A DNA stretch of 64,000 nt. Source: Epilithonimonas sp. JDS. GTDB taxonomy: Bacteria > Bacteroidota > Bacteroidia > Flavobacteriales > Weeksellaceae. Positions 1 through 64,000 of this stretch are shown one piece after another. The notes beneath the pieces were generated by a model. It did not search any database, was not told where the DNA came from, and was given only the letters and a program-made list of their open reading frames with translations. Positions within the stretch are counted from its first letter, which is position 1; each line of letters starts with the position of its first letter. The translations under genes were made by a program, and so were the position numbers. The DNA lies in contig NZ_JAJSAX010000001.1 of NCBI RefSeq assembly GCF_021261315.1, positions 682,001-746,000 of the forward strand, written 5' to 3'.

Positions 1-207
1 GGAAAAGGTTTGATGTTGGCCGTCAATCTTGGAAGTCCGGAATACACTTTGAAGGTCGCTTCCAGATGTATGGAAAAAGGTCTGATTGTCTTCTGGCAAC
101 TTTACCGAAATGAATATATGAGAATTTCTCCGCCACTTACAATCTCGGAAGATGAAATCCGAAAAGGTTGTGCGATTATTCTGGAAGTTTTGAATGAAGT
201 GGAATAA
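1..207 (+). CDS. Class III aminotransferase, C-terminal end only
   Basis: The window opens inside a gene read in frame 1; only the last 68 codons are present, ending at TAA. The residues GKGLMLAVNL followed by MRISPPLTISEDEI match the C-terminal small domain of fold-type I, class III PLP aminotransferases (the acetylornithine/ornithine/4-aminobutyrate group), where a conserved GxGLM motif is followed by an R-(I/L)-SPPL motif near the carboxylate-binding arginine. The PLP lysine lies outside the window, so substrate cannot be decided. An acetylornithine- or ornithine-type enzyme is possible but is inference. Confidence 0.75.
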   Translation, partial: GKGLMLAVNLGSPEYTLKVASRCMEKGLIVFWQLYRNEYMRISPPLTISEDEIRKGCAIILEVLNEVE

Positions 208-369
208 GAAATCTGCAGCAGTGAATTATCATTTATTCTCAAACCGATATGTCAGTGCTTCGCACTTTTTACTTGAATACGTTCGACTTCTACTAATATA
301 TCAAGACTTCATCTCTTAAAGATGTGAAAGATAATTTCTATTGAAAACAAATCTTGATTGACCTACAAA

Positions 370-482
370 TCTGCAGCCCGACTTGAGCGGAAATCCTTTT
401 TTGCTTGCACTCAAGTTCAACTTAATGGAAATCGTGAGCAAAAAAGATTGGGAGCGGAAGGCGGAAATAGCTGCCCAAATAT
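370..482 (+). ncRNA. Flavo-1-like structured RNA repeat, copy 1
   Basis: Lies in the 440-bp gap between the aminotransferase and the START-like gene. A left block (GCAGCCCGACTTGAGCGG, then ATCCTTTTTTGC) is followed about 30 bp later by GCAAAAAAGATTGGGAGCGG and ATAGCTGCCC. ATCCTTTTTTGC pairs with GCAAAAAAGAT except for one C, and GCAGC pairs with GCTGC, giving a long closed stem. Two further copies of the same subtype sit at 10384 and 31818. The topology matches the Flavo-1 RNA of Bacteroidota as I recall it; the family name is from memory and untested. Confidence 0.5.
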
Positions 483-599
483 TCACGTTCAAAAGTGCCA
501 AATAATCGATGGATTGTAGGTTTTTCGAATCGTAGAAATCAGCTAATAAAAATCATACATTATTTCTATAAAAATTTTGAATTTCCATAGACATTTTGA

Positions 600-629
600 T
601 TTGGAAATAAAAAATTAATTTATATATTG
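600..629 (+). promoter_or_regulatory. Flavobacterial promoter of START-like gene
   Basis: TTTG at 600-603 and TATATTG at 623-629 with 19 bp between them fit the Bacteroidota sigma consensus (TTTG, about 19 bp, TAnnTTTG) with one deviation in the -7 element. The start codon follows at 651, giving a short leader of about 15 nt. Confidence 0.5.
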
Positions 630-650
630 CGCCACAATTAGAATTTGAAT

Positions 651-1037
651 ATGGCGAAAACGAAAGTGCAGTACGAATACAATATGCATTGTCTCTCAGA
701 GATTTTGTACGAGTATTTGGCGAGTGCAGAAGGATTATCAGAATGGTTTGCGGAAGATGTGGTGGAGCGTGGAGACGATTTTTTCTTCAGCTGGGGAAGT
801 GGTCCTGCTGAAAAAGCGACACTTATCAGATATAAGCCGGAAAGTTTCGTGCGTTTCCGTTGGGAAGAGGACGAGGGTTCTAAATATTTCTTCGAACTTT
901 CTATTGTTATAGACGAGATTACGGACGACCTTTCTCTGAATATCACCGACTTTTGTGAGCCTGGCGATGAAGAGGAAAACAGACTCTATTGGGAAAACCT
1001 GATAGAAAATCTACAGTTAAAATTAGGAGCTTCTTAA
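651..1037 (+). CDS. START-like domain protein
   Basis: A 128-residue cytosolic protein with no signal peptide or membrane segment. Alternating strands with many Trp/Phe and acidic residues (for example SEWFAEDVV, FFFSWGSG, VRFRWEED, RLYWENLIENL) fit the helix-grip START/AHSA1 fold, in which a hydrophobic pocket binds a lipid or other ligand. The family is common in Flavobacteriia as a stand-alone protein of this length; its role is unknown. ATG at 651 was preferred over the in-frame TTG at 645 because it follows the promoter and starts the typical MAKTKVQYE N-terminus. A terminator follows at once. Confidence 0.75.
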   Translation: MAKTKVQYEYNMHCLSEILYEYLASAEGLSEWFAEDVVERGDDFFFSWGSGPAEKATLIRYKPESFVRFRWEEDEGSKYFFELSIVIDEITDDLSLNITDFCEPGDEEENRLYWENLIENLQLKLGAS

Positions 1038-1040
1038 AAA

Positions 1041-1077
1041 TAATGGATGAACGATTTTATCGTTCATTATTTTTTTA
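1041..1077 (+). terminator. Intrinsic terminator after START-like gene
   Basis: Perfect 8-bp stem TGAACGAT/ATCGTTCA (1048-1055 and 1059-1066) with a TTT loop, extended by one A-T pair, then a run of seven T. It separates the START-like gene from the aminotransferase only 10 bp further on. Confidence 0.75.
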
Positions 1078-1086
1078 TACCATACA

Positions 1087-1893
1087 ATGCAGAAGATAGT
1101 TTACACACAAGACAATTTACAGCTACTGAACCGATCTTTTCTTTTTGGAGATTCGGTTTGGGTTTCATTTTTCATCAGAAACGGTCAAATCATTATGGCG
1201 GAGGAATCTTACTTCTTCCTGATGGCTTCGATGCGAAAGATGAGATTGAACATTCCTTTGACTTACACGTTGGAATTTTTCCAGGAACTTTTACAGAATG
1301 AAGTTTTATCAAAAGGCGTTCAGAACGGAATCGTCCAATTGATGGCTTACAGAAAGCAGGACGAAAAACCTTTGGCAAAATCCGAAACGGCGTTCTTTTT
1401 TGAAGTGGATGAGACTGAAGATGTTTTGAGAATCCAAGGCAATGTGGAGTTGGATTTGATTAAGGAAATCAATGTGAATGCTAATCTTTTGAGTAATATC
1501 AGAGTGCATTCTCCGGAAAATATCTACGCTCAGATTTACGCTAAGGAAAATGATTTGGACGATGTTATTCTCCTCAATCCAAACAAAAAAATCGCCAGAA
1601 GTATCTTCGGAAATCTATTGTTTTTGCAGGATAACGTGATTAAAATCCCGAAACAAACGGAAGGCGCGTACATTTCGCCTTTGATGGAAAACTTCATCAC
1701 TTTCATTCATAAAAATAAATTAGCCGAAATAGAAGAAGCGGAAATCATCGCTTTCGAATCTCAAAAAGCGGAAGAGATTTTAAGAATTTCGGATGAAAAA
1801 GGTGTTCATTCTGTTTCCAAAATCAGGAACAAAACCTTTGAAAACACACGGTTTTCTGAGATGGTCCAGAAGTGGGCCGAAAATTTTATTTAG
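1087..1893 (+). CDS. Class IV aminotransferase (PabC/IlvE-like fold)
   Basis: A 268-residue protein resembling fold-type IV PLP enzymes (branched-chain aminotransferase and aminodeoxychorismate lyase). The opening LNRSFLFGDSVW matches the family's NRAFxYGDGxFE motif, and the C-terminal TEGAYISPLMENFI matches the segment of PabC-like proteins that contacts the cofactor phosphate. The central VILLNPNKKIARSIFGNLLF corresponds to the xLLNxxGxVxExxxxNxF region. Substrate is not determinable: 4-amino-4-deoxychorismate lyase or a D-/branched-chain amino acid transaminase are both open. ATG at 1087 gives the expected N-terminus. It is followed by the his promoter, not co-transcribed by obvious overlap. 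Confidence 0.7.
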   Translation: MQKIVYTQDNLQLLNRSFLFGDSVWVSFFIRNGQIIMAEESYFFLMASMRKMRLNIPLTYTLEFFQELLQNEVLSKGVQNGIVQLMAYRKQDEKPLAKSETAFFFEVDETEDVLRIQGNVELDLIKEINVNANLLSNIRVHSPENIYAQIYAKENDLDDVILLNPNKKIARSIFGNLLFLQDNVIKIPKQTEGAYISPLMENFITFIHKNKLAEIEEAEIIAFESQKAEEILRISDEKGVHSVSKIRNKTFENTRFSEMVQKWAENFI

Positions 1894-1910
1894 TTAATTT
1901 TCCAGAAAAG

Positions 1911-1943
1911 TTAGATTTAATTAAAATAAGTTCTATACATTTG
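1911..1943 (+). promoter_or_regulatory. his operon promoter
   Basis: TACATTTG at 1936-1943 is a perfect TAnnTTTG -7 element; TTAG at 1911-1914, 21 bp upstream, is a partial -33. It places transcription start near 1950, just before the leader peptide ATG at 1962. Confidence 0.6.
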
Positions 1944-1961
1944 CTTCATCAAAATATCAAA

Positions 1962-2021
1962 ATGACTACACAATTTATGCATCATCATCACCATTTCCTC
2001 GCACAGACGGGAAGGTCGTGA
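1962..2021 (+). CDS. hisL: his operon leader peptide
   Basis: A 19-codon open frame, ATG at 1962 to TGA at 2019-2021, reading MTTQFMHHHHHFLAQTGRS. Codons 7-11 (1980-1994: CAT CAT CAT CAC CAT) are five consecutive His codons, the hallmark of a ribosome-mediated attenuation leader. It sits 15-20 nt after a -7 promoter element, and 24 bp after its stop comes a terminator hairpin, then hisG. When charged tRNA-His is scarce the ribosome should stall in the His run, before the CAGACGG segment (2004-2010) that can pair with the terminator's 5' arm. The mechanism is inferred from the classical enterobacterial his/phe leaders; the peptide, codons and pairing are read directly from the sequence. Confidence 0.85.
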   Translation: MTTQFMHHHHHFLAQTGRS

Positions 2022-2044
2022 TATGTCATAACTTCTAAAAATAT

Positions 2045-2075
2045 AAACCGTCTGAGTAATCAGTCGGTTTTTTTT
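2045..2075 (+). terminator. his attenuator terminator (with antiterminator at 2004-2010)
   Basis: Arms AAACCGTCTGA (2045-2055) and TCAGTCGGTTT (2060-2070) form 10 base pairs with one T-T mismatch, loop GTAA, followed by a T tract to 2075. CAGACGG at 2004-2010, inside the leader reading frame, is exactly complementary to CCGTCTG at 2048-2054 and would disrupt this hairpin. The two mutually exclusive structures are what transcription attenuation requires. Confidence 0.8.
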
Positions 2076-2123
2076 ATTCCAAAATTCTCCTGTCGTTTAC
2101 TCGGACTTATGTTAAAATCTAAA

Positions 2124-2981
2124 ATGAGTAAACTGAAATTAGCCTTACAAAAAAGCGGACGACTGAGCGAAAAGTCCCTCAAACTCCTCGAAGAATGTGG
2201 AATCAAAATCTCCAACGGCACCAGAAAATTGAAAGCCGTTTCGTCCAACTTTCCACTGGAAATCCTTTTCCTTCGCGACGATGATATTCCGCAATACGTG
2301 GAACAAGGCGTTGCCGATATTGGAATTCTTGGACTGAATGAAGTTCTGGAACAGAAAAAGCAAATCGAAACCATCCAGAAATTGGGATTTGCGCAATGCC
2401 GACTGTCTTTAGCGATTCCGAAAGAAGAAAGTTATAACGGACTTCAATATTTCGAAGGAAAAAAAATTGCGACGTCTTATCCTGGGATTCTTACCAACTA
2501 TTTCCAAGAAAAAAACATCAATGCACAAATTGAGAAGATTGGTGGAAGTGTAGAAATTGCGCCTGGAATTGGACTTTCAGATGCTATTTTTGACATCATC
2601 AGCACAGGTTCTACTTTGTTGACAAACGGTTTGAAAGAAGTTGAAACGGTTGTGGAAAGCGAAGCTGTTTTGGTTTCAAATAATGATTTGTCTGAAGATA
2701 AAAAAGACATTCTCAAAAAACTATTATTCCGAATCAATGCTGTAAAAGAAGCGTCCGAAAGTAAATACATTCTTCTGAATGCTCCTAATGAAAACTTGGA
2801 CAAAATCATTAACATTCTACCAGGAATGAAATCGCCGACTATTCTTCCATTGGCGGAAAGTGGCTGGTCATCCATCCACTCAGTTATCAAAGAAGACCAA
2901 TTTTGGGAAGTGATAGAGAAGTTGAAAAATGAAGGTGCGCAGGGAATTTTGGTGTTAGAAATCGAAAAAATGATATTATGA
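2124..2981 (+). CDS. hisG: ATP phosphoribosyltransferase, long form
   Basis: First enzyme of histidine synthesis: couples ATP and PRPP to give phosphoribosyl-ATP. The 285 residues fit the long HisG form, with two periplasmic-binding-like catalytic subdomains, the PRPP loop (ISTGSTLLTNGL, about residue 160) and a C-terminal roughly 75-residue regulatory domain (MKSPTILPLAESGWSSIHSV), which in this form binds histidine for feedback inhibition and makes HisZ unnecessary. Start chosen at 2124 (MSKLKLALQKSGRL), the usual N-terminus; an in-frame ATG at 2109 would add five residues. Lies behind the His-codon attenuator and overlaps hisD by 4 bp (ATGA), so it heads the operon. Confidence 0.95.
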   Translation: MSKLKLALQKSGRLSEKSLKLLEECGIKISNGTRKLKAVSSNFPLEILFLRDDDIPQYVEQGVADIGILGLNEVLEQKKQIETIQKLGFAQCRLSLAIPKEESYNGLQYFEGKKIATSYPGILTNYFQEKNINAQIEKIGGSVEIAPGIGLSDAIFDIISTGSTLLTNGLKEVETVVESEAVLVSNNDLSEDKKDILKKLLFRINAVKEASESKYILLNAPNENLDKIINILPGMKSPTILPLAESGWSSIHSVIKEDQFWEVIEKLKNEGAQGILVLEIEKMIL

Positions 2982-4273
2982 TGAAGCAGTATAAATATCC
3001 AAATATCAAAGACTGGAAATCACTTTGCGAAAGGCCTTTGCAGAATCAGGAAAACCTTTCTGAGCAAGTGAAATCTGTTTTTGATGAAGTGAAAATTAAT
3101 GGTGATAAAGCTTTGAAGTTTTACACAGAAAAATTTGATGGTGTTGTGTTGAATGATTTAAAAGTCTCAGAAATCGAAATTGAAGAAGCTAAAAATTTAG
3201 TTTCTGATGAATTAAAATCTGCTATAAAAACTGCTTCTAAAAATATCAGAAAATTTCACGTGTCTCAGCAAGAAGAGAAAAAAATCATTGAAACAACGGA
3301 AGGCATTTTTTGCTGGCGAGAAAGCCGAGCGATTGAAAATATCGGAATCTACATTCCTGGAGGAACCGCACCCTTGTTTTCTACAGTTTTGATGTTGGGA
3401 ATTCCTGCAAACATTGCAGGTTGTAAAAATATTGCACTTTGTTCGCCTCCAGACAAAGATGGAAAAATCAATCCAGCTATTCTATTTACAGCAGACTTAG
3501 TTGGAATAAAAAATATTTTCAAAATTGGTGGAAGTCAAGCGATTGCAGGTTTGACGTTTGGGACAGAAACGCTTCCGAAAGTTGATAAAATCTTCGGACC
3601 TGGAAATCAATATGTAACTTTTGCGAAACAATTGGCGCTTAATTATAATGTCGCCATCGATATTCCGGCTGGTCCGAGTGAAGTTTTGGTGATTGCTGAT
3701 GAAAGTTCGATTCCAGAATTTGTAGCGTCAGATTTATTGTCTCAAGCCGAACACGGAACCGATTCTCAAGTGATTTTGTTGAGTGATTCTGAGACAATTA
3801 TAAATGAAATTAATATTGAAATCGAAAATCAACTCAAAGAATTACCGCGTAACGAAATTGCTAAAATCGCATTACAAAACAGCAAATCAATTTTACTAAA
3901 CTCCATTGATGAAGCCATCGACTTTTCTAATTTTTATGCGCCAGAACATTTGATTTTGTCAATTGAAAACGCTGAGAATTTTACTAATAAAATCACAAAC
4001 GCAGGTTCAGTTTTCTTAGGAAATTACAGTCCGGAAAGCGCAGGCGATTACGCTTCCGGAACCAATCATACTTTGCCGACAAATGGTTTTGCGAAAAATT
4101 ACAGTGGCGCTTCTCTGGATAGTTTTGTGAAGAAAATCACTTTTCAAAATATCACTAAGAATGGAATTCAAAACATCGGAAAAACCATCGAGCTAATGGC
4201 TGAAGCAGAAGAATTAGTGGCTCACAAAAATGCAGTTTCTGTCAGATTAAAATATTTAGAAAATGAAAATTGA
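2978..4273 (+). CDS. hisD: Histidinol dehydrogenase
   Basis: Catalyses the last two steps of histidine synthesis, histidinol to histidinal to histidine, with two NAD+ and a catalytic zinc. At 431 residues it is full length. Recognisable family segments are GIYIPGGTAPLFSTVLM, GPGNQYVTFAKQ, DIPAGPSEVLVIAD, the zinc-binding SQAEHGTDSQ (Gln and His ligands) and FYAPEHL, then SGTNHTLPTNG near the C-terminus. The gene begins at overlapping ATGATG; the first ATG overlaps the hisG stop by 4 bp. It overlaps hisC by 11 bp, indicating translational coupling. Confidence 0.96.
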   Translation: MMKQYKYPNIKDWKSLCERPLQNQENLSEQVKSVFDEVKINGDKALKFYTEKFDGVVLNDLKVSEIEIEEAKNLVSDELKSAIKTASKNIRKFHVSQQEEKKIIETTEGIFCWRESRAIENIGIYIPGGTAPLFSTVLMLGIPANIAGCKNIALCSPPDKDGKINPAILFTADLVGIKNIFKIGGSQAIAGLTFGTETLPKVDKIFGPGNQYVTFAKQLALNYNVAIDIPAGPSEVLVIADESSIPEFVASDLLSQAEHGTDSQVILLSDSETIINEINIEIENQLKELPRNEIAKIALQNSKSILLNSIDEAIDFSNFYAPEHLILSIENAENFTNKITNAGSVFLGNYSPESAGDYASGTNHTLPTNGFAKNYSGASLDSFVKKITFQNITKNGIQNIGKTIELMAEAEELVAHKNAVSVRLKYLENEN

Positions 4274-5294
4274 TATTCAAAAATTGGTCAGAAAAAATAT
4301 TCTGAATCTCAAACCTTACTCTTCCGCAAGAGATGAGTTTGAAGGTGAGAATGGGATTTTTCTGGATGCGAATGAAAATCCTTTTGGAGAATTGAACCGT
4401 TATCCTGACCCTCATCAAAGAAAAATCAAGGAAAGATTGAGCAAAATTAATCAGATTTCTGCTGACAATATTTTCTTCGGGAATGGAAGCGATGAAGTGA
4501 TTGACTTGGTTTTCAGAATATTTTGTGAGCCTGGAAAGGATAAGATTTTGACTTTTTCGCCAACTTATGGAATGTACGACGTTTCGGCTAATATTAATAA
4601 TGTAGAACTTATCAATCTGGAATTGAATGAAGATTTCCAAATTGATTTGGACACTTTGAAACCTTATTTGAACGACGAAAATCTGAAAATTATTTTCATC
4701 TGTTCGCCAAATAATCCAACAGGAAATTCAATCAAAAACATAGAATATGTTCTTGAGAATTTCAACGGAATTGTCTTTATTGATGAAGCTTACATTGATT
4801 TTAGTCCGGAAGAAAGTTTTAGGAATCAAATTCAAAATTATCCCAATCTCATCGTCAGTCAAACTTTCAGCAAAGCTTGGGGAATGGCGTCCGTTCGGGT
4901 TGGAATTGCTTATGCTTCCGAGGAAATTATCAGATTTTACAATAAAACAAAACCGCCGTACAACATCAGTCAGCTTAATCAAAATGCAATTGTAGATACT
5001 TTGAATGATGAAAATATCAAACTCGTTCAAGAAAATATTAAACTGATTTTGAATGAGAAAAAACTTCTGATTCAAAGTTTACAACAACTCAAATTGGTAA
5101 AAAAAATATTTCCTTCAGACGCCAATTTTATTTTGATTGAAGTTGAAAATGCAGATTTGATTTATCAAAAATTAGTGAATGAAAATGTGATTGTCAGGAA
5201 CCGAAATTCGGTCATTAAGAATGGCTTGAGAATCACTGTTGGTTCTCCTGAAGAAAATTTAAAGTTAATAGAAACGCTCCAAAATTTAAATTAG
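4263..5294 (+). CDS. hisC: Histidinol-phosphate aminotransferase
   Basis: PLP enzyme that transaminates imidazole-acetol phosphate to histidinol phosphate with glutamate. The 343-residue protein has fold-type I landmarks: LDANENPFG at the N-terminus, NGSDEVIDL (PLP phosphate contact), SPNNPTGN, DEAYIDFS with the PLP-pyridine Asp, and SQTFSKAWGMASVRVG, whose lysine (about residue 204) forms the Schiff base. The C-terminal RNRNSVIKNGLRITVG contains the substrate-carboxylate arginine. Start overlaps hisD by 11 bp. It is followed by a 106-bp spacer holding an inverted repeat, so hisB may have its own expression level. Confidence 0.95.
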   Translation: MKIDIQKLVRKNILNLKPYSSARDEFEGENGIFLDANENPFGELNRYPDPHQRKIKERLSKINQISADNIFFGNGSDEVIDLVFRIFCEPGKDKILTFSPTYGMYDVSANINNVELINLELNEDFQIDLDTLKPYLNDENLKIIFICSPNNPTGNSIKNIEYVLENFNGIVFIDEAYIDFSPEESFRNQIQNYPNLIVSQTFSKAWGMASVRVGIAYASEEIIRFYNKTKPPYNISQLNQNAIVDTLNDENIKLVQENIKLILNEKKLLIQSLQQLKLVKKIFPSDANFILIEVENADLIYQKLVNENVIVRNRNSVIKNGLRITVGSPEENLKLIETLQNLN

Positions 5295-5300
5295 AAAGCA

Positions 5301-5372
5301 CTTCGACAAGCTCAGGGTGACAAATAAAAATTTAAGAAAGTTTAAGCAGTTGTCAGGCTGAGGCTCTCGAAG
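5301..5372. repeat. Imperfect inverted repeat between hisC and hisB
   Basis: Arms at 5301-5322 (CTTCGACAAGCTCAGGGTGACA shortened here to its key ends CTTCGA and TGACA) and 5351-5372 (TGTCA ... TCGAAG) are complementary at 17 of 22 positions with a 28-bp AT-rich loop. Such CTTCGA/CTCAG stems resemble dispersed intergenic elements of flavobacteria. It lies in the transcribed his operon, so it would be part of the mRNA between hisC and hisB. Confidence 0.5.
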
Positions 5373-5400
5373 CCATATAAAAATAAAAAGTCCATAAAAA

Positions 5401-6534
5401 ATGAAAAAGATATTATTCATAGACCGCGACGGAACTTTGGTTCTCGAGCCCGAAGATTATCAGGTTGATTCTTTTCAAAAGCTGAAATTCTATCCGCAAG
5501 TTTTCACTTACCTTTCAAAAATCGTGAGCGAATTGGATTACGAATTGGTAATGGTGACCAATCAGGATGGTTTGGGAACAGTTTCTCATCCGGAAGAAAA
5601 CTTTTGGACGATTCAGAATTTTATCATTGAAGCATTTGAAAGTCAAGACATCAAGTTCGAAGATATCTTCATTGATAAAACCTTCGCTAAAGACAATGCG
5701 CCAACAAGAAAACCGAACACGGGTTTATTAACGAAATATTTTGATAAAGAAACTTACGACCTAGAAAATTCCTTCGTTATCGGCGACAGAATTACAGATG
5801 TCAAGCTTGCGAAAAACCTCAATTCAAAAGCAATTTTCATTAATACTGATGAGAATCTTGGAGCAGATGAGATTTTAGAAAATGATGAGCTCGAAGATGT
5901 TATTGGTCTAAAAACAACTTCTTGGAAAAAAATCTATGAATTCCTGAAACTTGAAAACAGAACTTCCGAAATCATCAGAAATACCAACGAAACCAAAATT
6001 AAAATCAATCTAAACCTCGATGGAACCGGAAAATCCAACATAGAAACCGGCATTCCGTTTTTCAACCATATGCTCGACCAGATTTCGAAACACGGTCAAA
6101 TGGATTTGGAAATCAAGGTCGATGGCGATTTGGAAGTTGATGAACACCACACGATTGAAGACACAGGAATAGCCCTCGGAGAAGCATTTTATCAAGCATT
6201 AGGGAATAAACTGGGAATCGAACGTTACGCCTTTGTTTTGCCGATGGATGATTGTCTGGCGCAGGTCGCACTGGATTTCGGTGGACGAAATTGGATTGTT
6301 TGGGAAGCGGATTTCAAGCGCGAAATGATTGGAAAAATGCCCACCGAAATGTTCTTTCATTTCTTCAAATCCTTCTCCGACTCGGCAAGAGCGAACCTCA
6401 ACATTAAAGCGGAAGGCGACAACGAGCACCACAAAATAGAATCGATTTTCAAAGCCTTTGCAAAATGCCTGAAATCTGCCGTAAAACGCGACCCAGACAA
6501 AATGATTTTACCATCAACAAAAGGAATGTTGTAG
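5401..6534 (+). CDS. hisB: Bifunctional histidinol-phosphatase / imidazoleglycerol-phosphate dehydratase
   Basis: A 377-residue fusion doing steps 6 and 8 of histidine synthesis. Residues 1-165 are a HAD phosphatase: IDRDGTLV supplies the nucleophile and acid/base aspartates, VTNQDG is motif II and FVIGDRITD is motif IV. Residues from about 195 are the manganese-dependent dehydratase, with [26 protein letters not shown] and [13 protein letters not shown] carrying the metal-binding histidines and glutamates; GGRNWIVW and [10 protein letters not shown] are also typical. The phosphatase-dehydratase fusion is also known from enterobacteria and is usual in Bacteroidota. It is separated from hisC by 106 bp and from hisH by 72 bp. 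Confidence 0.95.
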
Positions 6535-6606
6535 GAGACAATTAGATAATAGACGAATAGAGAATAGACTTTGAATCTTGATTTTATCATCTAAAAAATA
6601 AAAAAA

Positions 6607-7188
6607 ATGAATACAGTTATCATAGATTACAAAGCTGGGAATGTTCAAAGTCTTCAATTTGCAATTGAAAGATTAGGCTTTTCGGCGAAACTCACGAGTA
6701 ATCCCGATGAGATTTCCAACGCGGACAAAGTCATTTTTCCAGGCGTTGGCGAAGCGTCTTTTGCAATGAATTCTTTGCGGGAAACCCAGCTGGATTTGTT
6801 GATTCCGGAGCTCAGACAGCCACTTTTGGGAATTTGTCTCGGGATGCAGTTGCTTTGCAAAGACTCGGAGGAAGGCAATACGAAAGCGTTAGGAATCTTC
6901 GACGTTTCGGTCAGAAAATTTCCGGATTCGGTCTTGGTTCCGCAGATTGGCTGGAATCAAATTTACGATTTGAAATCCGATTTGTTCAAAGGAATTCCAG
7001 AGCAGACTTACACGTATCTCGTTCACAGTTACTACGTTGCAAAAAACGAACACACGATTTCGACCACAGATTATTCCGAAGCGCATAGCACGGCTTTGCA
7101 AAAAGACAACTTTTTCGGCGTCCAGTTTCATCCCGAGAAAAGCGGAATCTTAGGAAGCAAAATATTAGAGAATTTTTTAAAATTATAA
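6607..7188 (+). CDS. hisH: Imidazole glycerol phosphate synthase, glutaminase subunit
   Basis: Class I glutamine amidotransferase that feeds ammonia to HisF. The 193 residues contain the oxyanion-strand PGVGEA, the nucleophile elbow GICLGMQ (Cys77) and QFHPEKSG with His175 and Glu177 completing the triad. Length and motifs are canonical. It is preceded by a 72-bp spacer rich in TAGA repeats and followed by a 172-bp spacer with a 20-bp inverted repeat before hisA. Works as a heterodimer with hisF, which here lies one gene further on, not adjacent. Confidence 0.96.
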   Translation: MNTVIIDYKAGNVQSLQFAIERLGFSAKLTSNPDEISNADKVIFPGVGEASFAMNSLRETQLDLLIPELRQPLLGICLGMQLLCKDSEEGNTKALGIFDVSVRKFPDSVLVPQIGWNQIYDLKSDLFKGIPEQTYTYLVHSYYVAKNEHTISTTDYSEAHSTALQKDNFFGVQFHPEKSGILGSKILENFLKL

Positions 7189-7196
7189 TTATTTTC

Positions 7197-7325
7197 AACC
7201 ACAAAAGACACAAAAGAAAAGATTGAAATGAAGCCTTTCAAAAGAAAACAAAATTTCCCATAAAACCTTTTTTGAACTTTTGAATAACTAAAAAAACGTA
7301 AAAATATTTTGTGACTTTTGTGGTT
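7197..7325. repeat. Inverted repeat between hisH and hisA
   Basis: AACCACAAAAGACACAAAAG at 7197-7216 is the reverse complement, at 18 of 20 positions, of 7306-7325 (ending GACTTTTGTGGTT). The 89 bp between the arms is AT-rich and shows no open frame. The arms could make a long hairpin in the his mRNA or mark a decayed mobile element; neither can be decided from sequence. Confidence 0.55.
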
Positions 7326-7360
7326 AGAATCTTTTAAATCATTAAAATTAAAAATAGAAA

Positions 7361-8077
7361 ATGAGAATCATCCCAGCAATAGACATCATCAACGGCGAGT
7401 GCGTCCGGCTTTCCAAAGGCGATTACAGTCAGAAAACAATTTACAATTCCAATGTTCTCGACGTTGCCAAAAACTTCGAAGCCAACGGCATCCAGTTTCT
7501 GCATTTGGTCGATTTGGACGGCGCAAAACAAAATCAAATCATCAATTATAAAATTTTAGAACAGATTTCCAAAGAAACCAATTTAATCATAGATTTCGGA
7601 GGCGGTTTGAAGTCTGAAAAAGACATTGAAATCGCCTTTGAAAGTGGCGCCAATCAAGTCACGCTTGGAAGTGTCGCAGTGAAAAATCCAGAATTATTTA
7701 AAGCAAGTTTTGAAAAATATGGTCCAGAAAAAATCATTTTGGGCGCAGATGCAAGAAATGAAAAGATTGCAGTTTCCGGTTGGCTGGAAGAAAGTGAAAT
7801 GAATATTTATGACTTCATCAAAGAAAAAACAAAATCCGGAATCGAGTACGTCATCTCCACAGATATCGACAAAGACGGAATGTTGGAAGGTCCATCTTTT
7901 GACTTATATCAAAAAATAATATCTCAAAATCCTCAAATCAACTTAATCGCTTCCGGTGGAATTACTTCTACTAATGATTTAGTTCAATTAAAATCATTGG
8001 GTTGTGAAGGCGCAATTATCGGGAAAGCTTTGTATGAAAACAGAATCACGTTCAACGATTTAAAACCATTTCTCTAA
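7361..8077 (+). CDS. hisA: Phosphoribosylformimino-AICAR ribotide isomerase
   Basis: Beta-alpha barrel enzyme performing the Amadori rearrangement of ProFAR to PRFAR. The 238 residues include the catalytic Asp8 in [16 protein letters not shown], Asp130 in [17 protein letters not shown] near 168, and phosphate-binding glycines FGGGLKS, LGSVAV and IASGGITS, showing the half-barrel duplication of the HisA/HisF family. It overlaps hisF by one base (TAATG), giving tight coupling. No tryptophan-pathway PriA features were sought or seen. Confidence 0.96.
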
Positions 8078-8829
8078 TGTTAGCAAAAAGAATCATTCCG
8101 TGTCTCGACATCAAAAACGGAGAAACGGTGAAAGGTGTCAATTTTTTGGCTTTAAGAGAAGTCGGAAATCCCGTGGAAATGGCCATCAAATATTCTGAGC
8201 AAGGCGCAGATGAATTGGTTTTTCTGGATATTTCTGCAACGGGCGAAAGAAGAAAAACTTTAATTCCATTAGTTAAAGAAATTGCGAAAAATATCAATAT
8301 TCCGTTTACTGTTGGTGGTGGAATCAATTCTTTGGAAAATGTGGAAGAACTTTTGAAAAACGGTGCGGATAAAATCACTATCAATTCTGCAGCATTATCC
8401 AATCCAAAATTGATAACCGAAGTCGCCAAACGATTTGGCTCACAATGTATGGTTGTGGCGATTGATACCAAATTCGTTGGAAATCAACACAAAATTTTCA
8501 GCAATGGCGGAAAAATTGAAACTGGAAAAGAATTGTTCACTTGGGCAAAAGAAGTTGAAAATCTGGGAGCCGGAGAAATCCTCCTAACCTCGATGAATAC
8601 TGACGGAACCAAAGCTGGATTTGCGATTGAAATTACCAAAACACTTTCGGAATTAATCAATATTCCAGTGATTGCTTCCGGAGGTGCGGGAACGATGCAA
8701 CATTTTGAAGACGTCTTCACAGAGACTAAAGCAACCGGAGCATTGGCTGCGAGTATTTTCCACTTTAATGAAATCGGAATTCCGGAACTTAAAAATTATT
8801 TAAAATCTAAAAACTTACCCATAAGATGA
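8077..8829 (+). CDS. hisF: Imidazole glycerol phosphate synthase, cyclase subunit
   Basis: Cyclase partner of HisH: uses ammonia to convert PRFAR into imidazole glycerol phosphate and AICAR. The 250-residue barrel begins [16 protein letters not shown] with catalytic Asp11, and has [16 protein letters not shown] with the second catalytic Asp near residue 130, [10 protein letters not shown] and [12 protein letters not shown]. Full length for the family. Overlaps hisA by 1 bp and hisIE by 4 bp. Confidence 0.97.
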
Positions 8830-9413
8830 CTATTAAATTTGATAACAATACAGGCTTGGTTCCCGTCATCATTCAGGATTATCTCAATCTAAAAGTTCTG
8901 ATGCTCGGTTATATGAATCAGGAAGCCTTCGATAAAACTTTGCAGGAAAAAAAAGTCACTTTTTTCTCCCGCTCCAAAAACAGACTTTGGACAAAAGGCG
9001 AAACTTCTGGAAACTTCCTCGAATTAATTGATTGGAAAATCGATTGCGACCAAGACACGATTCTCATCAAAGCAAAACCATTTGGACCAACTTGCCACAA
9101 CGGAACAACAACTTGTTTTACAGAGGAAACCGACAAAGGATTTTTGTACGAATTGCAGCAAACGATTTCGGATAAAATTGATAGCGATGATTCGAAATCC
9201 TACACCAACGAACTTTATAAAAGAGGCATTAACAAAGTTGCTCAAAAAGTGGGCGAAGAAGCTGTCGAGCTCGTCATAGAAGCGAAAGATGACAACGATG
9301 AACTTTTCTTAAATGAAGCTGCAGATTTGATGTATCACTATCTGATTTTGCTGAAAGCTAAAGGTTTCACTTTTGAAGACGTTGAAAAAGTTTTGAAATC
9401 GAGAAGCAAATAA
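8826..9413 (+). CDS. hisIE: Bifunctional phosphoribosyl-AMP cyclohydrolase / phosphoribosyl-ATP pyrophosphatase
   Basis: Carries out steps 2 and 3 of histidine synthesis. Residues 1-105 are the HisI cyclohydrolase: [28 protein letters not shown] and the metal-binding [11 protein letters not shown] and [12 protein letters not shown]. Residues about 110-195 are the all-alpha HisE pyrophosphatase with [20 protein letters not shown] and [14 protein letters not shown]. The fusion is the usual form in Bacteroidota and enterobacteria. It is the last his gene; a strong bidirectional hairpin lies directly after its stop codon. Confidence 0.96.
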
Positions 9414-9414
9414 A

Positions 9415-9436
9415 AAAACCAGCAATTGCTGGTTTT
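9415..9436. terminator. Bidirectional terminator, hisIE / pdxH
   Basis: AAAACCAGC (9415-9423) and GCTGGTTTT (9428-9436) form a perfect 9-bp stem with an AATT loop, flanked by A and T runs on both sides. It lies between two convergent genes and can serve both. Confidence 0.85.
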
Positions 9437-9439
9437 CTA

Positions 9440-10090
9440 TTATGGAGCCAATCGTGCGATTTTCCAATCGATACTATCTTCCAAAGTGTAGATAATTCTG
9501 TCGTGAAGGCGGTTTGGACGGCCTTGCCAAAATTCAATTTCGTAGGGTTTTGCGATGTAGCCGCCCCAATTTTGTGGTCTTGGGATTTCTTTGTTTTCGA
9601 ATTCTTTTTCGAGGTCTTTTAGTTTATTTTCGAGGAAATCGCGGTTTGGAATTTCCTGACTTTGTGGAGAAACTGCGGCGCCTAATTGACTGCCTTTTGG
9701 TCTAGAATGAAAATAGCCGTCGCTGAGATTTTCTGCGATTCTCTCGACATTGGCCTTGATGATAATTTGTCTTTCCAAACTTGGCCAGAAAAAATGCAGA
9801 CAAGCTTTGTGCGTGTTCTCAATTGATTTTCCTTTTCGGCTTTCGTAGTTGGTGTAGAAGATGAAGCCTTCCCAATTGTAGGATTTCAGCAACACCATTC
9901 TTGTTCTGGGACAGCCGTCTTCTTCCACTGTTGAGATTGCCATTGCGTTGGATTCTGAGACTTCGGGATTATTCTCTGCATCCAGGAACCAGTCGCGGAA
10001 TTGCTCGATTGGATTCTCTTTTATCTCAGATTCTATGAGTTGGGACTTTTCGTAGATTCTTCGTTTATCGTGGAGGTTTTCGCTGTTCAT
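9440..10090 (-). CDS. pdxH: Pyridoxamine 5'-phosphate oxidase
   Basis: FMN enzyme that oxidises pyridoxine or pyridoxamine 5'-phosphate to PLP, the cofactor of the aminotransferases at both ends of the adjacent region. The 216 residues carry AMAISTVEEDGCPRTRMVLLK, FYTNYESRKGK, HFFWPSLERQI and the C-terminal signature EFWQGRPNRLHDRIIY, with the family's ending KIARLAP. Length is normal. Transcribed against the his operon and ends 3 bp from the shared terminator. No partner gene on its upstream side. Confidence 0.95.
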   Translation of the reverse strand: MNSENLHDKRRIYEKSQLIESEIKENPIEQFRDWFLDAENNPEVSESNAMAISTVEEDGCPRTRMVLLKSYNWEGFIFYTNYESRKGKSIENTHKACLHFFWPSLERQIIIKANVERIAENLSDGYFHSRPKGSQLGAAVSPQSQEIPNRDFLENKLKDLEKEFENKEIPRPQNWGGYIAKPYEIEFWQGRPNRLHDRIIYTLEDSIDWKIARLAP

Positions 10091-10212
10091 TTTCTTTCGA
10101 ATTCTAAATTTCTAAATGCAAAGTTCGTTAAGATTTTTTATATAATTTGAATTAATTTCGGAGGATGCCGTTTTGGATATCGATTTAAGAATTGGTTGTC
10201 GCATTTTTACAG

Positions 10213-10278
10213 GTCGCTCCTCTGGAGCTTTTTTTGTGGTGTTTATATTGTTCTACCAATAGTTTGCCGCTCTGCGGC
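10213..10278 (+). repeat. Remote REP-like palindromes of the RAYT family
   Basis: CTACCAATAG at 10253-10262 followed by GCCGCTCTGCGGC at 10266-10278 is the same unit as in the arrays around the transposase at 20097, but with GTCGC/GCGAC changed to GCCGC/GCGGC, a compensated pair change. About 50 bp upstream GCTCC-TCT-GGAGC (10216-10228) with a T run is a shorter relative. It lies 10 kb from the transposase gene, between pdxH and yqgE. Confidence 0.55.
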
Positions 10279-10383
10279 TTTGCATTTCTTGTATAGTTTT
10301 TGAGAAAAGTAAGAAAGCAATGTTTCAAAACTTGAAAATAGGTACAGATGTTGGTTTGACAGACAAAGCCTCAATCTGGCGAA

Positions 10384-10527
10384 GCTGCAGCCCGGCTTAT
10401 CTCTTATTTTTTATTTTATTTGAATCGATGAACCACTTCGTTAGGTTTGAACGGAAATCCTTTTTTGTGGCTGGAAAAGCTATGGCAAAAAGATTGGGAG
10501 TGGAAGACGGATCAAGCTGCCCAAATT
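10384..10527 (+). ncRNA. Flavo-1-like structured RNA repeat, copy 2
   Basis: GCTGCAGCCCGGCTT is followed, after an extra AT-rich insert of about 50 bp, by GAACGGAAATCCTTTTTTG, GCAAAAAGATTGGGAGTGG and AAGCTGCCCAAAT. The core is the same as copies at 370 and 31818; the insert is unique to this copy. It occupies most of the 515-bp pdxH-yqgE gap together with the REP-like palindromes. Confidence 0.45.
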
Positions 10528-10593
10528 ATTTGAATCGAGACAATTTTAACTTAAATTTTCGTCGAATTCTTTTTTCAAAAAAATATTTTTTTA

Positions 10594-10601
10594 TAGATTT
10601 G
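10594..10601 (+). promoter_or_regulatory. -7 element of yqgE, possibly leaderless
   Basis: TAGATTTG fits TAnnTTTG exactly. Its end is only 4 bp from the ATG at 10606, so transcription would begin at or very near the start codon. Confidence 0.45.
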
Positions 10602-10605
10602 ATAG

Positions 10606-11154
10606 ATGAATTACTCTTACAAAGGTAAAATCTTAATATCGACGCCGGATATCTCGGGTGATATTTTTTCCCGTTCGGTCGTTCTGATTGTGGATCACAA
10701 CGAGAATGGCGCGTTTGGCTTGATACTGAATAAAAAGAACCAAAATATGAGCTCCAAACTGCTTAATATCCTGGGTTTCCCTGTGGAACTGTACGAAGGT
10801 GGACCTGTGGAAAACGAAAGGATCTACTTTATCCTGAAAGGTGAAAAGGTAACCTCGGAGTTTGTGGAGATCAATAAAGAATTCTATTTGACTGAAGATA
10901 TTGACTCTGTGGTTTCTGCGATGATCAATGGCGAGATCAGCACGTTTGACATCAAGGTTTTTTCTGGATATTCCGGTTGGTCTGCGATGCAGCTGGAAGG
11001 CGAATTGCAAAGGAAAATGTGGACGATCGTGGATGTTTACAATCTGGATTACACGCTGCCAAACGACCAAGGTCTCTGGAAAAATATTATGCAAAATCTG
11101 GGCGGCGAGTTTCTGCTTTGGGCGAATGCGCCAGAGGATGTTTCGATGAACTAA
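10606..11154 (+). CDS. YqgE/AlgH family (UPF0301) protein
   Basis: A 182-residue protein of the YqgE/AlgH family, whose biochemical role is not established. Family segments are LISTPDISGDIFSRSVVLIVDHNENGAFG at the N-terminus (shortened: DHNENGAFGLILN), YEGGPVE with the conserved GGPV, VFSGYSGWSAMQLEGE and NLGGEFLLWANAPED at the end. No signal peptide. Single-gene unit with its own promoter upstream and a strong terminator 1 bp after the stop. Confidence 0.9.
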   Translation: MNYSYKGKILISTPDISGDIFSRSVVLIVDHNENGAFGLILNKKNQNMSSKLLNILGFPVELYEGGPVENERIYFILKGEKVTSEFVEINKEFYLTEDIDSVVSAMINGEISTFDIKVFSGYSGWSAMQLEGELQRKMWTIVDVYNLDYTLPNDQGLWKNIMQNLGGEFLLWANAPEDVSMN

Positions 11155-11155
11155 A

Positions 11156-11180
11156 AAAACAGGCTTTTACAGCCTGTTTT
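11156..11180. terminator. Bidirectional terminator after yqgE
   Basis: AAAACAGGCT (11156-11165) and AGCCTGTTTT (11171-11180) make a perfect 10-bp stem with loop TTTAC, with T runs on both strands. It sits between convergent genes. Confidence 0.85.
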
Positions 11181-11183
11181 CTT

Positions 11184-11861
11184 TTAGATATTATTTAGGT
11201 AATCAATTATTTTTTTGAGGTCTTCTTCTTTAGAAAAATTAAGCTTATTGTCTTTTATGAACTTTTCAGCTTCATTTTTATTGAGGGAGAAATCGTTTAT
11301 GAATTCCTTCTGATTTTTGGGAAATTTGTGGAATGTATTATCCTTTCTCACTAAGTATAAATCTTTTTGCTTTGCATAATAGTCATTTGCATCTTTGCTG
11401 TAAGCACTGGGACTTTTTTCTCCTTTCAGAAGCTCGATTTTTTCTTTTTTGAACAAGGAATATTTTTGATGATCGACGAGTAAAACCAAATATCCGAACC
11501 TATTCTTATTATCAAATGTATAATTCATGCATTGGTAAGTTTTTTTGAGTGTGGGAAAATTAACCGTTAATCCTTCTTCTTTATTGGTAAAATAAATGTC
11601 TTCGCCTTCTTTGAATTCCATTTCGTCGTCGTAGGCATTGTATCTGAGATTTTGAACATTTTTACTATACCCTTCTATTACTACCTTACTAAACTCACTG
11701 CCATTGATATATGGTGTCCCATCTATAGTTTTTTCTTTTGTAGAAGGTCTATTGGCTCTCATAAAAAAATTCCCAGTTGAAAAAGATATATTTTCATTTC
11801 CGACTTGGGCACACATTACGTTTGTTATGAATACAAAAGCTATCAATACTATTCTATTCAT
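11184..11861 (-). CDS. Secreted hypothetical protein
   Basis: Not recognised. With ATG at 11861 the protein has 225 residues and a signal peptide MNRIVLIAFVFITNVMCAQ, cleaved probably before the Gln; an upstream ATG at 11882 would add a charged MKEKLKI. The mature part is rich in Lys, Asn and Tyr (for example YLVLLVDHQKYSLFKKEKIELL) and ends in repeated ED/KK helices (FSKEEDLKKIIDYLNNI). This composition is common for periplasmic or outer-membrane-associated flavobacterial proteins. It lies alone between a terminator and the SusD gene, on the same strand as SusCD but separated by a hairpin at 11908. Confidence 0.65.
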   Translation of the reverse strand: MNRIVLIAFVFITNVMCAQVGNENISFSTGNFFMRANRPSTKEKTIDGTPYINGSEFSKVVIEGYSKNVQNLRYNAYDDEMEFKEGEDIYFTNKEEGLTVNFPTLKKTYQCMNYTFDNKNRFGYLVLLVDHQKYSLFKKEKIELLKGEKSPSAYSKDANDYYAKQKDLYLVRKDNTFHKFPKNQKEFINDFSLNKNEAEKFIKDNKLNFSKEEDLKKIIDYLNNI

Positions 11862-11907
11862 TATTTTAAGTTTTTCTTTCATAATTAAATAACTAAATTT
11901 TAAAAGT

Positions 11908-11932
11908 GGAAAGCCACTGATAGTGGCTTTCC
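11908..11932 (-). terminator. Terminator of the SusCD unit
   Basis: GGAAAGCCACT (11908-11918) and AGTGGCTTTCC (11922-11932) form a perfect 11-bp stem with a 3-base loop. Read on the minus strand it follows the SusD stop codon at 11955 and is trailed by CACTTTTAAAATTT. Confidence 0.75.
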
Positions 11933-11954
11933 TTGAAAAATTTGATTTGATATA

Positions 11955-13358
11955 TTAATTACTATTATCATATCCCGGGTTTGGTAAAACTGGAGTTCCA
12001 GCAATATCTGTTTCTGATCTAGGTATTGGGAAAGCGTTCAGGTTTTGATCTGCAGGTGCTACAGATGGTCTTGGAACTGCATCTCCCCATCTTCTTAGAT
12101 CCCACTGACGAAGACCTTCACCAAGAAGTTCTTTCATCCTTTCTGCTTTAAGCAAAGTCATATCTACTGTAGTAGCGGCTGCTAAACCTCTATTGGTAAG
12201 AATTTGGTTGTAATAGTTCAAAGCTTTTGTAGCATCTCCACCATTTAACTCAGCTTCAATACCATTTAACAAAATTTCTTCATAACGTAACATTTTGATA
12301 TTATCTGCTCCAACGGTATTAGTATATTTACCTGTACCATTATTGTTAGACAAGTATCTAACTGCACTTGCACCTGTCCCAGCAACAGTGATCAAACTTC
12401 TTCTGATATCATTTGTGGCATAAGCGTTATAAGCTGAAGCAGACACTACGATATTACCGTATCCTAATGAGTTTAATCTTTGTCTGTAAGATCCTGTGGA
12501 AAGAGAAGAGTTGACGCCGACAGCTAATTCAAAAATAGAATTGGGAGCAGCTCCATTCATTAGGAACTGGAAAGAAGTCTGATGCAATCCTGCAGGAATA
12601 ACACTGTACTTTCCTATTAAATCATTTGTTAAAGATCTTACTTTAGCATAATCACCTTTGTAGAGGTAGAATCTTGACATCAACCCTTTAAGAGCATTTA
12701 CTGTAAGGTCAGATTTAGTATTGGAATACGAAGTACCAGTGGTCATCAATTGAAGCGCTTTGGTAAAATCCGCATCAATCTGGGCTTCTGTTTCAGCAAT
12801 GGTTGCTCTTGGCATCAAAGCTGTTGGTTCAAATTTCAGTGGTAAGACAATTCCCAACGTCCCATTGGGAATATATTTTTGACCATAAGTCCTGAAAGCA
12901 TCAAAGAAGGCTATAGCTCTCAAACCATAAGCTTGACCTTGAGCGAATGTAGCTGTGGCTTTATCAACATTAGTCCCGCCAATTCCATTAAGATCAGAAT
13001 TAATAACGATATTGGCTTTCCCTACTACTTCGTAGATTCTGTTATATGTATCTCTTGCATACGGATCATTCGATACCTGTGTATAATTATAAACATTTGT
13101 GTAATATCCTCCTTGTAGAGTACTGTACATTTCATCTGACCTGACCTCAGCGTAGGCCATAAAATCAGCACCATAGTATTGCGTATTTCTCATAGAGACA
13201 TATGCACCTCGTACAAACGACTGCATTTCTTGTGTTGTTTTCAAAGGAGATTGTCCAACTTCCTGAAAAAACTCTCTCTCTACAAAATCATCAGAACAAG
13301 ATACTGCCACGGATCCAATAAGTACCGCAAAAATTCCTGTTTTTATTATTTTATTCAT
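11955..13358 (-). CDS. SusD/RagB family nutrient-binding lipoprotein
   Basis: Surface lipoprotein that captures oligomeric nutrient for the TonB channel encoded just upstream. The 467 residues start with a lipoprotein signal ending SVAVSCSDDF (lipobox Cys about residue 21, followed by Ser-Asp-Asp). The SusD N-terminal TPR region includes ARDTYNRIYEVVGKANIVI and GQAYGLRAIAFFDAFRTYGQ; the C-terminal domain ends with ERMKELLGEGLRQWDLRRWGDAVPR (shown by LLGEGLRQWDLRRWG) and FPIPRSETD, typical of the family. Ligand unknown; no glycan enzyme or regulator is adjacent. Follows susC on the same strand by 20 bp. Confidence 0.9.
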   Translation of the reverse strand: MNKIIKTGIFAVLIGSVAVSCSDDFVEREFFQEVGQSPLKTTQEMQSFVRGAYVSMRNTQYYGADFMAYAEVRSDEMYSTLQGGYYTNVYNYTQVSNDPYARDTYNRIYEVVGKANIVINSDLNGIGGTNVDKATATFAQGQAYGLRAIAFFDAFRTYGQKYIPNGTLGIVLPLKFEPTALMPRATIAETEAQIDADFTKALQLMTTGTSYSNTKSDLTVNALKGLMSRFYLYKGDYAKVRSLTNDLIGKYSVIPAGLHQTSFQFLMNGAAPNSIFELAVGVNSSLSTGSYRQRLNSLGYGNIVVSASAYNAYATNDIRRSLITVAGTGASAVRYLSNNNGTGKYTNTVGADNIKMLRYEEILLNGIEAELNGGDATKALNYYNQILTNRGLAAATTVDMTLLKAERMKELLGEGLRQWDLRRWGDAVPRPSVAPADQNLNAFPIPRSETDIAGTPVLPNPGYDNSN

Positions 13359-13378
13359 CTTATTTAATTTTAATTCAT

Positions 13379-16219
13379 TTAAAAACTAAGGTTAACACCG
13401 AATAGGTATGACTTCAGGATTGGTAATGCAAGATTTGTGTATCCTGAAACATTTACTTCCGGGTCAAATTTAAGTCTGTCATCAAATCTATGAGTCCAGG
13501 CATTATTTGCCATTACGTACACTTGTACAGAATTCAATCCGCTTCCATTCAAAATATTACCTGTAAAAGTATAGCCAAGCCTAGCATTGCTTAATCTTAT
13601 GTAATCAGAATCATATAAAAATCTGGTTGAGGCAGCATTTGATCTCTTATTACCTCCTGCCAGCGGTTTAGGATTGCTTGCTGTTGTATTTGTTGTAGTC
13701 CAGTAATCGCCCATTACATCACCATATCCCGGATATGTAGCTGAGTACTGACCATCACTCCAAGTGTAAGAAGCCCAATCGTCATAGATTTTTCCACCAA
13801 AACCATAAGTGAATTGAAGATCTAATGCAAAACCTTTATAAGATAAACTTGTATTGGCGCCACCAAAGAGTGTACTTAGGAAAGATCCTTGAGTCGCTTG
13901 CTGAGCATTGTTATAATTGTTAGTTGTTTCACCATCTACCCCATTGACGTACCATAGCGGATCTCCATTTGCAGCATCTACTCCAGCCCATTTTCTAAGA
14001 TAGAATGTACGCACACCTTCACCGACTCTCAATGTAGTTGTACCTGTGTTTACGGTTCCTCCATACAACTCAGTAATTTCATTATCCAATGTGGACAAGT
14101 TACCTCCGATACTCCAGTTGAAGTCTCCTCTGAAAATATCTGCGTTGATAGAAAATTCAAATCCTCTATTTACTAATGTTCCAATGTTATCCACCATTAC
14201 TCCATAAGTATAAACTCCTGTATTCTCATTGAAGATCACACCTCCCTGGGACGGTGATAAGGGAACATTGTAGATTAGATCATTTGTTTTCTTGCTATAA
14301 TATTCTGCACTCAGCTTAATTCTGTCATTGAATAATCCGACATCTAAACCGACATTCAGCGGATTAACTGTTTCCCACGATAGATTAGGATTATTGATGT
14401 TATAGTATTGTGCACCGGAAAAATCGTTGTAGTTCTGATTGTATGCAAATAAAGCATAAGGGTTAGCAGTTATCTGATTCCCAAGCTTTCCATAAGATCC
14501 TCTAAATTTTAACATGGAGATTGCGTTGACTTCTTTTAAGAAATTAATTCTCGCTAAGTCCACACCAACTCCGACAGACCAAAAATTACCAGCCTTTTGA
14601 CCTGGCATAAACTGAGATAATACATCTCTTCTGTAAGACCCGTCTACCAACACAAGCTTATCATAGTCGTAATGAGCTGTTACTGCATAACCATATCTGG
14701 AATTCAAAAATTCCCGGCCAGAGTAACCGTAAGGCACTACAAAATTAGAAAGCGTTTCTAAAGCTGGATTACCAACTGTAATTCCTGTTGCGGATAATAG
14801 TTTTCTGTCAGATTTATATGCTTCTTGAATCAAAGATGCTCCGATATTGTGACGGTCAATTTTTTTGGAATAATCTAAAATATTCTGAACATTAAAGTTA
14901 AAGAATCGATTAACAGAAGTTCTTTGGTATCCACCATATCCCCAACCATCCCCGTGGATCGGATTCCAGTATCTGTCCTCTTCCACACTGATATATTCAG
15001 GAGAAAATACAAATCTGTAAGTTAAATTATCCAGAATTTTGTATTCTGCATTCAAATTTGCATAAGCTCTTAGAGTACCGGCCTGATCATAATTATTTTC
15101 TAATAAATATCCAGGGTTGAATTGATTGTTACTCAATCTCATTGTAGCGGGGTTCCAGTACCAGGAACCATCAGGGTTTCTTGCCGGGTCAGTAGGTCTG
15201 TTAAAGTACTGAGCTAAAATGGGGTTAGAAAAAGCACCTCCCTCTGAAAGTGTTCGGGTCTTACCGTGAGAAATCTGGAAATCCGAACTGATCTTAAGTT
15301 TGTCGGTTGCCTGATATGTTAATTTGGTAGTATATGATAATCTTTTGAAGAAAGAATTTCTAATGATACTATTCTGATCAAAAATGTTTGCAGAAGCATA
15401 ATATGTAAATTTTTCATCTCCTCCAGATATACTACTGTCTGCATTTTGCTGATATCCATCTTTTCGTACAATATCTTGCCAGTCTGTACTGTATGGCGAG
15501 CTGAATATACTTGCATAAGTTGCTCCTGCAGCACCATTAGCAATTTGCTCTAAAGTATAATTTGGATTTGTAGAGCCATTATTTAGCATATCGCGCAAAT
15601 ACTCCTTATATTCCTGGCCAGAGAAAGCCCTGTTTGCACTCACGGCCTGCTGGTTGAATCCGGAATTAAAAGATAAATTAAACTTCGCTTTTCCTTTTCT
15701 ACCAGATTTTGTAGTAATAACAATAACTCCGGCTCCCGCATCAGCACCATACACAGCAGTAGAAACTGCATCTTTCAGAACTGTAATACTTTCTACATCG
15801 TCTGGATTAAGATTTGCTAAAATATTGGCTGTTGTATTGGCTGTTGTCAAATCTCCACTTGCAACCCTTACCCCATCAACAATGTAAATAGGTGAAGTAA
15901 CACCATTAATAGAAGATACACCACGCACTCTTACATTAGCAAAACCGCCTGGCTGGCCGGAGGCTGCACCTGTCTGAACGCCCGTTACTCTTCCCTGCAA
16001 CATCTTATCTACAGAAGCAACAGGGACATCTTTTATAGATTTTGATGTCATTGTGCTCGTAGATCCTGTTAGCTCTTGTACTGTTTTCTTTTGACCAAAA
16101 CCAACAATTACAACCTCTTCTATATTAGCTGCATCAGCGGTGTCAGTTTTCTGAGCCATCAAGGCCTGTCCTGTAAAAAACAAAACTCCTGCACTCAGAA
16201 TCTTAAGTTTAACATTCAT
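13379..16219 (-). CDS. SusC/RagA family TonB-linked outer-membrane transporter
   Basis: A 946-residue outer-membrane beta-barrel that imports ligand captured by the SusD partner, powered by TonB-ExbBD. Signal peptide MNVKLKILSAGVLFFTGQALMAQ. The plug begins IEEVVIVGFGQKK, the usual SusC TonB-box region, then SKSIKDVPVASVDKMLQGRVTGV, PIYIVDGVR and AVYGADAGAGVIVITTKSG. The N-terminal carboxypeptidase-like domain (about 80 residues) normally found before the plug in SusC proteins is absent: only about 10 residues separate the signal peptide from IEEVV. The barrel ends with a terminal Phe (SYLFGVNLSF). No anti-sigma regulator lies nearby. Confidence 0.93.
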   Translation of the reverse strand: MNVKLKILSAGVLFFTGQALMAQKTDTADAANIEEVVIVGFGQKKTVQELTGSTSTMTSKSIKDVPVASVDKMLQGRVTGVQTGAASGQPGGFANVRVRGVSSINGVTSPIYIVDGVRVASGDLTTANTTANILANLNPDDVESITVLKDAVSTAVYGADAGAGVIVITTKSGRKGKAKFNLSFNSGFNQQAVSANRAFSGQEYKEYLRDMLNNGSTNPNYTLEQIANGAAGATYASIFSSPYSTDWQDIVRKDGYQQNADSSISGGDEKFTYYASANIFDQNSIIRNSFFKRLSYTTKLTYQATDKLKISSDFQISHGKTRTLSEGGAFSNPILAQYFNRPTDPARNPDGSWYWNPATMRLSNNQFNPGYLLENNYDQAGTLRAYANLNAEYKILDNLTYRFVFSPEYISVEEDRYWNPIHGDGWGYGGYQRTSVNRFFNFNVQNILDYSKKIDRHNIGASLIQEAYKSDRKLLSATGITVGNPALETLSNFVVPYGYSGREFLNSRYGYAVTAHYDYDKLVLVDGSYRRDVLSQFMPGQKAGNFWSVGVGVDLARINFLKEVNAISMLKFRGSYGKLGNQITANPYALFAYNQNYNDFSGAQYYNINNPNLSWETVNPLNVGLDVGLFNDRIKLSAEYYSKKTNDLIYNVPLSPSQGGVIFNENTGVYTYGVMVDNIGTLVNRGFEFSINADIFRGDFNWSIGGNLSTLDNEITELYGGTVNTGTTTLRVGEGVRTFYLRKWAGVDAANGDPLWYVNGVDGETTNNYNNAQQATQGSFLSTLFGGANTSLSYKGFALDLQFTYGFGGKIYDDWASYTWSDGQYSATYPGYGDVMGDYWTTTNTTASNPKPLAGGNKRSNAASTRFLYDSDYIRLSNARLGYTFTGNILNGSGLNSVQVYVMANNAWTHRFDDRLKFDPEVNVSGYTNLALPILKSYLFGVNLSF

Positions 16220-16363
16220 AAAATTTCTTATTTAAAATTAACAACTAGTGGCAAAAATGTTAATTTTATTTAAGAAAAAACGATGTTTAATCACATTCTA
16301 ATGATATTTTAATCTTATTTTAATGTAATTAATATTTATTAGCTTTAACAAAATTTTTAGTAT

Positions 16364-16753
16364 TCAGGCAGGAATTTGTTCCTTAAAAACCGTTGTTCCT
16401 TCGCAGTCATAATAAGTGCAGGTTTTTGCCTCCAAATCTACAATCCATTTGAAAACACCACTGTCTGCACAATCTTTGCAGAATTGGAAAAAGTCGGTAT
16501 TTCCTTGTTGGTGATTTCGGAGGTCTGCTAAAAATTTTTCAGGATTCACGATTCCATAAATCAGCAATGGTGCGTATTGTTGGGCTGAAGTCACTTGGGT
16601 TTCGTCATTGCCATTATAAGTTGTAGAGCCATCCTCCACGTAGGTTTCGAAGGTCTGAACGCCTAATTCTTTGATGGTCTTTGCAAATGCTGGGAAATTT
16701 TTTCCGCTTTCCACATCGGAATGTGCAGCTTCGATCTGTGCTAGTGTAAACAT
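16364..16753 (-). CDS. DUF1398 family protein
   Basis: A 129-residue cytosolic protein matching the DUF1398 (YbcV-like) family: it opens MFTLAQIEAAHSDVESGKNFPAF, contains LGVQTFETYVEDGSTTYNG and ends with a CxxC-like segment FFQFCKDCADSGVFKWIVD and TCTYYDCEG. Function is unknown. The start codon overlaps the stop of the esterase gene by one base, so both are probably translated from one mRNA. Confidence 0.8.
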   Translation of the reverse strand: MFTLAQIEAAHSDVESGKNFPAFAKTIKELGVQTFETYVEDGSTTYNGNDETQVTSAQQYAPLLIYGIVNPEKFLADLRNHQQGNTDFFQFCKDCADSGVFKWIVDLEAKTCTYYDCEGTTVFKEQIPA

Positions 16754-17595
16754 TATTTTATATTTTTCTGTGTTTTAATTTTCTTTGATAATTCTCTGAT
16801 TTCCTTTAGCAACAAAGGAAATCCTGGTTTTGCCATACTCACGTGGTCGAATCCATCTTCTTCCAATAGTTTGACCGAGGGATGCTTCACAAGCTCCAAC
16901 ATTCTTGCCAAATAGGCGTTTTCCTCGTAGCGTCCAAACAATTCCAGATTTCTGTCGCCTGTGATCAGGACGATTGGCGGCGCATCTTTTCTGACGTGGA
17001 ACAGTGGTGCATATTCATCAATTGTAGGTTGCAGTTCAGCAATTCCTTTTTCTTTTCTAATCTGGAAATGTGTTATCGCCTGACCGCTGAATGGAATTAA
17101 ACCCGCGATGTCATTCGCATCGATCTTATATTTTTGAAGATATTTTTTGTCCAAGGTAATCATCATTCCCAAATAGCCTCCAGCCGAATGTCCGGATTGG
17201 AAGATGAGATTTTTATTTCCACCATATTTTTCGATATTCTCAAAAACCCAAGCCGTTGCAGCGGCGGCATCTTCTATATAAGCTGGTGCTTTCACTTTCG
17301 GTGCTAAGCGATATTCAACACTTACGACAGCGATATTTTCATTCAATAATTCTTTTGGCAGCTCATTGCTTCCGCCAGTCAATCCGCCACCGTGAAACCA
17401 AATAACCGTTGAAAAATTCTTGACATTGGTCGGATAATAAAAATTCAGCTTGCATTGAGAGTTGATGTAAGCATCTTTTTCCGAAATATTTTCCGGATAA
17501 TAGGAAATATTGTTCTCGGTTTTATATTCTGTCTGAGCAAAAGAAATTGCAAACACAAGAATCAGAATAAGGCTTAAATGTTTTCTTAGCATCAT
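16753..17595 (-). CDS. Secreted alpha/beta-hydrolase (esterase/lipase family)
   Basis: A 280-residue protein with a signal peptide (LSLILILVFAISFAQ). The hormone-sensitive-lipase-like oxyanion motif HGGG occurs in VIWFHGGGLTGG, the nucleophile elbow is GHSAGGY, and the remaining triad residues are probably the Asp of LITGDRNLEL and His of DGFDHVSM. The SVEYRLAPKVKAPAYIEDAAAA segment is typical of BD-FAE/HSL-type carboxylesterases. Likely acts in the periplasm on small esters; true substrate unknown. Two adjacent ATGs open the gene; it overlaps the DUF1398 gene downstream. Confidence 0.85.
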   Translation of the reverse strand: MMLRKHLSLILILVFAISFAQTEYKTENNISYYPENISEKDAYINSQCKLNFYYPTNVKNFSTVIWFHGGGLTGGSNELPKELLNENIAVVSVEYRLAPKVKAPAYIEDAAAATAWVFENIEKYGGNKNLIFQSGHSAGGYLGMMITLDKKYLQKYKIDANDIAGLIPFSGQAITHFQIRKEKGIAELQPTIDEYAPLFHVRKDAPPIVLITGDRNLELFGRYEENAYLARMLELVKHPSVKLLEEDGFDHVSMAKPGFPLLLKEIRELSKKIKTQKNIK

Positions 17596-17602
17596 TAATA
17601 AT

Positions 17603-18097
17603 TTATAAAAATTTGACTTCTACTCTACCCGATTCGTGGTAGAAAAATCCGTGTTCATCGTATTCTACATTTGATAGTCCTTCCAAGATATCATAGACCA
17701 TTTTCTGCAAAACGCCATCGCCGATTCCGTGGATGATTTCCAAATTCTTGATGTGATTTTTTCTACAGAAATCGATGGTCACCAAAAGTTTTTCTTTTTG
17801 AATCATCAATCTCTCGAAAGCGTCGTAATCAGATGGATTTTTGACTAATAATTGAAAATGTAAATCTAATTTTAGAGGTGTTTTATTGTGTCTTTTGGAA
17901 ACGTTTTTCGAGCTTTCATTTTTTCTGATGACAGGTGAATTTTCATATAATCCAGAATCGATGAGCGTCAATTGACTTTTAGGAAAATTGTAGGTGAAAC
18001 CGTGCTCATCCTCGATTTTCACTTGGTCAGCAATCATTTTCAAAATGGTTCCTTTCAAATCATCATCTATTACCGAAACTTTGTCTCCTATTTTCAT
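17603..18097 (-). CDS. Smr-domain protein
   Basis: A 164-residue protein. Residues 1-50 look like a small beta-barrel (MKIGDKVSVIDDDLKGTI), as in the N-terminal part of Bacteroidota Smr proteins. Residues from about 75 form an Smr (small MutS-related) domain, with the conserved LDLHF and the loop IIHGIGDGVLQKMV. Smr domains are nicking endonuclease or RNA-cleavage modules linked to MutS2 and ribosome rescue; the LDLH and HGxG motifs needed for this are present. Seven bp separate it from the downstream esterase gene. Confidence 0.8.
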   Translation of the reverse strand: MKIGDKVSVIDDDLKGTILKMIADQVKIEDEHGFTYNFPKSQLTLIDSGLYENSPVIRKNESSKNVSKRHNKTPLKLDLHFQLLVKNPSDYDAFERLMIQKEKLLVTIDFCRKNHIKNLEIIHGIGDGVLQKMVYDILEGLSNVEYDEHGFFYHESGRVEVKFL

Positions 18098-18157
18098 TTT
18101 CTATTTATTAATTTCAGTCGGAATATATTTCTATGCTGGGATATAATCTCCATTCAT

Positions 18158-18202
18158 AGGAATAAATTCCTATGCTAAGATATAATCGTCCCGATGGGAC
18201 TT
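18158..18202 (+). repeat. GTCCC/GGGAC palindromic repeat, copy A
   Basis: CATAGGAATAAATTCCTATG (stem GGAA/TTCC) is followed by TCGTCCCGATGGGAC, a 5-bp stem with a 3-base loop. A degraded unit (TTTCTATGCTGGGATATAAT) precedes it at about 18129. The same arrangement recurs at 35384-35439. These look like REP elements of a different family from those around the transposase. Confidence 0.5.
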
Positions 18203-18244
18203 TAAGTCTAACTCTAAAACTCTCAAATCCTCCGACTCTCCAAC

Positions 18245-18739
18245 TTATTTACTTCCCAATTCTATCACTTCCAAATCTTTAATTTCATCTTTAAAGATTG
18301 TAAAACGCATCATCGTTCTCACCTTGTGCCAGCCGACTTTCCCACAAGCACCAGGATTGAGGTGTAACAAATTATTCTTTTTATCGTACATCGCTTTCAA
18401 GATATGAGAATGACCGGAAATAAATAATTTCGGTTTTTTCTCGGCAATCTCTTGTTTCGCCAAAGCTGAATATCGTTCTGGATAACCACCGATGTGAATC
18501 ATCAAAACATCAACTTCTTCACATTTGAAACTCAAAACTTCAGGGAAAATCGTTCTAATTTTTGCTTCGTCGATGTTTCCATAAACGCCACGAATTGGTT
18601 TTATTTTTTCTAACTCTTCAATCACTTCCATATTCCCAAAATCGCCACAATGCCAAACTTCATCGGCATCTTTGGCGTAATCCAGAATACGGTCATCGAT
18701 ATAGGAATGTGTGTCTGATAAAAGAAGAATGCGTTTCAT
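18245..18739 (-). CDS. YfcE/MJ0936-type metallophosphoesterase
   Basis: A 164-residue two-metal phosphodiesterase. Motifs in order: DTH in LLLSDTHSYID, GD in HCGDFGN, GNID (GNHD variant) in VYGNIDEAK, then HIGGYPERY and GHSH in LFISGHSHIL. These are the metal ligands of the calcineurin-like family; the short length fits YfcE-type enzymes. Start at 18739 (MKRILLLSDTH) is fixed by the motif position; an upstream in-frame extension of 37 residues has no family similarity. Substrate unknown. Confidence 0.88.
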   Translation of the reverse strand: MKRILLLSDTHSYIDDRILDYAKDADEVWHCGDFGNMEVIEELEKIKPIRGVYGNIDEAKIRTIFPEVLSFKCEEVDVLMIHIGGYPERYSALAKQEIAEKKPKLFISGHSHILKAMYDKKNNLLHLNPGACGKVGWHKVRTMMRFTIFKDEIKDLEVIELGSK

Positions 18740-18759
18740 TTTGAAATTTAAATTAATGA

Positions 18760-19062
18760 TTAAAGCTGAAAAGTAATTCCATATTTTGAATAATACCAGA
18801 TTGCCACACCCAACGAAATTCCCATTAATAACAAAATCATCAGAATCCAAAAAGCCAAAGTTTTAATTCCCTTTTTATACAAAATCACAAATGTCAATTG
18901 AAAACAAATGAAAAGAATCAAAAGGACAACAACGTTGATGATGGTTTGCTGTTGCGAAACTCCCTGACTGAAAAGAAAAACTGAGACCAAAACAAAAATG
19001 ATGACCATCAGCTTGATGAATTCTGCAGGATTGGAAAGTTTATTAGTCTTGAGCGGTTTCAT
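18760..19062 (-). CDS. Small integral membrane protein, hypothetical
   Basis: Not assigned to a family. From ATG at 19062 (MKPLKTNKLSNPAEF) the protein is 100 residues with three predicted hydrophobic helices: LMVIIFVLVSVFLF, INVVVLLILFICFQLTF and FWILMILLLMGISLGVAIW. No catalytic motif. It lies 20 bp upstream of the phosphoesterase gene on the same strand, so they are probably co-transcribed, and is divergent from truA. Confidence 0.65.
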   Translation of the reverse strand: MKPLKTNKLSNPAEFIKLMVIIFVLVSVFLFSQGVSQQQTIINVVVLLILFICFQLTFVILYKKGIKTLAFWILMILLLMGISLGVAIWYYSKYGITFQL

Positions 19063-19145
19063 TGATTGAAGGATTTTTCGAGTCACGAAATTACGAATTA
19101 AGATTTTCTTATTAATTAAAAAAAAATCAGGAAATTTGCGTCGAA

Positions 19146-19880
19146 ATGAGATATTTTATAGAGTTTGCTTACGACGGTTCTTCTTTTTTTGGCTATCAAA
19201 TTCAGCCCAACCAGATTTCTGTGCAGGAAGAATTGGAAAAAGCCTTGTCCACAATTCTGAGAGAGCCGATAAAAACCACCGGCGCAGGAAGAACTGACAC
19301 TGGCGTACACGCAAAAAAAATGTTCGCACACTTCGAAACCGAACAAAATCTCTATGAAAATCTGGTTTACAGACTCAATTCCTTTTTGTCGGAAAATATT
19401 TCCATCAAACAAATTTTTGAAGTTCCAGCCGATATGCACGCGCGATTCAGTGCGACTTTCCGGACTTATGAATATTATATTTCGACAGAGAAAAATCCGT
19501 TCACGATAAATTCGTCTTGGCAAACCTGGCGTCAAAAACTATTGAACATCGATGCGATGAACGAGGCCTGCAAAATCCTTTTTGAGTACGATGACTTCAC
19601 AAGTTTCGCCAAACTCCACACAGATAACAAAACCAACATCTGCAAAATCTACAAAGCAGAATGGGAACAGGTTGGAAATCAACTGAAATTCACGATTTCT
19701 GCTGACCGTTTTCTGAGAAATATGGTAAGAGCGATAGTCGGAACAATGGTAGAAATCGGAACCGGAAAATTACAACCCAGCGATTTGCGGAAAATCATTG
19801 AAGATAAATACCGAAATTCTGCGGGCGTTTCTGCTCCTGCGCAAGGTCTTTTTTTGGTGGATGTTGGGTATGATTTTTAA
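19146..19880 (+). CDS. truA: tRNA pseudouridine(38-40) synthase
   Basis: Makes pseudouridine at positions 38-40 of the tRNA anticodon arm. The 244 residues include FAYDGSSFFGYQIQPN, the catalytic Asp51 in TTGAGRTDTGVHA, HARFSATFRTYEYYI and DRFLRNMVRAIVGTMVEIG, all hallmark TruA segments. Length is standard. The promoter region is shared with the divergent small membrane protein; downstream lies the REP/transposase unit. Confidence 0.96.
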   Translation: MRYFIEFAYDGSSFFGYQIQPNQISVQEELEKALSTILREPIKTTGAGRTDTGVHAKKMFAHFETEQNLYENLVYRLNSFLSENISIKQIFEVPADMHARFSATFRTYEYYISTEKNPFTINSSWQTWRQKLLNIDAMNEACKILFEYDDFTSFAKLHTDNKTNICKIYKAEWEQVGNQLKFTISADRFLRNMVRAIVGTMVEIGTGKLQPSDLRKIIEDKYRNSAGVSAPAQGLFLVDVGYDF

Positions 19881-19909
19881 ATTCTTCTGAAACTTTTACC
19901 GCTTTTAAT

Positions 19910-20026
19910 TTCGCTGAGCGACAATTGCTGAGAGATAATAAGCATTGAGAAAAAGTCGCAGAGCGACAATCTATTGGTAGCAACGAAAAAATCCATATAA
20001 AGGTCGCGGAGCGACGACCAATTGGT
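19910..20026 (-). repeat. Left REP array, inverted relative to right array
   Basis: Three palindromic units: TCGCTGAGCGA (19911-19921), GTCGCAGAGCGAC (19955-19967) followed by AATCTATTGGTAG, and GTCGCGGAGCGAC (20003-20015) followed by GACCAATTGGT. The last, 20003-20026, is an exact 24-bp reverse complement of 20572-20595 on the far side of the transposase gene. Units are about 45-48 bp apart and reversed in orientation to those on the right. Confidence 0.8.
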
Positions 20027-20096
20027 TATCAACCATTGAAAATTATTAATGAAATTTCATTAAATTAGATTTAATATTAATCTAAAAAAAACTCAA

Positions 20097-20564
20097 ATGG
20101 CTGAAAACAATACGTACACCCAAATCCATATTCAATTGGTTTTTGCTGTGAAATTTCGCCAAGCATTAATTCAAAATGAATGGAAAGATGATTTGTTTAA
20201 ATACATCTCAGGTATTATCCAAAACAGAAAACATAAGCTTTTATCAATCAACGGAATGCCAGACCATATTCATATTTTAATTGGCTTGAGACCCAATCAA
20301 TCAGTATCAGATTTAGTTCAGGAAGTGAAAAGTATTTCCTCCAAATGGATTAATGAAAACAATTTTATTCCCTTTCGATTTGAATGGCAAGATAGTTTTG
20401 GCGCGTTTTCTTACGGAAAATCTCAAATCAATGATGTCATCAGATATATTGAAAATCAAGAAAAGCATCATCATAAAAAATCGTTTCGTGAAGAATATGT
20501 TGATTTTTTAGAGAAATTTGAAATTGATTATAATGAGAAATATGTTTTTAAAGAATTGATTTGA
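20097..20564 (+). CDS. REP-associated tyrosine transposase (RAYT, IS200/IS605-like)
   Basis: A 155-residue single-strand DNA transposase of the Y1_Tnp fold. The HUH motif is the HIH in PDHIHILIG (residues 57-59) and the catalytic tyrosine is most likely Tyr117 in VIRYIENQEKHHHKKSF, a sequence typical of REP-associated rather than mobile IS200 enzymes. It is flanked on both sides by inverted arrays of short palindromes, the expected substrates of a RAYT, and has no second IS605 gene (tnpB). Such proteins are domesticated enzymes thought to spread or process REP sequences. A homologous remote REP copy lies at 10253. Confidence 0.9.
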   Translation: MAENNTYTQIHIQLVFAVKFRQALIQNEWKDDLFKYISGIIQNRKHKLLSINGMPDHIHILIGLRPNQSVSDLVQEVKSISSKWINENNFIPFRFEWQDSFGAFSYGKSQINDVIRYIENQEKHHHKKSFREEYVDFLEKFEIDYNEKYVFKELI

Positions 20565-20571
20565 AATTAGT

Positions 20572-20961
20572 ACCAATTGGTCGTCGCTCCGCGACTCTGC
20601 GTGAAAACGTTATGATTATCTCCTACCAATAGAAAGTCGCTCTGCGACTATTTGCAAAGACATAACACGTATTTTCTACCGATGGGCTGTCGCTCCGCGA
20701 TTTTGTCTCAAACCATTGTAACTATCTTCTACCAACAGAAAGTCGCTCTGCGACTCTGTGTAAAAGCGTTACTATTTATTTCTACCGATGGAAAGTCGCT
20801 CTGCGACTCTGTTTAAAATATTATTAAATTTTCTGCCAATAGATTATCGCTCTGCGACTATATCTAAAAACATTTCAATTATTTTCTACCGAGATACTAT
20901 CTCTCTATGACTTTTCGCTTATGAAATAATTATTTTCAAACCATAGAAATCGCTGTACGAC
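20572..20961 (+). repeat. Right REP array with 53-bp period
   Basis: Eight units with consensus CTACCAATAG-(aaa)-GTCGCTCTGCGAC. Palindromes start at 20583, 20636, 20689, 20742 and 20795 (exactly 53 bp apart), then 20846, with two decayed units at about 20886-20911 and 20941-20961. The sequence between palindromes is itself related from unit to unit (TCTGTGTAAAAGCGTTACTAT-like), so this is a tandem repeat that decays outward from the transposase gene. It ends just before the promoter of the ABC transporter gene. Confidence 0.85.
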
Positions 20962-21015
20962 TTTAACATTACTTCCCATCGAATTTCCTTATTTTTGCAC
21001 TGCATTTGAGATAAT

Positions 21016-22764
21016 ATGAAGAAACAAACGACTTGGGATATTGTAAAAAGACTATTTCTAATTGGGATGAAATTCCGTTCGTGGTTCATCATCACGCTGG
21101 TCATCTCCATCGTTTTGGCAATTGTCTCCACTTACCGACCGATTCTTACGAAAGATGTTGTGGATATCGATATCGTTCAGCTGAGAGATAAGTCTCAATT
21201 GATGAAGCACATCTATCTGCTCATCGGATTGGTGGTTGCAGAGACGATTCTTAATTTTTTCTTGGTTTATTTCTCGAATTTTATTTCACAGAATGTAATC
21301 AGAGATATCAGGGAAAGGCTTTATCACAAACTGATTTATTTTAGAACGGCTTTTTTTGACAAAACTCCGATTGGAAGCCTTGTCACGAGAGCGGTTGGTG
21401 ATGTAGAAACAATTGCGACGGTTTACACAGACGGATTTTTGATGGTTTTCGGCGATATTTTGAGAATCGTAATGGTTTTGTTTGCGATGTTTCAGGTGGA
21501 CACGCATCTCAGTATGATTTCTTTGGCGATTCTTCCGCTGATGGTAGTCATTACAAGAGTTTTTCAGAAAAAATTGAAAACAGCTTTCGGATTGGAAAGA
21601 AGCTGGACCTCGACGCAGAATAGTTTTGTGCAGGAACGCTTGGCAGGAATGCCATTAATCCAAGTCTTCAACAGACAGGAAGCGGAGTTTACGAAGTTTG
21701 ATAAAATCAATATTGAACTTAAGAAAGCTTTGTTGAGAACGGTTTTCATCTTCTCATTATTTTTTCCGGTTGTCGAATTGATTTCGTCACTTTTCATTGG
21801 ATTTATCCTGTTTTATGGCGGTTTTATCAAATCTACGCCAGGTGTTATTATCGCATTTATTCAATTCATCAATATGTTGATTCGGCCGTTGAGACAGATT
21901 GCGGATAGATTTAATAATATTCAGCGAGGAATTGTTGGTGCAGAGCGTGTTTTGGGTGTAATGGACGAAGACCAGGCGATGCCGAATAACGGAACGATTG
22001 CCCGAGACCATTTTGATGGAAAAATTGAATTTCAGAATGTTCATTTTGCTTACGACGAGAAACAATTGGTTTTAAAAGGCATTGACTTTAAGGTTAATTC
22101 GGGTGAAACTGTCGCAATCGTCGGCGCAACTGGTGCTGGAAAATCTACCATTATCAGTTTGATTACAAGACTTTACGATATTAATTCAGGGAAAATAATG
22201 TTGGATGATGTGGATATTCGGGATTATGAATTGTATAATTTGAGAAGTCACATTGGCGTGGTTCTTCAGGACGTTTTCCTTTTCCACGGCAGTATTTTTG
22301 AAAACCTGACTTTGGGCGACGAAAGCATTACTTTGGAACAAGTCAAAAAAGCTTCAAAGGAAATCGGCGTTGATGAATTTATTGAAAGTTTGCCAAACGG
22401 TTATGATTATGTGGTGAGCGAGAGAGGTTCATCTATCTCGCTTGGACAAAGACAATTGTTGTCATTTTTGAGAGCTTATCTTTCCGACCCGAAAATTCTG
22501 ATTCTGGACGAAGCGACCTCATCCATCGACCACGAAAGTGAAAAACTCATCCAAAGAGCAACCGAAAAAATCACAAAAAATAGAACTTCAATCTTGATAG
22601 CACACCGACTTTCGACCATTGAAAAAGCGGACAAAATCATCGTGATGGACCACGGATTGATTGTGGAAGAAGGAACGCATCAGGAATTGCTTGCGAAAAA
22701 TGGTTATTATTCTTTGCTTTACAAGGCGCAGATAGTTTCTCCGGATGGGGATAAGATGATTTAG
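21016..22764 (+). CDS. ABC exporter, fused membrane and ATPase domains
   Basis: A 582-residue type IV ABC half-transporter. Residues about 20-310 hold six membrane helices (for example FIITLVISIVLAIVSTY, HIYLLIGLVVAETILNFFLV). The ATPase half has Walker A GATGAGKST (about 370-378), Q-loop VVLQDVFLF, signature SISLGQRQ, Walker B ILILDEATS and H-loop IAHRLST. The family exports lipids, peptides or drugs as dimers (MsbA/LmrA-like); substrate is not predictable. A -7 element TATTTTTG at 20990-20997 precedes the ATG by 19 bp, immediately after the REP array. Confidence 0.92.
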   Translation: MKKQTTWDIVKRLFLIGMKFRSWFIITLVISIVLAIVSTYRPILTKDVVDIDIVQLRDKSQLMKHIYLLIGLVVAETILNFFLVYFSNFISQNVIRDIRERLYHKLIYFRTAFFDKTPIGSLVTRAVGDVETIATVYTDGFLMVFGDILRIVMVLFAMFQVDTHLSMISLAILPLMVVITRVFQKKLKTAFGLERSWTSTQNSFVQERLAGMPLIQVFNRQEAEFTKFDKINIELKKALLRTVFIFSLFFPVVELISSLFIGFILFYGGFIKSTPGVIIAFIQFINMLIRPLRQIADRFNNIQRGIVGAERVLGVMDEDQAMPNNGTIARDHFDGKIEFQNVHFAYDEKQLVLKGIDFKVNSGETVAIVGATGAGKSTIISLITRLYDINSGKIMLDDVDIRDYELYNLRSHIGVVLQDVFLFHGSIFENLTLGDESITLEQVKKASKEIGVDEFIESLPNGYDYVVSERGSSISLGQRQLLSFLRAYLSDPKILILDEATSSIDHESEKLIQRATEKITKNRTSILIAHRLSTIEKADKIIVMDHGLIVEEGTHQELLAKNGYYSLLYKAQIVSPDGDKMI

Positions 22765-22782
22765 AATTTTAGAAAGTATTAG

Positions 22783-23304
22783 ATGGAATATTATACTTAT
22801 TGGTCAATTCACGATTCTCCAAGCTCTACAGCTTCCAGCACAATCTTTCTAATTATTTTAATTCTTTCGTTATGTCTTTTTTTATCAATTTTAAAATTCA
22901 AAAAATCTGATTTTGAGAAGAAATTGTATTTGACTCTATCAGGTTTATTTTTAATTATTTCTTGTTTTGGATATTTCTATTTAAAGCTAATTATAGAAGA
23001 TGATACTAGAAATGAGAAAAGATTAAATGAATTATTGGACGCCAAGACATTACAAAAAGTCGAAGGAAAGATATCAAACTATCAAAGAACAGTAGTATAT
23101 GTTAGAAATGGAAAAGATACAAGTGAAAGTTTTACAGTCGGCTCTGTAGGATTTCGGTACATAGATAATGCTCTATACGAATTCAATCATTTTGGAGGAA
23201 ATCATTCAGGAACTTTCTATAACGGATTGAGAGTTAGAATCACTTATATAAAAGGAGATGAAATGAATGAAATTAAAAAAATTGAAATCGCATCAAAACA
23301 ATAA
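22783..23304 (+). CDS. Membrane-anchored hypothetical protein
   Basis: Not recognised. The 173 residues have two membrane helices (FLIILILSLCLFLSILKF and YLTLSGLFLIISCFGYFYL) and a soluble C-terminal domain of about 95 residues with beta-strand-like sequence (VEGKISNYQRTVVYVRNGK, GLRVRITYIKGDEM), as seen in DUF3592-like small membrane proteins. It begins 18 bp after the ABC transporter gene on the same strand and may be co-transcribed. Function is unknown. Confidence 0.65.
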   Translation: MEYYTYWSIHDSPSSTASSTIFLIILILSLCLFLSILKFKKSDFEKKLYLTLSGLFLIISCFGYFYLKLIIEDDTRNEKRLNELLDAKTLQKVEGKISNYQRTVVYVRNGKDTSESFTVGSVGFRYIDNALYEFNHFGGNHSGTFYNGLRVRITYIKGDEMNEIKKIEIASKQ

Positions 23305-23311
23305 TATAAAT

Positions 23312-23557
23312 TCAATCTCTCACAATCCTATTCCTAAAACTCAACATCCCAGAAACAATTATCAGGCAAATCACAATGACAATTTTTGAAGCTAACAATT
23401 CCTGACAAAGATTTCTCCCAGAAATAAGTGAAATACAATCTTTCATATTCTCAGTTTCATATTTCAAACTGACCTGGATGTTGACAACGGCAAAAACCGA
23501 CATCACAATCACCAAAATCAGAAGGCTGATGATGGTTTGATACACCGATTTTCTCAT
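23312..23557 (-). CDS. Small two-helix membrane protein, hypothetical
   Basis: An 81-residue protein with two hydrophobic helices (IISLLILVIVMSVFAVVNIQ and IVIVICLIIVSGMLSF) joined by a loop containing CISLISGRNLCQ, which has two cysteines that could pair. No family recognised. It converges with the preceding gene, with only 7 bp between stop codons and no clear terminator. Confidence 0.5.
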   Translation of the reverse strand: MRKSVYQTIISLLILVIVMSVFAVVNIQVSLKYETENMKDCISLISGRNLCQELLASKIVIVICLIIVSGMLSFRNRIVRD

Positions 23558-23594
23558 AGTTTAGTGGCTGGTTTTTAGTTTCTTTTAATGGCTG

Positions 23595-24419
23595 TCAGTC
23601 AGATTTCAAAACATTCCACGCATTTTCAATTTCATTGTTTTTTAAATAATTCTGAGCTAATAAATGTACATCTTTTTCCGAAGAAAAACGACCATTTGGT
23701 AAAATTTCCACATTCGCCAACATTCCCAAATCGTTGCCCGTGAAAATATGACTTTGTTTGATTTCGTCTGGAAGTTGGTCATAGCCAATCCCTTTTGTCA
23801 CCAGCGGTTTTGAAACTTCGAAGATGTTATTTTCGTTGTTGCGGGAGTAGAAATTCCCACCTAATCTTGCGACCAAATCCAATTGTTTTTGGTCCAGATT
23901 TCCAGCTTCATCCAAATATTTTTCATTGATATGAATTTTTACAATCTCAGCAATCACAAGATTTCCTGCGCCTCCAAGTTCTCCCAAACTTTTAATTTCA
24001 AGAACTTTGCATTCAAAATTAACGGGAGATTCTACAATTAAAGGTGGTTTTACGATGTCGGCTGGTTTCATCGTCAATCCGGATTTGATGAATTCATTGA
24101 TGCCATCTTCGTATTCCGTACTCGCCAAAGAAACCTGCTGAACCATCTCGAAATTCACATTTCCAATGATCAATTCTGGAACTTCTTTCAGATTTTCCAA
24201 GGTGTGCTTGGTCGTATTGTCACGCACGCGTCTCGAAGGCGAAATAATCACAATCGGCGGAACCGTGCTGAACATATTGAAAAAACTGAACGGCGAAAGA
24301 TTGATTTCTCCTTTTGCGTTGATTGTGCTTGCTAAAGCAATTGGACGAGGTGCAATCGCGGTCTGCATTACTTGTTGTAATTGCATTGCGGAAATATCGG
24401 AAGGGATGATTGTTTTCAT
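23595..24419 (-). CDS. Flavin reductase domain protein (FMN-binding split barrel)
   Basis: A 274-residue cytosolic protein of the flavin reductase-like/DIM6-NTAB family. Typical segments are AIAPRPIALASTINAKGEINLSPFSFFN (in part: PRPIALASTINAKG and NLSPFSFFN), followed by PPIVIISPSRR and the conserved FECKVLEI, with IGEIVKIH-like VIAEIVKIHIN. Members bind FMN; some are reductases paired with monooxygenases, many have no known substrate. It is the most downstream gene of a minus-strand group that includes fumarylacetoacetase and HPPD, suggesting but not proving a role near aromatic catabolism. Confidence 0.8.
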   Translation of the reverse strand: MKTIIPSDISAMQLQQVMQTAIAPRPIALASTINAKGEINLSPFSFFNMFSTVPPIVIISPSRRVRDNTTKHTLENLKEVPELIIGNVNFEMVQQVSLASTEYEDGINEFIKSGLTMKPADIVKPPLIVESPVNFECKVLEIKSLGELGGAGNLVIAEIVKIHINEKYLDEAGNLDQKQLDLVARLGGNFYSRNNENNIFEVSKPLVTKGIGYDQLPDEIKQSHIFTGNDLGMLANVEILPNGRFSSEKDVHLLAQNYLKNNEIENAWNVLKSD

Positions 24420-24425
24420 TAATTA

Positions 24426-24878
24426 TTATTTTTCAATTTTAGTAATTGCTACAACTTCTCTTTTCCTATCAATCTTAAACTGATAAGCTTGATAGGCATT
24501 TTCTTTAATTTCATTAACTAAAAACCCTTTGTCAGACTCATTATCCATATTTATCTCCTTAAATTCTTTAGAGCTGTAATTAATTTTTTTTGCAATTTTT
24601 AAATTATAAGTCTTGTTCGAAATACAATTTATACTAACCAAATTTCCGAAAAATTCATTTCCCGTAGAATCTGTGATTCTGGCAGTGGAAGTTCCTACCT
24701 CTGCACAATTATAATTGATGAATTCCTGATTATCTTTAATCTCAAAGACAGGATTGGTAATGGTAATGATAGAATCAGAAGCCTCTTTTCCAACGCACAT
24801 ACAATCACTAGTTCCTTCGTGCTCCTTTTTGCAACTGAATAAAGAAAGAAAAACAATAAGAAATGTTGAAATTTTCAT
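24426..24878 (-). CDS. Hypothetical lipoprotein
   Basis: A 150-residue protein with a lipoprotein signal peptide MKISTFLIVFLSLFSC; the Cys at 16 is the probable lipidation site, followed by KKEHEGTSDCMC. The mature domain contains several further cysteines (DCMCVG, YNCAEVG, INCISN) that may form disulfides. No family recognised. Located 12 bp downstream of the fumarylacetoacetase gene and 6 bp before the flavin reductase-like gene, so likely in the same transcript. Confidence 0.65.
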   Translation of the reverse strand: MKISTFLIVFLSLFSCKKEHEGTSDCMCVGKEASDSIITITNPVFEIKDNQEFINYNCAEVGTSTARITDSTGNEFFGNLVSINCISNKTYNLKIAKKINYSSKEFKEINMDNESDKGFLVNEIKENAYQAYQFKIDRKREVVAITKIEK

Positions 24879-24890
24879 AATGTTAAAAAT

Positions 24891-26138
24891 TTAGATTGCA
24901 GGCAAAATCTTCCCAGAAACTTCCCCAAATCCAACTCGGATGCCGTCTTTCTCAGACCAAGCTTTCATCGTCACCGTATCGCCGTCTTCTATGAATTTTC
25001 TTTCGATGCCATTTTTCAATTGCAATGATTTGGTTCCTTTCCAAGATAATTCCAGCATCGAACCATAGGATTTTTCGTCTTCTCCGGAAATCGTTCCGCT
25101 GGCGTAAACATCGCCAACTTCCACATTGCAACCATTGACCGTGTGATGCGCCAACTGCTGGAACATATTCCAATACATAAATTTGTAATTGCTTTGTGAA
25201 ATCAGATTTTCTTCGGAGTTTTCCGGCTTCAAATAAACTTCAAGATTGATGTCGTAATTTTTGTCTCCTTCGAATTTCAGATAATCTAAAACTTCCGGTT
25301 CTTGCTTTGGAGATTCAGTTTTGAATGGTTTTAAAGCTTCCAAAGTCACAATCCAAGGCGAAATAGACGAGCCGAAATTCTTTCCTAAAAACGGTCCCAA
25401 TGGCACATATTCCCAACTTTGAATATCTCTCGCCGACCAATCATTGAAAATCATCATTCCGAAAATCGCATCTTCTGCCTCAGCCACAGAAATCCTATCA
25501 CCCAAATCTGTATTTTTATTCACGACAAATGCCATTTCTAATTCAAAATCCAGCTGTTTTGATGCACTGAAAATCGGTTTATCTGCATCCGGCGGTTTGA
25601 TTTGTCCGCAAGGTCTGATGATATCAATGCCAGATAAAACAATTGACGAAGCACGACCGTGATAACCAACCGGCAAATGTTTCCAGTTTGGAAGAAGCGC
25701 ATTCGCAGGGTCGCGGAACATCATCCCGACATTGGTTGCGTGCTGGATACTGCTGTAAAAATCGGTGTAATTCGGGATGTGCAAAGGCATCATCATTTGG
25801 ATTTCGTCGAGATTATAGAAGCAATCTGTAATCGTCCGTTCGTCTTTTGAAAGAAGTGAATCTTCCAATAACATTTGTTGGATTTTTTCTCTGACTTTAT
25901 TCGTAACTGGTTTTCCAAGTTCGATGAACTCGTTGATTGTGTAAGCTTCGAACACATTGTCGTCCATTTCGGTGATTTCTTCGAAGTAGCCAAGGTCGTA
26001 CAAAGTCGCCAAATCGATGACAATGTCGCCAATTCTCGTGGCGCAGGCAATAAATTCTTTATTGAAAACACAAACGCCAAACGGAATATTGTGAATGGAA
26101 AAGTCTGAATCTGAGGAATATTCTATAAATGATTTCAT
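24891..26138 (-). CDS. fahA: Fumarylacetoacetase
   Basis: Last enzyme of tyrosine/homogentisate breakdown: splits fumarylacetoacetate into fumarate and acetoacetate. At 415 residues it has the N-terminal FAH domain (FSIHNIPFGVCVFN) and the C-terminal hydrolase domain with YSSIQHATNVGMMFRD, PVGYHGRASSIVLSG, the metal-binding ELEMAFVVN and MIFNDWSARDIQ, and ASGTISGEDEKSYGSMLELSW. All are diagnostic for eukaryote-type fumarylacetoacetases rather than short FAH-domain isomerases. It follows hppD on the minus strand, but a terminator hairpin lies between them. Homogentisate dioxygenase is encoded 4 kb away at 30417. Confidence 0.95.
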   Translation of the reverse strand: MKSFIEYSSDSDFSIHNIPFGVCVFNKEFIACATRIGDIVIDLATLYDLGYFEEITEMDDNVFEAYTINEFIELGKPVTNKVREKIQQMLLEDSLLSKDERTITDCFYNLDEIQMMMPLHIPNYTDFYSSIQHATNVGMMFRDPANALLPNWKHLPVGYHGRASSIVLSGIDIIRPCGQIKPPDADKPIFSASKQLDFELEMAFVVNKNTDLGDRISVAEAEDAIFGMMIFNDWSARDIQSWEYVPLGPFLGKNFGSSISPWIVTLEALKPFKTESPKQEPEVLDYLKFEGDKNYDINLEVYLKPENSEENLISQSNYKFMYWNMFQQLAHHTVNGCNVEVGDVYASGTISGEDEKSYGSMLELSWKGTKSLQLKNGIERKFIEDGDTVTMKAWSEKDGIRVGFGEVSGKILPAI

Positions 26139-26180
26139 ATTGTAGAAGTTAGAATTTTAGATGTTAGAATCTAGACAAAA

Positions 26181-26210
26181 AATTAAAGCATTAAAAATAA
26201 TGCTTTAATT
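26181..26210 (-). terminator. Terminator between hppD and fahA
   Basis: AATTAAAGCATT (26181-26192) and AATGCTTTAATT (26199-26210) form a perfect 12-bp AT-rich stem. On the minus strand it follows the hppD stop at 26230 and is trailed by TTTTTT, so it should limit read-through into fahA. Confidence 0.7.
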
Positions 26211-26229
26211 CTATAATGAATGATTTGGT

Positions 26230-27360
26230 TTATAAGTTGCCACGCTTTTCCTGCTCTTTTTCCAAGGCTTCGAAAAGTGCTTTGAAATTTCCGGCACCGA
26301 AGCTCTGAGCGCCGTGTCTCTCGATGATTTCGTAGAACAACGTTGGTCTGTCTTCCACGGGTTTTGTGAAGATTTGAAGTAGGTAACCTTCTTCATCACA
26401 ATCCACCAAAATGCCTAAATCCTGAAGTTTTCTGATGTCTTCGTCAATGTTCCCAACTCTATCCGGAATCATATCGTAATAGGCTTCTGGCGGTGGTGAA
26501 AGAAATTCTACGCCTCTGCTTTTCAGTTCTGTAACGGTTTTCACGATATCCTTTGTCGCAACGGCAATGTGCTGAACGCCTTCTCCTTCGTAGAAATCGA
26601 GATATTCCTCAACCTGAGATTTTCTTTGACCTTCTGCTGGTTCGTTGATTGGAAACTTTGCAAATCCGTTTCCGTTGGACATTACTTTTGACATCAAAGC
26701 CGAATATTCTGTGTTGATTTGTTTGTCATCAAATGAGAGAATATTCACAAATCCCATCACTTTTTCGTACCACTCCACCGTTGGAATCATCCTGTCCCAG
26801 CCGACATTTCCAACACAATGGTCCACGTACAAAAGTCCAACATCAGAAGGATTGTAATCGCTTTTCCAAGGTTCGTAGCCTGGCATAAATGCGCCGTTGT
26901 AATTTTTACGTTCCACGAACATATGAACCGTTTCGCCGTAAGTGTAGATTCCGGACATCTTCACTTCGCCAAATTCGTCGGTCAAAGTTTGAGGTTCCAG
27001 ATATGGTTTTCCGCCACGTTTTGTGGTTTCTTCAAAGGCTTTTTCGGCATCATCTACCCAAAGTGCCAAAATTTTAACGCCGTCTCCGTGTTTTTTCTGA
27101 TGTTCGCAAATTGGAGAATTGGATTTAAGTCCTGAAGTCAAAACCAATCTGATTTTTCCTTGCTGAAGAACATAAGATGAGCGGTCTCGCACGCCAGTTT
27201 CCGGACCAGCATAAGCTAAGGACTGAAAACCGAATGCGGTTTTGTAAAAATGCGCCGCCTGCTTGGCATTTCCTACATAAAACTCTAAATAATCTGTTCC
27301 GTTGATGGGGAGAAAATTCTCGGCTTGTGCGATTTTCTCGGCAAAAGTGAGTGTTGACAT
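26230..27360 (-). CDS. hppD: 4-hydroxyphenylpyruvate dioxygenase
   Basis: Iron(II) dioxygenase converting 4-hydroxyphenylpyruvate to homogentisate. The 376 residues comprise two glyoxalase/bleomycin-fold domains. Residues LYVDHCVGNV (first iron His), EGVQHIAVAT (second His) and YLLQIFTKP with the following LFYEIIERHGAQSFGAGNFKALF (shown by FYEIIERHGAQSFG; Glu ligand) are conserved family motifs. Start chosen at 27360 (MSTLTFAEKIAQ); an upstream in-frame ATG at 27393 adds 11 lysine-rich residues and lies over the promoter. An operator-like palindrome and a near-consensus -7 element lie upstream. Confidence 0.95.
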   Translation of the reverse strand: MSTLTFAEKIAQAENFLPINGTDYLEFYVGNAKQAAHFYKTAFGFQSLAYAGPETGVRDRSSYVLQQGKIRLVLTSGLKSNSPICEHQKKHGDGVKILALWVDDAEKAFEETTKRGGKPYLEPQTLTDEFGEVKMSGIYTYGETVHMFVERKNYNGAFMPGYEPWKSDYNPSDVGLLYVDHCVGNVGWDRMIPTVEWYEKVMGFVNILSFDDKQINTEYSALMSKVMSNGNGFAKFPINEPAEGQRKSQVEEYLDFYEGEGVQHIAVATKDIVKTVTELKSRGVEFLSPPPEAYYDMIPDRVGNIDEDIRKLQDLGILVDCDEEGYLLQIFTKPVEDRPTLFYEIIERHGAQSFGAGNFKALFEALEKEQEKRGNL

Positions 27361-27389
27361 TTTACTTTTTACTTTTATATCTGTTGATG

Positions 27390-27432
27390 CCAAGATAAGA
27401 ATTTTTCGGAAACTAACTAACGATTGTTAGTT
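27390..27432 (-). promoter_or_regulatory. hppD promoter with overlapping operator-like palindrome
   Basis: On the minus strand TATCTTGG (27390-27397) is one base from the TAnnTTTG -7 element. CTAACGATTGTTAG (27417-27430) is a palindrome with half-sites CTAAC/GTTAG, and a larger pair AACTAAC (27411) / GTTAGTT (27426) overlaps it, placing a likely repressor or activator site over the -33 region. The rest of the 373-bp gap to 27733 is AT-rich with no gene seen. Confidence 0.4.
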
Positions 27433-27719
27433 TTAAGAATTTGAGATATAAAATTATAATGTTTTATTACTGTAATGGGAATGATGGAAAGAATGCAATC
27501 GTTTGCATAATTAAAATATTAAATTAAATACTATCCGTATAAAAATATAAATATTTATCAACAATCCCGATTATAATTTAATTATTCGTACACATATCAC
27601 ATTATATGTTATAAATAACACAATATGTATTTTTAAGTATATTTAAGTTTACAAACTTATGATTTGGATCACTACATTTGTTAGAGAGTTATCACAGATT
27701 CTAAAAACACAAGTCAAGA

Positions 27720-27745
27720 AAAAAGCCGTATTGCTACGGCTTTTT
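27720..27745 (-). terminator. Terminator overlapping the end of the HTH-like gene
   Basis: AAAAAGCCGTA (27720-27730) and TACGGCTTTTT (27735-27745) form a perfect 11-bp stem with loop TTGC. On the minus strand its 5' arm contains the last codons of the gene at 27734-28528, so stop codon and terminator overlap. Confidence 0.8.
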
Positions 27746-28528
27746 GTATAATCTGTTATTCAAAAGTCCTGAATTGGGATTGTAGTTATCCCAAATTTGC
27801 CAGGCATTATTTTTTTTCTTAATAAAATAAATTTGTGTATTGAGCTCATTCACAATATGTTCCTCTCCAGTTTCTTCTACTACAAAAACCAGATTCCAAA
27901 ACTCCTGTGTTTTAATTACCATCTTATCGGCTTCCTCTGATATGACATCCAGATCAAAGATTTCAAAATTGGACCGGTTGTTATGGGTGAATAGCTTCAA
28001 TCCATTTTCGCAAAGTTTGGAGCTGTAAGTTTTAATCCTTTCGATAAAAGGTGACTCTGGGAAGATCAATTCTTCAAAAACTTCAAGTTTCAATTCCGGG
28101 AAATATTTGAAAAATTCAAAATTGGTGTGGCAATATCGGTAGACAATGTCGGTAGTTAATTCCTTACTGAAAGCATTTTCGTTATAGAGATTCGCTTCTT
28201 TCACATTCATCACATAAGCATTCAGATCCTTGAAACCCAGAAAAATACAAATCTTATCCAAGGTCTTGATAAACCTCAGATCGTTATGCGTTTTGTAGTG
28301 ATAATCGCTTTCGAAAAAGCGTTGCAATGTAATGTGCGAAATGCTGGTTCCGAGTTCGAACTTTCGTTCGTTCTGCAATTCTTCCCTTTTGGAAAGATCC
28401 TCCTTAATGATTTCAGAAAGAATAATGTAATGACTTCGTTTCCAGGGATTTGAATTTCCTAAGATCGAATTTTGAATAATTGGTTGTTGCCGAATTTCCT
28501 CCTTCAGCAAGTTGTATATCGATTTCAA
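27734..28528 (-). CDS. Hypothetical protein, possible DNA-binding regulator
   Basis: A 264-residue cytosolic protein without signal peptide or membrane segment. The first 130 residues are helical and include RKFELGTSISHITLQRFF followed by FIKTLDKICIFLGFKDLNAY, which looks like a helix-turn-helix-type N-terminus found in flavobacterial proteins of unknown function. The second half (VIKTQEFWNLVFVVEETGEEH, AWQIWDNYNPNSG) resembles a SnoaL/NTF2-like fold with typical W-x-I-x-D-N ending. Neither assignment is secure. It is a single-gene unit between terminators at 27720 and 28569, next to the hppD promoter region. Confidence 0.6.
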   Translation of the reverse strand: MKSIYNLLKEEIRQQPIIQNSILGNSNPWKRSHYIILSEIIKEDLSKREELQNERKFELGTSISHITLQRFFESDYHYKTHNDLRFIKTLDKICIFLGFKDLNAYVMNVKEANLYNENAFSKELTTDIVYRYCHTNFEFFKYFPELKLEVFEELIFPESPFIERIKTYSSKLCENGLKLFTHNNRSNFEIFDLDVISEEADKMVIKTQEFWNLVFVVEETGEEHIVNELNTQIYFIKKKNNAWQIWDNYNPNSGLLNNRLYKKP

Positions 28529-28568
28529 TCAGTTTTTTTTCTTTTGTGTTCAATCAAATATACAACAA

Positions 28569-28590
28569 AAAGCCTCAAAACAGAGGCTTT
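28569..28590 (-). terminator. Terminator after CoA transferase gene
   Basis: AAAGCCTC (28569-28576) and GAGGCTTT (28583-28590), perfect 8-bp stem with a 6-base loop; on the minus strand followed by TTTTTG. Confidence 0.75.
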
Positions 28591-28618
28591 AAAAATCATA
28601 AAAAAATATTAAATTTTA

Positions 28619-29890
28619 TTATTTGAATCTTTCGAACGCGGCTTTGTCCAGCATTTCCCTGTCATCGGGATGCGAAATTTCTATCAAAGCCTGAGCTCTT
28701 TGACGAAGATTTTTTCCATAAAGATAAGCCGTTCCAAATTCCGTCACCACGTAATGAATATGACCTCTGGTTGTCACCACGCCAGCACCTTGCTTTAGGA
28801 AAGGAACAATTCTAGGAACACCTTTTTTAGTTCTGGACGAAAGTGCCATAATTGGTTTTCCGCCTTCGCTCAACGCCGCACCACGCATAAAATCCATCTG
28901 TCCGCCAATCCCGCTGAACTGATAAGTTCCGATAGAATCTGCACAAACCTGTCCTGTCAAATCAATTTCGATTGCCGAATTGATGGCGTGCATTTTCTTG
29001 TTTTTCATAATGTTGATCGGAAAATTCACGTGCTGAACATCCATAAATGCCACCGCCGGATTATCATCTACAAAGTCGTACAATCTTCTGGTCCCGAAAC
29101 AAAAACTCGTGATCGTTCTGTTGGCGTGAGTGCCTTTATATTTATTATTAATGACATCATTTTTGATTAAATCGATGACACCATCACTCAACATTTCTGT
29201 ATGGACACCAAGATCTTTGTGGTTGTGAAGGCATTGCAAAACCGCATCCGGAATGGTTCCGATTCCCATTTGGATCGTTGCTTTGTCATCAATCAATTCG
29301 GCCACATTTCTACCGATCTTCATTTCTTCCTCACCCACTTTCTCGCTGTAATTAATGGTCAAAAGCTCTTCCTCGCTCCACACCAATTTTTCGATTCGGT
29401 TGATGTGGATCATTCCATCGCCGTGGGTTCTTGGCATTTTCGGATTGACGATTGCGATGATTTTTTTTGCCGTATCAATCGCGCTTCTCGCAACATCAAC
29501 AGATGTTCCCAAAGTGCAATATCCGTGAGCATCCGGAGGTGAAACGGTGATCAAAGCGACATCAATTGGCAAGATCCCATTTTTGAAAAGAATTGGGATT
29601 TCACTCAAAAAGATTGGAACGTAATCGCCATTTTCGGAATTCACAGCTTCACGCACAGGCGCAGATGTGAATAGTGAATTGATGTAGAAACTATCTTTAT
29701 ATTGAGGTTTGGCGATTTCCACATTGCCTTGCTGTGTGATGGAAACCATCTCCACATCTTTCAAGCGTGAGGACTGCTTTGCCAATTCATCGTACAAAAG
29801 GTTGGGAGTACACGCACTTCCGTGTCCGAAAATCCTGTCACCACTTTTAATGATTGAAACTGCTTCTTCTGGGCTTACATAATTAATCAT
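28619..29890 (-). CDS. Acetyl-CoA hydrolase/transferase family CoA transferase
   Basis: A 423-residue family I CoA transferase of the acetyl-CoA:4-hydroxybutyrate/succinate type. The N-terminal half has GDRIFGHGSACTPNLL and VSPPDAHGYCTLGTSVD; the C-terminal half has IQMGIGTIPDAVLQ, GVHTEMLSDGVIDL (with the candidate catalytic Glu further on), GIGGQMDFMRGAALSEGGK and VVTTRGHIHYVVTEFG, all diagnostic. It moves CoA between short-chain acids, and could activate acetoacetate or succinate produced nearby, but no partner is fixed by sequence. It is transcribed alone, ending in its own terminator. Confidence 0.9.
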   Translation of the reverse strand: MINYVSPEEAVSIIKSGDRIFGHGSACTPNLLYDELAKQSSRLKDVEMVSITQQGNVEIAKPQYKDSFYINSLFTSAPVREAVNSENGDYVPIFLSEIPILFKNGILPIDVALITVSPPDAHGYCTLGTSVDVARSAIDTAKKIIAIVNPKMPRTHGDGMIHINRIEKLVWSEEELLTINYSEKVGEEEMKIGRNVAELIDDKATIQMGIGTIPDAVLQCLHNHKDLGVHTEMLSDGVIDLIKNDVINNKYKGTHANRTITSFCFGTRRLYDFVDDNPAVAFMDVQHVNFPINIMKNKKMHAINSAIEIDLTGQVCADSIGTYQFSGIGGQMDFMRGAALSEGGKPIMALSSRTKKGVPRIVPFLKQGAGVVTTRGHIHYVVTEFGTAYLYGKNLRQRAQALIEISHPDDREMLDKAAFERFK

Positions 29891-30062
29891 TGCTTTTTAT
29901 TTTTAACAAAGTTAGAATTTAATTAAATGGTAAAAAATGAGCATTATCAGCCAACTCTCTATTTATCAGTTAAAATGATAAAAGTCACAATAATATTTTG
30001 AGAATTCAATAAAATGATTTTACTTTGCAATTCAAAGTTCTTTATAATAATTAAATTTTAAA

Positions 30063-30356
30063 ATGATGATAATACAAAATCGTACCTCAGCTTTTATTTA
30101 TTCTGCAGCAGCACTAATTTTGACTGCACCACTTATTGCAATGCAATTCACAACCGAAGTTAATTGGACAGCTTCAGATTTTCTAATTATGGGCGCGTTA
30201 CTTTTTACAACTGCATTTGCTGTAGATTTTGTCTTGAAAAAAGTAAAGACTCTCAAATCCAGATTGATTTTAGTTTTCGGGATTATTGCTTTATTAATTT
30301 TGATTTGGGCAGAAATGGCCGTTGGAATTTTTGGAAGCCCGATTGCCGGGAGCTAA
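30063..30356 (+). CDS. Small membrane protein, hypothetical
   Basis: A 97-residue protein with three hydrophobic helices: FIYSAAALILTAPLIAMQF, FLIMGALLFTTAFAVDFVL and LILVFGIIALLILIWAEMAVG. The sequence resembles small uncharacterised Bacteroidota membrane proteins of about 95 residues; no function known. Start could be either of two adjacent ATGs (30063 or 30066). It is a monocistronic unit converging on hmgA, with a shared hairpin downstream. Confidence 0.65.
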   Translation: MMIIQNRTSAFIYSAAALILTAPLIAMQFTTEVNWTASDFLIMGALLFTTAFAVDFVLKKVKTLKSRLILVFGIIALLILIWAEMAVGIFGSPIAGS

Positions 30357-30382
30357 TTCATTTAATTTTGAACTAAATTTAA

Positions 30383-30406
30383 AAAGCTAACATTACTGTT
30401 AGCTTT
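30383..30406. terminator. Bidirectional terminator before hmgA end
   Basis: AAAGCTAAC (30383-30391) and GTTAGCTTT (30398-30406) form a perfect 9-bp stem, 6-base loop, with A and T tracts outside on both strands, between convergent genes. Confidence 0.8.
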
Positions 30407-30416
30407 CTTTATTGAT

Positions 30417-31571
30417 TTAATCTTCCAACCAACTCGTCTTGTAACTCGGGTCTTCCACTTTTATCGCTTCTTCCGTCAGTTTGAAAGGCCTGAACGGGTC
30501 AACCATCACCGCATATTCGTCGGTAGATTTTTTGCCGATGCTTCGTTCCATCGCGCCTGGATGAGGACCGTGAACTACACCACCTGGATGTAGTGAAAAA
30601 TCCATCAAATCCACGTGGTTTCTGCTCATAAAATCGCCTTCCGTGTAAAACAAAACCTCATCCGAATCGATATTCGAATGGTTGTATGGCGCAGGAATCG
30701 CTTGTGGATGATAATCGTACATTCTTGCCACGAATGAGCACACCACAAAATTATGCGCTTCGAAGTTCTGATGAACCGGAGGCGGTTGATGAATTCTCCC
30801 CGTAATCGGTTCGAAGTTCTTAATATTGAATTTATAAGGATAAAAATAACCGTCCCAACCTACAACGTCAAACGGATGCGTGGCATAAATGAAATCCGTG
30901 ATTTGATTTTCCTTTTTCACTTTGATGAGAAAATCGCCTTTCTCATTTTTCGGTTCTACGAAAGTTGGCGGAACAATATCGCGCTCACAAAACGGAGAAT
31001 GCTCCAGCAATTGTCCGAACTCATTTCGGTAACGCTTCGGCGTGTAAATCGGAGAATGCGCTTCTATGAAAAGAAAAACATTGTCTTCGGATTCCAATTC
31101 CAATTGATAAATCGTACCTCTTGGAATGATGAGATAATCGCCGACAGAAAACTGAATGTTTCCGAGCATTGTTTTCAGAATTCCTTTTCCTGCGTGAACG
31201 AAAAATAGTTCGTCGCATTCTGCATTTTTATAGAAATAGTCAGGAGATTTTCTTGGTTTCGACAGACCCATTTTCAAATCATTGTTTAGCATCAAAACCT
31301 TTCGGCTTTCCAAAAAGTCATCCTCGGCGGTCACTTTTGCGCCTTTTATCATTCTTGGCGTGACGTTTTTCTCGACTGCGATTGTCGGCGTCACGTCTTT
31401 TGCTTCGCCAATGGATTTGATTTGAGTAGGGCGATGTGTGTGATACAACAACGATGCAATGCCGTGAAAACCCTCTGTTCCGAAGAGTTGCTCGTAATAG
31501 AACTGGTCGTCTTCGGATTTGAAAACCGTGTGTCTTTTTGGTGGAATCTTACCTAGCTGAACGTATCTCAT
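30417..31571 (-). CDS. hmgA: Homogentisate 1,2-dioxygenase
   Basis: Non-haem iron ring-cleavage enzyme of tyrosine breakdown, making maleylacetoacetate from homogentisate. The 384 residues are a cupin with FFVHAGKGILKTMLG, YLIIPRGTIYQLE, VVGWDGYFYPYKFNI, PPVHQNFEAHNFVVCSF and the iron-binding MDFSLHPGGVVHGPHPGAMERSIG (in part LHPGGVVHGPHPG). Start at 31571 (MRYVQLGKIPPKRH) is the conserved N-terminus; an in-frame ATG eight codons upstream is less likely. It acts between the HPPD and fumarylacetoacetase encoded at 24891-27360. Maleylacetoacetate isomerase is not seen in the window. Confidence 0.94.
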   Translation of the reverse strand: MRYVQLGKIPPKRHTVFKSEDDQFYYEQLFGTEGFHGIASLLYHTHRPTQIKSIGEAKDVTPTIAVEKNVTPRMIKGAKVTAEDDFLESRKVLMLNNDLKMGLSKPRKSPDYFYKNAECDELFFVHAGKGILKTMLGNIQFSVGDYLIIPRGTIYQLELESEDNVFLFIEAHSPIYTPKRYRNEFGQLLEHSPFCERDIVPPTFVEPKNEKGDFLIKVKKENQITDFIYATHPFDVVGWDGYFYPYKFNIKNFEPITGRIHQPPPVHQNFEAHNFVVCSFVARMYDYHPQAIPAPYNHSNIDSDEVLFYTEGDFMSRNHVDLMDFSLHPGGVVHGPHPGAMERSIGKKSTDEYAVMVDPFRPFKLTEEAIKVEDPSYKTSWLED

Positions 31572-31724
31572 TTTGTTGGATTTGGCTTTTCTCAAATGTA
31601 ATATTTTTTTCTGATACTTTGATTTGAACGCTAAGTGCGCTAAGATTTATTTGATATTATTGAAAACACTTTAAGGTTCGCAAAGGTGTAAAACGCATCA
31701 AAGAAAATTAAAAAACAGTTCACA

Positions 31725-31785
31725 TCAATTTTGTCTTTCCGTAGGAATCTAGACTGTTGAGATTCCTACGGAATGACAAAATTGA
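31725..31785. repeat. Near-perfect 26-bp inverted repeat
   Basis: Arms 31725-31750 and 31760-31785 are complementary at 25 of 26 positions, key ends TCAATTTTGTC and GTAGGAATCT, loop of 9 bases. It forms a long hairpin in the 425-bp gap between hmgA and the Bax inhibitor gene. There is no T run directly after it, so it is more like a dispersed element or MITE than a terminator. Confidence 0.7.
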
Positions 31786-31817
31786 GTTTTTATGCTACCT
31801 TTGAATTGTACTGAAAA

Positions 31818-31911
31818 TTGCAGCCCGACTTGAGTGGAAATCCTTTTTTTGTGGCTGGAAAAGCTAAGCAAAAAAGATTGGGAACGGAAGGCGGAAATAG
31901 CTGCCCAAATA
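31818..31911 (+). ncRNA. Flavo-1-like structured RNA repeat, copy 3
   Basis: Most compact copy: GCAGCCCGACTTGAGTGG, AAATCCTTTTTTTG, GCAAAAAAGATTGGGAACGG, AAATAGCTGCCCAAAT. The central stem ATCCTTTTTT/AAAAAAGAT and closing stem GCAGC/GCTGC are preserved. It lies directly upstream of the promoter of the Bax inhibitor gene. Confidence 0.5.
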
Positions 31912-31945
31912 ATACTAAATAATTAAAAGATTAAATAATTAGCAA

Positions 31946-31975
31946 TTTGTGGTTATTGGGAAAATCTTATCTTTG
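31946..31975 (+). promoter_or_regulatory. Promoter of the Bax inhibitor-1 gene
   Basis: TTTG (31946-31949), 18 bp, TATCTTTG (31968-31975): a full match to the Bacteroidota TTTG/TAnnTTTG consensus. ATG follows 22 bp later at 31998. Confidence 0.65.
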
Positions 31976-31997
31976 AGATTATTAAAATTTTTTACAA

Positions 31998-32681
31998 ATG
32001 AATGATTCATTAATGGTTTCGGAAATTTCGGAAATCGAAAGAGCAGAATTTTACAGAAAAACGTATATGCACGTCGCAGTGGCGATTTTGGCGTTCGGAG
32101 CGGTGGAATATTTGTTGTTGAAAACGATTCCGTTGGAAATGGTTTTATCGATGGTTTCGGGTAAATATATCTGGCTGGCGGTCATCGGCGTTTTTTGGTT
32201 AGCGTCTATGCTGGCGACAAAACTATCGTTTTCGGTTTCCAAAAATATGCAGTATTTGGGATTGGGATTGTACGTTTTGATAGAAGCGGTCATCTTCCTT
32301 CCAATGTTGGGAATCGCAAGTTTGTACGCACCGGAAATCATCACGCAGGCTGCGCTGGTAACGGCATTTATGTTTGCTGGATTGACGGCGGCAGTTTTCC
32401 TGACGAACAAAGATTTTTCTTTCCTTAGAAACATCATCGTGATTGGTGGATTTGTAGCGCTGGGCGTGATTGTAGTTGGCGCAATTTTCGGATTCAATCT
32501 TGGTCTTTGGTTCTCTTTGGCGATGGTTGCGTTGGCAAGTGCGAGTATTTTGTATGAGACTTACAACATCAAAAATCAATACTCAAAAGGTCAATATGTA
32601 GGCGCAGCTTTACAATTGTTCGCATCTATTATGCTATTGTTCTGGTATATTTTGAGAGTATTTTTGAGCAGAAGAGATTAG
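31998..32681 (+). CDS. Bax inhibitor-1/YccA family membrane protein
   Basis: A 227-residue inner-membrane protein with seven predicted helices, matching the Bax inhibitor-1 (BI-1/YbhL/YccA) family. The family-typical start SEIERAEFYRKTYMHVAVAILAFGAVEYLL is present in part (AEFYRKTYMHVAVAILAFG), and the helix with NLGLWFSLAMVALASASILYETYNI carries the conserved acidic residue. Members are pH-sensitive calcium leak channels or modulators of membrane proteases in other bacteria; the role here is unknown. Single gene with consensus promoter and terminator. Confidence 0.88.
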   Translation: MNDSLMVSEISEIERAEFYRKTYMHVAVAILAFGAVEYLLLKTIPLEMVLSMVSGKYIWLAVIGVFWLASMLATKLSFSVSKNMQYLGLGLYVLIEAVIFLPMLGIASLYAPEIITQAALVTAFMFAGLTAAVFLTNKDFSFLRNIIVIGGFVALGVIVVGAIFGFNLGLWFSLAMVALASASILYETYNIKNQYSKGQYVGAALQLFASIMLLFWYILRVFLSRRD

Positions 32682-32720
32682 AAAAGATGTTAGAATCTAG
32701 ATTTTAGACAAGTAATATTA

Positions 32721-32750
32721 AACTCATCATCTTTTTGATGAGTTTTTTTT
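32721..32750 (+). terminator. Terminator after Bax inhibitor-1 gene
   Basis: AACTCATCA (32721-32729) and TGATGAGTT (32736-32744) pair perfectly, 6-base loop, followed by six further T. Confidence 0.85.
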
Positions 32751-32797
32751 GTGTCCGGAAATTAAATTGAAAGCAAATTTTTTATTTCTAATAAAAT

Positions 32798-32815
32798 TGT
32801 TAGTTTTGTCTAACA
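32798..32815 (+). promoter_or_regulatory. Palindrome over the -7 element of the TonB receptor gene
   Basis: TGTTAG-TTTTGT-CTAACA is a perfect 6-6-6 palindrome. TAGTTTTG at 32801-32808 inside it fits TAnnTTTG, so a bound regulator would block the promoter. The ATG is at 32826. The half-site resembles the CTAAC/GTTAG palindrome at hppD. Confidence 0.4.
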
Positions 32816-32825
32816 TTATTGTTTT

Positions 32826-34850
32826 ATGAAATTAATTATTGCCATATTTACATTACTTTCTGTTTTTATTAATGCCCAGATAGATTCTGCAAATGTTCCT
32901 AAACCTGATACTATTGACAGTTCTAAAAGTATTGATGAAGTGACCATCACCCAGTTTTCTGTAAAGAAATTGAACAGTCCGATTTCGACAGATGTTTACT
33001 CACAACAATTTTTCAGAAAGAATCCGACCGTTAGTATGTTTGAAGCGATTGCGATGGTCAACGGCGTGAAACCTCAGCTGAATTGTGCGGTCTGTAATAC
33101 TGGCGACATTCACATCAATGGTTTGGAAGGCGCTTATACGATGATTTTGATTGATGGAATGCCCATCGTCAGTTCGCTTTCCACAGTTTATGGACTCAGC
33201 GGAATTCCGAATAGTTTGATTGATAGAATCGAGGTGACGAAAGGTCCAGCGTCGTCCATCTACGGTTCGGAAGCGATGGGTGGCGTTATTAATATCATTA
33301 CAAAAAATGCTTTGCAAGCGCCGGATTTTGCAACCGATGTGATGACAGGAAATCAAGGTGAAATCAATTTTGATGTTGCGAAGAAAGTGTTTGACAACAA
33401 GAATTTTTCCAGTTTGCTGAGTCTCAATTATTTCTATTTCGGGAACAGAATTGACCAAAACAAAGATAATTTCACCGACACGCCTTTGCAAAACCGAATC
33501 TCAGTTTTCAACAAATGGAATTTTAAAAGAAAAGAAAATCGACAGGCAAGTTTTGCATTGAGATATTTTTATGAAGATAGATTTGGTGGCGAAATGCAGT
33601 GGCAAAAGCGAAATCGAGGTTCGGATGATGTTTACGGCGAAAGCATTTACACCAACCGTTTTGAATTTTTTGGAATTTATCAGTTGCCATTGAAGGAGAA
33701 ATTTTTGCTTCAATATTCTTACAATTACCATCATCAGGATTCGTTTTACGGGAACACTTCTTACTTGGCGACTCAGAAAGTTTTGTTTTTGCAAATGAAT
33801 TGGGAGAAGCAATTGGGCAAACATCTTTTGAAAAGTGGGACCACTTTGAAATCGACTTTCTACGATGACAACACACCTGGAACAGCAAATCTAGAAGGTG
33901 AAAATCAACCGATGAAATCACCGATTTACGGTCTTTATTTGGAAGACGAATGGGAAATCAATGATAAAAACACTTTACTTCTTGGTTATAGATATGATTA
34001 TCACAAGATTCACAAATCTGTGCATTCGCCGAGAGTTGCGTGGAAATTTGAGCCGAATCCTTACCATACTCTGAGGTTGAGTTTTGGAACCGGTTTCCGT
34101 GTGGTGAATCTTTTCACAGAAGACCATTCGGCGTTGACTGGCTCGCGTGAAGTGGTTATTGCGGATGATTTGAAGCCGGAAAAATCTTTGAACACGAATC
34201 TGAGTTATCTGATGAAAATTCCAATCAAAGATTATTTTATCAATGTGGATGTGAACGGATTTTACTCTTATTTCAACAATAAAATTGTGGGTGACTTTGA
34301 TTCCGAGCGGGATAAAATAATTTATGATAATCTGGCTGGACACGCTATTTCCAGAGGAATTTCTGCAGACATTAGTACTAATTGGAGTTTGCCAATTCAG
34401 CTGATGTTTGGAGTGACTTATATGGATGTCTATCAGGAAAATGAAGGCGACAGAATCCAGCAATTGCACGCGCCGAAATGGAGCGGAACTTACAATTTGA
34501 GTTATCAGTTTGCAAATAAATTTTCGATGGATTTGACGGGACAATTTTACGGACCAATGCGATTGCCAACTGTTCCGGATGATTTCCGACCGGAATATTC
34601 GCCTTGGTTTACGTTGATGAACATTCAGTTGACGAAGAAATTTGATAATGGTTTTGAGATTTATGGAGGCGTGAGAAATCTATTAAACTTTACGCCGAAA
34701 AATCCGATTCTAAGACCGTTTGACCCGTTTGATAATCAAGTGGATGATGTTGCGAGCAATCCTTATGGTTATACGTTTGATACGACTTATGGCTATGCGC
34801 CGATGCAGGGAATTCGGACTTTTTTGGGGATTCGTTATCAAATTAGGTAG
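32826..34850 (+). CDS. TonB-dependent outer-membrane receptor with Cys pair in plug
   Basis: A 674-residue TonB receptor without SusC features. Signal peptide MKLIIAIFTLLSVFINAQ; TonB-box-like SIDEVTITQFS; plug with IDGMPIVSSLSTVYGLSG, IDRIEVTKGPASSIYGSEAMGGVINI (in part GPASSIYGSEAMGG). An unusual NCAVCNTGDIHING places Cys87 and Cys90 in the plug. The barrel ends GIRTFLGIRYQIR rather than with a terminal Phe. The Cys pair is a conserved trait of one Bacteroidota receptor subfamily, from memory, whose ligand is unknown. The next gene, 32 bp on, encodes a secreted thioredoxin-fold protein, so redox or metal-linked transport is plausible. Confidence 0.88.
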   Translation: MKLIIAIFTLLSVFINAQIDSANVPKPDTIDSSKSIDEVTITQFSVKKLNSPISTDVYSQQFFRKNPTVSMFEAIAMVNGVKPQLNCAVCNTGDIHINGLEGAYTMILIDGMPIVSSLSTVYGLSGIPNSLIDRIEVTKGPASSIYGSEAMGGVINIITKNALQAPDFATDVMTGNQGEINFDVAKKVFDNKNFSSLLSLNYFYFGNRIDQNKDNFTDTPLQNRISVFNKWNFKRKENRQASFALRYFYEDRFGGEMQWQKRNRGSDDVYGESIYTNRFEFFGIYQLPLKEKFLLQYSYNYHHQDSFYGNTSYLATQKVLFLQMNWEKQLGKHLLKSGTTLKSTFYDDNTPGTANLEGENQPMKSPIYGLYLEDEWEINDKNTLLLGYRYDYHKIHKSVHSPRVAWKFEPNPYHTLRLSFGTGFRVVNLFTEDHSALTGSREVVIADDLKPEKSLNTNLSYLMKIPIKDYFINVDVNGFYSYFNNKIVGDFDSERDKIIYDNLAGHAISRGISADISTNWSLPIQLMFGVTYMDVYQENEGDRIQQLHAPKWSGTYNLSYQFANKFSMDLTGQFYGPMRLPTVPDDFRPEYSPWFTLMNIQLTKKFDNGFEIYGGVRNLLNFTPKNPILRPFDPFDNQVDDVASNPYGYTFDTTYGYAPMQGIRTFLGIRYQIR

Positions 34851-34882
34851 ATGTTAGAAATTAGATTTTAGAAGTTAGATTA

Positions 34883-35329
34883 ATGAAAATATTAGCTTTC
34901 ATATTAATAATAATTTCCGGGATTTTTAATTCGCAGGAACTGAAGCATTATGGATTTGATAGTTTACCGGAAAAGTTGGAGAAACCTATTCTGATTTATA
35001 TGAAAACCGATTGGTGTTCGATTTGTAAAATTCAAAAATATCAGATAGAGAAGGATTTGGAGTTGAAAAAATTGATGGATGAGAATGTTTATTTTATCAT
35101 TTTCAATCCTGAAAAACATAAGGAATCTATTAAATTCTTTGGTGGAAATTACAATTACATTTCGAACGGGAATTCTGGGATTCACGAATTGGCAGTTGAG
35201 ATTTCATCAAACAAAAAACCTGTTTATCCGAGTTGGGTTTTGATTAATAGAGATGGGAAAGTTTTTTTTCGGAATGAGGGATTGGTTGATAATGGGACTT
35301 TGAAATTATTGATGGGGAAATTGAATTGA
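34883..35329 (+). CDS. Secreted thioredoxin-fold protein
   Basis: A 148-residue periplasmic protein with signal peptide MKILAFILIIISGIFNSQ. The active site is DWCSICK (Cys45 and Cys48), an x-C-x-x-C arrangement like DsbD-gamma/thiol-disulfide proteins, followed by helix IQKYQIEKDLELKKLMDENV. The cis-Pro segment is KPVYPSWVLINRDGK. It begins 32 bp after the TonB receptor stop on the same strand, so the two are probably an operon. It may reduce the receptor's Cys pair or handle a thiol-bound metal; this is inference. Confidence 0.82.
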   Translation: MKILAFILIIISGIFNSQELKHYGFDSLPEKLEKPILIYMKTDWCSICKIQKYQIEKDLELKKLMDENVYFIIFNPEKHKESIKFFGGNYNYISNGNSGIHELAVEISSNKKPVYPSWVLINRDGKVFFRNEGLVDNGTLKLLMGKLN

Positions 35330-35383
35330 TGAATCATCAAACGCGTTGGCAAATCAATCGTCAAATGAATTCGCAAACGCATT

Positions 35384-35439
35384 ATTAGCATAGGAATAAA
35401 TTCCTATGCTGGGAAATCGGTCGTCCCTTTGGGACTTTC
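35384..35439 (+). repeat. GTCCC/GGGAC palindromic repeat, copy B
   Basis: AGCATAGGAA-TAAA-TTCCTATGCT (35388-35411 region) forms a 10-bp stem and is followed by CGTCCCTTTGGGAC. Same order and spacing as the element at 18158, 17 kb away. Confidence 0.5.
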
Positions 35440-35471
35440 ATTGTTGGGTTTCTGATTTGTCATTAATAAAA

Positions 35472-35499
35472 AACCTTCTAAAAATTAATCCAGAAGGTT
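35472..35499 (-). terminator. Terminator after mpl
   Basis: AACCTTCT (35472-35479) and AGAAGGTT (35492-35499), 12-base loop; on the minus strand followed by TTTTTTA. Confidence 0.7.
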
Positions 35500-35521
35500 G
35501 ATAATTTATATTTGATAAAAT

Positions 35522-36859
35522 TTATTTCGTCAAATCCAAGCTTCCGAAATTACCGGAACTCATCATCACAAAAGCGCCTTTCGATTTGTCCAAAGTTTCC
35601 CAATAAGCGTGAAGGTCTTCTGCGTTGGTAAAGACTTTCAGGTTTTCATTTTTGAATTTTTCCTTAATCAAATCTGGAGAAATCGGGTCCATTCTTTTAA
35701 TTTTCAAAGCGTCTTCTGAGTAGAAAACGACGGCGTTGTCCAAACCATCCATTGCGTGGTCGTATTGCTCAAGGAAAACCGGATTGAGACTTGAATAGGT
35801 GTGGAGTTCTAAAAATCCAAACGTTTCAGTTTTTGCAAATTGTTCTGCAAATGCGGAAACAGTCGCTTTCACTTTGCTTGGTGCGTGCGCGAAATCTTTG
35901 TAAAGCAATCCGCCATCAGCTCTTTTGACGATTTCAAGACGTTTTGATGCGCCTTTGAAACTCATAATCGCTTCGTAGAATTCTTCTTCCATAATACCCA
36001 ATTGAGAACAGATGAATCTTGCGCCTTCCATATTCAGCAAATTGTGTTTTCCGAAAACAGACAATGGAATATCGCCCATATCGGTTTTCAGATTGACAAT
36101 ACCGTCTACGATTTCGTAATCTGGCGTTTTGTAAGGAATTTTTCGGAAATAATTTTCAGCCGACTCCACCACTTTCACCACTTCCGCATCTTCTTCGTTA
36201 TAAACCAAAACACCGCCAGGCGTGATGCTAGCCACAAATTTTCTGAATTGGTCAATGTAATCATCAAAGGTTTTGAAAACATTGATGTGATCCCAAGCAA
36301 TGCCGGAAACCAAAGCGATATTAGGTTGATATAATAAAAATTTGGAACGCAAATCGATTGGAGAAGACAGATATTCGTCGCCTTCAAGAATCATAAAATC
36401 ATTGTCATCCGTAATCTTCACCATACAATCGAAGCCTTCCAATTGGGCGCCGACCATATAATCAATATCTTTCTGATGGAAATTGAGAACGTGCAGAATC
36501 ATCGATGTGATCGTGGTTTTCCCGTGGGAACCGCCGATGACCACTCTGGTTTTTTCTTTGGATTGTTCGTAGAGAAATTCCGGATACGAATAAATCTTCA
36601 AACCTAATTCTTTTGCTTTAGCGAGCTCAGGATTGTCGGCGTGGGCGTGCATTCCTAGGATTACGGCGTCAATATCCGAAGTCAGTTTTTCGGGAAACCA
36701 ACCCAATTCTTCGGGAAGAATTCCTTTTTTGTCCAATCGGGATTTTGAAGGTTCGAAAATAGCATCGTCTGAGCCTGTGACCTGATAGCCTTTATCTTTG
36801 AGCGCAATGGCAAGATTGTGCATCGCAGAACCGCCAATAGCAATGAAATGGGTTTTCAA
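35522..36859 (-). CDS. mpl: UDP-MurNAc:L-Ala-gamma-D-Glu-mesoDAP ligase (murein tripeptide ligase)
   Basis: Recycles peptidoglycan tripeptide by joining it to UDP-MurNAc. The 445 residues show the three-domain Mur ligase build: UDP-binding GGSAMHNLAIALKDKGYQVTGSD, ATP loop GGSHGKTTITSM, central ILEGDEYLSSPID and SGIAWDHINVF, and C-terminal DFAHAPSKVKATVSAF with LELHTYSSLNP. The DEY and AHAPSKV segments distinguish Mpl from MurC. The start is TTG at 36859: the conserved nucleotide-binding GGSAMH begins at residue 9, so no downstream ATG can serve. A -7 element TACTTTTG lies at 36877-36884. Confidence 0.9.
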   Translation of the reverse strand: MKTHFIAIGGSAMHNLAIALKDKGYQVTGSDDAIFEPSKSRLDKKGILPEELGWFPEKLTSDIDAVILGMHAHADNPELAKAKELGLKIYSYPEFLYEQSKEKTRVVIGGSHGKTTITSMILHVLNFHQKDIDYMVGAQLEGFDCMVKITDDNDFMILEGDEYLSSPIDLRSKFLLYQPNIALVSGIAWDHINVFKTFDDYIDQFRKFVASITPGGVLVYNEEDAEVVKVVESAENYFRKIPYKTPDYEIVDGIVNLKTDMGDIPLSVFGKHNLLNMEGARFICSQLGIMEEEFYEAIMSFKGASKRLEIVKRADGGLLYKDFAHAPSKVKATVSAFAEQFAKTETFGFLELHTYSSLNPVFLEQYDHAMDGLDNAVVFYSEDALKIKRMDPISPDLIKEKFKNENLKVFTNAEDLHAYWETLDKSKGAFVMMSSGNFGSLDLTK

Positions 36860-36947
36860 TTCTGAATAATTTTAGACAAAAGTAAGGAAAGATGTGTGAA
36901 GTTAGAAGCCAGAACTTAGATTTTTCCTTTCATTGAATTCAAATATA

Positions 36948-36983
36948 AAAAAACCTGATTCGTTTTTGCAAATCAGGTTTTTT
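36948..36983 (-). terminator. Terminator after the 134-residue hypothetical gene
   Basis: A-rich arm ending CCTGATT (36948-36960) and AATCAGG followed by six T (36971-36983) form a 13-bp stem with a 10-base loop. On the minus strand it follows the stop codon at 36989 directly. Confidence 0.8.
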
Positions 36984-36988
36984 ATTTT

Positions 36989-37393
36989 TTAAGCTACAAT
37001 CTCTTTTCTCTTAGGATTGTGCTCCACTTTCAATTCCTCGCCCGTGAGCGTGAAATAGATGTTCTGTAATTGATGAAGATGCGTGCATTTGATGTAATTT
37101 CCAAAGAACAAAAATCCTTCAAGAATTTTGTTTGAGCTAAGGTCAAAATCATATCTGCAGAAATTCGGAAGGTCGAATCTTACTCGTGTAGAAGAGCGGT
37201 AAACTTCCTTGAATCCCAATTTCGAAAACCATTCTGCTGTCAGCGCAATTGGTTTTAACTTTCTTTGATCTACCGTGGTAAAAGAGTCGATTTTTACAAA
37301 AAGATCATTGTTTTTGTTTTCCATCCCGATTACTGGTACGATCTCATCTTCATAGATGACCAAATTGTTGAGTCTAAGTTCTGTGGCTTCCAT
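36989..37393 (-). CDS. Hypothetical protein, about 134 residues
   Basis: A cytosolic protein starting MEATELRLNNLVIYEDEIVPVIGM, a pattern (LRxGNLV...) shared with small flavobacterial and phage-encoded proteins of unknown function, and ending HQLQNIYFTLTGEELKVEHN. The HLHQLQNIYFALTGEEL-type ending is widespread in Bacteroidota, from memory. No catalytic motif. Monocistronic, with a strong terminator. Confidence 0.7.
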   Translation of the reverse strand: MEATELRLNNLVIYEDEIVPVIGMENKNNDLFVKIDSFTTVDQRKLKPIALTAEWFSKLGFKEVYRSSTRVRFDLPNFCRYDFDLSSNKILEGFLFFGNYIKCTHLHQLQNIYFTLTGEELKVEHNPKRKEIVA

Positions 37394-37539
37394 ACGCGAA
37401 AATGTTAGTGATTATATATAGGTAATTATCTACTTAACAAAATCGTTGCCAAAAAGCTAAACAATTCTCCTTTGCTCCTAAAAAAGCAAACTTTAACAAT
37501 TGAACAGAAAAAAGGGAAATTATCAAAAATGAAATTAAA

Positions 37540-39540
37540 TCAGACCTTTTTTATGCATAGCATAATTCTTGTCTCGCCAACTTCTACATTTGTATCTACC
37601 TCAATTTTGCAATCAATTGCTTTGCAAAGATCGCGGATCACGTGCATTCCCAAACCTTTGGTAGTTCCGATGCTCATCTTGTCATCATACAAAGCCCGGA
37701 ACTTTTCGATATTGGTTCCGCCGCCATTATCCTTAATTAGAATGTAATGAAAATCGCCCTGCTCCCAAACTTTGCAGACGATGTGAGGCCGATTGACATT
37801 TTGCAAAACTTTGACGGCATTATTTATCAAATTTCTAAGGATTGTTTTCAGGTATTCTTTGTCCGTAAAAATTTTAAGGTTTGTAGGAATTTCGAATTCA
37901 AGGTGAATATTTGAAACCCAGACAAATTCTTTTTTAACTTCATCAAAGACCTCATCTGCACCATAAAACTGTTTATTCGGTTCGAAGTTTTCCATTTGCC
38001 CTTTGCTCCAGAGAAGCAGATCTTCCATTTGTGTTAAAAGCTGATCAGCCGAATCTGAGGTTTGTTTTTCCAGTCGGATCTTGGTTTCATCATCCATCAA
38101 TTCTGGTGCGTCTTTTTGTAAATTAAGAAAATGAATAAGCGAAACCACCGGACTTCTGAGATCGTGATTTAGAATCCCGAAAAACCTCATTTTGTTTTTG
38201 TTAGCTTTTTCTAATTCCTGATTGAGACTTTGAAGTCTGCTGCTATTTTTCTTTAATTGTCGATAGAGGAAAAACAATAGAATCCCGATGACAAAAAGTG
38301 CTGCGAGGCCAAGCAGATAATAAATTTTCTCTTGCTCCTTATTTTTAATGATGATTTTGTTAAGTGCAATTTCTTTATTTTTTTGATTGACGACTTTCTG
38401 GCTTTCAATCTTCGCAATCTCATTTTTTCTTTTCTGAGAATAAATGGAATCTCTGGTAGCATAATATTGAGTAAGATTTTTTGAATAGGAATCAATATCT
38501 TTTCTAGTTTTACTTAACTCAGCCATTCCTGCGTAACTGAACATTACCCATTGCATATTGTTATTTTCCTCGGCAACATTCTTACTGATTTCAAACTCTT
38601 CCTGCGCTTTTGGCAAAAGTTCAGATTTTTCGTATGTCAACTGATCTTTATATTTATCATAATATTTATAAAAATCCATGTACGAATAAGCCATATTATA
38701 ATGATTGACAACGGACATATAATGATTGGGCGAGATCTTGTTCCATATTTCCTGAGCTTTTAATTGCATCTCGTAACTTTCCATCAATTTAGCAATATCC
38801 AATAACGACCAATTGGTGTACAGCCAAGCCTGACCGTAATCATTTTGAGTCGCCTTAAAATATTCATAGGAAGTTTTAAAATGGTTCGCTGCTTCTTTCA
38901 CTTTTCCAAAACTTCTCTCTATTTCTGCCAAAACTCCATAACAAAAACCTAAAGCTTCTTTTGAGTTTGATTTTTCTGCAGTTTTCAGTGCTTCATTTAT
39001 ATTTTCATATGATTTCTCTTTGTTGGACTCATCAAGATAAATGAAAGCCAGACTTCTGTAGGCGGCAGAAACAGTCCAAAGATTATTGCTTTTATTACCA
39101 AAATCAACGGCTTTCAAATAATTATTAACAGCATCTTTATGCTCACCTTTTTGATGAAACAGTCTTCCAAATAGATAATAATTGTCGGCAAGATTATAGT
39201 TATTTTTTTGATTAAGTAGGAAAGATGTCTTGTTGATTTTCAAGCCTTCTGAAATCTTGTTCTTTTCCACGAAATAATTGACTAATCCTAAAAGTGTTTT
39301 TCCTTTTTCGGCTTGCCAATTTTTTTTTTTGATGAGTTGAAGGTTTTTTTGAGTGTAAAAATAACAGCTGTCCGGATTGTAGATTCGGTAGATATCGATT
39401 AGTTTCTGTTGTAGCTCAAATTGTTTTTTGTCGGTATTATTTTTCCTTGACTCGGTTCGATAAAAATCAAGTTTGGAAAACTCTTGTGATAAAATAGAAA
39501 TTGGCAAAAATGTACAGAATATTACAAATCTTAAAATCAT
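37540..39540 (-). CDS. TPR-containing sensor histidine kinase (paralogue 1)
   Basis: A 666-residue sensor. Signal peptide (FVIFCTFLPISILSQ), then about 350 residues of periplasmic TPR-like helices, one membrane helix near residue 410 (YYLLGLAALFVIGILLFFLY), a coiled-coil linker (LQSLNQELEKANKNKMRFF), the HisKA box FFGILNHDLRSPVVS with the phospho-His, and a HATPase domain with N-box LINNAVKV, DNGGG and GTTKGLGMHV. The catalytic half is almost identical in layout to the next kinase, pointing to a duplication. It lies 57 bp downstream of paralogue 2. Confidence 0.9.
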   Translation of the reverse strand: MILRFVIFCTFLPISILSQEFSKLDFYRTESRKNNTDKKQFELQQKLIDIYRIYNPDSCYFYTQKNLQLIKKKNWQAEKGKTLLGLVNYFVEKNKISEGLKINKTSFLLNQKNNYNLADNYYLFGRLFHQKGEHKDAVNNYLKAVDFGNKSNNLWTVSAAYRSLAFIYLDESNKEKSYENINEALKTAEKSNSKEALGFCYGVLAEIERSFGKVKEAANHFKTSYEYFKATQNDYGQAWLYTNWSLLDIAKLMESYEMQLKAQEIWNKISPNHYMSVVNHYNMAYSYMDFYKYYDKYKDQLTYEKSELLPKAQEEFEISKNVAEENNNMQWVMFSYAGMAELSKTRKDIDSYSKNLTQYYATRDSIYSQKRKNEIAKIESQKVVNQKNKEIALNKIIIKNKEQEKIYYLLGLAALFVIGILLFFLYRQLKKNSSRLQSLNQELEKANKNKMRFFGILNHDLRSPVVSLIHFLNLQKDAPELMDDETKIRLEKQTSDSADQLLTQMEDLLLWSKGQMENFEPNKQFYGADEVFDEVKKEFVWVSNIHLEFEIPTNLKIFTDKEYLKTILRNLINNAVKVLQNVNRPHIVCKVWEQGDFHYILIKDNGGGTNIEKFRALYDDKMSIGTTKGLGMHVIRDLCKAIDCKIEVDTNVEVGETRIMLCIKKV

Positions 39541-39597
39541 AATCTGTTATTTACCACTAAGATACAATTTTACAACTCATACCAAAACAAAATTACT

Positions 39598-41685
39598 TTA
39601 CGCTTTCCTGATGCTTAAAGTAATAGTTGTTTCACCAATTTCTTTGTCAGAATCGACTTCGATTTTACAATCAATCGCTTTGCAAAGATCGCGGATCACA
39701 TGCATTCCTAATCCTTTGGTGGTTCCGATACTTATTTTGTCATCATATAAAGCTCTGAATTCTTCAATATTGGTTCCGCCGCCATTGTCTTTTATTAAAA
39801 TATACTGAAAATCGCTCTGATCCCAAACCTTGCACAAAATCTTTGGATCAGAAGCATTCTGCAAAACTTTCACCGCATTACTCATTAGATTTCTTATAAT
39901 CGTTTTGAGATATTCTTTGTCCGTGAAAATTTTCAGGTTCGTAGGAATTTCAAATTCAATATCGACATTTGAAGCCCAGACAAATTCTTTTTCGATTTCA
40001 TTGAAGATTTCATTAATATAATAAAACTGTTTATGCGGTTCAAAATTTTCCATTTGTCCTTTGCTCCACAACAGTAGATCTTCCATTTGTGTTAAAAGCT
40101 GCTCGGCTGAATCTGAGGTTTGTTTTTCCAGTCTGATTTTAGTTTCATTATCAATCAATTCCGGCGAATTTTTTTGAAGATCAAGAAAATGAATGAGTGA
40201 AACAACGGGACTTCGCAAATCGTGGTTTAAGATTCCAAAGAACTGCATTTTGGTTTTATTGGCTTTTTCGAGTTCAGAATTTAGGAAAGATAATTTTTTA
40301 TTGATTCTCTTTCTGTTCCGGCTTTGATTGTACAGCAAACCTCCGATAATTGCGATGGCGATCAATCCCGAAATCAGGTAAATTCTCTGCTTTTTAGCAT
40401 TTTTGATACTTAGTTCATGGATTGTATTTTCGGCAGAAAGCGATTTTATTTCCTGCTGCTTGGTTTTATTCTGATATTTTGCTTCGGTATTTGCAAGCGT
40501 TTGTTTCCCTGATTCTATAAATAGTGAATCATTCGTCTGAGTATAAGCATTATGATATTCGTAAGCTTTTTTCCAATCATTTAGTGCTGCATAAGCTTCA
40601 GATAATTTTTTGTTGACATCAGCAAAAGAGCGTTTGTCGTAAACATAAGCAAACTTCAAAGCCTGATTCAATCTGTCAATTGCGGGTTTGTATTTTTCCT
40701 GAGCTAGAAGGACTTTTCCTTTGATGACGTTGGCTTCCATCTCGATTTCTTCATCATTAGATTTTACTGCAAAATGTAATGCTTTGTCCGCATAATCATC
40801 AGCCAGTTCCAACCGATTTTTATTGAGATAAAACTCCGCCATATTTCGGTTTCCGTAGCTTATATTCAGGAAAAGTATTGGATTATGGATGGCAATATCA
40901 TACAATTTAAGATAATATTTCTTCGCCAAATCTATATTTCCCAAATGAGCGTAAGCTTCTATATATGAGTTATATAAAAAAGCAACACCGTCAGATTTGT
41001 TGAGATATGGAACTGCATAATTGCAATATTCGATGGTTTTTTCGTATTGCTTCATATCGTTGTACGCATCAGCAATCTGAAGATATGAAACACCGATATT
41101 ATTGATTTTCAATGAATCAGCTTTCTTATCAAGTTTAAGATAGTCAATCGCTTTCAGTTTATAATTAATGAAGTTTTCAAATTCCGAACGATCAAGGTAA
41201 TATTCTCCCAAACTGCCCAGCATTGTCGCTTTGATGTCATCATCTTTTACGGTGTCAACGACTTTTTTGATGTATTTAATTAAGTTTTTCGCCTTTTGAT
41301 GTTCCTTAATGGAGTAATACATATAGTTCAACCTCATCAGCGAACTGGTTTCCTGTTTAAGATCTTTTGCCTGTTGTGCTAATTTTAAAGATTTTTCGAA
41401 ATATATTGTGGCTTTCTCATATTGATTATCGGTGTATTCATAACCATAACCTTTGTAGAAATAAAATCTGGCGAGATATTTTGGATTATTTTTCGCCAAT
41501 TGGATTCCATATTCCGCTTTGTTGATTAGAATTTTATATTTTTCATTGATATGCAAATCTGTACAGTATTCGTCCCAAGCTTTTAATTTGTCATTAATGT
41601 TTTTGAACCGCGATAGATCCGGCTGTTTCTGTGAAAATGAAAAAGCGAATAGATTCAAAATGAAAAAAAATAAAATTTTCTTCAT
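39598..41685 (-). CDS. TPR-containing sensor histidine kinase (paralogue 2)
   Basis: A 695-residue kinase with signal peptide ILFFFILNLFAFSFSQ, periplasmic TPR repeats (for example KATIYFEKSLKLAQQAK and YEKTIEYCNYAVPYLNKS), one membrane helix (IYLISGLIAIAIIGGLLY), HisKA FFGILNHDLRSPVV and HATPase motifs LMSNAVKVL, DNGGG and GTTKGLGMHVIRDLCKAID. It overlaps the response regulator gene upstream by 4 bp, so regulator, kinase 2 and kinase 1 form one transcript in that order. The TPR domain probably senses a periplasmic protein or envelope state. Confidence 0.9.
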   Translation of the reverse strand: MKKILFFFILNLFAFSFSQKQPDLSRFKNINDKLKAWDEYCTDLHINEKYKILINKAEYGIQLAKNNPKYLARFYFYKGYGYEYTDNQYEKATIYFEKSLKLAQQAKDLKQETSSLMRLNYMYYSIKEHQKAKNLIKYIKKVVDTVKDDDIKATMLGSLGEYYLDRSEFENFINYKLKAIDYLKLDKKADSLKINNIGVSYLQIADAYNDMKQYEKTIEYCNYAVPYLNKSDGVAFLYNSYIEAYAHLGNIDLAKKYYLKLYDIAIHNPILFLNISYGNRNMAEFYLNKNRLELADDYADKALHFAVKSNDEEIEMEANVIKGKVLLAQEKYKPAIDRLNQALKFAYVYDKRSFADVNKKLSEAYAALNDWKKAYEYHNAYTQTNDSLFIESGKQTLANTEAKYQNKTKQQEIKSLSAENTIHELSIKNAKKQRIYLISGLIAIAIIGGLLYNQSRNRKRINKKLSFLNSELEKANKTKMQFFGILNHDLRSPVVSLIHFLDLQKNSPELIDNETKIRLEKQTSDSAEQLLTQMEDLLLWSKGQMENFEPHKQFYYINEIFNEIEKEFVWASNVDIEFEIPTNLKIFTDKEYLKTIIRNLMSNAVKVLQNASDPKILCKVWDQSDFQYILIKDNGGGTNIEEFRALYDDKISIGTTKGLGMHVIRDLCKAIDCKIEVDSDKEIGETTITLSIRKA

Positions 41686-42386
41686 AAAAGCAATTTCAAA
41701 TTTTCTTTAAAGCTTCTGCCAATCGGGATTGCGAGATCATTGTGCAGAACAATCTCGTGGGTATTTATTTTATTAATAAACTGTTTCTGCACCGCAAAAC
41801 TCCTGTGAATGCGGATGAAAGACCGGAAGCTGCCTTCTTTCAAAAGATGTCCAATGCTTGACAGTACACAATGTCTTTTTTGCGAAGTCACCACCAAAGT
41901 GTAATCCTTGAGAGCTTCCAGATATAGGATTTCGTGAAGTTTTAATTTAATCTGATCGTGACCTTCTTTGATGTAAATCACATCGCCGCCAATGCTGGAC
42001 TCGAAAAGATTGGCTTTATTTTTCATTTCGAAAAAATGGATAATTCTCGTCATTGTTTTTTCGAAGCGGTCAAATTTCAGCGGTTTTACAATGAAATCTA
42101 AGGTTTCCAGTTCAAAACTTTCAACCGCATATTCCGGATGGGAAGTGATAAAAATGCAGGCAGGAACGTGTTTTACTTTTTTCCTGAGCTCGACGCCGGT
42201 CAATTCTGCCATATCGATATCAAGAAATAAAACATCGACGGCGCTGCTTTCTATGGCTTTCAATGCATCTCTAGAATCAGAAAAAGTCCCAAGGATATTA
42301 AGATTAGGAAACTTCTTCGCAAAGGACAAAACGGTTAGCCTGTCGATCTCGTTGTCATCAATGATAATACAATTGAGTCTTTCCAT
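41682..42386 (-). CDS. LytTR-family response regulator
   Basis: A 234-residue two-domain regulator. The receiver has IIIDDNEIDRL, the phospho-acceptor Asp56 in VLFLDIDMAELTG, ITSHPEYAVESFEL and the Lys of FIVKPLKFDRF. The C-terminal LytTR DNA-binding domain (about 125-234) has YIKEGHDQIKLKLHEILYLEALKDY (in part ILYLEALKDYTLV) and FIRIHRSFAVQKQFI. Start chosen at MERLNCIII (42386); an upstream ATG at 42407 is possible. It is divergently oriented, about 130 bp away, from the surface-protein genes at 42516, which makes that locus a candidate target. Confidence 0.9.
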   Translation of the reverse strand: MERLNCIIIDDNEIDRLTVLSFAKKFPNLNILGTFSDSRDALKAIESSAVDVLFLDIDMAELTGVELRKKVKHVPACIFITSHPEYAVESFELETLDFIVKPLKFDRFEKTMTRIIHFFEMKNKANLFESSIGGDVIYIKEGHDQIKLKLHEILYLEALKDYTLVVTSQKRHCVLSSIGHLLKEGSFRSFIRIHRSFAVQKQFINKINTHEIVLHNDLAIPIGRSFKENLKLLL

Positions 42387-42515
42387 AATTATCTTGTGTT
42401 TCATCAAATTTAAGAAAAAAAGTCATTGGTCTATTTAAAATGTTGTTCGTCTATTAGAACTTTTCATAGGATACAATTCTCTATAATTTCGATAAAATTT
42501 TTAAAACTTATTGAA

Positions 42516-42995
42516 ATGAATAAAATACTATTAATGAAATTCCTGACGATAATGATCGTCCCGCTTGGCCTGATGAAGGCTCAGACAGCAGTTCTTGCCA
42601 CAGGAACTACAGCAGCAGGCGCAGCCGGAAGTGTTGCGTACAGTGTCGGACAAGTTGCCTATTCTCAAAAAGGAGCAAATCTGGAAGTGACAGAAGGCGT
42701 GCAGCAACCTTACGAAATTACTACGCTGGACGTAGATGATGAATCCATTATGGAAAAAAATATTCTCCTGTACCCAAATCCGGTGAGAGATTTTCTGAAT
42801 GTTGACTTTGGAAAAGAAAATTTCCATAATTCCAGATATTCACTATTTGATCCTCAAGGAAAGCTTATCAAAACCGGAAATCTCACTCAGAAAAAAACAG
42901 AATTGGATATGACGCGGTTTCCGTCTTCAGTTTATATCATCCAGATATTCCAGGACAACAAAAACATTAAAACTTTCAAAATCATTAAAAAATAA
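42516..42995 (+). CDS. Secreted protein with type IX sorting domain
   Basis: A 159-residue protein: signal peptide MNKILLMKFLTIMIVPLGLMKAQ, a short Ala/Gly-rich stretch (VLATGTTAAGAAGSVAYSVGQVAYS), the common Bacteroidota segment EVTEGVQQPYEI, then a C-terminal T9SS type A domain with NILLYPNPVRDFLNVDF and a KTFKIIKK ending. The sorting domain directs export by the gliding-associated type IX system. Start at 42516 rather than the earlier in-frame ATG at 42426, because only this gives a signal peptide. First gene of a three-gene set with 6- and 12-bp spacers. Confidence 0.82.
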   Translation: MNKILLMKFLTIMIVPLGLMKAQTAVLATGTTAAGAAGSVAYSVGQVAYSQKGANLEVTEGVQQPYEITTLDVDDESIMEKNILLYPNPVRDFLNVDFGKENFHNSRYSLFDPQGKLIKTGNLTQKKTELDMTRFPSSVYIIQIFQDNKNIKTFKIIKK

Positions 42996-43001
42996 AATCT
43001 C

Positions 43002-45551
43002 ATGAAAAAAATTGTATTAATTGCAGCTTTGGCACTTGGAACTTATATGGTTTCTGCTCAGGCTCCTGAAAAAATGAGCTACCAGGCCATTGTCAGAAAT
43101 GCAACCGGACAACTGTTAACCAATCAGAATGTTGCAATGCGGATCAGCGTATTGCAGGGATCTGCCGCCGGTGCTGCTGTTTATTCCGAAAGAGTGACAG
43201 GAACAACCAATGCCAACGGACTGGTGAGTCTGGAAATTGGATCTGGAACAGTGCTAAGCGGAACGTTCAACACCATCAATTGGGGAACCAACAGCTATTT
43301 TCTAAAAACCGAAACCGATCCGGCAGGCGGAACAAACTACACCATCGCAGGAACAAGTCAATTACTGAGCGTTCCTTATGCTTTGTATGCTAAATCATCC
43401 GGTGGCGGAGGCGGCGGCAGTTTGACATTACCTTACACTGCAACAACCAACAATGCTTCCACGCTTTTCTCTTTGACTAATGATGGCGACGGAACTTCAG
43501 TCGAAGGTATCAACAACGCCATCACATCGAGTATCGCAGCTGTACGGGGAACGGTAACAAATATAGCTCCGGGAGGATTTTCGTCTGCAGTCCGCGGGAT
43601 TAATAACGGAACCGGCGGATTGGGAATTGGTGTCTGGGGATCGCAGGCCGGAAGCGGCTGGGGTGTTTACGGCGTTACGCCAACTGGCTTGGGTGTTTAT
43701 GGAAACTCATCAGGATCCGGAACCGGCGTCTATGCAAACAGTAATAACGGAACAGGACTTACAGCTACCAGCACCAATGGCATTGCAGCAAGTATGACCA
43801 ATTTCAACAATGCAAATAACAACAACGTCCTAAATGCTTCCACGTCAGGAAACGGAACCGTTGTAAATGTTTCATCATCAGGTTCCGGAGTTGGTGTACT
43901 GAGTAGCACCGGAAACGGTTTTGCAGTACACGGAATTACCAGTCAGCAGACTTCTGCCGGAATCGTCGGAGATAATAATGGCGCAGGAGAAGCTATTGTG
44001 GGAAGAACTACAAGTGATATTGCAGGCGCAGTTGTGGGACGAAATGATGGCGGTGGTTATGGTGTACGAGGTTTTGTTTCAGGTAATACAACAGGAACGA
44101 GCGTAGGTGTATTTGGTCAGGTTGGCCTAAGCTCAGGTAAAGGCCGTGCAGGGCGTTTTGAAAACTTGAACACAGCTAATGAGAGTAACACTCTTGAAGT
44201 GGAATCTAACGGCTCGGGAAATATCCCGGATAACACAGAAGGAAATGTTTCATCTTTTCTTTCAACTAACACGAACAGCGTAAGTGCAGGTGTAAGAGGA
44301 GAAGTGAAAACTATTTTCGGAAATTTTGGAGCAGCTGGATTATTTGGTGTTGCATCCGGAACAGGCGGTTTTGGAGGGCTTTTTCATGCGTCCAATCCAA
44401 CCGGGAACAGTCGTGCTTTAGTTGCAATTTCTGATGGGAACGGAAATGCTATTACGGCCAATGCTGCCAACTCTGCCAATGGTATTGAAACAAATGTCGA
44501 TGGAGATGGAAATGCCATTTATGCCTGGACACCTACTTTCTCAACAGGACGTGCGGGAAGATTCCAACATTTCAATGAGGATAACACCAGTGATGTAATT
44601 ACCGTCAGTACAATTGGAAATGGTATCGCCGGAAATTTCAAAGTGGATAGAACCACTGGGACTTCTGCTGCGGTAAAGGGTGAAGTCAATTCTATTTTTG
44701 CTAATTTCGGAACAGCAGGCGTCTACGGTTTATCCTCCGGAACTGGTGGCTATGGTGGACTTTTCTATTCATCAAACGCCTCCGGAAACGGCCCGGCTGT
44801 ACTTGCAATCACTGAAGGTAACGGAAACGGAATCACTGCAAATGCAGGAGGCTCTGGAAATGGTGTAGAAGTATCGGTCGATGGAACTGGAAGTGCAATT
44901 TACGGTTGGGTTCCAAACTTTGGGACTGGTAGAGCTGCTTATTTCAGAAACTTTAATACAGCAAATTCTCAGGCAGTAGTATCTGTCACCAACGCGGGAA
45001 CCGGAACAGGAATTTTTGTGAACCATACCGGAGCTTCAGGGAATCTTGCCGTTTTTCAAAGTGCAAGTGCAAATGTAGCTAGGATCAATAAAACCGGTCG
45101 CGGTTTCTTCAACGGTGGAACTCAGAATAGTGGTGCCGACGTTGCCGAAGCATTCGATGTAGAAGGCGCTTTCTCTGACTATGAGCCTGGCGACATCCTC
45201 GTTATTTCTACCAATACAGACAGAACCATCGAAAAATCTTCGGAACCCTACTCTACTCTGGTAGCCGGCGTTTATGCTACTAAACCAGGCGTTTTGCTGA
45301 CTGAAGAAAACATCGATTCTGAATTGATTGGCAAAGTTCCAATGGGCGTTATCGGTGTGATTCCGACCAAAGTTTGTCTGGAAGGTGGAAACATCAAACG
45401 TGGCGATCTGCTGGTGACATCATCCAAATCCGGTGTTGCAATGAAAGGCGATCCTAAAAAAGTACAGATAGGACAGGTCCTGGGAAAAGCTTTGCAGGAT
45501 TACAATCAGGAAGGCATCGGAAAAATCAAAGTATTAGTAAGCATCAAATAA
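43002..45551 (+). CDS. Large repeat-rich secreted surface protein with G2-peptidase-like C-terminus
   Basis: An 849-residue protein. Signal peptide MKKIVLIAALALGTYMVSAQ; N-terminal domain of about 110 residues (KMSYQAIVRNATGQLL to LLSVPYALYAK) that recurs in Bacteroidota surface proteins; a GGGGGG linker; then about 550 residues of Gly/Asn/Ser-rich repeats with recurring pieces such as SGNGTVVNV, GTGGFGGLF, GTGGYGGLF, TGRAGRF and TGRAAYF, suggestive of a beta-helix fibre. The last 140 residues (SGADVAEAFDV, YEPGDILVIS, VAGVYATKPGVL, VMGVIPT-like sequence) resemble the autoproteolytic or chaperone tail domains of phage fibres and endosialidases. No T9SS domain of its own. Adhesin-like role is inference. 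Confidence 0.75.
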   Translation: MKKIVLIAALALGTYMVSAQAPEKMSYQAIVRNATGQLLTNQNVAMRISVLQGSAAGAAVYSERVTGTTNANGLVSLEIGSGTVLSGTFNTINWGTNSYFLKTETDPAGGTNYTIAGTSQLLSVPYALYAKSSGGGGGGSLTLPYTATTNNASTLFSLTNDGDGTSVEGINNAITSSIAAVRGTVTNIAPGGFSSAVRGINNGTGGLGIGVWGSQAGSGWGVYGVTPTGLGVYGNSSGSGTGVYANSNNGTGLTATSTNGIAASMTNFNNANNNNVLNASTSGNGTVVNVSSSGSGVGVLSSTGNGFAVHGITSQQTSAGIVGDNNGAGEAIVGRTTSDIAGAVVGRNDGGGYGVRGFVSGNTTGTSVGVFGQVGLSSGKGRAGRFENLNTANESNTLEVESNGSGNIPDNTEGNVSSFLSTNTNSVSAGVRGEVKTIFGNFGAAGLFGVASGTGGFGGLFHASNPTGNSRALVAISDGNGNAITANAANSANGIETNVDGDGNAIYAWTPTFSTGRAGRFQHFNEDNTSDVITVSTIGNGIAGNFKVDRTTGTSAAVKGEVNSIFANFGTAGVYGLSSGTGGYGGLFYSSNASGNGPAVLAITEGNGNGITANAGGSGNGVEVSVDGTGSAIYGWVPNFGTGRAAYFRNFNTANSQAVVSVTNAGTGTGIFVNHTGASGNLAVFQSASANVARINKTGRGFFNGGTQNSGADVAEAFDVEGAFSDYEPGDILVISTNTDRTIEKSSEPYSTLVAGVYATKPGVLLTEENIDSELIGKVPMGVIGVIPTKVCLEGGNIKRGDLLVTSSKSGVAMKGDPKKVQIGQVLGKALQDYNQEGIGKIKVLVSIK

Positions 45552-45563
45552 AAATCAAACAAA

Positions 45564-45971
45564 ATGAAAACATTATATATTACAATATTCCTATTGGCAG
45601 GCGTCGTTTCATTACACGCTCAGGAAAATAAAACCGCCGAAAAACAGGATGACATCAAGGCCATCAAAGAGTCTAAAGCCTTTGAAGCCAAAATGATGAA
45701 ACAGCAGGCCGACAAAAAAGATGAAGCCAAAACTTCCAAACTGGCGTCCGAACAAGGAATAGAGCAGAAAAAACAAAGTTCCGAGCAGCCAAAATCCAGC
45801 GGAAATTCCAGAAAACTATTAGCAAATACGGCAAGTTTTGAAGAAGTCCTGACAAGTATTCCAAACCGTAAAGTTGTACGGAATGCAGGTCCAAAAGCAA
45901 CAAATTCTGTAAAAGGATTGCCTAACACCGCGACTTTGGAAGAAATAAAAAAAACAATTCCTAAGAACTAA
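45564..45971 (+). CDS. Secreted charged hypothetical protein
   Basis: A 135-residue protein with signal peptide MKTLYITIFLLAGVVSLHAQ followed by a highly charged, low-complexity Lys/Glu/Gln region (AEKQDDIKAIKESKAFEAKMMKQQ; longest pieces AFEAKMMKQQADKK) likely helical or disordered, and two related motifs ANTASFEEVLTSIPN and PNTATLEEIKKTIPKN. No family recognised. It closes the three-gene surface locus, 12 bp after the repeat protein, and is followed by a terminator. Confidence 0.65.
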   Translation: MKTLYITIFLLAGVVSLHAQENKTAEKQDDIKAIKESKAFEAKMMKQQADKKDEAKTSKLASEQGIEQKKQSSEQPKSSGNSRKLLANTASFEEVLTSIPNRKVVRNAGPKATNSVKGLPNTATLEEIKKTIPKN

Positions 45972-45995
45972 TTATAAATTTTAAAACTAGAATGG

Positions 45996-46027
45996 AATCA
46001 GAGCAGAATTTTTTGCTCTGATTTTTT
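45996..46027 (+). terminator. Terminator of the surface-protein locus
   Basis: AATCAGAGCA (45996-46005) and TGCTCTGATT (46014-46023) form a perfect 10-bp stem, then TTTT. Confidence 0.8.
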
Positions 46028-46105
46028 ATTATTGAAATCTTTGGCAACATAATTGTTACTAAAAAATTACCATTCACTGTTATATATAGTTTTTTAAGAA
46101 GTAAG

Positions 46106-46140
46106 TAGGGGGACGCTTTGTTGGTCTCCCTATTTTATTT
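46106..46140 (+). terminator. Second hairpin, terminator-like
   Basis: TAGGGGGAC (46106-46114) and GTCTCCCTA (46124-46132) form a 9-bp stem with one G-U pair, loop of 9, followed by TTTTATTT. It lies 80 bp beyond the terminator at 45996 with no gene between, so it could end a short untranslated transcript; nothing else supports one. The rest of 45972-46299 holds no gene I can support. Confidence 0.45.
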
Positions 46141-46299
46141 GAATTAAGCTAAATTCGTATAAAACGTCGATTTTTAAATCTATCAATGCGAAAGAAGCAA
46201 AGCAAGCTTAAATTTCCTAAAGTTGAACTATTTCATAAAAAGCGTAGAAATTATAGCAATCAACTAACGCATACATCCTGCGAGGTTAGAAGAAAGATT

Positions 46300-46509
46300 T
46301 TATTCTTCGTAACCGCAACACTTCAAACCACTCCCATGAATTTTTTTCATAATCATTGTTTTCGCTTCATGTTCATTGAAGTAGAGTACAAAATCCTTAC
46401 ATAACATTTTCCCAATAAAAATTAGTACTAAATCAAGAACGAGTTTTTGCCAAGAAAATAACTCTGGAAATAATACGGTTGTTAATAACATTAAAATAAA
46501 CTTTTTCAT
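46300..46509 (-). CDS. Small membrane or secreted hypothetical protein
   Basis: A 69-residue frame starting MKKFILMLLTTVLFPELFSW, with a second hydrophobic stretch LVLDLVLIFIGKML and a Cys-Cys near the end (GLKCCGYEE). No family recognised. Support for expression comes from TACATTTG on the minus strand at 46532-46539, a perfect TAnnTTTG -7 element 22 bp before the ATG. The 350-bp stretch from 46540 to 46867 beyond it shows no supportable gene. Confidence 0.4.
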   Translation of the reverse strand: MKKFILMLLTTVLFPELFSWQKLVLDLVLIFIGKMLCKDFVLYFNEHEAKTMIMKKIHGSGLKCCGYEE

Positions 46510-46867
46510 TTTTGACACAGTTTTGTTACTCCAAATGTAATATTGACTATGTACTTTCCTTTTTTTGCTTAATAGAAATACAAAAAGTGTCCGACAATAG
46601 TTTGTATAGCACTTTTTTAAATTTTAAAAGATTCTTATTTCAGTAGAATAAAATAAATTTGGATCAAAAACTAATGACATAAAGATACTTCATTGTTTCT
46701 TGATACAGTGCCCTTCGCATTCATCACTTTAAGAATTTATCTTGCGTAAAATCCCAAACGAAAAATTTTTGATACGATCAAATAATTTTCCGACTCCGTA
46801 AAAATAAAAATATCAACGGGAGTTTTCCGAGGCCATAAAAGATCCGACTGCTAGGGAGTTTTAAGAA

Positions 46868-47614
46868 TTAGACTATTGAATCAATTAATTCTTTTATAGC
46901 CGAAGCCTTCCACACAATTCAAATATCTGATTCGGGACTAATCCTTCCACTATAAATCCCAAGAAATTTTTCTGTTGGACCAGTGAGAAGACCTGTCCAA
47001 TTTCCTGCGTGAAGATTAAATCCCATTGACCTATATGCAATTACAGGTGAGCCAGATTGCCCCTTTCTACTTCTACAGTCTATTAAAAATTGTGGTAACC
47101 CATCATAATCGATATCAGGTTCTGACGCTATAAATCCTGAAGTCCATATTGCTAAAGATCCACCAGCGTTCCGACCGAAAGGAAATCCGATAACACTGAC
47201 AATGTCTGAGGGGAGATAATCCATCTGGAATTGATTGGTTGTTATATCGTATGGATAGATTTTCACATCATCAGATAAATTAGAAAGTAATTTTGCAACA
47301 AAATCAGCTCTTTCACCTAGGGTTGGATGCTCAATCCATTTAGGATTATAATCTTCAAGAATTATCTCACTTTTATCAACCCAATTTCCTATCGTAGTTT
47401 GATTATGTCTTATAATAATTTCATCAGGAATATAGCATTGCTGTGACAAATAATCACCCGTTACATTGTTTTTTCCGGTAACATTATGTCTATTAGTAAT
47501 TAAAGCAGGACCTTTTGCGGTATTAACCACAAACCCTGTTCCTGTGGAAATATTATTTCCCATCATTTTCATTTGGATAAAAAGGGATCTAAGCGATTGA
47601 ATTCGTATAGTCAT
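46868..47614 (-). pseudogene. Trypsin-like serine protease with in-frame stop near C-terminus
   Basis: A trypsin-fold protease of the stand-alone cytosolic type (no signal peptide). The triad is visible: His43 in LITNRHNV, Asp104 in GERADFVAK, Ser188 in RKGQSGSPVIAY; GTGFVV is the usual barrel start. Reading stops at TGA (46919-46921) after SPESDI, at 231 residues. The same frame continues without interruption for 16 more codons, IVWKASAIKELIDSIV, to TAA at 46868-46870; the continuation SDIxIVWK...I.EI resembles the normal end of this family. This suggests a nonsense mutation (for example GGA to TGA) or an exceptional read-through; the triad is intact, so the 231-residue form may still be active. 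It lies just outside the left boundary of the tRNA-Cys element. Confidence 0.6.
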
Positions 47615-47711
47615 TTGATAAAGATAGAAAAACTAATAAAATTATCGACGAACTTTTACTATGACATTTTTCAATTCTAAAATTATCGGGAAAATATCGG
47701 GAGACACAAGC

Positions 47712-47773
47712 AACAAAAAACCCTAAAACATTATAAATAAATGTATTAGGGTTAATCAGTAAGGTGCCTAGCG
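47712..47773 (+). repeat. Left attachment region (attL) with original tRNA terminator
   Basis: 62 bp that match 55934-55995 at 55 positions (89%). The last 12 bp, AGGTGCCTAGCG (47762-47773), are identical to the 3' end of tRNA-Cys in the right copy and form the likely crossover core; similarity stops sharply after it. The outer part contains ACCCTAA/TTAGGGT arms, the displaced terminator of the tRNA gene. Confidence 0.85.
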
Positions 47774-47891
47774 TACCCGACAAATGAGTTTTCTAGCATT
47801 TTCGTAAAACTTAAAAATACGCTCCAAACTCTTTATTAATGGGACTTAACAATAGTATGTAATTGCATAGCGTTTTACTAAATTTCAGAAC

Positions 47892-47937
47892 GGTTGGAAT
47901 TTGGTTGGAATTAATTCCAACGGATTTTGTATATTTG
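47892..47937 (+). promoter_or_regulatory. Integrase promoter overlapping arm-type repeats
   Basis: GGTTGGAATTT and GGTTGGAATTA lie in tandem (47892-47913) and run into AATTCCAAC, making the 18-bp palindrome GTTGGAATTAATTCCAAC. The same tandem pair recurs at 55906-55929 near the other end. TATATTTG at 47930-47937 is a perfect -7 element for the integrase gene; the repeats cover its -33 region, so a protein bound there (integrase itself is a candidate) could control int. Confidence 0.65.
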
Positions 47938-47957
47938 ATTGTTCAAAAATTTCAAAT

Positions 47958-49256
47958 ATGGCAACCGTTAAATTTCGGGTTTTACACAAAACCGAGAACG
48001 CTCAAATCTATATCCGTTTTTCAATAGACAGAGATAATGTTTTCCAAATCAAAACAGGGAAAATCATCAATCCGAAATACTGGAGCGTAAAAACATCCCG
48101 ACCTATCCAAACGCAACCAGAGTTCAAAATTCTTTACACAGAGCTGAACGAGTTGGAAACCTTTGTTTTGAAAGAATACAATTTCGATTATTCCAAAGGC
48201 GTTATTTTCTCAAAAGATTGGTTAGCTCAAAAGATTGATAAATTCTACAACCGCATCGAAGTCAAAGAAGATGATTCTGTTTTCCTCAATTATCTGCAAA
48301 ACTTCACAGATTTCAAACGCAGTACCGCATCCTACACAGAATCCACTTTAAAAAAGTACAACAATCTGAAAGACCGTTTCCAATCTTATCAAAAGAAGAA
48401 AAAGAAAACCTTTCTATTGCAGGATGTAAGTTCCAAAATCCTGATTGACTTCAAAAACTTTCTGATTGCAGAGTGCAGCCTGATGGAAACCACAGCCGTA
48501 AGATTTATTAAAAATCTGAAAACTGTTTTATTTGATGCTGAACAAAATGGAAAATCTATCCATTATTCGATTAGAGGATTCAGTACAGGAACGACCAACA
48601 CAGAGTACAAAGTATTTTTATCGTTTGATGAGATTGAGAAAATAAAAGACGTTACAACACTCAATACAGATTGGAACATTGCCCGAGATTGGTTGGTACT
48701 TGGATGCTATCTTGGGCAGAGAGTTTCTGACCTTTTGAGGATGAACAAACGGATGATTTACACCAAAACCGACAGTGAGGGAGACACATTCCGATTCATT
48801 GAGATTAAACAGCAGAAAACAGGGGAAAAAGTAGTGATACCAATCCACGATGAGGTGGAAACCCTTTTGCAGAAGTACAACGGAGATTTTCCGCCAATAC
48901 TTGCTGTTAATTTTGATTCTAATGCAGTACTGTTTAACCGCCACATCAAAAAGGTTTGCGAACTCGCAGGGATTGACGAAATGATAAAGGGCAAAGTGTA
49001 CAACGAGGACAAAAAGAAAAACGAAATTGAAGAAACGGAAAAATATAATTTGGTAAGTTCCCACGTTTGCAGACGTTCGTTTGCTACCAATTTCTACGGA
49101 AACAAAGAATTTACCACACCTCAACTTATGAGTATCACAGGACATAAAACAGAAAATATGTTTCTGAACTACATAGGACGAACCGCAGACGATTGGGCAA
49201 TGCAGACCGCAAAGACTTTCAAAAAACTATCAAACCAAAAAATAAAAATATCATAG
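47958..49256 (+). CDS. Tyrosine recombinase/integrase
   Basis: A 432-residue phage-type integrase. Residues 1-95 are an arm-binding domain (ATVKFRVLHKTENAQIYIRF, start of the Bacteroidota Arm-DNA-bind type), about 105-200 a SAM-like core-binding domain (FLNYLQNFTDFKRSTAS, KNLKTVLFDAEQNG), and 210-432 the catalytic domain with Arg254 in LGQRVSDLLRM, HVCRRSF (His369 and Arg372), the TGHKTENMFLNYIG His and the nucleophile Tyr near 405. All catalytic residues are present. Start at 47958 follows the consensus promoter; an in-frame ATG 57 bp upstream lies inside the arm repeats. It is the first gene inside attL. Confidence 0.93.
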   Translation: MATVKFRVLHKTENAQIYIRFSIDRDNVFQIKTGKIINPKYWSVKTSRPIQTQPEFKILYTELNELETFVLKEYNFDYSKGVIFSKDWLAQKIDKFYNRIEVKEDDSVFLNYLQNFTDFKRSTASYTESTLKKYNNLKDRFQSYQKKKKKTFLLQDVSSKILIDFKNFLIAECSLMETTAVRFIKNLKTVLFDAEQNGKSIHYSIRGFSTGTTNTEYKVFLSFDEIEKIKDVTTLNTDWNIARDWLVLGCYLGQRVSDLLRMNKRMIYTKTDSEGDTFRFIEIKQQKTGEKVVIPIHDEVETLLQKYNGDFPPILAVNFDSNAVLFNRHIKKVCELAGIDEMIKGKVYNEDKKKNEIEETEKYNLVSSHVCRRSFATNFYGNKEFTTPQLMSITGHKTENMFLNYIGRTADDWAMQTAKTFKKLSNQKIKIS

Positions 49257-50324
49257 ATGCAAAACTTCAACTTACCATATCTACCACCTAAAAAGGAAAT
49301 AGAAACGCCTGCAATCCTAAAACAATTATCAAAATCACACCGTTATTTGGCAGAGCTGAAAGGCACAGTTAAGACAATTCCAAACGAAAACATTCTGATA
49401 AACACGCTCACATTACAGGAAGCAAAAGACAGTAGCGAAATAGAGAATATAGTAACGACTCACGACGAACTTTATAAAGAGAATATTTTTATTGAGAGCA
49501 AAAACCCAGCTACAAAAGAAGTTTACAGTTATGCACAGAGTTTAAGATTAGGATTTGCAACCGTAAGGAAAGAAAAGCTACTACTCAACAAACATATTAT
49601 TGAGATACAAAGTACTTTAGAACATAACAACGCAGGATTCCGAACCCAGGCAGGCACTAAATTAGTCAATAATCTTGGACAGACCGTTTATATCCCACCG
49701 CAAGACAGCACCGAAGTTTTGAACCTAATGGCAAATCTTGAAAAATTCATTAATGATGATGAGTTTTCCGACCTAGACCCGTTGGTGAAAATGGCAATCA
49801 TACACTATCAGTTCGAGAGCATCCACCCATTTTATGATGGTAATGGCAGAACAGGCAGGATTATCAATATTTTGTATTTGGTATTGCAAGGACTTTTGGA
49901 TTTACCCGTATTGTATCTTAGCCGATATATTACACAAAACAAAACCCAATACTACACTGTTTTGCAAAACGTACGGGAAAATGATGATTGGGAAGGTATG
50001 ATTTTATATTTATTGAAAGGCGTAGAAGTTACCGCACAGCAAACCATTAATTTGGTAACTAATATTAAAAACCTGATGCAGGACACCAAAACCAAATTGC
50101 GTGCAGAATTGCCAAAGATATACAGCCAAGACCTCATTAATAATCTTTTCAAAAACCCTTACACCAAGATAGATTTTTTGCAAAACGACCTCAATGTATC
50201 CCGGCAAACAGCGTCTAATTATTTGGATGAGGTTGTAAACTTAGGTGTTCTGCAAAAGATTAAAGTGGGAAAATCTAACTATTATATCAATCCGAGTTTG
50301 ATAGATGCCCTCGCAAATGTATAG
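49257..50324 (+). CDS. Fic/DOC family protein with N-terminal inhibitory motif
   Basis: A 355-residue class II Fic enzyme. The AMP-transfer loop HPFYDGNGRTGR (residues 190-201) matches HxFx(D/E)GNGRxxR exactly. The autoinhibitory helix motif (S/T)xxxE(G/N) is SSEIEN at 59-64. The C-terminal 70 residues (NPYTKIDFLQNDLNVSRQTA; piece DFLQNDLNVSRQTASNYL) form a winged helix that may bind DNA. Such proteins add AMP or other phosphate groups to targets, and occur in bacterial mobile elements. The ATG follows the integrase stop with no spacing, so both share a transcript; a repeat array starts at its own stop codon. Confidence 0.9.
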   Translation: MQNFNLPYLPPKKEIETPAILKQLSKSHRYLAELKGTVKTIPNENILINTLTLQEAKDSSEIENIVTTHDELYKENIFIESKNPATKEVYSYAQSLRLGFATVRKEKLLLNKHIIEIQSTLEHNNAGFRTQAGTKLVNNLGQTVYIPPQDSTEVLNLMANLEKFINDDEFSDLDPLVKMAIIHYQFESIHPFYDGNGRTGRIINILYLVLQGLLDLPVLYLSRYITQNKTQYYTVLQNVRENDDWEGMILYLLKGVEVTAQQTINLVTNIKNLMQDTKTKLRAELPKIYSQDLINNLFKNPYTKIDFLQNDLNVSRQTASNYLDEVVNLGVLQKIKVGKSNYYINPSLIDALANV

Positions 50325-50468
50325 GTTAAGAAAATATCAAAACTCTAACACAAAAATAACAACGTGTTAAGAAAACAGCAAAATTTTAACACGACGACGA
50401 CGACGTGTTAAGAAAAAAGACATTTTGTATCAATGAAGATTACAATGTGTTAAGACAATATCAGAAAA
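50324..50468 (+). repeat. Iteron-like array, 41-bp spacing
   Basis: Four copies of (G)GTTAAGA.AA: TTAAG begins at 50326, 50367, 50408 and 50450, giving spacings of 41, 41 and 42 bp, close to four helical turns. Three are GTGTTAAG and each of the first two is followed by an inverted half, CTAACAC or TTTTAACAC. A CGACGACGACGACG triplet run (50391-50406) separates copies 2 and 3. The array fills the gap between fic and the next gene; iterons of an origin or operators of a regulator both fit. Confidence 0.7.
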
Positions 50469-50491
50469 TTAACCAGCTAAAAATTATAATT

Positions 50492-50842
50492 ATGGAAACA
50501 GAACAAATTCAAACAACCAACAAAAAAACAAGAAGCAAAACAGATTATTCCAGCTACATCGACAATCTGCCTTACGAAGCATTCATAATGCAAGTTTCCG
50601 CAATCAACAAAACAAAAGCTTCCGGAGAAGGAATCATCAACAAAGGTGGAGAGATTTCATTCAAAGTCAGTTGTGAAGTCGATTTGTGTTACACGGAAAA
50701 GGATGAAAAGTATGGATTTTCCATTTCAGGTTCCACAACCAATCTATTGCAGATTCTAAACCCTGCAGGCGCATCGATTCCATTCTCAAAGAAAGAAGAA
50801 CTCGTGATTACAAATTTCCTGAATGATAAGATTCTTTTTTGA
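50492..50842 (+). CDS. Hypothetical element protein
   Basis: A 116-residue protein not recognised as a known family. N-terminus is basic and polar (METEQIQTTNKKTRSKTDYS), then YEAFIMQVSAINKTKASGEG and a beta-rich region with two Cys (VSCEVDLCYTEKDEKYG). No signal peptide. The chosen ATG (50492) follows the repeat array; an earlier TTG/GTG frame from 50405 would run through the repeats and is less likely. It is followed, 35 bp later, by the frameshifted gene. Confidence 0.5.
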   Translation: METEQIQTTNKKTRSKTDYSSYIDNLPYEAFIMQVSAINKTKASGEGIINKGGEISFKVSCEVDLCYTEKDEKYGFSISGSTTNLLQILNPAGASIPFSKKEELVITNFLNDKILF

Positions 50843-50877
50843 CATCAAGAAGGACTTTTAAAAATAATCCTTTTCAA

Positions 50878-51542
50878 ATGGAAGATAAAATAAACAAAAT
50901 ACCAATAGAACTTGTAAGTCAAGCCCTATCAGAGTTTGAAGAAATACAAATATTAAATGATAAATCAATAGAAGTCAGTGGAATTGCTATCCCACTAAGT
51001 ACTGATTTGTTTGTTCTACATCTATATCATTTCTATACGATAAACAAAAAATATGGAGACTTAAAGTTTGATAAATTTTGTAAGTTGTTAATCGGTTTTT
51101 ACGGCTCTCTGCAAACCAAGGTATTATCTTCTTTGGTTGAGAACCCGAATATTTTTAAAGATAAAGACGATAATGGGTTTATGGATATCATAAATCTCAC
51201 TACCCTTTTAATAATTGAACTCAATCGTTATGAAGTACATCACGATATGACCATAACTAAGATTGATGAAATAAAACCAAAACAATTAAAGAAACCCGTT
51301 TATCCGCTCCGGAGAGGCTATTGGTATTAGAAAAAATAGGGTTTGATGAATTACCATTTGTGAAAAAATTAAACGATGGTGAAAAAAAAATCCTAATCTC
51401 AACAATTCTAAATTACGACAAGAGGTCTATTGATGGATACATAAATAACAGAAATGACAGTGGTAATGAATCAAAATATATTATAACCAATAAACACAAT
51501 GAAGAATCCGATAAATTTTTAAAACAATTCCACAAAGACTAA
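50878..51542 (+). pseudogene. Probable single gene split by a frameshift near 51290
   Basis: The first frame (50878-51330) gives MEDKINKIPIELVSQALSEF... and ends KKPVYPLRRGYWY. In the -1 frame the DNA reads on without stop from 51270: KETRLSAPERLLVLEKIGFD, then ILISTILNYDKRSIDGYI, to 51542. The second part has the ERLLxLxxLGFxDLPxxK and LIS.IL....R.xRxYINN pattern I recall as the normal C-terminal end of a protein family of Bacteroidota mobile elements, so one original gene is likely. A TTAAAGAAACCC stretch near 51286 is a possible slip or indel site. A terminator follows at 51561. If programmed, this would be a -1 shift; an ordinary indel is simpler. Confidence 0.55.
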
Positions 51543-51560
51543 TCTTAATACTGCATATAA

Positions 51561-51587
51561 AGCCACCTAATCCAGGTGGTTTTTTTA
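51561..51587 (+). terminator. Terminator inside the element
   Basis: AGCCACCT (51561-51568) and AGGTGGTT (51574-51581) pair with one G-U, loop AATCC, followed by TTTTTA. It ends the int-fic side of the element before the excisionase-like gene. Confidence 0.75.
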
Positions 51588-51736
51588 TACCCTTTTGGGA
51601 AAAATGGGAAAAGTTATGGGAAAAACACAGGGTGCAACCTATTGATATTTGTTGAGCAGTAAGCAAAAATGTATAAGCGCAGTGACGATACTACATTTGT
51701 CTTATTAGAACTCATAACAAGCAAAACAAATATAAA

Positions 51737-52021
51737 ATGACTAACATCCAGTTCATCGGAACAAACCCGACAGATTTAATCACAGCATTAGAAAACTCTC
51801 TCATTCCGAAACTTACGCCAAGCCTTGCCAAACAATTCCAACCCATCCAACCAACGGAATATCTCACACGCTCCGAAGTCTGTGAACTTCTTAAAATTGA
51901 CTTGAGCAGTTTACATCGTTGGCGCAAAGAAGGCAAGATGCCCAGCTACGGCGTTGGCAATCGTGTATACTTCAAACGCAATGAAGTGGAGCAGATTATT
52001 AACCAAAATAAGTTGAGTTAA
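51737..52021 (+). CDS. Excisionase-like helix-turn-helix protein
   Basis: A 94-residue protein whose C-terminal 50 residues form a winged HTH_17/MerR-type domain: YLTRSEVCELLKIDLSSLHRW, RWRKEGKMPSYGVGNRVYF and KRNEVEQII. This is the standard pattern of Bacteroidota element-encoded excisionase or replication-control proteins. The first 40 residues are a helical tail. It may direct integrase toward excision or regulate the next genes. The stop overlaps the start of the next gene by one base (TAATG), indicating coupling. Confidence 0.8.
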   Translation: MTNIQFIGTNPTDLITALENSLIPKLTPSLAKQFQPIQPTEYLTRSEVCELLKIDLSSLHRWRKEGKMPSYGVGNRVYFKRNEVEQIINQNKLS

Positions 52022-52236
52022 TGGATTCTGCATCACTATTACTTGACGAAATTCTGGAGAAGTATTTCACGAAGCAAGACACACTGAAAGACAACATTAA
52101 CATTTCTCTTCAAGAAATATCCCTGTATGAGTACAAACTTTTACAGACTGTTTTAAATGATGGAAATGACGCATTAACAGAAGCCATAGAATCATACATT
52201 GACGAACTAAAAAAGGAAGCCTTGAAAGCTTCCTAA
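52021..52236 (+). CDS. Small hypothetical element protein
   Basis: A 71-residue acidic, helical protein (LLLDEILEKYFTKQDTLKDN; piece YEYKLLQTVLNDGNDALTEAIE). No family recognised. Its start overlaps the stop of the HTH gene, and it precedes the replication-initiator-like gene by 53 bp, so it probably belongs to the same transcript. Confidence 0.5.
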   Translation: MDSASLLLDEILEKYFTKQDTLKDNINISLQEISLYEYKLLQTVLNDGNDALTEAIESYIDELKKEALKAS

Positions 52237-52289
52237 TTGTTCAAATATGTAACAGTGGCAACCATTACAATAACACAAATATAAGAATA

Positions 52290-53612
52290 ATGTTTGATTT
52301 ATTAAAAGTAAGAACCTATGAACAAGAGATAATCAACACGGTTTATGACAGCATAAAAAATGAATACAGAGTAACTAAAGATTTACCCTATTTAAAGGAA
52401 TATCAAAATAAAGGAATTACGATAGCCTTTCAAAAGCAGAATAATAGAGAATGTTTGTATGTAACATTCAGCCCTCATAAGCAGGTAAATGAAAATATTC
52501 ATAATGCTACCCCATTAGCATTGCAAGAAGCGCAGGATAACATCATCAGCACATTGGCTAATATTAAAATTGATAGAAATGATTTTTCGAAGTTTAAAAT
52601 TACCAGATTGGAGATTGGTGTAAACTACAAATGTGAATTACCATTGGATATTGTTTTCAAGTCTTTCCTTATGTTTCAGACAGCCTTATTCAAAACACAT
52701 AAGAATTACACGCATTATAAGTTTGCTGACTCGGGATATAGAAAGAACACATACAATAACTCAAGAAGTCCTTACCAAACCTTTAAACATTACATAAAAT
52801 CCGCACAAAGAGACCACAACGGAATTAGCAATGCGGATAACGGTTATTGTGATGATGAGGTTATGAGAACTGAGATAAAAACAGAACGTTCCGGAAAAGT
52901 CAAGGAAATAGGTTTTGACACACTTGCAGACCTATACAGAGACAACGCTCTGGAATGCTCAATCAATTTTCTAAAGAAAAACCTGGAAAAGGTATTTGTC
53001 TTTAACCCAAAAGAAATTGACAAAAAGAAATTAAAATCTGTTCCGATGCAGAAACATTTCTACCAAATGACGACTCCGAAATATTGGGAAAACATAAATG
53101 GTAAGAAACTTACGTCAGCTAAATCAAAATGGAATGAACTACCTAAGAGTTATGACACAAAAAACATTATCACCAACGCTATATTAGAAGCCATAAAAAC
53201 ACAAAACAATCCGGCGACTACCAAAAAAAACAGGGCGACTTTACACAAAGGAAAAACGACAGACAGAAAAACTGCGAATACTACTATTTATGGGAACTCA
53301 CAACAAAACAAGTATTATCACATTTCTCTTGATGTTGTAAACTCTCCTTATTTTTTCTGCACAGTAACCGGATTGGATATATCTATGCAACGTGAAGGAT
53401 TGAGACACCTTTATCAAAATAACAGAAGAAGATTCTATCAAATAAGGGACAGATTTATGCCAATAGAATTTACAAGCAAAACTTTGGAGGAACAAATCGT
53501 AAGAATAGAAAGTAACATCAGACATACTCACGACAATAAGGCATTATGCCAACGACTGATGCAGGAACGAAATTATCATCCAGCTCAGGCACAATTTAAT
53601 TTTCAATATTAA
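52290..53612 (+). CDS. Putative replication initiation protein (phage II/X-like)
   Basis: A 440-residue soluble basic protein. Segments FKITRLEIGVNYKCELPLD and EVMRTEIKTERSGKVKEIGF followed by DTLADLYRD resemble the order 'rLDig ... R.E.k.r ... tlaDL' of filamentous-phage gene II/X replication initiators and related small-plasmid Reps. A basic Asn/Lys-rich linker follows (TTKKNRATLHKGKTTDRKTA), then a C-terminal domain (YFFCTVTGLDISMQREGLRHL). Catalytic tyrosine and HUH residues cannot be placed securely, so the call is tentative. It is the largest gene of the element and lies in a coupled cluster with HTH proteins on both sides. Confidence 0.45.
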   Translation: MFDLLKVRTYEQEIINTVYDSIKNEYRVTKDLPYLKEYQNKGITIAFQKQNNRECLYVTFSPHKQVNENIHNATPLALQEAQDNIISTLANIKIDRNDFSKFKITRLEIGVNYKCELPLDIVFKSFLMFQTALFKTHKNYTHYKFADSGYRKNTYNNSRSPYQTFKHYIKSAQRDHNGISNADNGYCDDEVMRTEIKTERSGKVKEIGFDTLADLYRDNALECSINFLKKNLEKVFVFNPKEIDKKKLKSVPMQKHFYQMTTPKYWENINGKKLTSAKSKWNELPKSYDTKNIITNAILEAIKTQNNPATTKKNRATLHKGKTTDRKTANTTIYGNSQQNKYYHISLDVVNSPYFFCTVTGLDISMQREGLRHLYQNNRRRFYQIRDRFMPIEFTSKTLEEQIVRIESNIRHTHDNKALCQRLMQERNYHPAQAQFNFQY

Positions 53613-53614
53613 AA

Positions 53615-53902
53615 ATGAAACAGAACACCTACTCCACAAAAAAGATAGCAGACGAACTTGGACTGTCAGAAACTGAATTGATAGAAAAACTGCAACAAGA
53701 AAAAATCTTAGATGACTACGGATTCCCAACACCGCAGGCAATAGAATTGGGCTATGTTGTAAAACTGGATGACTTGAATTTTACTGTCAAAAAGATTCAG
53801 GAACAGCAAAGAAAAATTTCTAATGATGCCTTGGCAATAATACAAACCTTTCCACCGGTTGAAATAGATTACATACTTTCGCACTTACAATGTAAACAAT
53901 AA
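53615..53902 (+). CDS. Small HTH-like element protein
   Basis: A 95-residue protein beginning MKQNTYSTKKIADELGLSETELIEKL, which looks like a helix-turn-helix of the type found at the N-terminus of phage antirepressor/KilA-C proteins, followed by ILDDYGFPTPQAIELGYVV. The rest is helical. It begins 3 bp after the replication-initiator-like gene, hence co-transcribed. Convergent with the virion-like gene. Function unknown. Confidence 0.5.
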   Translation: MKQNTYSTKKIADELGLSETELIEKLQQEKILDDYGFPTPQAIELGYVVKLDDLNFTVKKIQEQQRKISNDALAIIQTFPPVEIDYILSHLQCKQ

Positions 53903-53918
53903 TTCTATCAATTAAATA

Positions 53919-54692
53919 TTATTTCAATCCTCCAAAATAGTTACCACCTAGACCCATAGCCCAAAATGGCGATTTATAAAAAGAGTTTTTGAAAACATTT
54001 ACATCCTTTTGTTGTGGGAAAACCGAGACTGAGTTTGGCAGTTTTTGACCTCCCAACACTCCGTTAATCTTCGTCACATCCGCACCTGGTAAAACTTGAC
54101 CTGTAATCTGTGCATCCTTAAAAGGATTGTCTCCACCACCGAAGAAGCCGTTACCGTTTTGCATAGATTCAAATCCTGCAGAAGCTACATTGGCAACTCC
54201 ACTTACAATCCCTCCAATCATTTGATTTTTGGCATTTGCAAATTCTGCATTAGCCAAATCAAGCTGAGTTCCTAATCCGGCTAAATCTGCATTCTCTCTT
54301 TGTTCCTGCATATCCTGAATCTTTAATTGTCCATTGGCTCTCATTTGGTCAATCTGCTTTTGTTGTTCATCGAGACTAGAAGCTATTTGCGCTTCCTGAG
54401 TATTCTGCTGAGTCATAAGACTTGGCAATAATCCTGCAATCGAACGGCTTCCTCCCATTGCTGCAAGATTTCCGTAAGTCGCCATTGTTCTGGCAATATC
54501 CTCACGTTGTCTGTCTGCGCCTAATGTAGAAACTTGCAAGCCGTTAGCTGGATTCACAAGGTCTTGGCGTTTGAAGCTATTAATGTCATTCCTTATTGTT
54601 TTTTTTTCTTTGTTGGCCTTAGCCATTTGTAACCCACTCATTCCGGTTGATACTGCCATTCCTATTAATGGCATTGCTACTGCTACTGGCAT
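53919..54692 (-). CDS. Phage virion/DNA-injection-like protein, putative
   Basis: The only reversed gene of the element; 257 residues. A hydrophobic, Gly/Ala/Met-rich N-terminus (VAVAMPLIGMAVSTGMSGLQ) and long helical segments with Gln repeats (ARTMATYGNLAAMGGSRSIA; QIASSLDEQQKQIDQMRANG) and a Gly-rich tail are the pattern of internal or DNA-pilot proteins from non-tailed Bacteroidota phages, as I recall them. No capsid or packaging gene accompanies it. An unrelated cargo protein with similar composition cannot be excluded. The 314-bp region upstream (54693-55006) is AT-rich with no other gene I can support. Confidence 0.4.
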   Translation of the reverse strand: MPVAVAMPLIGMAVSTGMSGLQMAKANKEKKTIRNDINSFKRQDLVNPANGLQVSTLGADRQREDIARTMATYGNLAAMGGSRSIAGLLPSLMTQQNTQEAQIASSLDEQQKQIDQMRANGQLKIQDMQEQRENADLAGLGTQLDLANAEFANAKNQMIGGIVSGVANVASAGFESMQNGNGFFGGGDNPFKDAQITGQVLPGADVTKINGVLGGQKLPNSVSVFPQQKDVNVFKNSFYKSPFWAMGLGGNYFGGLK

Positions 54693-55006
54693 TATTAATT
54701 TATTCTACTTGTTATGCTATAAAGATAATATTCAACACCCCTTTTCGTCATCTTACTTAAAATCACAATCCCCTTTTGAAAGTGCAAGAAAGTACAGGAA
54801 AAATGATAAAGAAAGGTAAGATTAGATTGCTCGCACTTGACGGTCTAACAAATCGAGTTTGAAATTCCAAAACATTTTTGCAAAAACAAGAAGTTGGGTA
54901 TCAAAAAAACCACACAGATTTTGCCATTTTTTAGACTGTAATTTATTCCTATCTAAACTTCTTATCTCTTACTAAGATTTTTGTAGATTTGAGAAAACTA
55001 ATTACT

Positions 55007-55625
55007 ATGAAATATCTCTATTTAACCGCAATATTTGTTAGCATACTTACATATTCGCAGAAAAGTAACAATTTAGTTAAGGTCAGTACAAACTCTTGGA
55101 AATTCTCAAGGAATCAATTTAGACATTTACTATCCATTAGGGTGGGAAATTTCTACAGCAAAAAGACCTCACATTTTATTTAATGCAAAAAATGAAAACC
55201 TCAACATCTACTCTACATTGTCAATCAATGATATTTTAGAGAATGCTCCAGAAAATGTTAAAAAATCATTTAAAGAATTAGGGGCTATTGAAACTCAAAA
55301 TATTATATTCAGCACTCTGCCAAATAAAGACAATTGTAAATCATACGATTTTAATCAGGGAATGGAAAATACTTCCGAGCCTGTTTGTTCATCAACGAAA
55401 ATAGAAGGCTTACAAACATCAATTTCTTCTTTTTACGGGGATTCTGAAAGAGCAGGATATGTTATAAAGAGTTACATGATTATTTATCAGATTTTATACA
55501 AAACTAAGACAATAATTATTACTTTTAATTTTACAGATAGTGATAAGTCTCTGAGACAATCTTCAGATATACTAGCGAAACAAATACTGAACACAGTTGT
55601 TTTTAAAAATTTGTATACAAAATAA
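55007..55625 (+). pseudogene. Frameshifted secreted-protein gene
   Basis: The first frame gives a signal peptide, MKYLYLTAIFVSILTYSQ, then SNNLVKVSTNSWKF and stops at 55183. From about 55098 the +1 frame is open and sensible: GNSQGINLDIYYPLGWEIS, HILFNAKNENLNIYSTLS and so on to TAA at 55625. The two parts join naturally near TCTTGGAAATTCTC (55094-55107), so a one-base indel in the A run probably broke a 200-residue secreted protein. The second part has two Cys and ends with strand-rich sequence. A -7 element TAGATTTG lies at 54984-54991. Family unknown. Last gene before attR. Confidence 0.6.
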
Positions 55626-55905
55626 AAAAATCTTCTATAACACTGATATACAAACTAAACACAATTATAATAGAATACGCTAAACAACAAATATTACAAC
55701 GAAATTCATCTCTAAATATAATAGAATAGTTCTTTTTATATAATTCTTAATCATCTCTATTTAATAAAAAATCAAACAATTGTTTAATATTATTAAGCTT
55801 TTGAACTAGTTGAAACTCACTAAGTGTATTCCAAATTATATTTAGAGATCTATTTCGGCATTTTCAGAGTTCAATAAAAGTAATAAAATGATACTTTTTT
55901 GAAAT

Positions 55906-55929
55906 GGTTGGAATTTGGTTGGAATTAAT
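55906..55929 (+). repeat. Right arm-type repeat, copy of 47892-47915
   Basis: A 24-bp segment identical to 47892-47915, made of two tandem copies of GGTTGGAATT(T/A). It lies 55 bp inside the right core repeat, while the left one lies 118 bp inside the left core. Placement at both ends fits arm-type integrase binding sites. The rest of 55626-55905 is AT-rich and shows no gene. Confidence 0.65.
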
Positions 55930-55933
55930 GAGA

Positions 55934-55995
55934 AACAAAAAACCCTAAAACATTGTTAATAAATGAATTAGGGTTTACTAGTGAGGTGCCTAGCG
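55934..55995 (-). repeat. Right attachment region (attR) with element-borne tRNA terminator
   Basis: 89% identical to 47712-47773. Read on the tRNA strand it gives the 3' end of tRNA-Cys, then AAACCCTAA ... TTAGGGTTTTTTG, a terminator hairpin with T run. Because the crossover lies to the tRNA side of it, this copy arrived with the element and replaces the displaced one. Confidence 0.8.
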
Positions 55996-56054
55996 GATTC
56001 GAACCGCTGTAGATGGTGTTGCAGACCACTGCCTAGCCGCTCGGCCAAAGCACC
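55984..56054 (-). tRNA. tRNA-Cys (GCA)
   Basis: A 71-nt cloverleaf on the minus strand. Acceptor GGTGCTT/AGGCACC pairs with one T-G; the D arm is GCCGAGCGGCTAGGC; the anticodon loop CTGCAAC holds GCA (cysteine); the T arm is AGCGG-TTCGAAT-CCGCT. The discriminator is U73, expected for tRNA-Cys. CCA is not encoded. Its 3' end is the attachment core of the integrated element, and the gene is left intact by integration. Confidence 0.95.
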
Positions 56055-56162
56055 GTTTTCTTGGATTGCAAATTTAGTGTTTTTTTTCAAATTTCAAATT
56101 TTATCGGCTTTTAATTTGAAAAAATATTTCTAAAACTGTGTAAAATGTTGATTTGAAGACCA

Positions 56163-56286
56163 ATCCCCTAGCCCTGATGGAAACGGCTATCCTTTTTGTT
56201 TTTTTTTGCAGAAGTTTTGTTTTGATAACCAATCATTCTGAAAAAACAAAAAGATAATAGTGGACAGCAGGTTCCCGGCTCCTAAA
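56163..56286 (+). ncRNA. Flavo-1-like structured RNA, second subtype
   Basis: Between tRNA-Cys and ribBA. Left half CCCCTAGCCCTGATGG, AAACGGCTATCCTTTTTG then a T run; right half AAAAAACAAAAAGATAATAG, GTGGACAGCAGG and CCCGGCTCC. The long stem TATCCTTTTTGTTTTTT/AAAAAACAAAAAGATA pairs with one bulge; CAGAA/TTCTG closes an inner hairpin. This matches my memory of the classic Flavo-1 motif. It shares the order AGCCC..GA, A.CGG, ATCCTTTTT, AAAAAGAT with the three copies elsewhere in the window. No FMN riboswitch features (for example AGGGGCGAAATCCCC) are seen upstream of ribBA. Confidence 0.6.
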
Positions 56287-56374
56287 AATATACACGTTCT
56301 ACATATCTTTAATCGATTTTTACAATCTTTATTTAGGTTCTAAATAAGTATCTTTGCAAAAAAATTTTAGAACA

Positions 56375-57496
56375 ATGGATAAGATCCAACTAAATACAAT
56401 AGCAGAAGCAATAGAAGACCTCAAAAACGGAAAAATGATCATCGTGGTAGATGACGAAGACCGTGAGAACGAAGGCGACCTTCTTGCCGCTGCAGAACTG
56501 ACTACGACAGAAATCATCAACTTTATGACCATCCACGCGAGAGGCTTGATCTGTATGCCGTTGACTGAAAAAAGATGCGACGAACTGGAACTAAATTCGA
56601 TGGTTGCCAATTCTACCGACCCGAAAGAAACCGCATTTACCGTTTCTGTTGACTTGCTTGGAAAAGGTGCAACGACCGGAATCTCTGCTGGCGACCGTGC
56701 AAAAACAATCCTGGCGATTATGGACGAGAACACCAAACCCGGCGATCTGATGAGACCCGGACACATATTCCCTTTGCGTGCGAAAGAAGGCGGCGTTTTG
56801 AAAAGAGCCGGACATACCGAAGCTGCGATCGATTTGACAAGATTGGCCGGATTGAAAGAAGGCGGCGTGATCTGCGAAATTATGAAAGATGACGGCGATA
56901 TGGCAAGACTTCCGGATCTATTGGAATTCGGGAAGAAGCACGATTTGAAAGTGGTTTCCATAGAAGATCTGATTCACTACAGACTGAGACAAGGCGATCT
57001 TGTAGAAAGAATCGAGGAACGTGATATCAAAACGCATTTCGGGGATTTCAAATTCTATGTTTTTGAGGAGAAACCGACGGAACAAATCCATTTTGCATTG
57101 ACGACGGGAACCTGGACACCAGACGAATCTGTTTTGGTTAGAGTTCAGTCTTCGAGTTCTTATTTTGATGTCTTGAGCAGACTTTCCAACGGCGAACATC
57201 CTTTGATGCAGCGCGTTGTTGATATGATCAATGCCGAAGGAAAAGGCGCAGTGGTTTTCATTAACAATGTTTCTAACAAAGAAAATACACTCAGAAAACT
57301 TCAGCATTTCCTTAATTATCAGGACGGAACCAGCGAGCTTCCGACAATTGCACCAAACTTCCGCGATTACGGCATTGGAACTCAGATTCTGAAAGACTTG
57401 GGTATTAATAAATTTAAAGTGATCACGCAGAATCCTAATATCAAACCTGTAATTTCAGGGTATGATGTTGAGGTGACGGAAATGGTGGCTTTATAG
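56375..57496 (+). CDS. ribBA: DHBP synthase / GTP cyclohydrolase II-like bifunctional protein
   Basis: Riboflavin synthesis. Residues 1-205 are a complete 3,4-dihydroxy-2-butanone 4-phosphate synthase, with MIIVVDDEDRENEGDL, the MTIHARGLIC loop, VSVDLLGKGATTGISAGDRA (in part TTGISAGDRA), PGHIFPLRAKEGGVLKRAGHTEAA (in part RAGHTEAAIDL). The remaining 165 residues resemble GTP cyclohydrolase II (DYGIGTQILKDLGI ends the GTP site) but the zinc-binding CxxGDxxxSxxCDC motif is missing: the corresponding region is VRVQSSSSYFDVLSRL. The second activity is therefore probably lost. Start at 56375 (MDKIQLNTI); -7 element TATCTTTG at 56349-56356. Confidence 0.9.
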   Translation: MDKIQLNTIAEAIEDLKNGKMIIVVDDEDRENEGDLLAAAELTTTEIINFMTIHARGLICMPLTEKRCDELELNSMVANSTDPKETAFTVSVDLLGKGATTGISAGDRAKTILAIMDENTKPGDLMRPGHIFPLRAKEGGVLKRAGHTEAAIDLTRLAGLKEGGVICEIMKDDGDMARLPDLLEFGKKHDLKVVSIEDLIHYRLRQGDLVERIEERDIKTHFGDFKFYVFEEKPTEQIHFALTTGTWTPDESVLVRVQSSSSYFDVLSRLSNGEHPLMQRVVDMINAEGKGAVVFINNVSNKENTLRKLQHFLNYQDGTSELPTIAPNFRDYGIGTQILKDLGINKFKVITQNPNIKPVISGYDVEVTEMVAL

Positions 57497-57558
57497 ACAA
57501 AGAGATCATAGACTGATAGATGATTGACTAATGTCGTTTTCATCTAAATTATAAAAGC

Positions 57559-57591
57559 AAAAAGCTCCGAAATTATTTTTCGGAGCTTTTT
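57559..57591. terminator. Bidirectional terminator, ribBA / M1 peptidase
   Basis: AAAAAGCTCCGAAA (57559-57572) and TTTCGGAGCTTTTT (57578-57591) form a perfect 14-bp stem with a 5-base loop between convergent genes. Confidence 0.88.
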
Positions 57592-57611
57592 TGATTGTAA
57601 GTAATAATAAA

Positions 57612-59810
57612 TTATTCTTTTGTGAATTTGAATGCTCTTCCGCCTTGTGAGAAGTCGATGCTCTTTTTATCTGCACTGAATGTGATAGATACATCGGCCT
57701 GCTCAAAAGAGAATTTGTTCTGTCCCAAATATTCCAAAGCAAACTCTGGCTGACCAGTTGCTTGACCGTACAACTGCCCTCCTTTTTCTGTGAAAGTCAG
57801 TTTCAACGGCACTTCTTTGGTGCTGAAAGTTCCTGCAAATTCTTTCATATTTACTTTTTCCACAGGCACAGCTTGAGCTGAAGTCCAAACATTGTTTTTT
57901 GCATTGATATCAGGAACGCCGGAAGCTGGGTCTAATTTCACCTCACTTACTTCTTTGGTAGAATTTACTTTGAACGTCCATTCTGTGTTGCGTTTCCAAA
58001 CCTCAACAGGTAATTTCACCACCTGAGTTGTTCCATCTTTGAATTTAACTTCAACCGTTGTCGGCATTGGCAACTGACCAAGATTCTCAACCGTGATCTG
58101 TGCGCCGTTTTTATAATCGCCATTGAATGGTTTTACCGATTTCACTGCCTGATCTACTTTCCACTTGTTCATAAACCAGCCTCTCCAGAACCAGTTCAAC
58201 TCTTCTCCGGAAACATTTTCCATTGTGTGGAAGAAATCCCAAGGTGTTGGATGTTTGAATGCCCAACGTGCCACATAAGTTCTGAATGCTTTATCAAATT
58301 TCTCAGGACCCAAGATTGTTTCTCTTAAAATTCCCAATCCCATTCCCGGTTTGAAGTAAGCCAAAACACCGATGCTTCTTTCCTTCATATTATCAGGACC
58401 TACCATTACCGGCTCGTAGCTGTCATTCAAGACAAATCCTCCCATTTTGCCAATATCCTGCTTGTGGTAGTATTCGCCTTTGTTGAATGCCGCTGTAGAA
58501 CCATCATTGATAAAAGTATTGAAACCTTCGTCCATCCAGGCAAACAATCTCTCGTTGGAACCTACGATCATTGGAAACCAGGTGTGGCCAAATTCGTGAT
58601 CGGTAACGCCCCACAGACTTTCGCCTTTGGAACTCATATGACAGAAGACGATTCCCGGATATTCCATTCCGCCTTCGTTCCCCGCAACGTTGGTTGCTGC
58701 CGGATAAGGATATTCGAACCATTTTCCTGAATAATGTTCGATGGAAGCTTTCGTGTATTCTGTTGATCTTCCCCAAGCTTTCTCGCCGGCACTTTCTACA
58801 GGATAAGCCGAGATTGCCAAAGATTTTTTACCACTTGGAAGATTGATTCTCGCAGCATCAAGAATGAAAGCTGCAGACGAAGCCCAAGCGAAATCCCTCG
58901 CTTTTTCTATTTTGAATTTCCAGGTTTTAGTTCCTGTTGCATTATTTTTTCCCAATTCAGATTCCGGGCGGATAGCAACTGTTGCCTCACTGGTTCTCGC
59001 CTTGTTCCAACGGCTTACTTCTTCTTTGGAGTAAACTTCTTTTTCATTAAGCAATTCTCCTGAAGCTACAACGTACTGATTGGCAGGAACTGTAATATTG
59101 GCTGATAAAGTGCCGTATTCCAAATAAAATTCGGAAGCTCCTAAATATGGCATCGTGTTCCATCCCAAAACGTCGTCATAAACGCACATTCTTGGGTACC
59201 ATTGCGCCATTGTGAAGATTTTACCATTCTTAGTATCCTCTACACCCATTCTATCAGAGCCGTATTTCGGAGAAAGGAAAGAATATTCTATTTTCAATTT
59301 TGCAACACCACCATTCGCTTTAAGATCGTTTGGAAGATCAATTTGCATTCTGGTATCGGTGATGGTATATTTCACATCTTTGCCGTCATATTTTACAGAT
59401 TTGATCTTGTAACCGCCATCAAACTCTTCGCCGTGGGCGCCATTTCTACTTCCGGAAAGTGGCACAACTCCATTACCTCGCGAGTCCTTTGCAAAAAGAT
59501 TCTGATCCAATTGCAACCATAGAAATCCTAACTTGTCAGGACTGTTGTTGGTATAAGTGATCTCGGCTGAACCTGTGATCTCATTTTTAACAGCATCAAG
59601 GCTGACATTGAGTTGATAGTCTGCTGCGTTCTGCCAGTATTTGTGACCAGGTTGTCCGCTTGCAGAGCGCGTTTCTGTTCCGGTCTGAGGATAGAACAAG
59701 GGTTTGAAAGCTTCGGTGTAGCTGTAGGCAGGCGTTTCCTGCGCGTAGCTATTTGCTGAGAAGGCAAATATCGCAACCGCAGAAAGAAGTGTTGGAATTT
59801 TGAATTTCAT
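57612..59810 (-). CDS. Secreted M1-family zinc metallopeptidase
   Basis: A 732-residue aminopeptidase-like enzyme with signal peptide [24 protein letters not shown] (core [16 protein letters not shown]). The N-terminal beta-saddle includes [24 protein letters not shown] (in part [17 protein letters not shown]). The zinc site is HEFGHTWFP with the third ligand Glu in [12 protein letters not shown]; the exopeptidase motif GAMEN appears as GGMEY, a variation seen in Bacteroidota M1 proteins. The C-terminal 80 residues ([17 protein letters not shown]) form a small beta domain. It probably degrades peptides in the periplasm. A 22-bp tandem palindrome array lies 87 bp upstream of its start. Confidence 0.9.
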
Positions 59811-59896
59811 TGAGGAATAGATTTATTATTAAAATAAAATTAGTCAATAAAATCCGGAACTTGTTACATCATTAGGAATAACTGTGAGATAGGACA

Positions 59897-59989
59897 AAAA
59901 AAAAGTAGGCTTACAATCGGGTGAAAGTAAGCTTACATTTGGTCAAGAGTAAGCTTAGTATTTGATAAGAGTAAGCTTACTTTTTTTTG
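59897..59989. repeat. 22-bp tandem array of GTAAGCTTAC palindromes
   Basis: Four units start at 59905, 59927, 59949 and 59971, exactly 22 bp apart: GTAGGCTTAC, GTAAGCTTAC, GTAAGCTTAG and GTAAGCTTAC. Spacers are similar (ATTTGGTCAAGA, TATTTGATAAGA). The array is bracketed by an A run on the left and a T run on the right, so the outermost units also make a long hairpin. It lies between the hypothetical gene ending at 60017 and the M1 peptidase start at 59810; it could be a stacked operator or a terminator. Confidence 0.7.
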
Positions 59990-60016
59990 TATTGAATCGC
60001 ATTATTGAAAATTAGG

Positions 60017-60442
60017 TCAATTATTTCTTTCAAATATAATATCATCTTGATTATTTTTAGAAAGCGTATTCTGCCAATTAGTGATGATGTGTAAATTCTC
60101 GTCAAGCTTAATTTTAAACTTATAAAAACCTGATTTTTCTAAATTTATTTCAAACAACTCATTTATCGTTTTAATTTCATAAACAATCTTAGATTCTCCA
60201 GCGACAGAGTATCTTTTAGATATGACATTAATAATTTCGTCCCATCTTATAAATCTTCGGGATTCTTTTGATTTCAAGTAGAAACCATCATCTCGATATT
60301 CAAAATCGCCATCAAACTCCGCCAATTTTTCTACATCTTCATACGTTCTGATGTCATTGATAGTTCTGTAATTTTTATCCCAATAATATGCAACAACAAA
60401 AATCAAAATTGCTATCACCACAAATAGAATAAACGTGTTCAT
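60017..60442 (-). CDS. Membrane-anchored hypothetical protein
   Basis: A 141-residue protein with one N-terminal membrane helix (TFILFVVIAILIFVVAYYW) followed by a soluble domain (GDFEYRDDGFYLKSKESRRF; IRWDEIINVISKRY) that resembles small PH-like or DUF domains in Bacteroidota; not assigned. ATG at 60442 chosen; a TTG three codons upstream overlaps the dienoyl-CoA reductase stop. Five bp separate it from the upstream reductase gene, so it is probably co-transcribed. Confidence 0.6.
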   Translation of the reverse strand: MNTFILFVVIAILIFVVAYYWDKNYRTINDIRTYEDVEKLAEFDGDFEYRDDGFYLKSKESRRFIRWDEIINVISKRYSVAGESKIVYEIKTINELFEINLEKSGFYKFKIKLDENLHIITNWQNTLSKNNQDDIIFERNN

Positions 60443-60447
60443 TCTTA

Positions 60448-61329
60448 TCAATTAGATTTCTTCGATTTGATCATGGCTTCCAAAGTATCCCACATCTCCT
60501 GCGGAATATCCTCCAGCATATTGAACTCGCCGGCACCTTGTAGCCACTCACCACCATCGATGGTCACCACTTCGCCATTTACGAAAGATGAAAAATCAGA
60601 AACAAGATAGGCCGCAAGATTGGCCAGTTCCTGATGTTCTCCTACTCTTTTGAGTGGATTTTTTTTAGCCAGATCAAATTTATCTTTCATATCGCCAGGT
60701 AACAATCTGTCCCAAGCACCTTTGGTAGGAAATGGTCCTGGAGCAATCGCGTTGAAACGGATGTTATATTTCCCCCACTCTACAGCCAGACTTCTTGTCA
60801 TTGCCAAAACGCCAGCTTTTGCACAAGCGGACGGAACAACGTAAGCAGAGCCTGTCCAGGCGTAAGTGGTCACAATATTCAGGACCGTTCCTGGAACTTT
60901 GTTGTCTATCAAATATTTCCCGATGGAAAGTGTGCAGTTTTTGGTTCCTTTCAAAACAATATCAAGGATGGAATCAAATGCAGAATGCGTCAATCTTTCG
61001 GTTGGTGAGATGAAGTTTCCGGCGGCGTTGTTCAAGAGAATATCTATTCTCCCGAATTCCTTCAAAGTGGCTTCTTTCATAGCTTCCACTTCGTCCCAGT
61101 TTCGGACGTCGCAGGCTACGCAAAGGACTTTTCCGCCGGTTTCTTCTTCAAGTTCTTTTGCAGTTCCTTGAAGTTTTTCCAGGTTTCTGGAAGTGATTAC
61201 GACTTTTGCACCGAGCTGAAGAAAATATTTGGTCATTGCTTTTCCCAGTCCGCTTCCGCCACCTGTCACGATGGCAACTTTATCTTTGAGTGCGTCTTCG
61301 CGCAACATTGGTTGTGAATATGGATTCAT
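60448..61329 (-). CDS. 2,4-dienoyl-CoA reductase-like SDR (DECR1 type)
   Basis: A 293-residue short-chain dehydrogenase with TGGGSGLG for NADP(H) binding and LLNNAAGNFISPTERL. The usual YxxxK is replaced by SACAK: VVPSACAKAGVLAMTRSLAVEWGKYNIRFN (in part PSACAKAGVLAM and EWGKYNIRFNAIAPGP), as in eukaryotic mitochondrial 2,4-dienoyl-CoA reductase, where Tyr, Ser and Lys play altered roles. EELANLAAYLVSDFSS-like HQELANLAAYLVSDFSSFVNG completes the match. Likely role: reduction of 2,4-dienoyl-CoA during unsaturated fatty acid oxidation. Divergent from the next SDR gene. Confidence 0.85.
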   Translation of the reverse strand: MNPYSQPMLREDALKDKVAIVTGGGSGLGKAMTKYFLQLGAKVVITSRNLEKLQGTAKELEEETGGKVLCVACDVRNWDEVEAMKEATLKEFGRIDILLNNAAGNFISPTERLTHSAFDSILDIVLKGTKNCTLSIGKYLIDNKVPGTVLNIVTTYAWTGSAYVVPSACAKAGVLAMTRSLAVEWGKYNIRFNAIAPGPFPTKGAWDRLLPGDMKDKFDLAKKNPLKRVGEHQELANLAAYLVSDFSSFVNGEVVTIDGGEWLQGAGEFNMLEDIPQEMWDTLEAMIKSKKSN

Positions 61330-61545
61330 TAAGTGAATGATTTTAGATTAAAATTGAAATCATTTGTGGCTTTGGTAAAATTAGATTTTTATTTTGTATT
61401 GGAAATTAACAAAAGTTATGCGCGAAATATTATCACATCATCAGACATATTAGTTTTGGCTACAACAATCTTTGATTTGGTCACATTGAAGATTTCATTC
61501 TTTTCCACCTTTGTACTGTAAAAATTAATCAATTAAAGTAAAAAA

Positions 61546-62385
61546 ATGGACACACAAAAAGTATGGTTCGTGACAGGAGCTTCAAAAGGATTAGGATTAA
61601 CTTTAGTCAAAAGATTATTGGCAGAAGGTTATTCCGTAGCGGCAACTTCAAGAAATATAGCTGAACTTCAGAAAGCCATCAGTGAAGAAAGTGCGACATT
61701 TCTTCCACTCGAAGTTGATTTGATTAACGAAAATTCTGTTGAGACAGCGGTTTCAAAATCAATAGAGAAATTCGGGAAGCTTGATGTTGTGGTGAATAAC
61801 GCCGGTTACGGACAATTGGGAACTTTGGAGGAAATTTCAGATTTGGAAAGCCGTCAGAATTTTGACACGAATGTTTTCGGTTCTTTAAATATCATCAGAA
61901 AGACAATGCCTTATTTAAGAGAACAGAAAAGTGGATTCATTATCAATATCGCTTCTATTGGTGGATTGACAGGAGAATTTGCAGGTTGGGGAATTTACTG
62001 CGCCACCAAGTTTGCAGTCGTTGGTTTTACAGAAGCTTTGGCTGCGGAAGTGAAAGAATTCGGAGTAAATGCAACCGTAGTTTATCCCGGATATTTCAGA
62101 ACAGATTTCTTAACGTGTGGTTCACTCAGAACACCAAAAACTGAAATGGAAGAATACACTGTAGCAAGACAACTTCAGACTGCACACGAAAAAGATATCA
62201 ATGGAAATCAACCCGGCGACCCTGAAAAAGCAGCTGTAGCATTGATGGAATTGGTAGCATTGGAAAATCCGCCTGTACATTTGGTTTTAGGCTCTGATGC
62301 ATTCGGTATTGCCGGAAATAAATTAAATGCACTTCAAAGTGAAATTTCTGAATTTAAAACGCTAAGTACATCTACAGATTATTAA
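61546..62385 (+). CDS. Short-chain dehydrogenase/reductase
   Basis: A 279-residue classical SDR: cofactor loop TGASKGLG, NNAGYG, the catalytic Ser of INIASIGGLTG and the YCATKFAV Tyr/Lys pair, with an extended C-terminal region (TVVYPGYFRTDFLT) typical of the 3-ketoacyl/retinol-dehydrogenase-like SDRs that follow AraC regulators. Substrate unknown. It is followed by a terminator and then an AraC regulator on the same strand; another SDR lies beyond. The 215-bp gap upstream, shared with the divergent reductase, contains no further gene. Confidence 0.85.
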   Translation: MDTQKVWFVTGASKGLGLTLVKRLLAEGYSVAATSRNIAELQKAISEESATFLPLEVDLINENSVETAVSKSIEKFGKLDVVVNNAGYGQLGTLEEISDLESRQNFDTNVFGSLNIIRKTMPYLREQKSGFIINIASIGGLTGEFAGWGIYCATKFAVVGFTEALAAEVKEFGVNATVVYPGYFRTDFLTCGSLRTPKTEMEEYTVARQLQTAHEKDINGNQPGDPEKAAVALMELVALENPPVHLVLGSDAFGIAGNKLNALQSEISEFKTLSTSTDY

Positions 62386-62391
62386 ATTTGT

Positions 62392-62420
62392 AAAGGCAAC
62401 AGTTTCTTGCTGTTGCCTTT
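62392..62420 (+). terminator. Terminator between SDR and AraC gene
   Basis: AAAGGCAACAG (62392-62402) and CTGTTGCCTTT (62410-62420) form a perfect 11-bp stem, loop TTTCTTG, followed by AATTTTTA. Confidence 0.8.
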
Positions 62421-62433
62421 AATTTTTAAAGTT

Positions 62434-63348
62434 ATGCATAACAGAAAATTATACACCATCGATACCATTTCTGAATTTCACAGAATTTCAGGATTGCCCA
62501 AACCTCAGCATCCGCTCATCAGTCTGGTGGATTACAGTTTGGTAGAGTATCAAATCGAGGAATCCGAAATAAGCTGGGTTCAGGATTTGTATTTTATGGG
62601 TTTCAAAAGAGATATTCAGGGGAAACTTCACTACGGTCAGGGTCAGTATGATTTTGATGAAGGTTTAATGTGTTTTATTGCGCCGAGACAGGTTGTCAAA
62701 ATGGTTATCAGCAAATATGAAACAAAACCATCAGGATATCTTTTGGCTTTTCATCCAGATTTTATTTGGAATACACCTTTGGCAAAAACCATTAATAACT
62801 ACAAATTTTTCGGTTATGATGTGAACGAAGCATTATTCCTATCTGAAAAGGAAGAAGAGACGTTAATTGGACTTTTCAAAGGCATTGAAAAAGAATACCA
62901 ATCGGGAATTGACCAGTTTACACAAAGTATTATTATCTCTCAGATTGAGGTGATTTTAAATTACTGCGAAAGATTTTACCAAAGACAGTTTATTACCCGA
63001 AAAAAGACCAATCATCAGGTTTTAGATAAATTAGAAATCATTCTGGAAGATTATTTTAATGAAAATGTGATTGATAAAGGCTTACCGACCGCCAATTATG
63101 TTGCTGAACAATTGAATATCTCAACCAATTATTTAGGAAGTTTATTGAAGCAATTAACCGGACAAACCACACAGCAACACATCCACGAAAAACTAATTGA
63201 AAAAGCTAAAGAAAAACTTTCAACAACATCGCTTTCAGTAAGTGAAATTTCGTATGAATTGGGATTCGAGCATTCACAGTCTTTCAGTAAACTGTTTAAA
63301 GCTAAAACGGATATTTCGCCTTTGGAATTTCGGAAATCTTTTAATTAA
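62434..63348 (+). CDS. AraC-family transcriptional regulator
   Basis: A 304-residue regulator. The N-terminal part (residues 1-190) is a cupin-like sensing domain (FYMGFKRDIQGKLHYGQGQY; LMCFIAPRQVVKM). The C-terminal two HTH motifs are VAEQLNISTNYLGSLLKQ and VSEISYELGFEHSQSFSKLF followed by KAKTDISPLEFRK, the AraC signature. ATG at 62434 chosen because an upstream frame start at 62407 lies in the terminator. Position between two SDR genes suggests it regulates one or both; the effector is unknown. Confidence 0.88.
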   Translation: MHNRKLYTIDTISEFHRISGLPKPQHPLISLVDYSLVEYQIEESEISWVQDLYFMGFKRDIQGKLHYGQGQYDFDEGLMCFIAPRQVVKMVISKYETKPSGYLLAFHPDFIWNTPLAKTINNYKFFGYDVNEALFLSEKEEETLIGLFKGIEKEYQSGIDQFTQSIIISQIEVILNYCERFYQRQFITRKKTNHQVLDKLEIILEDYFNENVIDKGLPTANYVAEQLNISTNYLGSLLKQLTGQTTQQHIHEKLIEKAKEKLSTTSLSVSEISYELGFEHSQSFSKLFKAKTDISPLEFRKSFN

Positions 63349-63453
63349 TCAATAAAATTCCGTTTACCAATATTGCTACACTAAAGACCAATTTGGTTAT
63401 TTTTTTCACTTTGGCAATCAAGAACTTTGCATAATAAATTAAAACAAAATATT

Positions 63454-64000
63454 ATGCAAAATCTTAAAGGAAAAGTGGTAGCTGTTACCGGAGCAAGTGC
63501 AGGAATTGGAAAAGCGATTGCCATAAAATTGGCAGAAAACGGGGTGAAAGTTGTTTTGGGAGCGCGGAACATTGAGCAATTGCAAAGCATAGTTGATTAC
63601 ATTAAAAACAACAACGGCGATGCAATCTCTGTAAAAATAGATGTGAGCAAAAAAGAAGATTTGATTCATTTTGTAAACGCTGCTATTGAAAAATACGGAA
63701 CATTAGACGTCATCATCAATAATGCAGGAGTGGCGCAGCTTAGCCGGATTGATGAACTGGATGTTGACGGCTGGGAGCAAATGATTGACATCAATATTAA
63801 AGGGGTCTTGTATGGAATGGCAGCCGCAATTCCTGTTTTCAAACAACAGCAGTCGGGTCATATTGTGAATATCATTTCTACTTCAGGAATCAAAATTGTT
63901 CCGACACAGGGGATTTATGCAGGTACAAAAAATGCTGTTCGTACTATTTCGGAAGCCTTTCGTCAGGAATCGGATGGGAAGATCAGAATTACGGGAATTT
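63454..64000 (+). CDS. Short-chain dehydrogenase/reductase, cut by window end
   Basis: Starts MQNLKGKVVAVTGASAGIG and runs open for 182 codons to the window end. Visible SDR marks: TGASAGIG, NNAGVAQLS, the catalytic Ser of NIISTSGIK and the YAGTK Tyr/Lys pair. The C-terminus, including the substrate loop, is missing. It lies 105 bp after the AraC gene on the same strand, with ACTTTG-type promoter remnants at about 63410 and 63423. Confidence 0.85.
   Translation, partial: MQNLKGKVVAVTGASAGIGKAIAIKLAENGVKVVLGARNIEQLQSIVDYIKNNNGDAISVKIDVSKKEDLIHFVNAAIEKYGTLDVIINNAGVAQLSRIDELDVDGWEQMIDINIKGVLYGMAAAIPVFKQQQSGHIVNIISTSGIKIVPTQGIYAGTKNAVRTISEAFRQESDGKIRITGI

Follow-up and report, generated by a model that had tools for sequence, protein, structure and literature searches.

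An 8.2-kb integrase-bearing element sits at tRNA-Cys within the window, as the whole 64-kb stretch of DNA analysed here is called, and it belongs to a widespread family of Flavobacteriales elements with the layout int-cargo-xis-rep. The best reading of this family, with a probability of about one half, is that of satellite-like elements that repeatedly capture virion genes of their helpers, the window element being a presumed phage-satellite-like hitchhiker. The podovirus virion gene that it carries suggests that the element either hitches rides with such viruses or hinders the assembly of their particles. An earlier note on this DNA had offered a satellite or an ssDNA-type prophage; the satellite stays as the best-supported, though putative and inferred, mechanism, and the ssDNA type is not supported, Vir being podovirus-like.

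Element borders and target site

The element is an 8,222-bp unit bounded by two 12-bp cores, the right one lying within tRNA-Cys (Table 1). The exact core, AGGTGCCTAGCG, occurs in only two copies in the 64-kb window, and with up to one mismatch allowed the number is still two, against 0.04 expected by chance. Since the tRNA-Cys (GCA) is encoded on the minus strand at 55983-56054, the right core is the 3' end of the tRNA; the exact 12-mer search and ARAGORN agree here with the earlier note, and its 8.2-kb integrated element is borne out by the spacing of the cores, the integrase inside and the end repeats, one of which completes the tRNA. A longer imperfect duplication surrounds the core, its conserved part, and takes in a terminator-like palindrome behind tRNA-Cys (47709-47780 and 55931-56002; 72 nt, 85% identical, spacing 8222). 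Both ends also carry a 24-nt exact arm-type repeat, GGTTGGAATTTGGTTGGAATTAAT, a 22-nt part of which (up to 3 mismatches) is found at both ends of 4/4 occupied tRNA-Cys loci and in 0/18 single-core loci.

These loci come from a comparison with relatives, where the earlier note had proposed to look for an empty site, and the outcome speaks for an integrated element: of 22 same-genus tRNA-Cys loci, int-xis-rep elements occupy 4, and one core only is present in 18. In 3 of these single-core loci the left chromosomal neighbour is 1.4-3.9 kb away from tRNA-Cys. The integrases of the tRNA-Cys elements in genomes G003, G018 and G019 are 94-97% identical to that of the window, and among further tRNA-Cys loci a second core was found in 10 of 11. 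The arm-type site of another integrase type, TTATCGGGAAAATATCGGGA, lies 71 bp outboard of the left core in the window and in G003 and is absent from G018 and G019; its motif also occurs within the arm repeats of the elements L096, L099 and L121, and the outboard site is taken as probably left behind by an earlier element that used this tRNA.

Gene content of the window element

The integrase gene, whose start is placed at the ATG although the frame is already open from a TTG at 47901, adjoins the left core, and its product exceeds the Phage_integrase cut-off and has the R, HxxR, H and Y motifs by inspection, as the earlier note had it; the Fic gene and the excisionase-like HTH gene named there likewise have models above cut-off. 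The Fic protein scores 387.6 bits against NF046030, under the cut-off of 550. The GTTAAGA cluster that follows is a candidate set of iterons or regulator sites, and searches of Pfam, PHROGs and NCBIfam at E 0.1 gave no match for the 116-aa protein behind it. By inspection, the next two overlapping frames are probably one frameshifted gene, which occupies the int-xis interval; in many family members a gene for some 210-380 aa lies there. The secreted-protein-like gene near the right end appears frameshifted by inspection as well, with no Pfam match for 55218-55622; neither frameshift was mentioned by the earlier reader. The window copy may be ageing, because two of its genes look frameshifted. 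Homologues of o7 stand next to rep in L013, L105 and L120, and next to vir-rep in L042. The earlier note had described an element without conjugation or tailed-phage genes; among the ten window proteins scanned (Pfam, PHROGs, NCBIfam) no conjugation gene was recognised and only one phage structural gene, a virion gene of tailed-podovirus type.

Table 1. Features of the tRNA-Cys element and its surroundings (positions in the window)
Feature	Position	Strand	Basis
Arm-type site TTATCGGGAAAATATCGGGA of another int type, outside the element	47683..47702	+	motif match
Left core, repeating the 3' end of tRNA-Cys; outer element border	47762..47773	.	exact 12-mer, within 72-nt 85% repeat
Arm-type site at the left end, GGTTGGAATTTGGTTGGAATTAAT; putative arm site for the integrase	47892..47915	+	24-nt exact repeat
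int, tyrosine integrase, 432 aa	47958..49256	+	Pfam Phage_integrase 33.2 bits (cut-off 27.1)
fic (cargo), protein adenylyltransferase of SoFic-like type	49257..50324	+	Pfam Fic, Fic_N and SoFic-like_C, all above cut-off
GTTAAGA direct-repeat cluster, 41-42-bp spacing	50325..50473	.	direct-repeat search
Small protein, 116 aa	50492..50842	+	ORF
Two overlapping ORFs, 163 + 73 aa	50839..51542	+	ORF list
xis/AlpA-like HTH	51737..52021	+	HTH_17 51.4 bits (cut-off 27); TIGR01764 33.6 bits (cut-off 28.8)
o7, small partner gene	52021..52236	+	homologues beside rep elsewhere
rep, putative rolling-circle initiator, 440 aa	52290..53612	+	profile family, invariant residues
Small HTH/KilAC-like protein	53615..53902	+	PF03374 ANT below cut-off (E 0.002)
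vir, captured podovirus virion structural protein, 257 aa	53919..54692	-	E 4.2e-19 to PHROG 13764 (virion structural protein)
Secreted-protein-like gene in two ORFs	54989..55625	+	ORF list, inspection
Right arm-type site	55906..55929	+	24-nt exact repeat with left site
Right core, inside tRNA-Cys	55984..55995	.	exact 12-mer; ARAGORN tRNA call
tRNA-Cys (GCA), integration target	55983..56054	-	ARAGORN

The element family in Flavobacteriales

A profile of seven Reps found matches in 96 of 320 host-family genomes (74 at E <1e-6, 22 weak), and 51 of 395 genomes of the order Flavobacteriales have a family match. Forty-eight loci were compared, a non-random set of mostly best-scoring matches made up of the window, the seven first matches and 40 better-scoring Rep matches; int, xis and rep lie on one strand and in that order in 43 of them, the window included, and the elements measure 5-12 kb where borders were found. 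Virion genes were recognised in few of the 48, at a search depth uneven across the loci: vir in 2 and a tail protein in 1. The latter belongs to a third element (L113), matches phrog_33803 at E 1.6e-113 and Flavobacterium phage 11b at 35% over 98%, and sits between 15-nt repeats 8,059 bp apart; no relative of it was found in IMG/VR. A C-terminal endolysin piece is assigned, partly by inspection, to L121, and weak TerS-like matches were obtained in L018 and L110 (E 9e-4 and 1.8e-3). The 658-aa protein of L121 and the 665-aa protein of L116 look like tail fibres by eye, which no search supports, and they are left out of the virion genes counted here.

The cargo set comprised 119 proteins, that is 117 of 163 candidates and two genes of L104, the borders of which were not found; the 46 omitted were 38 mostly near-copies and small ORFs, and 8 from L095, L103 and L108. 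Among the matches listed (the best 25 of 59 and 25 of 28 PHROG families, the best 25 of 174 PADLOC families and the best 25 of 30 Pfam families), at least 4 of the 119 proteins are SoFic of PADLOC, at least 2 are type I methyltransferases, at least 1 is a type IIG restriction-modification protein, at least 1 is AbiTii, and at least 3 are AntA antirepressors.

The captured virion gene

The homologues of Vir are structural proteins of tailed dsDNA podoviruses, such as elemoviruses, Cellulophaga phi38:1 and others (86 phage records; PHROG 13764), which leaves an ssDNA-type prophage lineage unsupported. Vir matches the IMG/VR phage contig L075 at 69% over 210 aa; against it dN is 0.25 and dS 1.4, the latter near saturation, and this is counted as constraint. 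In the phages the vir homologue stands before a protein of about 500 aa and a giant protein, and this small-medium-giant trio is taken to be one of ejection proteins. Elemoviruses and phages of the Cellulophaga phi38:1/phi13:2 type, the source family of vir, have about 60-79 kb against the 8.2 kb of the element, and vir is the only gene common to them and the element in blastp against stretches of 22 phage loci. The DNA similarity of the window element to phage loci is confined to the vir coding region, so that no captured packaging site is seen. The predicted structure of Vir is essentially helical (mean pLDDT 55.6), and its best match in BFVD is a phi13:2 structural protein (E 6.3e-5). Non-significant BFVD matches to entries named internal virion protein were also noted as a lead.

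Vir occurs in 3 of the 320 host-family genomes, namely in the window element, in a second element from the genus Kaistella and in one phage contig, and the same two elements account for its 2 occurrences in the 395 genomes of the order. The Kaistella element, the borders of which were looked for and not found, has its vir homologue inside the o7-rep operon; sharing 22 bp with o7 and 4 bp with rep, this gene should be expressed together with replication. Outside vir, this element has one 63-bp match to phage DNA (L089/L090), a terminator-like hairpin. In the Vir tree the two element copies have different phages as partners (support 98/98 and 97/94), and a single capture, which would place the element copies in one clade, is rejected by the AU test (p = 1.2e-10). 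On this phylogeny, the Kaistella gene was captured separately from that of the window and out of a different phage.

Proposed mechanism

In the mechanism proposed under the satellite reading, podovirus infection would lead the xis/AlpA-type gene and int to excise the element as a circle, which Rep would amplify by the rolling-circle mode, and helper particles might then take up the concatemer, as has been reported for PICMIs. For Vir, whose phage homologues are the small proteins at the head of the trio, the proposed role is to join the particle or to rival the copy of the helper, and Fic and other cargo may shield the host from competing phages. Counting against the satellite reading are the few virion genes recognised in the 48 loci, the DNA comparisons in which no captured packaging site is seen, the weakness of the TerS-like matches, the two genes of the window copy that look frameshifted, and IMG/VR scans with Rep, which gave no contig or one. 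It is a tentative and rather doubtful generalisation that Flavobacteriales satellites independently steal single helper virion genes (ejection-type twice, tail once) and express them with the replication operon, rebuilding part of the helper particle for their own delivery or against the helper.

Rep and the alternative explanations

The first alternative, which appears unlikely, is an integrative mobilisable element, in which a MOBT-like Rep would nick an oriT and the circle would use a resident conjugative element, the phage genes being passive cargo. It draws on the Rep family, in which D3, N67, N72, E108, K166xY168xK170 and R193xE195 are invariant across 46 element-family members and Rep_trans (PF02486) matches 2 of the 46 at E <=0.01 (best 9e-5, below cut-off), on the relation of MOBT relaxases to Rep_trans initiators that is given in the part of PMC11389934 drawn on, and on the ten window proteins scanned, among which no conjugation gene was recognised. 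A Rep_trans-related initiator with an integrase is common ground with MOBT-type integrative mobilisable elements, but the family Rep matches Rep_trans below cut-off only, and the window's own Rep has no Rep_trans match; the Rep-like protein of the earlier note was rightly called, although weakly by family models. In 120 genomes Rep_trans was above the Pfam cut-off in none and below it in 3. Moreover, the L016 Rep had no tblastn match on plasmids, and mobilisation leaves unexplained both the two separate captures of one virion gene family and the place of vir in the Kaistella rep operon. Element DNA was not found on plasmids either. An AlphaFold model of Rep from three sequences reached pLDDT 47.6, its PDB fold search giving nothing usable, and the Vir and Rep profiles had no significant match among PDB sequences.

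It is similarly improbable that the element is an anti-phage island with Vir as a decoy or dominant-negative form of a podovirus virion protein, by which the assembly of particles or the ejection of their DNA would be disturbed. The family cargo is rich in defence genes (SoFic, type I methyltransferase, type IIG restriction-modification, AbiTii), tail and virion genes occur singly, and phage and satellite genes that interfere with tail assembly are known (Tai, PMC11364771); the portion of that source used here, however, does not present Tai as homologous to a virion protein, and the vir-rep coupling in Kaistella would stay unexplained. Because satellites interfere too, such an island is compatible with the satellite reading.

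A tailed prophage of which only int, xis, rep and a single virion gene are left is very unlikely: the genes at 50839-51542 and 54989-55625, frameshifted by inspection, and the endolysin fragment in L121 would fit it, but 43 of 48 loci share this compact int-xis-rep layout, and the window and L016 Reps had no match in 50,697 phage records. An ssDNA-type (microvirus- or inovirus-like) prophage, to which the small size and the putative rolling-circle Rep would be suited, is scarcely credible, being refuted as far as Vir goes by its homology to proteins of Caudoviricetes podoviruses, and the search of the ten window proteins found no ssDNA-phage capsid or coat gene.

Comparison with known systems and significance

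PICIs are characterised by an AlpA/Stl regulator, pri-rep and packaging redirection (TerS or Ppi), and P4-like satellites by homologues of psu, delta, sid and the alpha primase. The window family resembles both in size range, the integrase beside att, an AlpA-type HTH (the AlpA model being above cut-off only in the Kaistella element), defence cargo and, in some members, antirepressors; it differs in phylum, and no TerS, Sid, Psu, Delta or primase match was found in the ten window proteins with Pfam, PHROGs and NCBIfam. Also similar by description are the PICMIs of Vibrionaceae, elements of about 6 kb with an int-alpA-prim core (integrase, AlpA-type regulator, one replication gene) that integrate next to fis, guard against other phages, have a virulent phage as helper and, as far as the part of the source used here goes, lack capsid-remodelling genes (PMC10803314). 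The likeness by description covers small size, int, the AlpA-type regulator, one replication gene, putative phage protection and the lack of capsid-remodelling genes; the window family, in contrast, targets tRNA-Cys and other sites, the window element has a Rep-family protein with no primase recognised in its ten proteins, and it carries a helper-type virion gene, of which none is described for PICMIs in that part of the source (PMC10803314). Charybdis elements of marine archaea are also small and integrative, some with homologues of tailed-phage tail parts and, in the portion of the source consulted, no full virion set; compared by description, they differ in having about 4.6 kb, no recognised replication gene and another host (PMC12324425).

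A limited literature search on satellites in Bacteroidota found no description of one in Flavobacteriales. Most known phage satellites come from Proteobacteria, Firmicutes and Actinobacteria, and an element family whose Rep is matched in about a quarter to a third of the sampled host-family genomes would fill this gap for Flavobacteriales. The repeated capture of an ejection-type virion gene would offer a direct way to test how so small an element turns a large podovirus to its use, and what role the small protein of the gene trio has.

Capture of a Virion Gene by Int-Xis-Rep Elements

The gene vir of the window element is assigned to virion structural protein family PHROG 13764 (E 4.2e-19) and matches 86 phage records, all of Flavobacterium, Cellulophaga, Tenacibaculum or Maribacter phages, with identity below 60% in all and 80% coverage in none; the closest relative found (69% over 210 aa) is on the IMG/VR phage contig L075 of 80.9 kb. 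Directly behind vir an ORF of 449-570 aa was found in 20 of 22 phage loci, some of them near-copies of one another, the other two being cut by the contig end, and the ORF that follows exceeds 1,000 aa in 17 of these 20. This small-medium-giant trio recalls the internal virion proteins of T7, a likeness for which the fold search of Vir gave no significant support.

Among the 320 family genomes, vir is present in three, namely in a phage contig (L012) and in two int-rep elements, those of the window and of a Kaistella MAG (JAIBEW010000003.1), and in the order sample it was met in the same two elements only (2/395 genomes). The pattern scan of genome contigs, a set possibly without the window's own genome, gave three loci: the Kaistella element, the phage contig and a contig of Allomuricauda with vir in phage context. 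In Kaistella, int, HTHs, o7, vir and rep follow one another on the same strand, vir overlapping o7 by 22 bp and rep by 4 bp; in the window element, vir comes after rep and is encoded on the opposite strand. A tree of 20 proteins pairs the window copy with that of L075 (support 98/98) and the Kaistella copy with that of locus L043 (97/94), and a grouping of both element copies in one clade was rejected (lnL difference 53.5, p-AU 1.2e-10); therefore, the two were acquired separately, unless the transfer ran from elements to phages in both cases. In the window, vir is intact; compared with L075 it shows dN 0.25 and dS 1.4, the latter near saturation; much of this divergence may be the phage's.

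Coordinates of the features in the window and in related loci
Locus	Position	Strand	Feature
Window	46919-47614		Protease gene (Trypsin_2 domain), close to left core, outside the element
Window	47762 and 55984		Copies of core AGGTGCCTAGCG
Window	50325-50473		GTTAAGA repeats at 41-42 bp spacing, between fic and next gene
Window	50839-51542		Gene frameshifted in appearance
Window	53919-54692	-	vir, 257 aa
Window	54989-55625		Gene frameshifted in appearance
Window	55983-56054		tRNA-Cys, 3' end = right core
Window	56137-56292		~150-bp dispersed repeat in the tRNA-Cys/ribB intergenic region
L016	8044-8637		Recurring ~195-199-aa protein
L017	8003-8596		Recurring ~195-199-aa protein
L018	5031-7323		Two-part integrase, apparently interrupted by transposase-like ORF (by inspection)
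L121	6188-9184		658-aa tail-fibre-like protein, one opposite-strand ORF, endolysin half
L134 (IMG/VR contig)	1-12376		int-xis-rep element at start, then phage genes of repressor and recombination type (by inspection)

Borders and Occupancy of the tRNA-Cys Site

The positions of core, tRNA and integrase given by the earlier note were borne out. The core has no further copy in the window (0.04 expected), and the full duplication is longer, 72 nt at 85% identity, taking in a terminator-like palindrome behind the tRNA. The double repeat GGTTGGAATTTGGTTGGAATTAAT is present at both element ends; its 22-nt part, searched with up to three mismatches over at most 16 kb behind the tRNA, stands at both ends in 4/4 occupied loci and in 0/18 single-core loci. 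The genus search covered 23 genomes including the window's own, with 22 tRNA-Cys loci read and G001 (73% complete), without a tRNA-Cys match, left out. Int-xis-rep elements occupy four of the 22 (window, G003, G018, G019), with integrases 94-97% identical. The empty site for which the earlier note had proposed to look exists in relatives, one core being found in the other 18 loci; in three of them (G013, G015, G021) the gene that flanks the window element on the left was found at 1.4-3.9 kb from the tRNA, and for the remaining 15 the evidence is the single core, not synteny.

An older layer may be recognised at the same tRNA. The sequence TTATCGGGAAAATATCGGGA, which L096, L099 and L121, likewise tRNA-Cys elements, have in their arm repeats, sits 71 bp outside the window's left core and likewise outboard in G003, being absent from G018 and G019; it is consistent with a trace of an older element at this site, of which the trypsin-like gene may be relic cargo. 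On the other side, an 818-base query had at least 20 matches in its own genome, and among the matches listed the non-locus ones hit the dispersed repeat, with similar repeats in other genomes of the genus.

The Element Family and Its Rep

The profile built from seven Reps matches 96/320 family genomes; 22 of these matches, with best E-values above 1e-6 and several covering only part of the profile, may represent another protein, so that 74 remain. The profile of 46 sequences matches 51/395 order genomes, spread over several families. Among 48 loci read, the window included and most chosen from better-scoring Rep matches, int, xis and rep follow in that order on the same strand in 43; the order was not found by profile in L042 (the Kaistella element, whose HTHs were recognised by inspection and by AlpA), L107, L111, L126 and L133. 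The tRNA-Cys members measure 5.1-11.7 kb core to core, with a second core (at most one mismatch) in 10 of 11 loci, L094 being the exception. Rep is fast-evolving (22-49% identity to the window's Rep within the first seven), with D3, N67, N72, E108, KxYxK and RxE invariant across 46 Reps; its matches to Rep_trans initiators, below the cut-off, suggest a possible relationship.

Cargo and Other Phage Genes

The cargo scan comprised 119 proteins, from elements with borders and two of L104. Among the best 25 of 174 PADLOC families were SoFic in four proteins, type I methyltransferases in two, and type IIG enzymes and specificity subunits as singles; Pfam gave AntA antirepressors in three, AbiTii in one and HigB in one. 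Known satellites have a similar cargo rich in defence genes, but so does any defence island. A ~195-199-aa protein recurs, mostly behind rep, in L016, L017, L097, L098, L104, L113, L115, L127 and L134, the copies in the eight other loci being 44-82% identical to that of L016; the L016 copy has no Pfam or PHROG match. By inspection, L134 appears to hold an element and a prophage side by side. In the window element, the GTTAAGA repeats are possible iterons or operator sites, and the apparent frameshifts may reflect mutation, assembly error or a programmed shift.

Other phage genes were found in further members. In L113 (G282), 15-nt repeats at a distance of 8,059 bp enclose the gene of a tail protein of 624 aa (phrog_33803, E 1.6e-113), which shares 35% identity over 98% with that of Flavobacterium phage 11b and 33% with that of phi10:1. 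L018 and L112 each encode an antirepressor, and L018 also has, by a weak match, a TerS-like protein. The core-bounded L121 element (11.7 kb) carries the C-terminal half of a GH19-type endolysin in what looks like an acquired piece of a phage late region. The long tail-fibre-like proteins of L116 and L121 were not counted as virion genes, because no search supports them.

Relation to Known Satellites

The accessible part of the open-licence literature on satellites in Bacteroidota, including Flavobacteriales genera, yielded no description of the int-xis-rep family. Conjugative mobilisation by a MOBT-like Rep is possible (PMC11389934). In working, the closest system in the sources available is PICMI, of about 6 kb with an integrase, AlpA and one replication gene, which enters the particles of a virulent phage as concatemers and protects from other phages (PMC10803314). 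Between the window element and the phage loci, no DNA similarity extends beyond the vir coding region, and for the Kaistella element the one additional match is a terminator-like hairpin; therefore, no captured packaging site was seen in this comparison. As far as the accessible description of PICMI goes, the general plan is common to both, the integration site and the replication gene are different, and what the int-xis-rep family adds is a virion gene captured twice, the product of which, judged from its sequence, may aid the element's own delivery or harm the phage.
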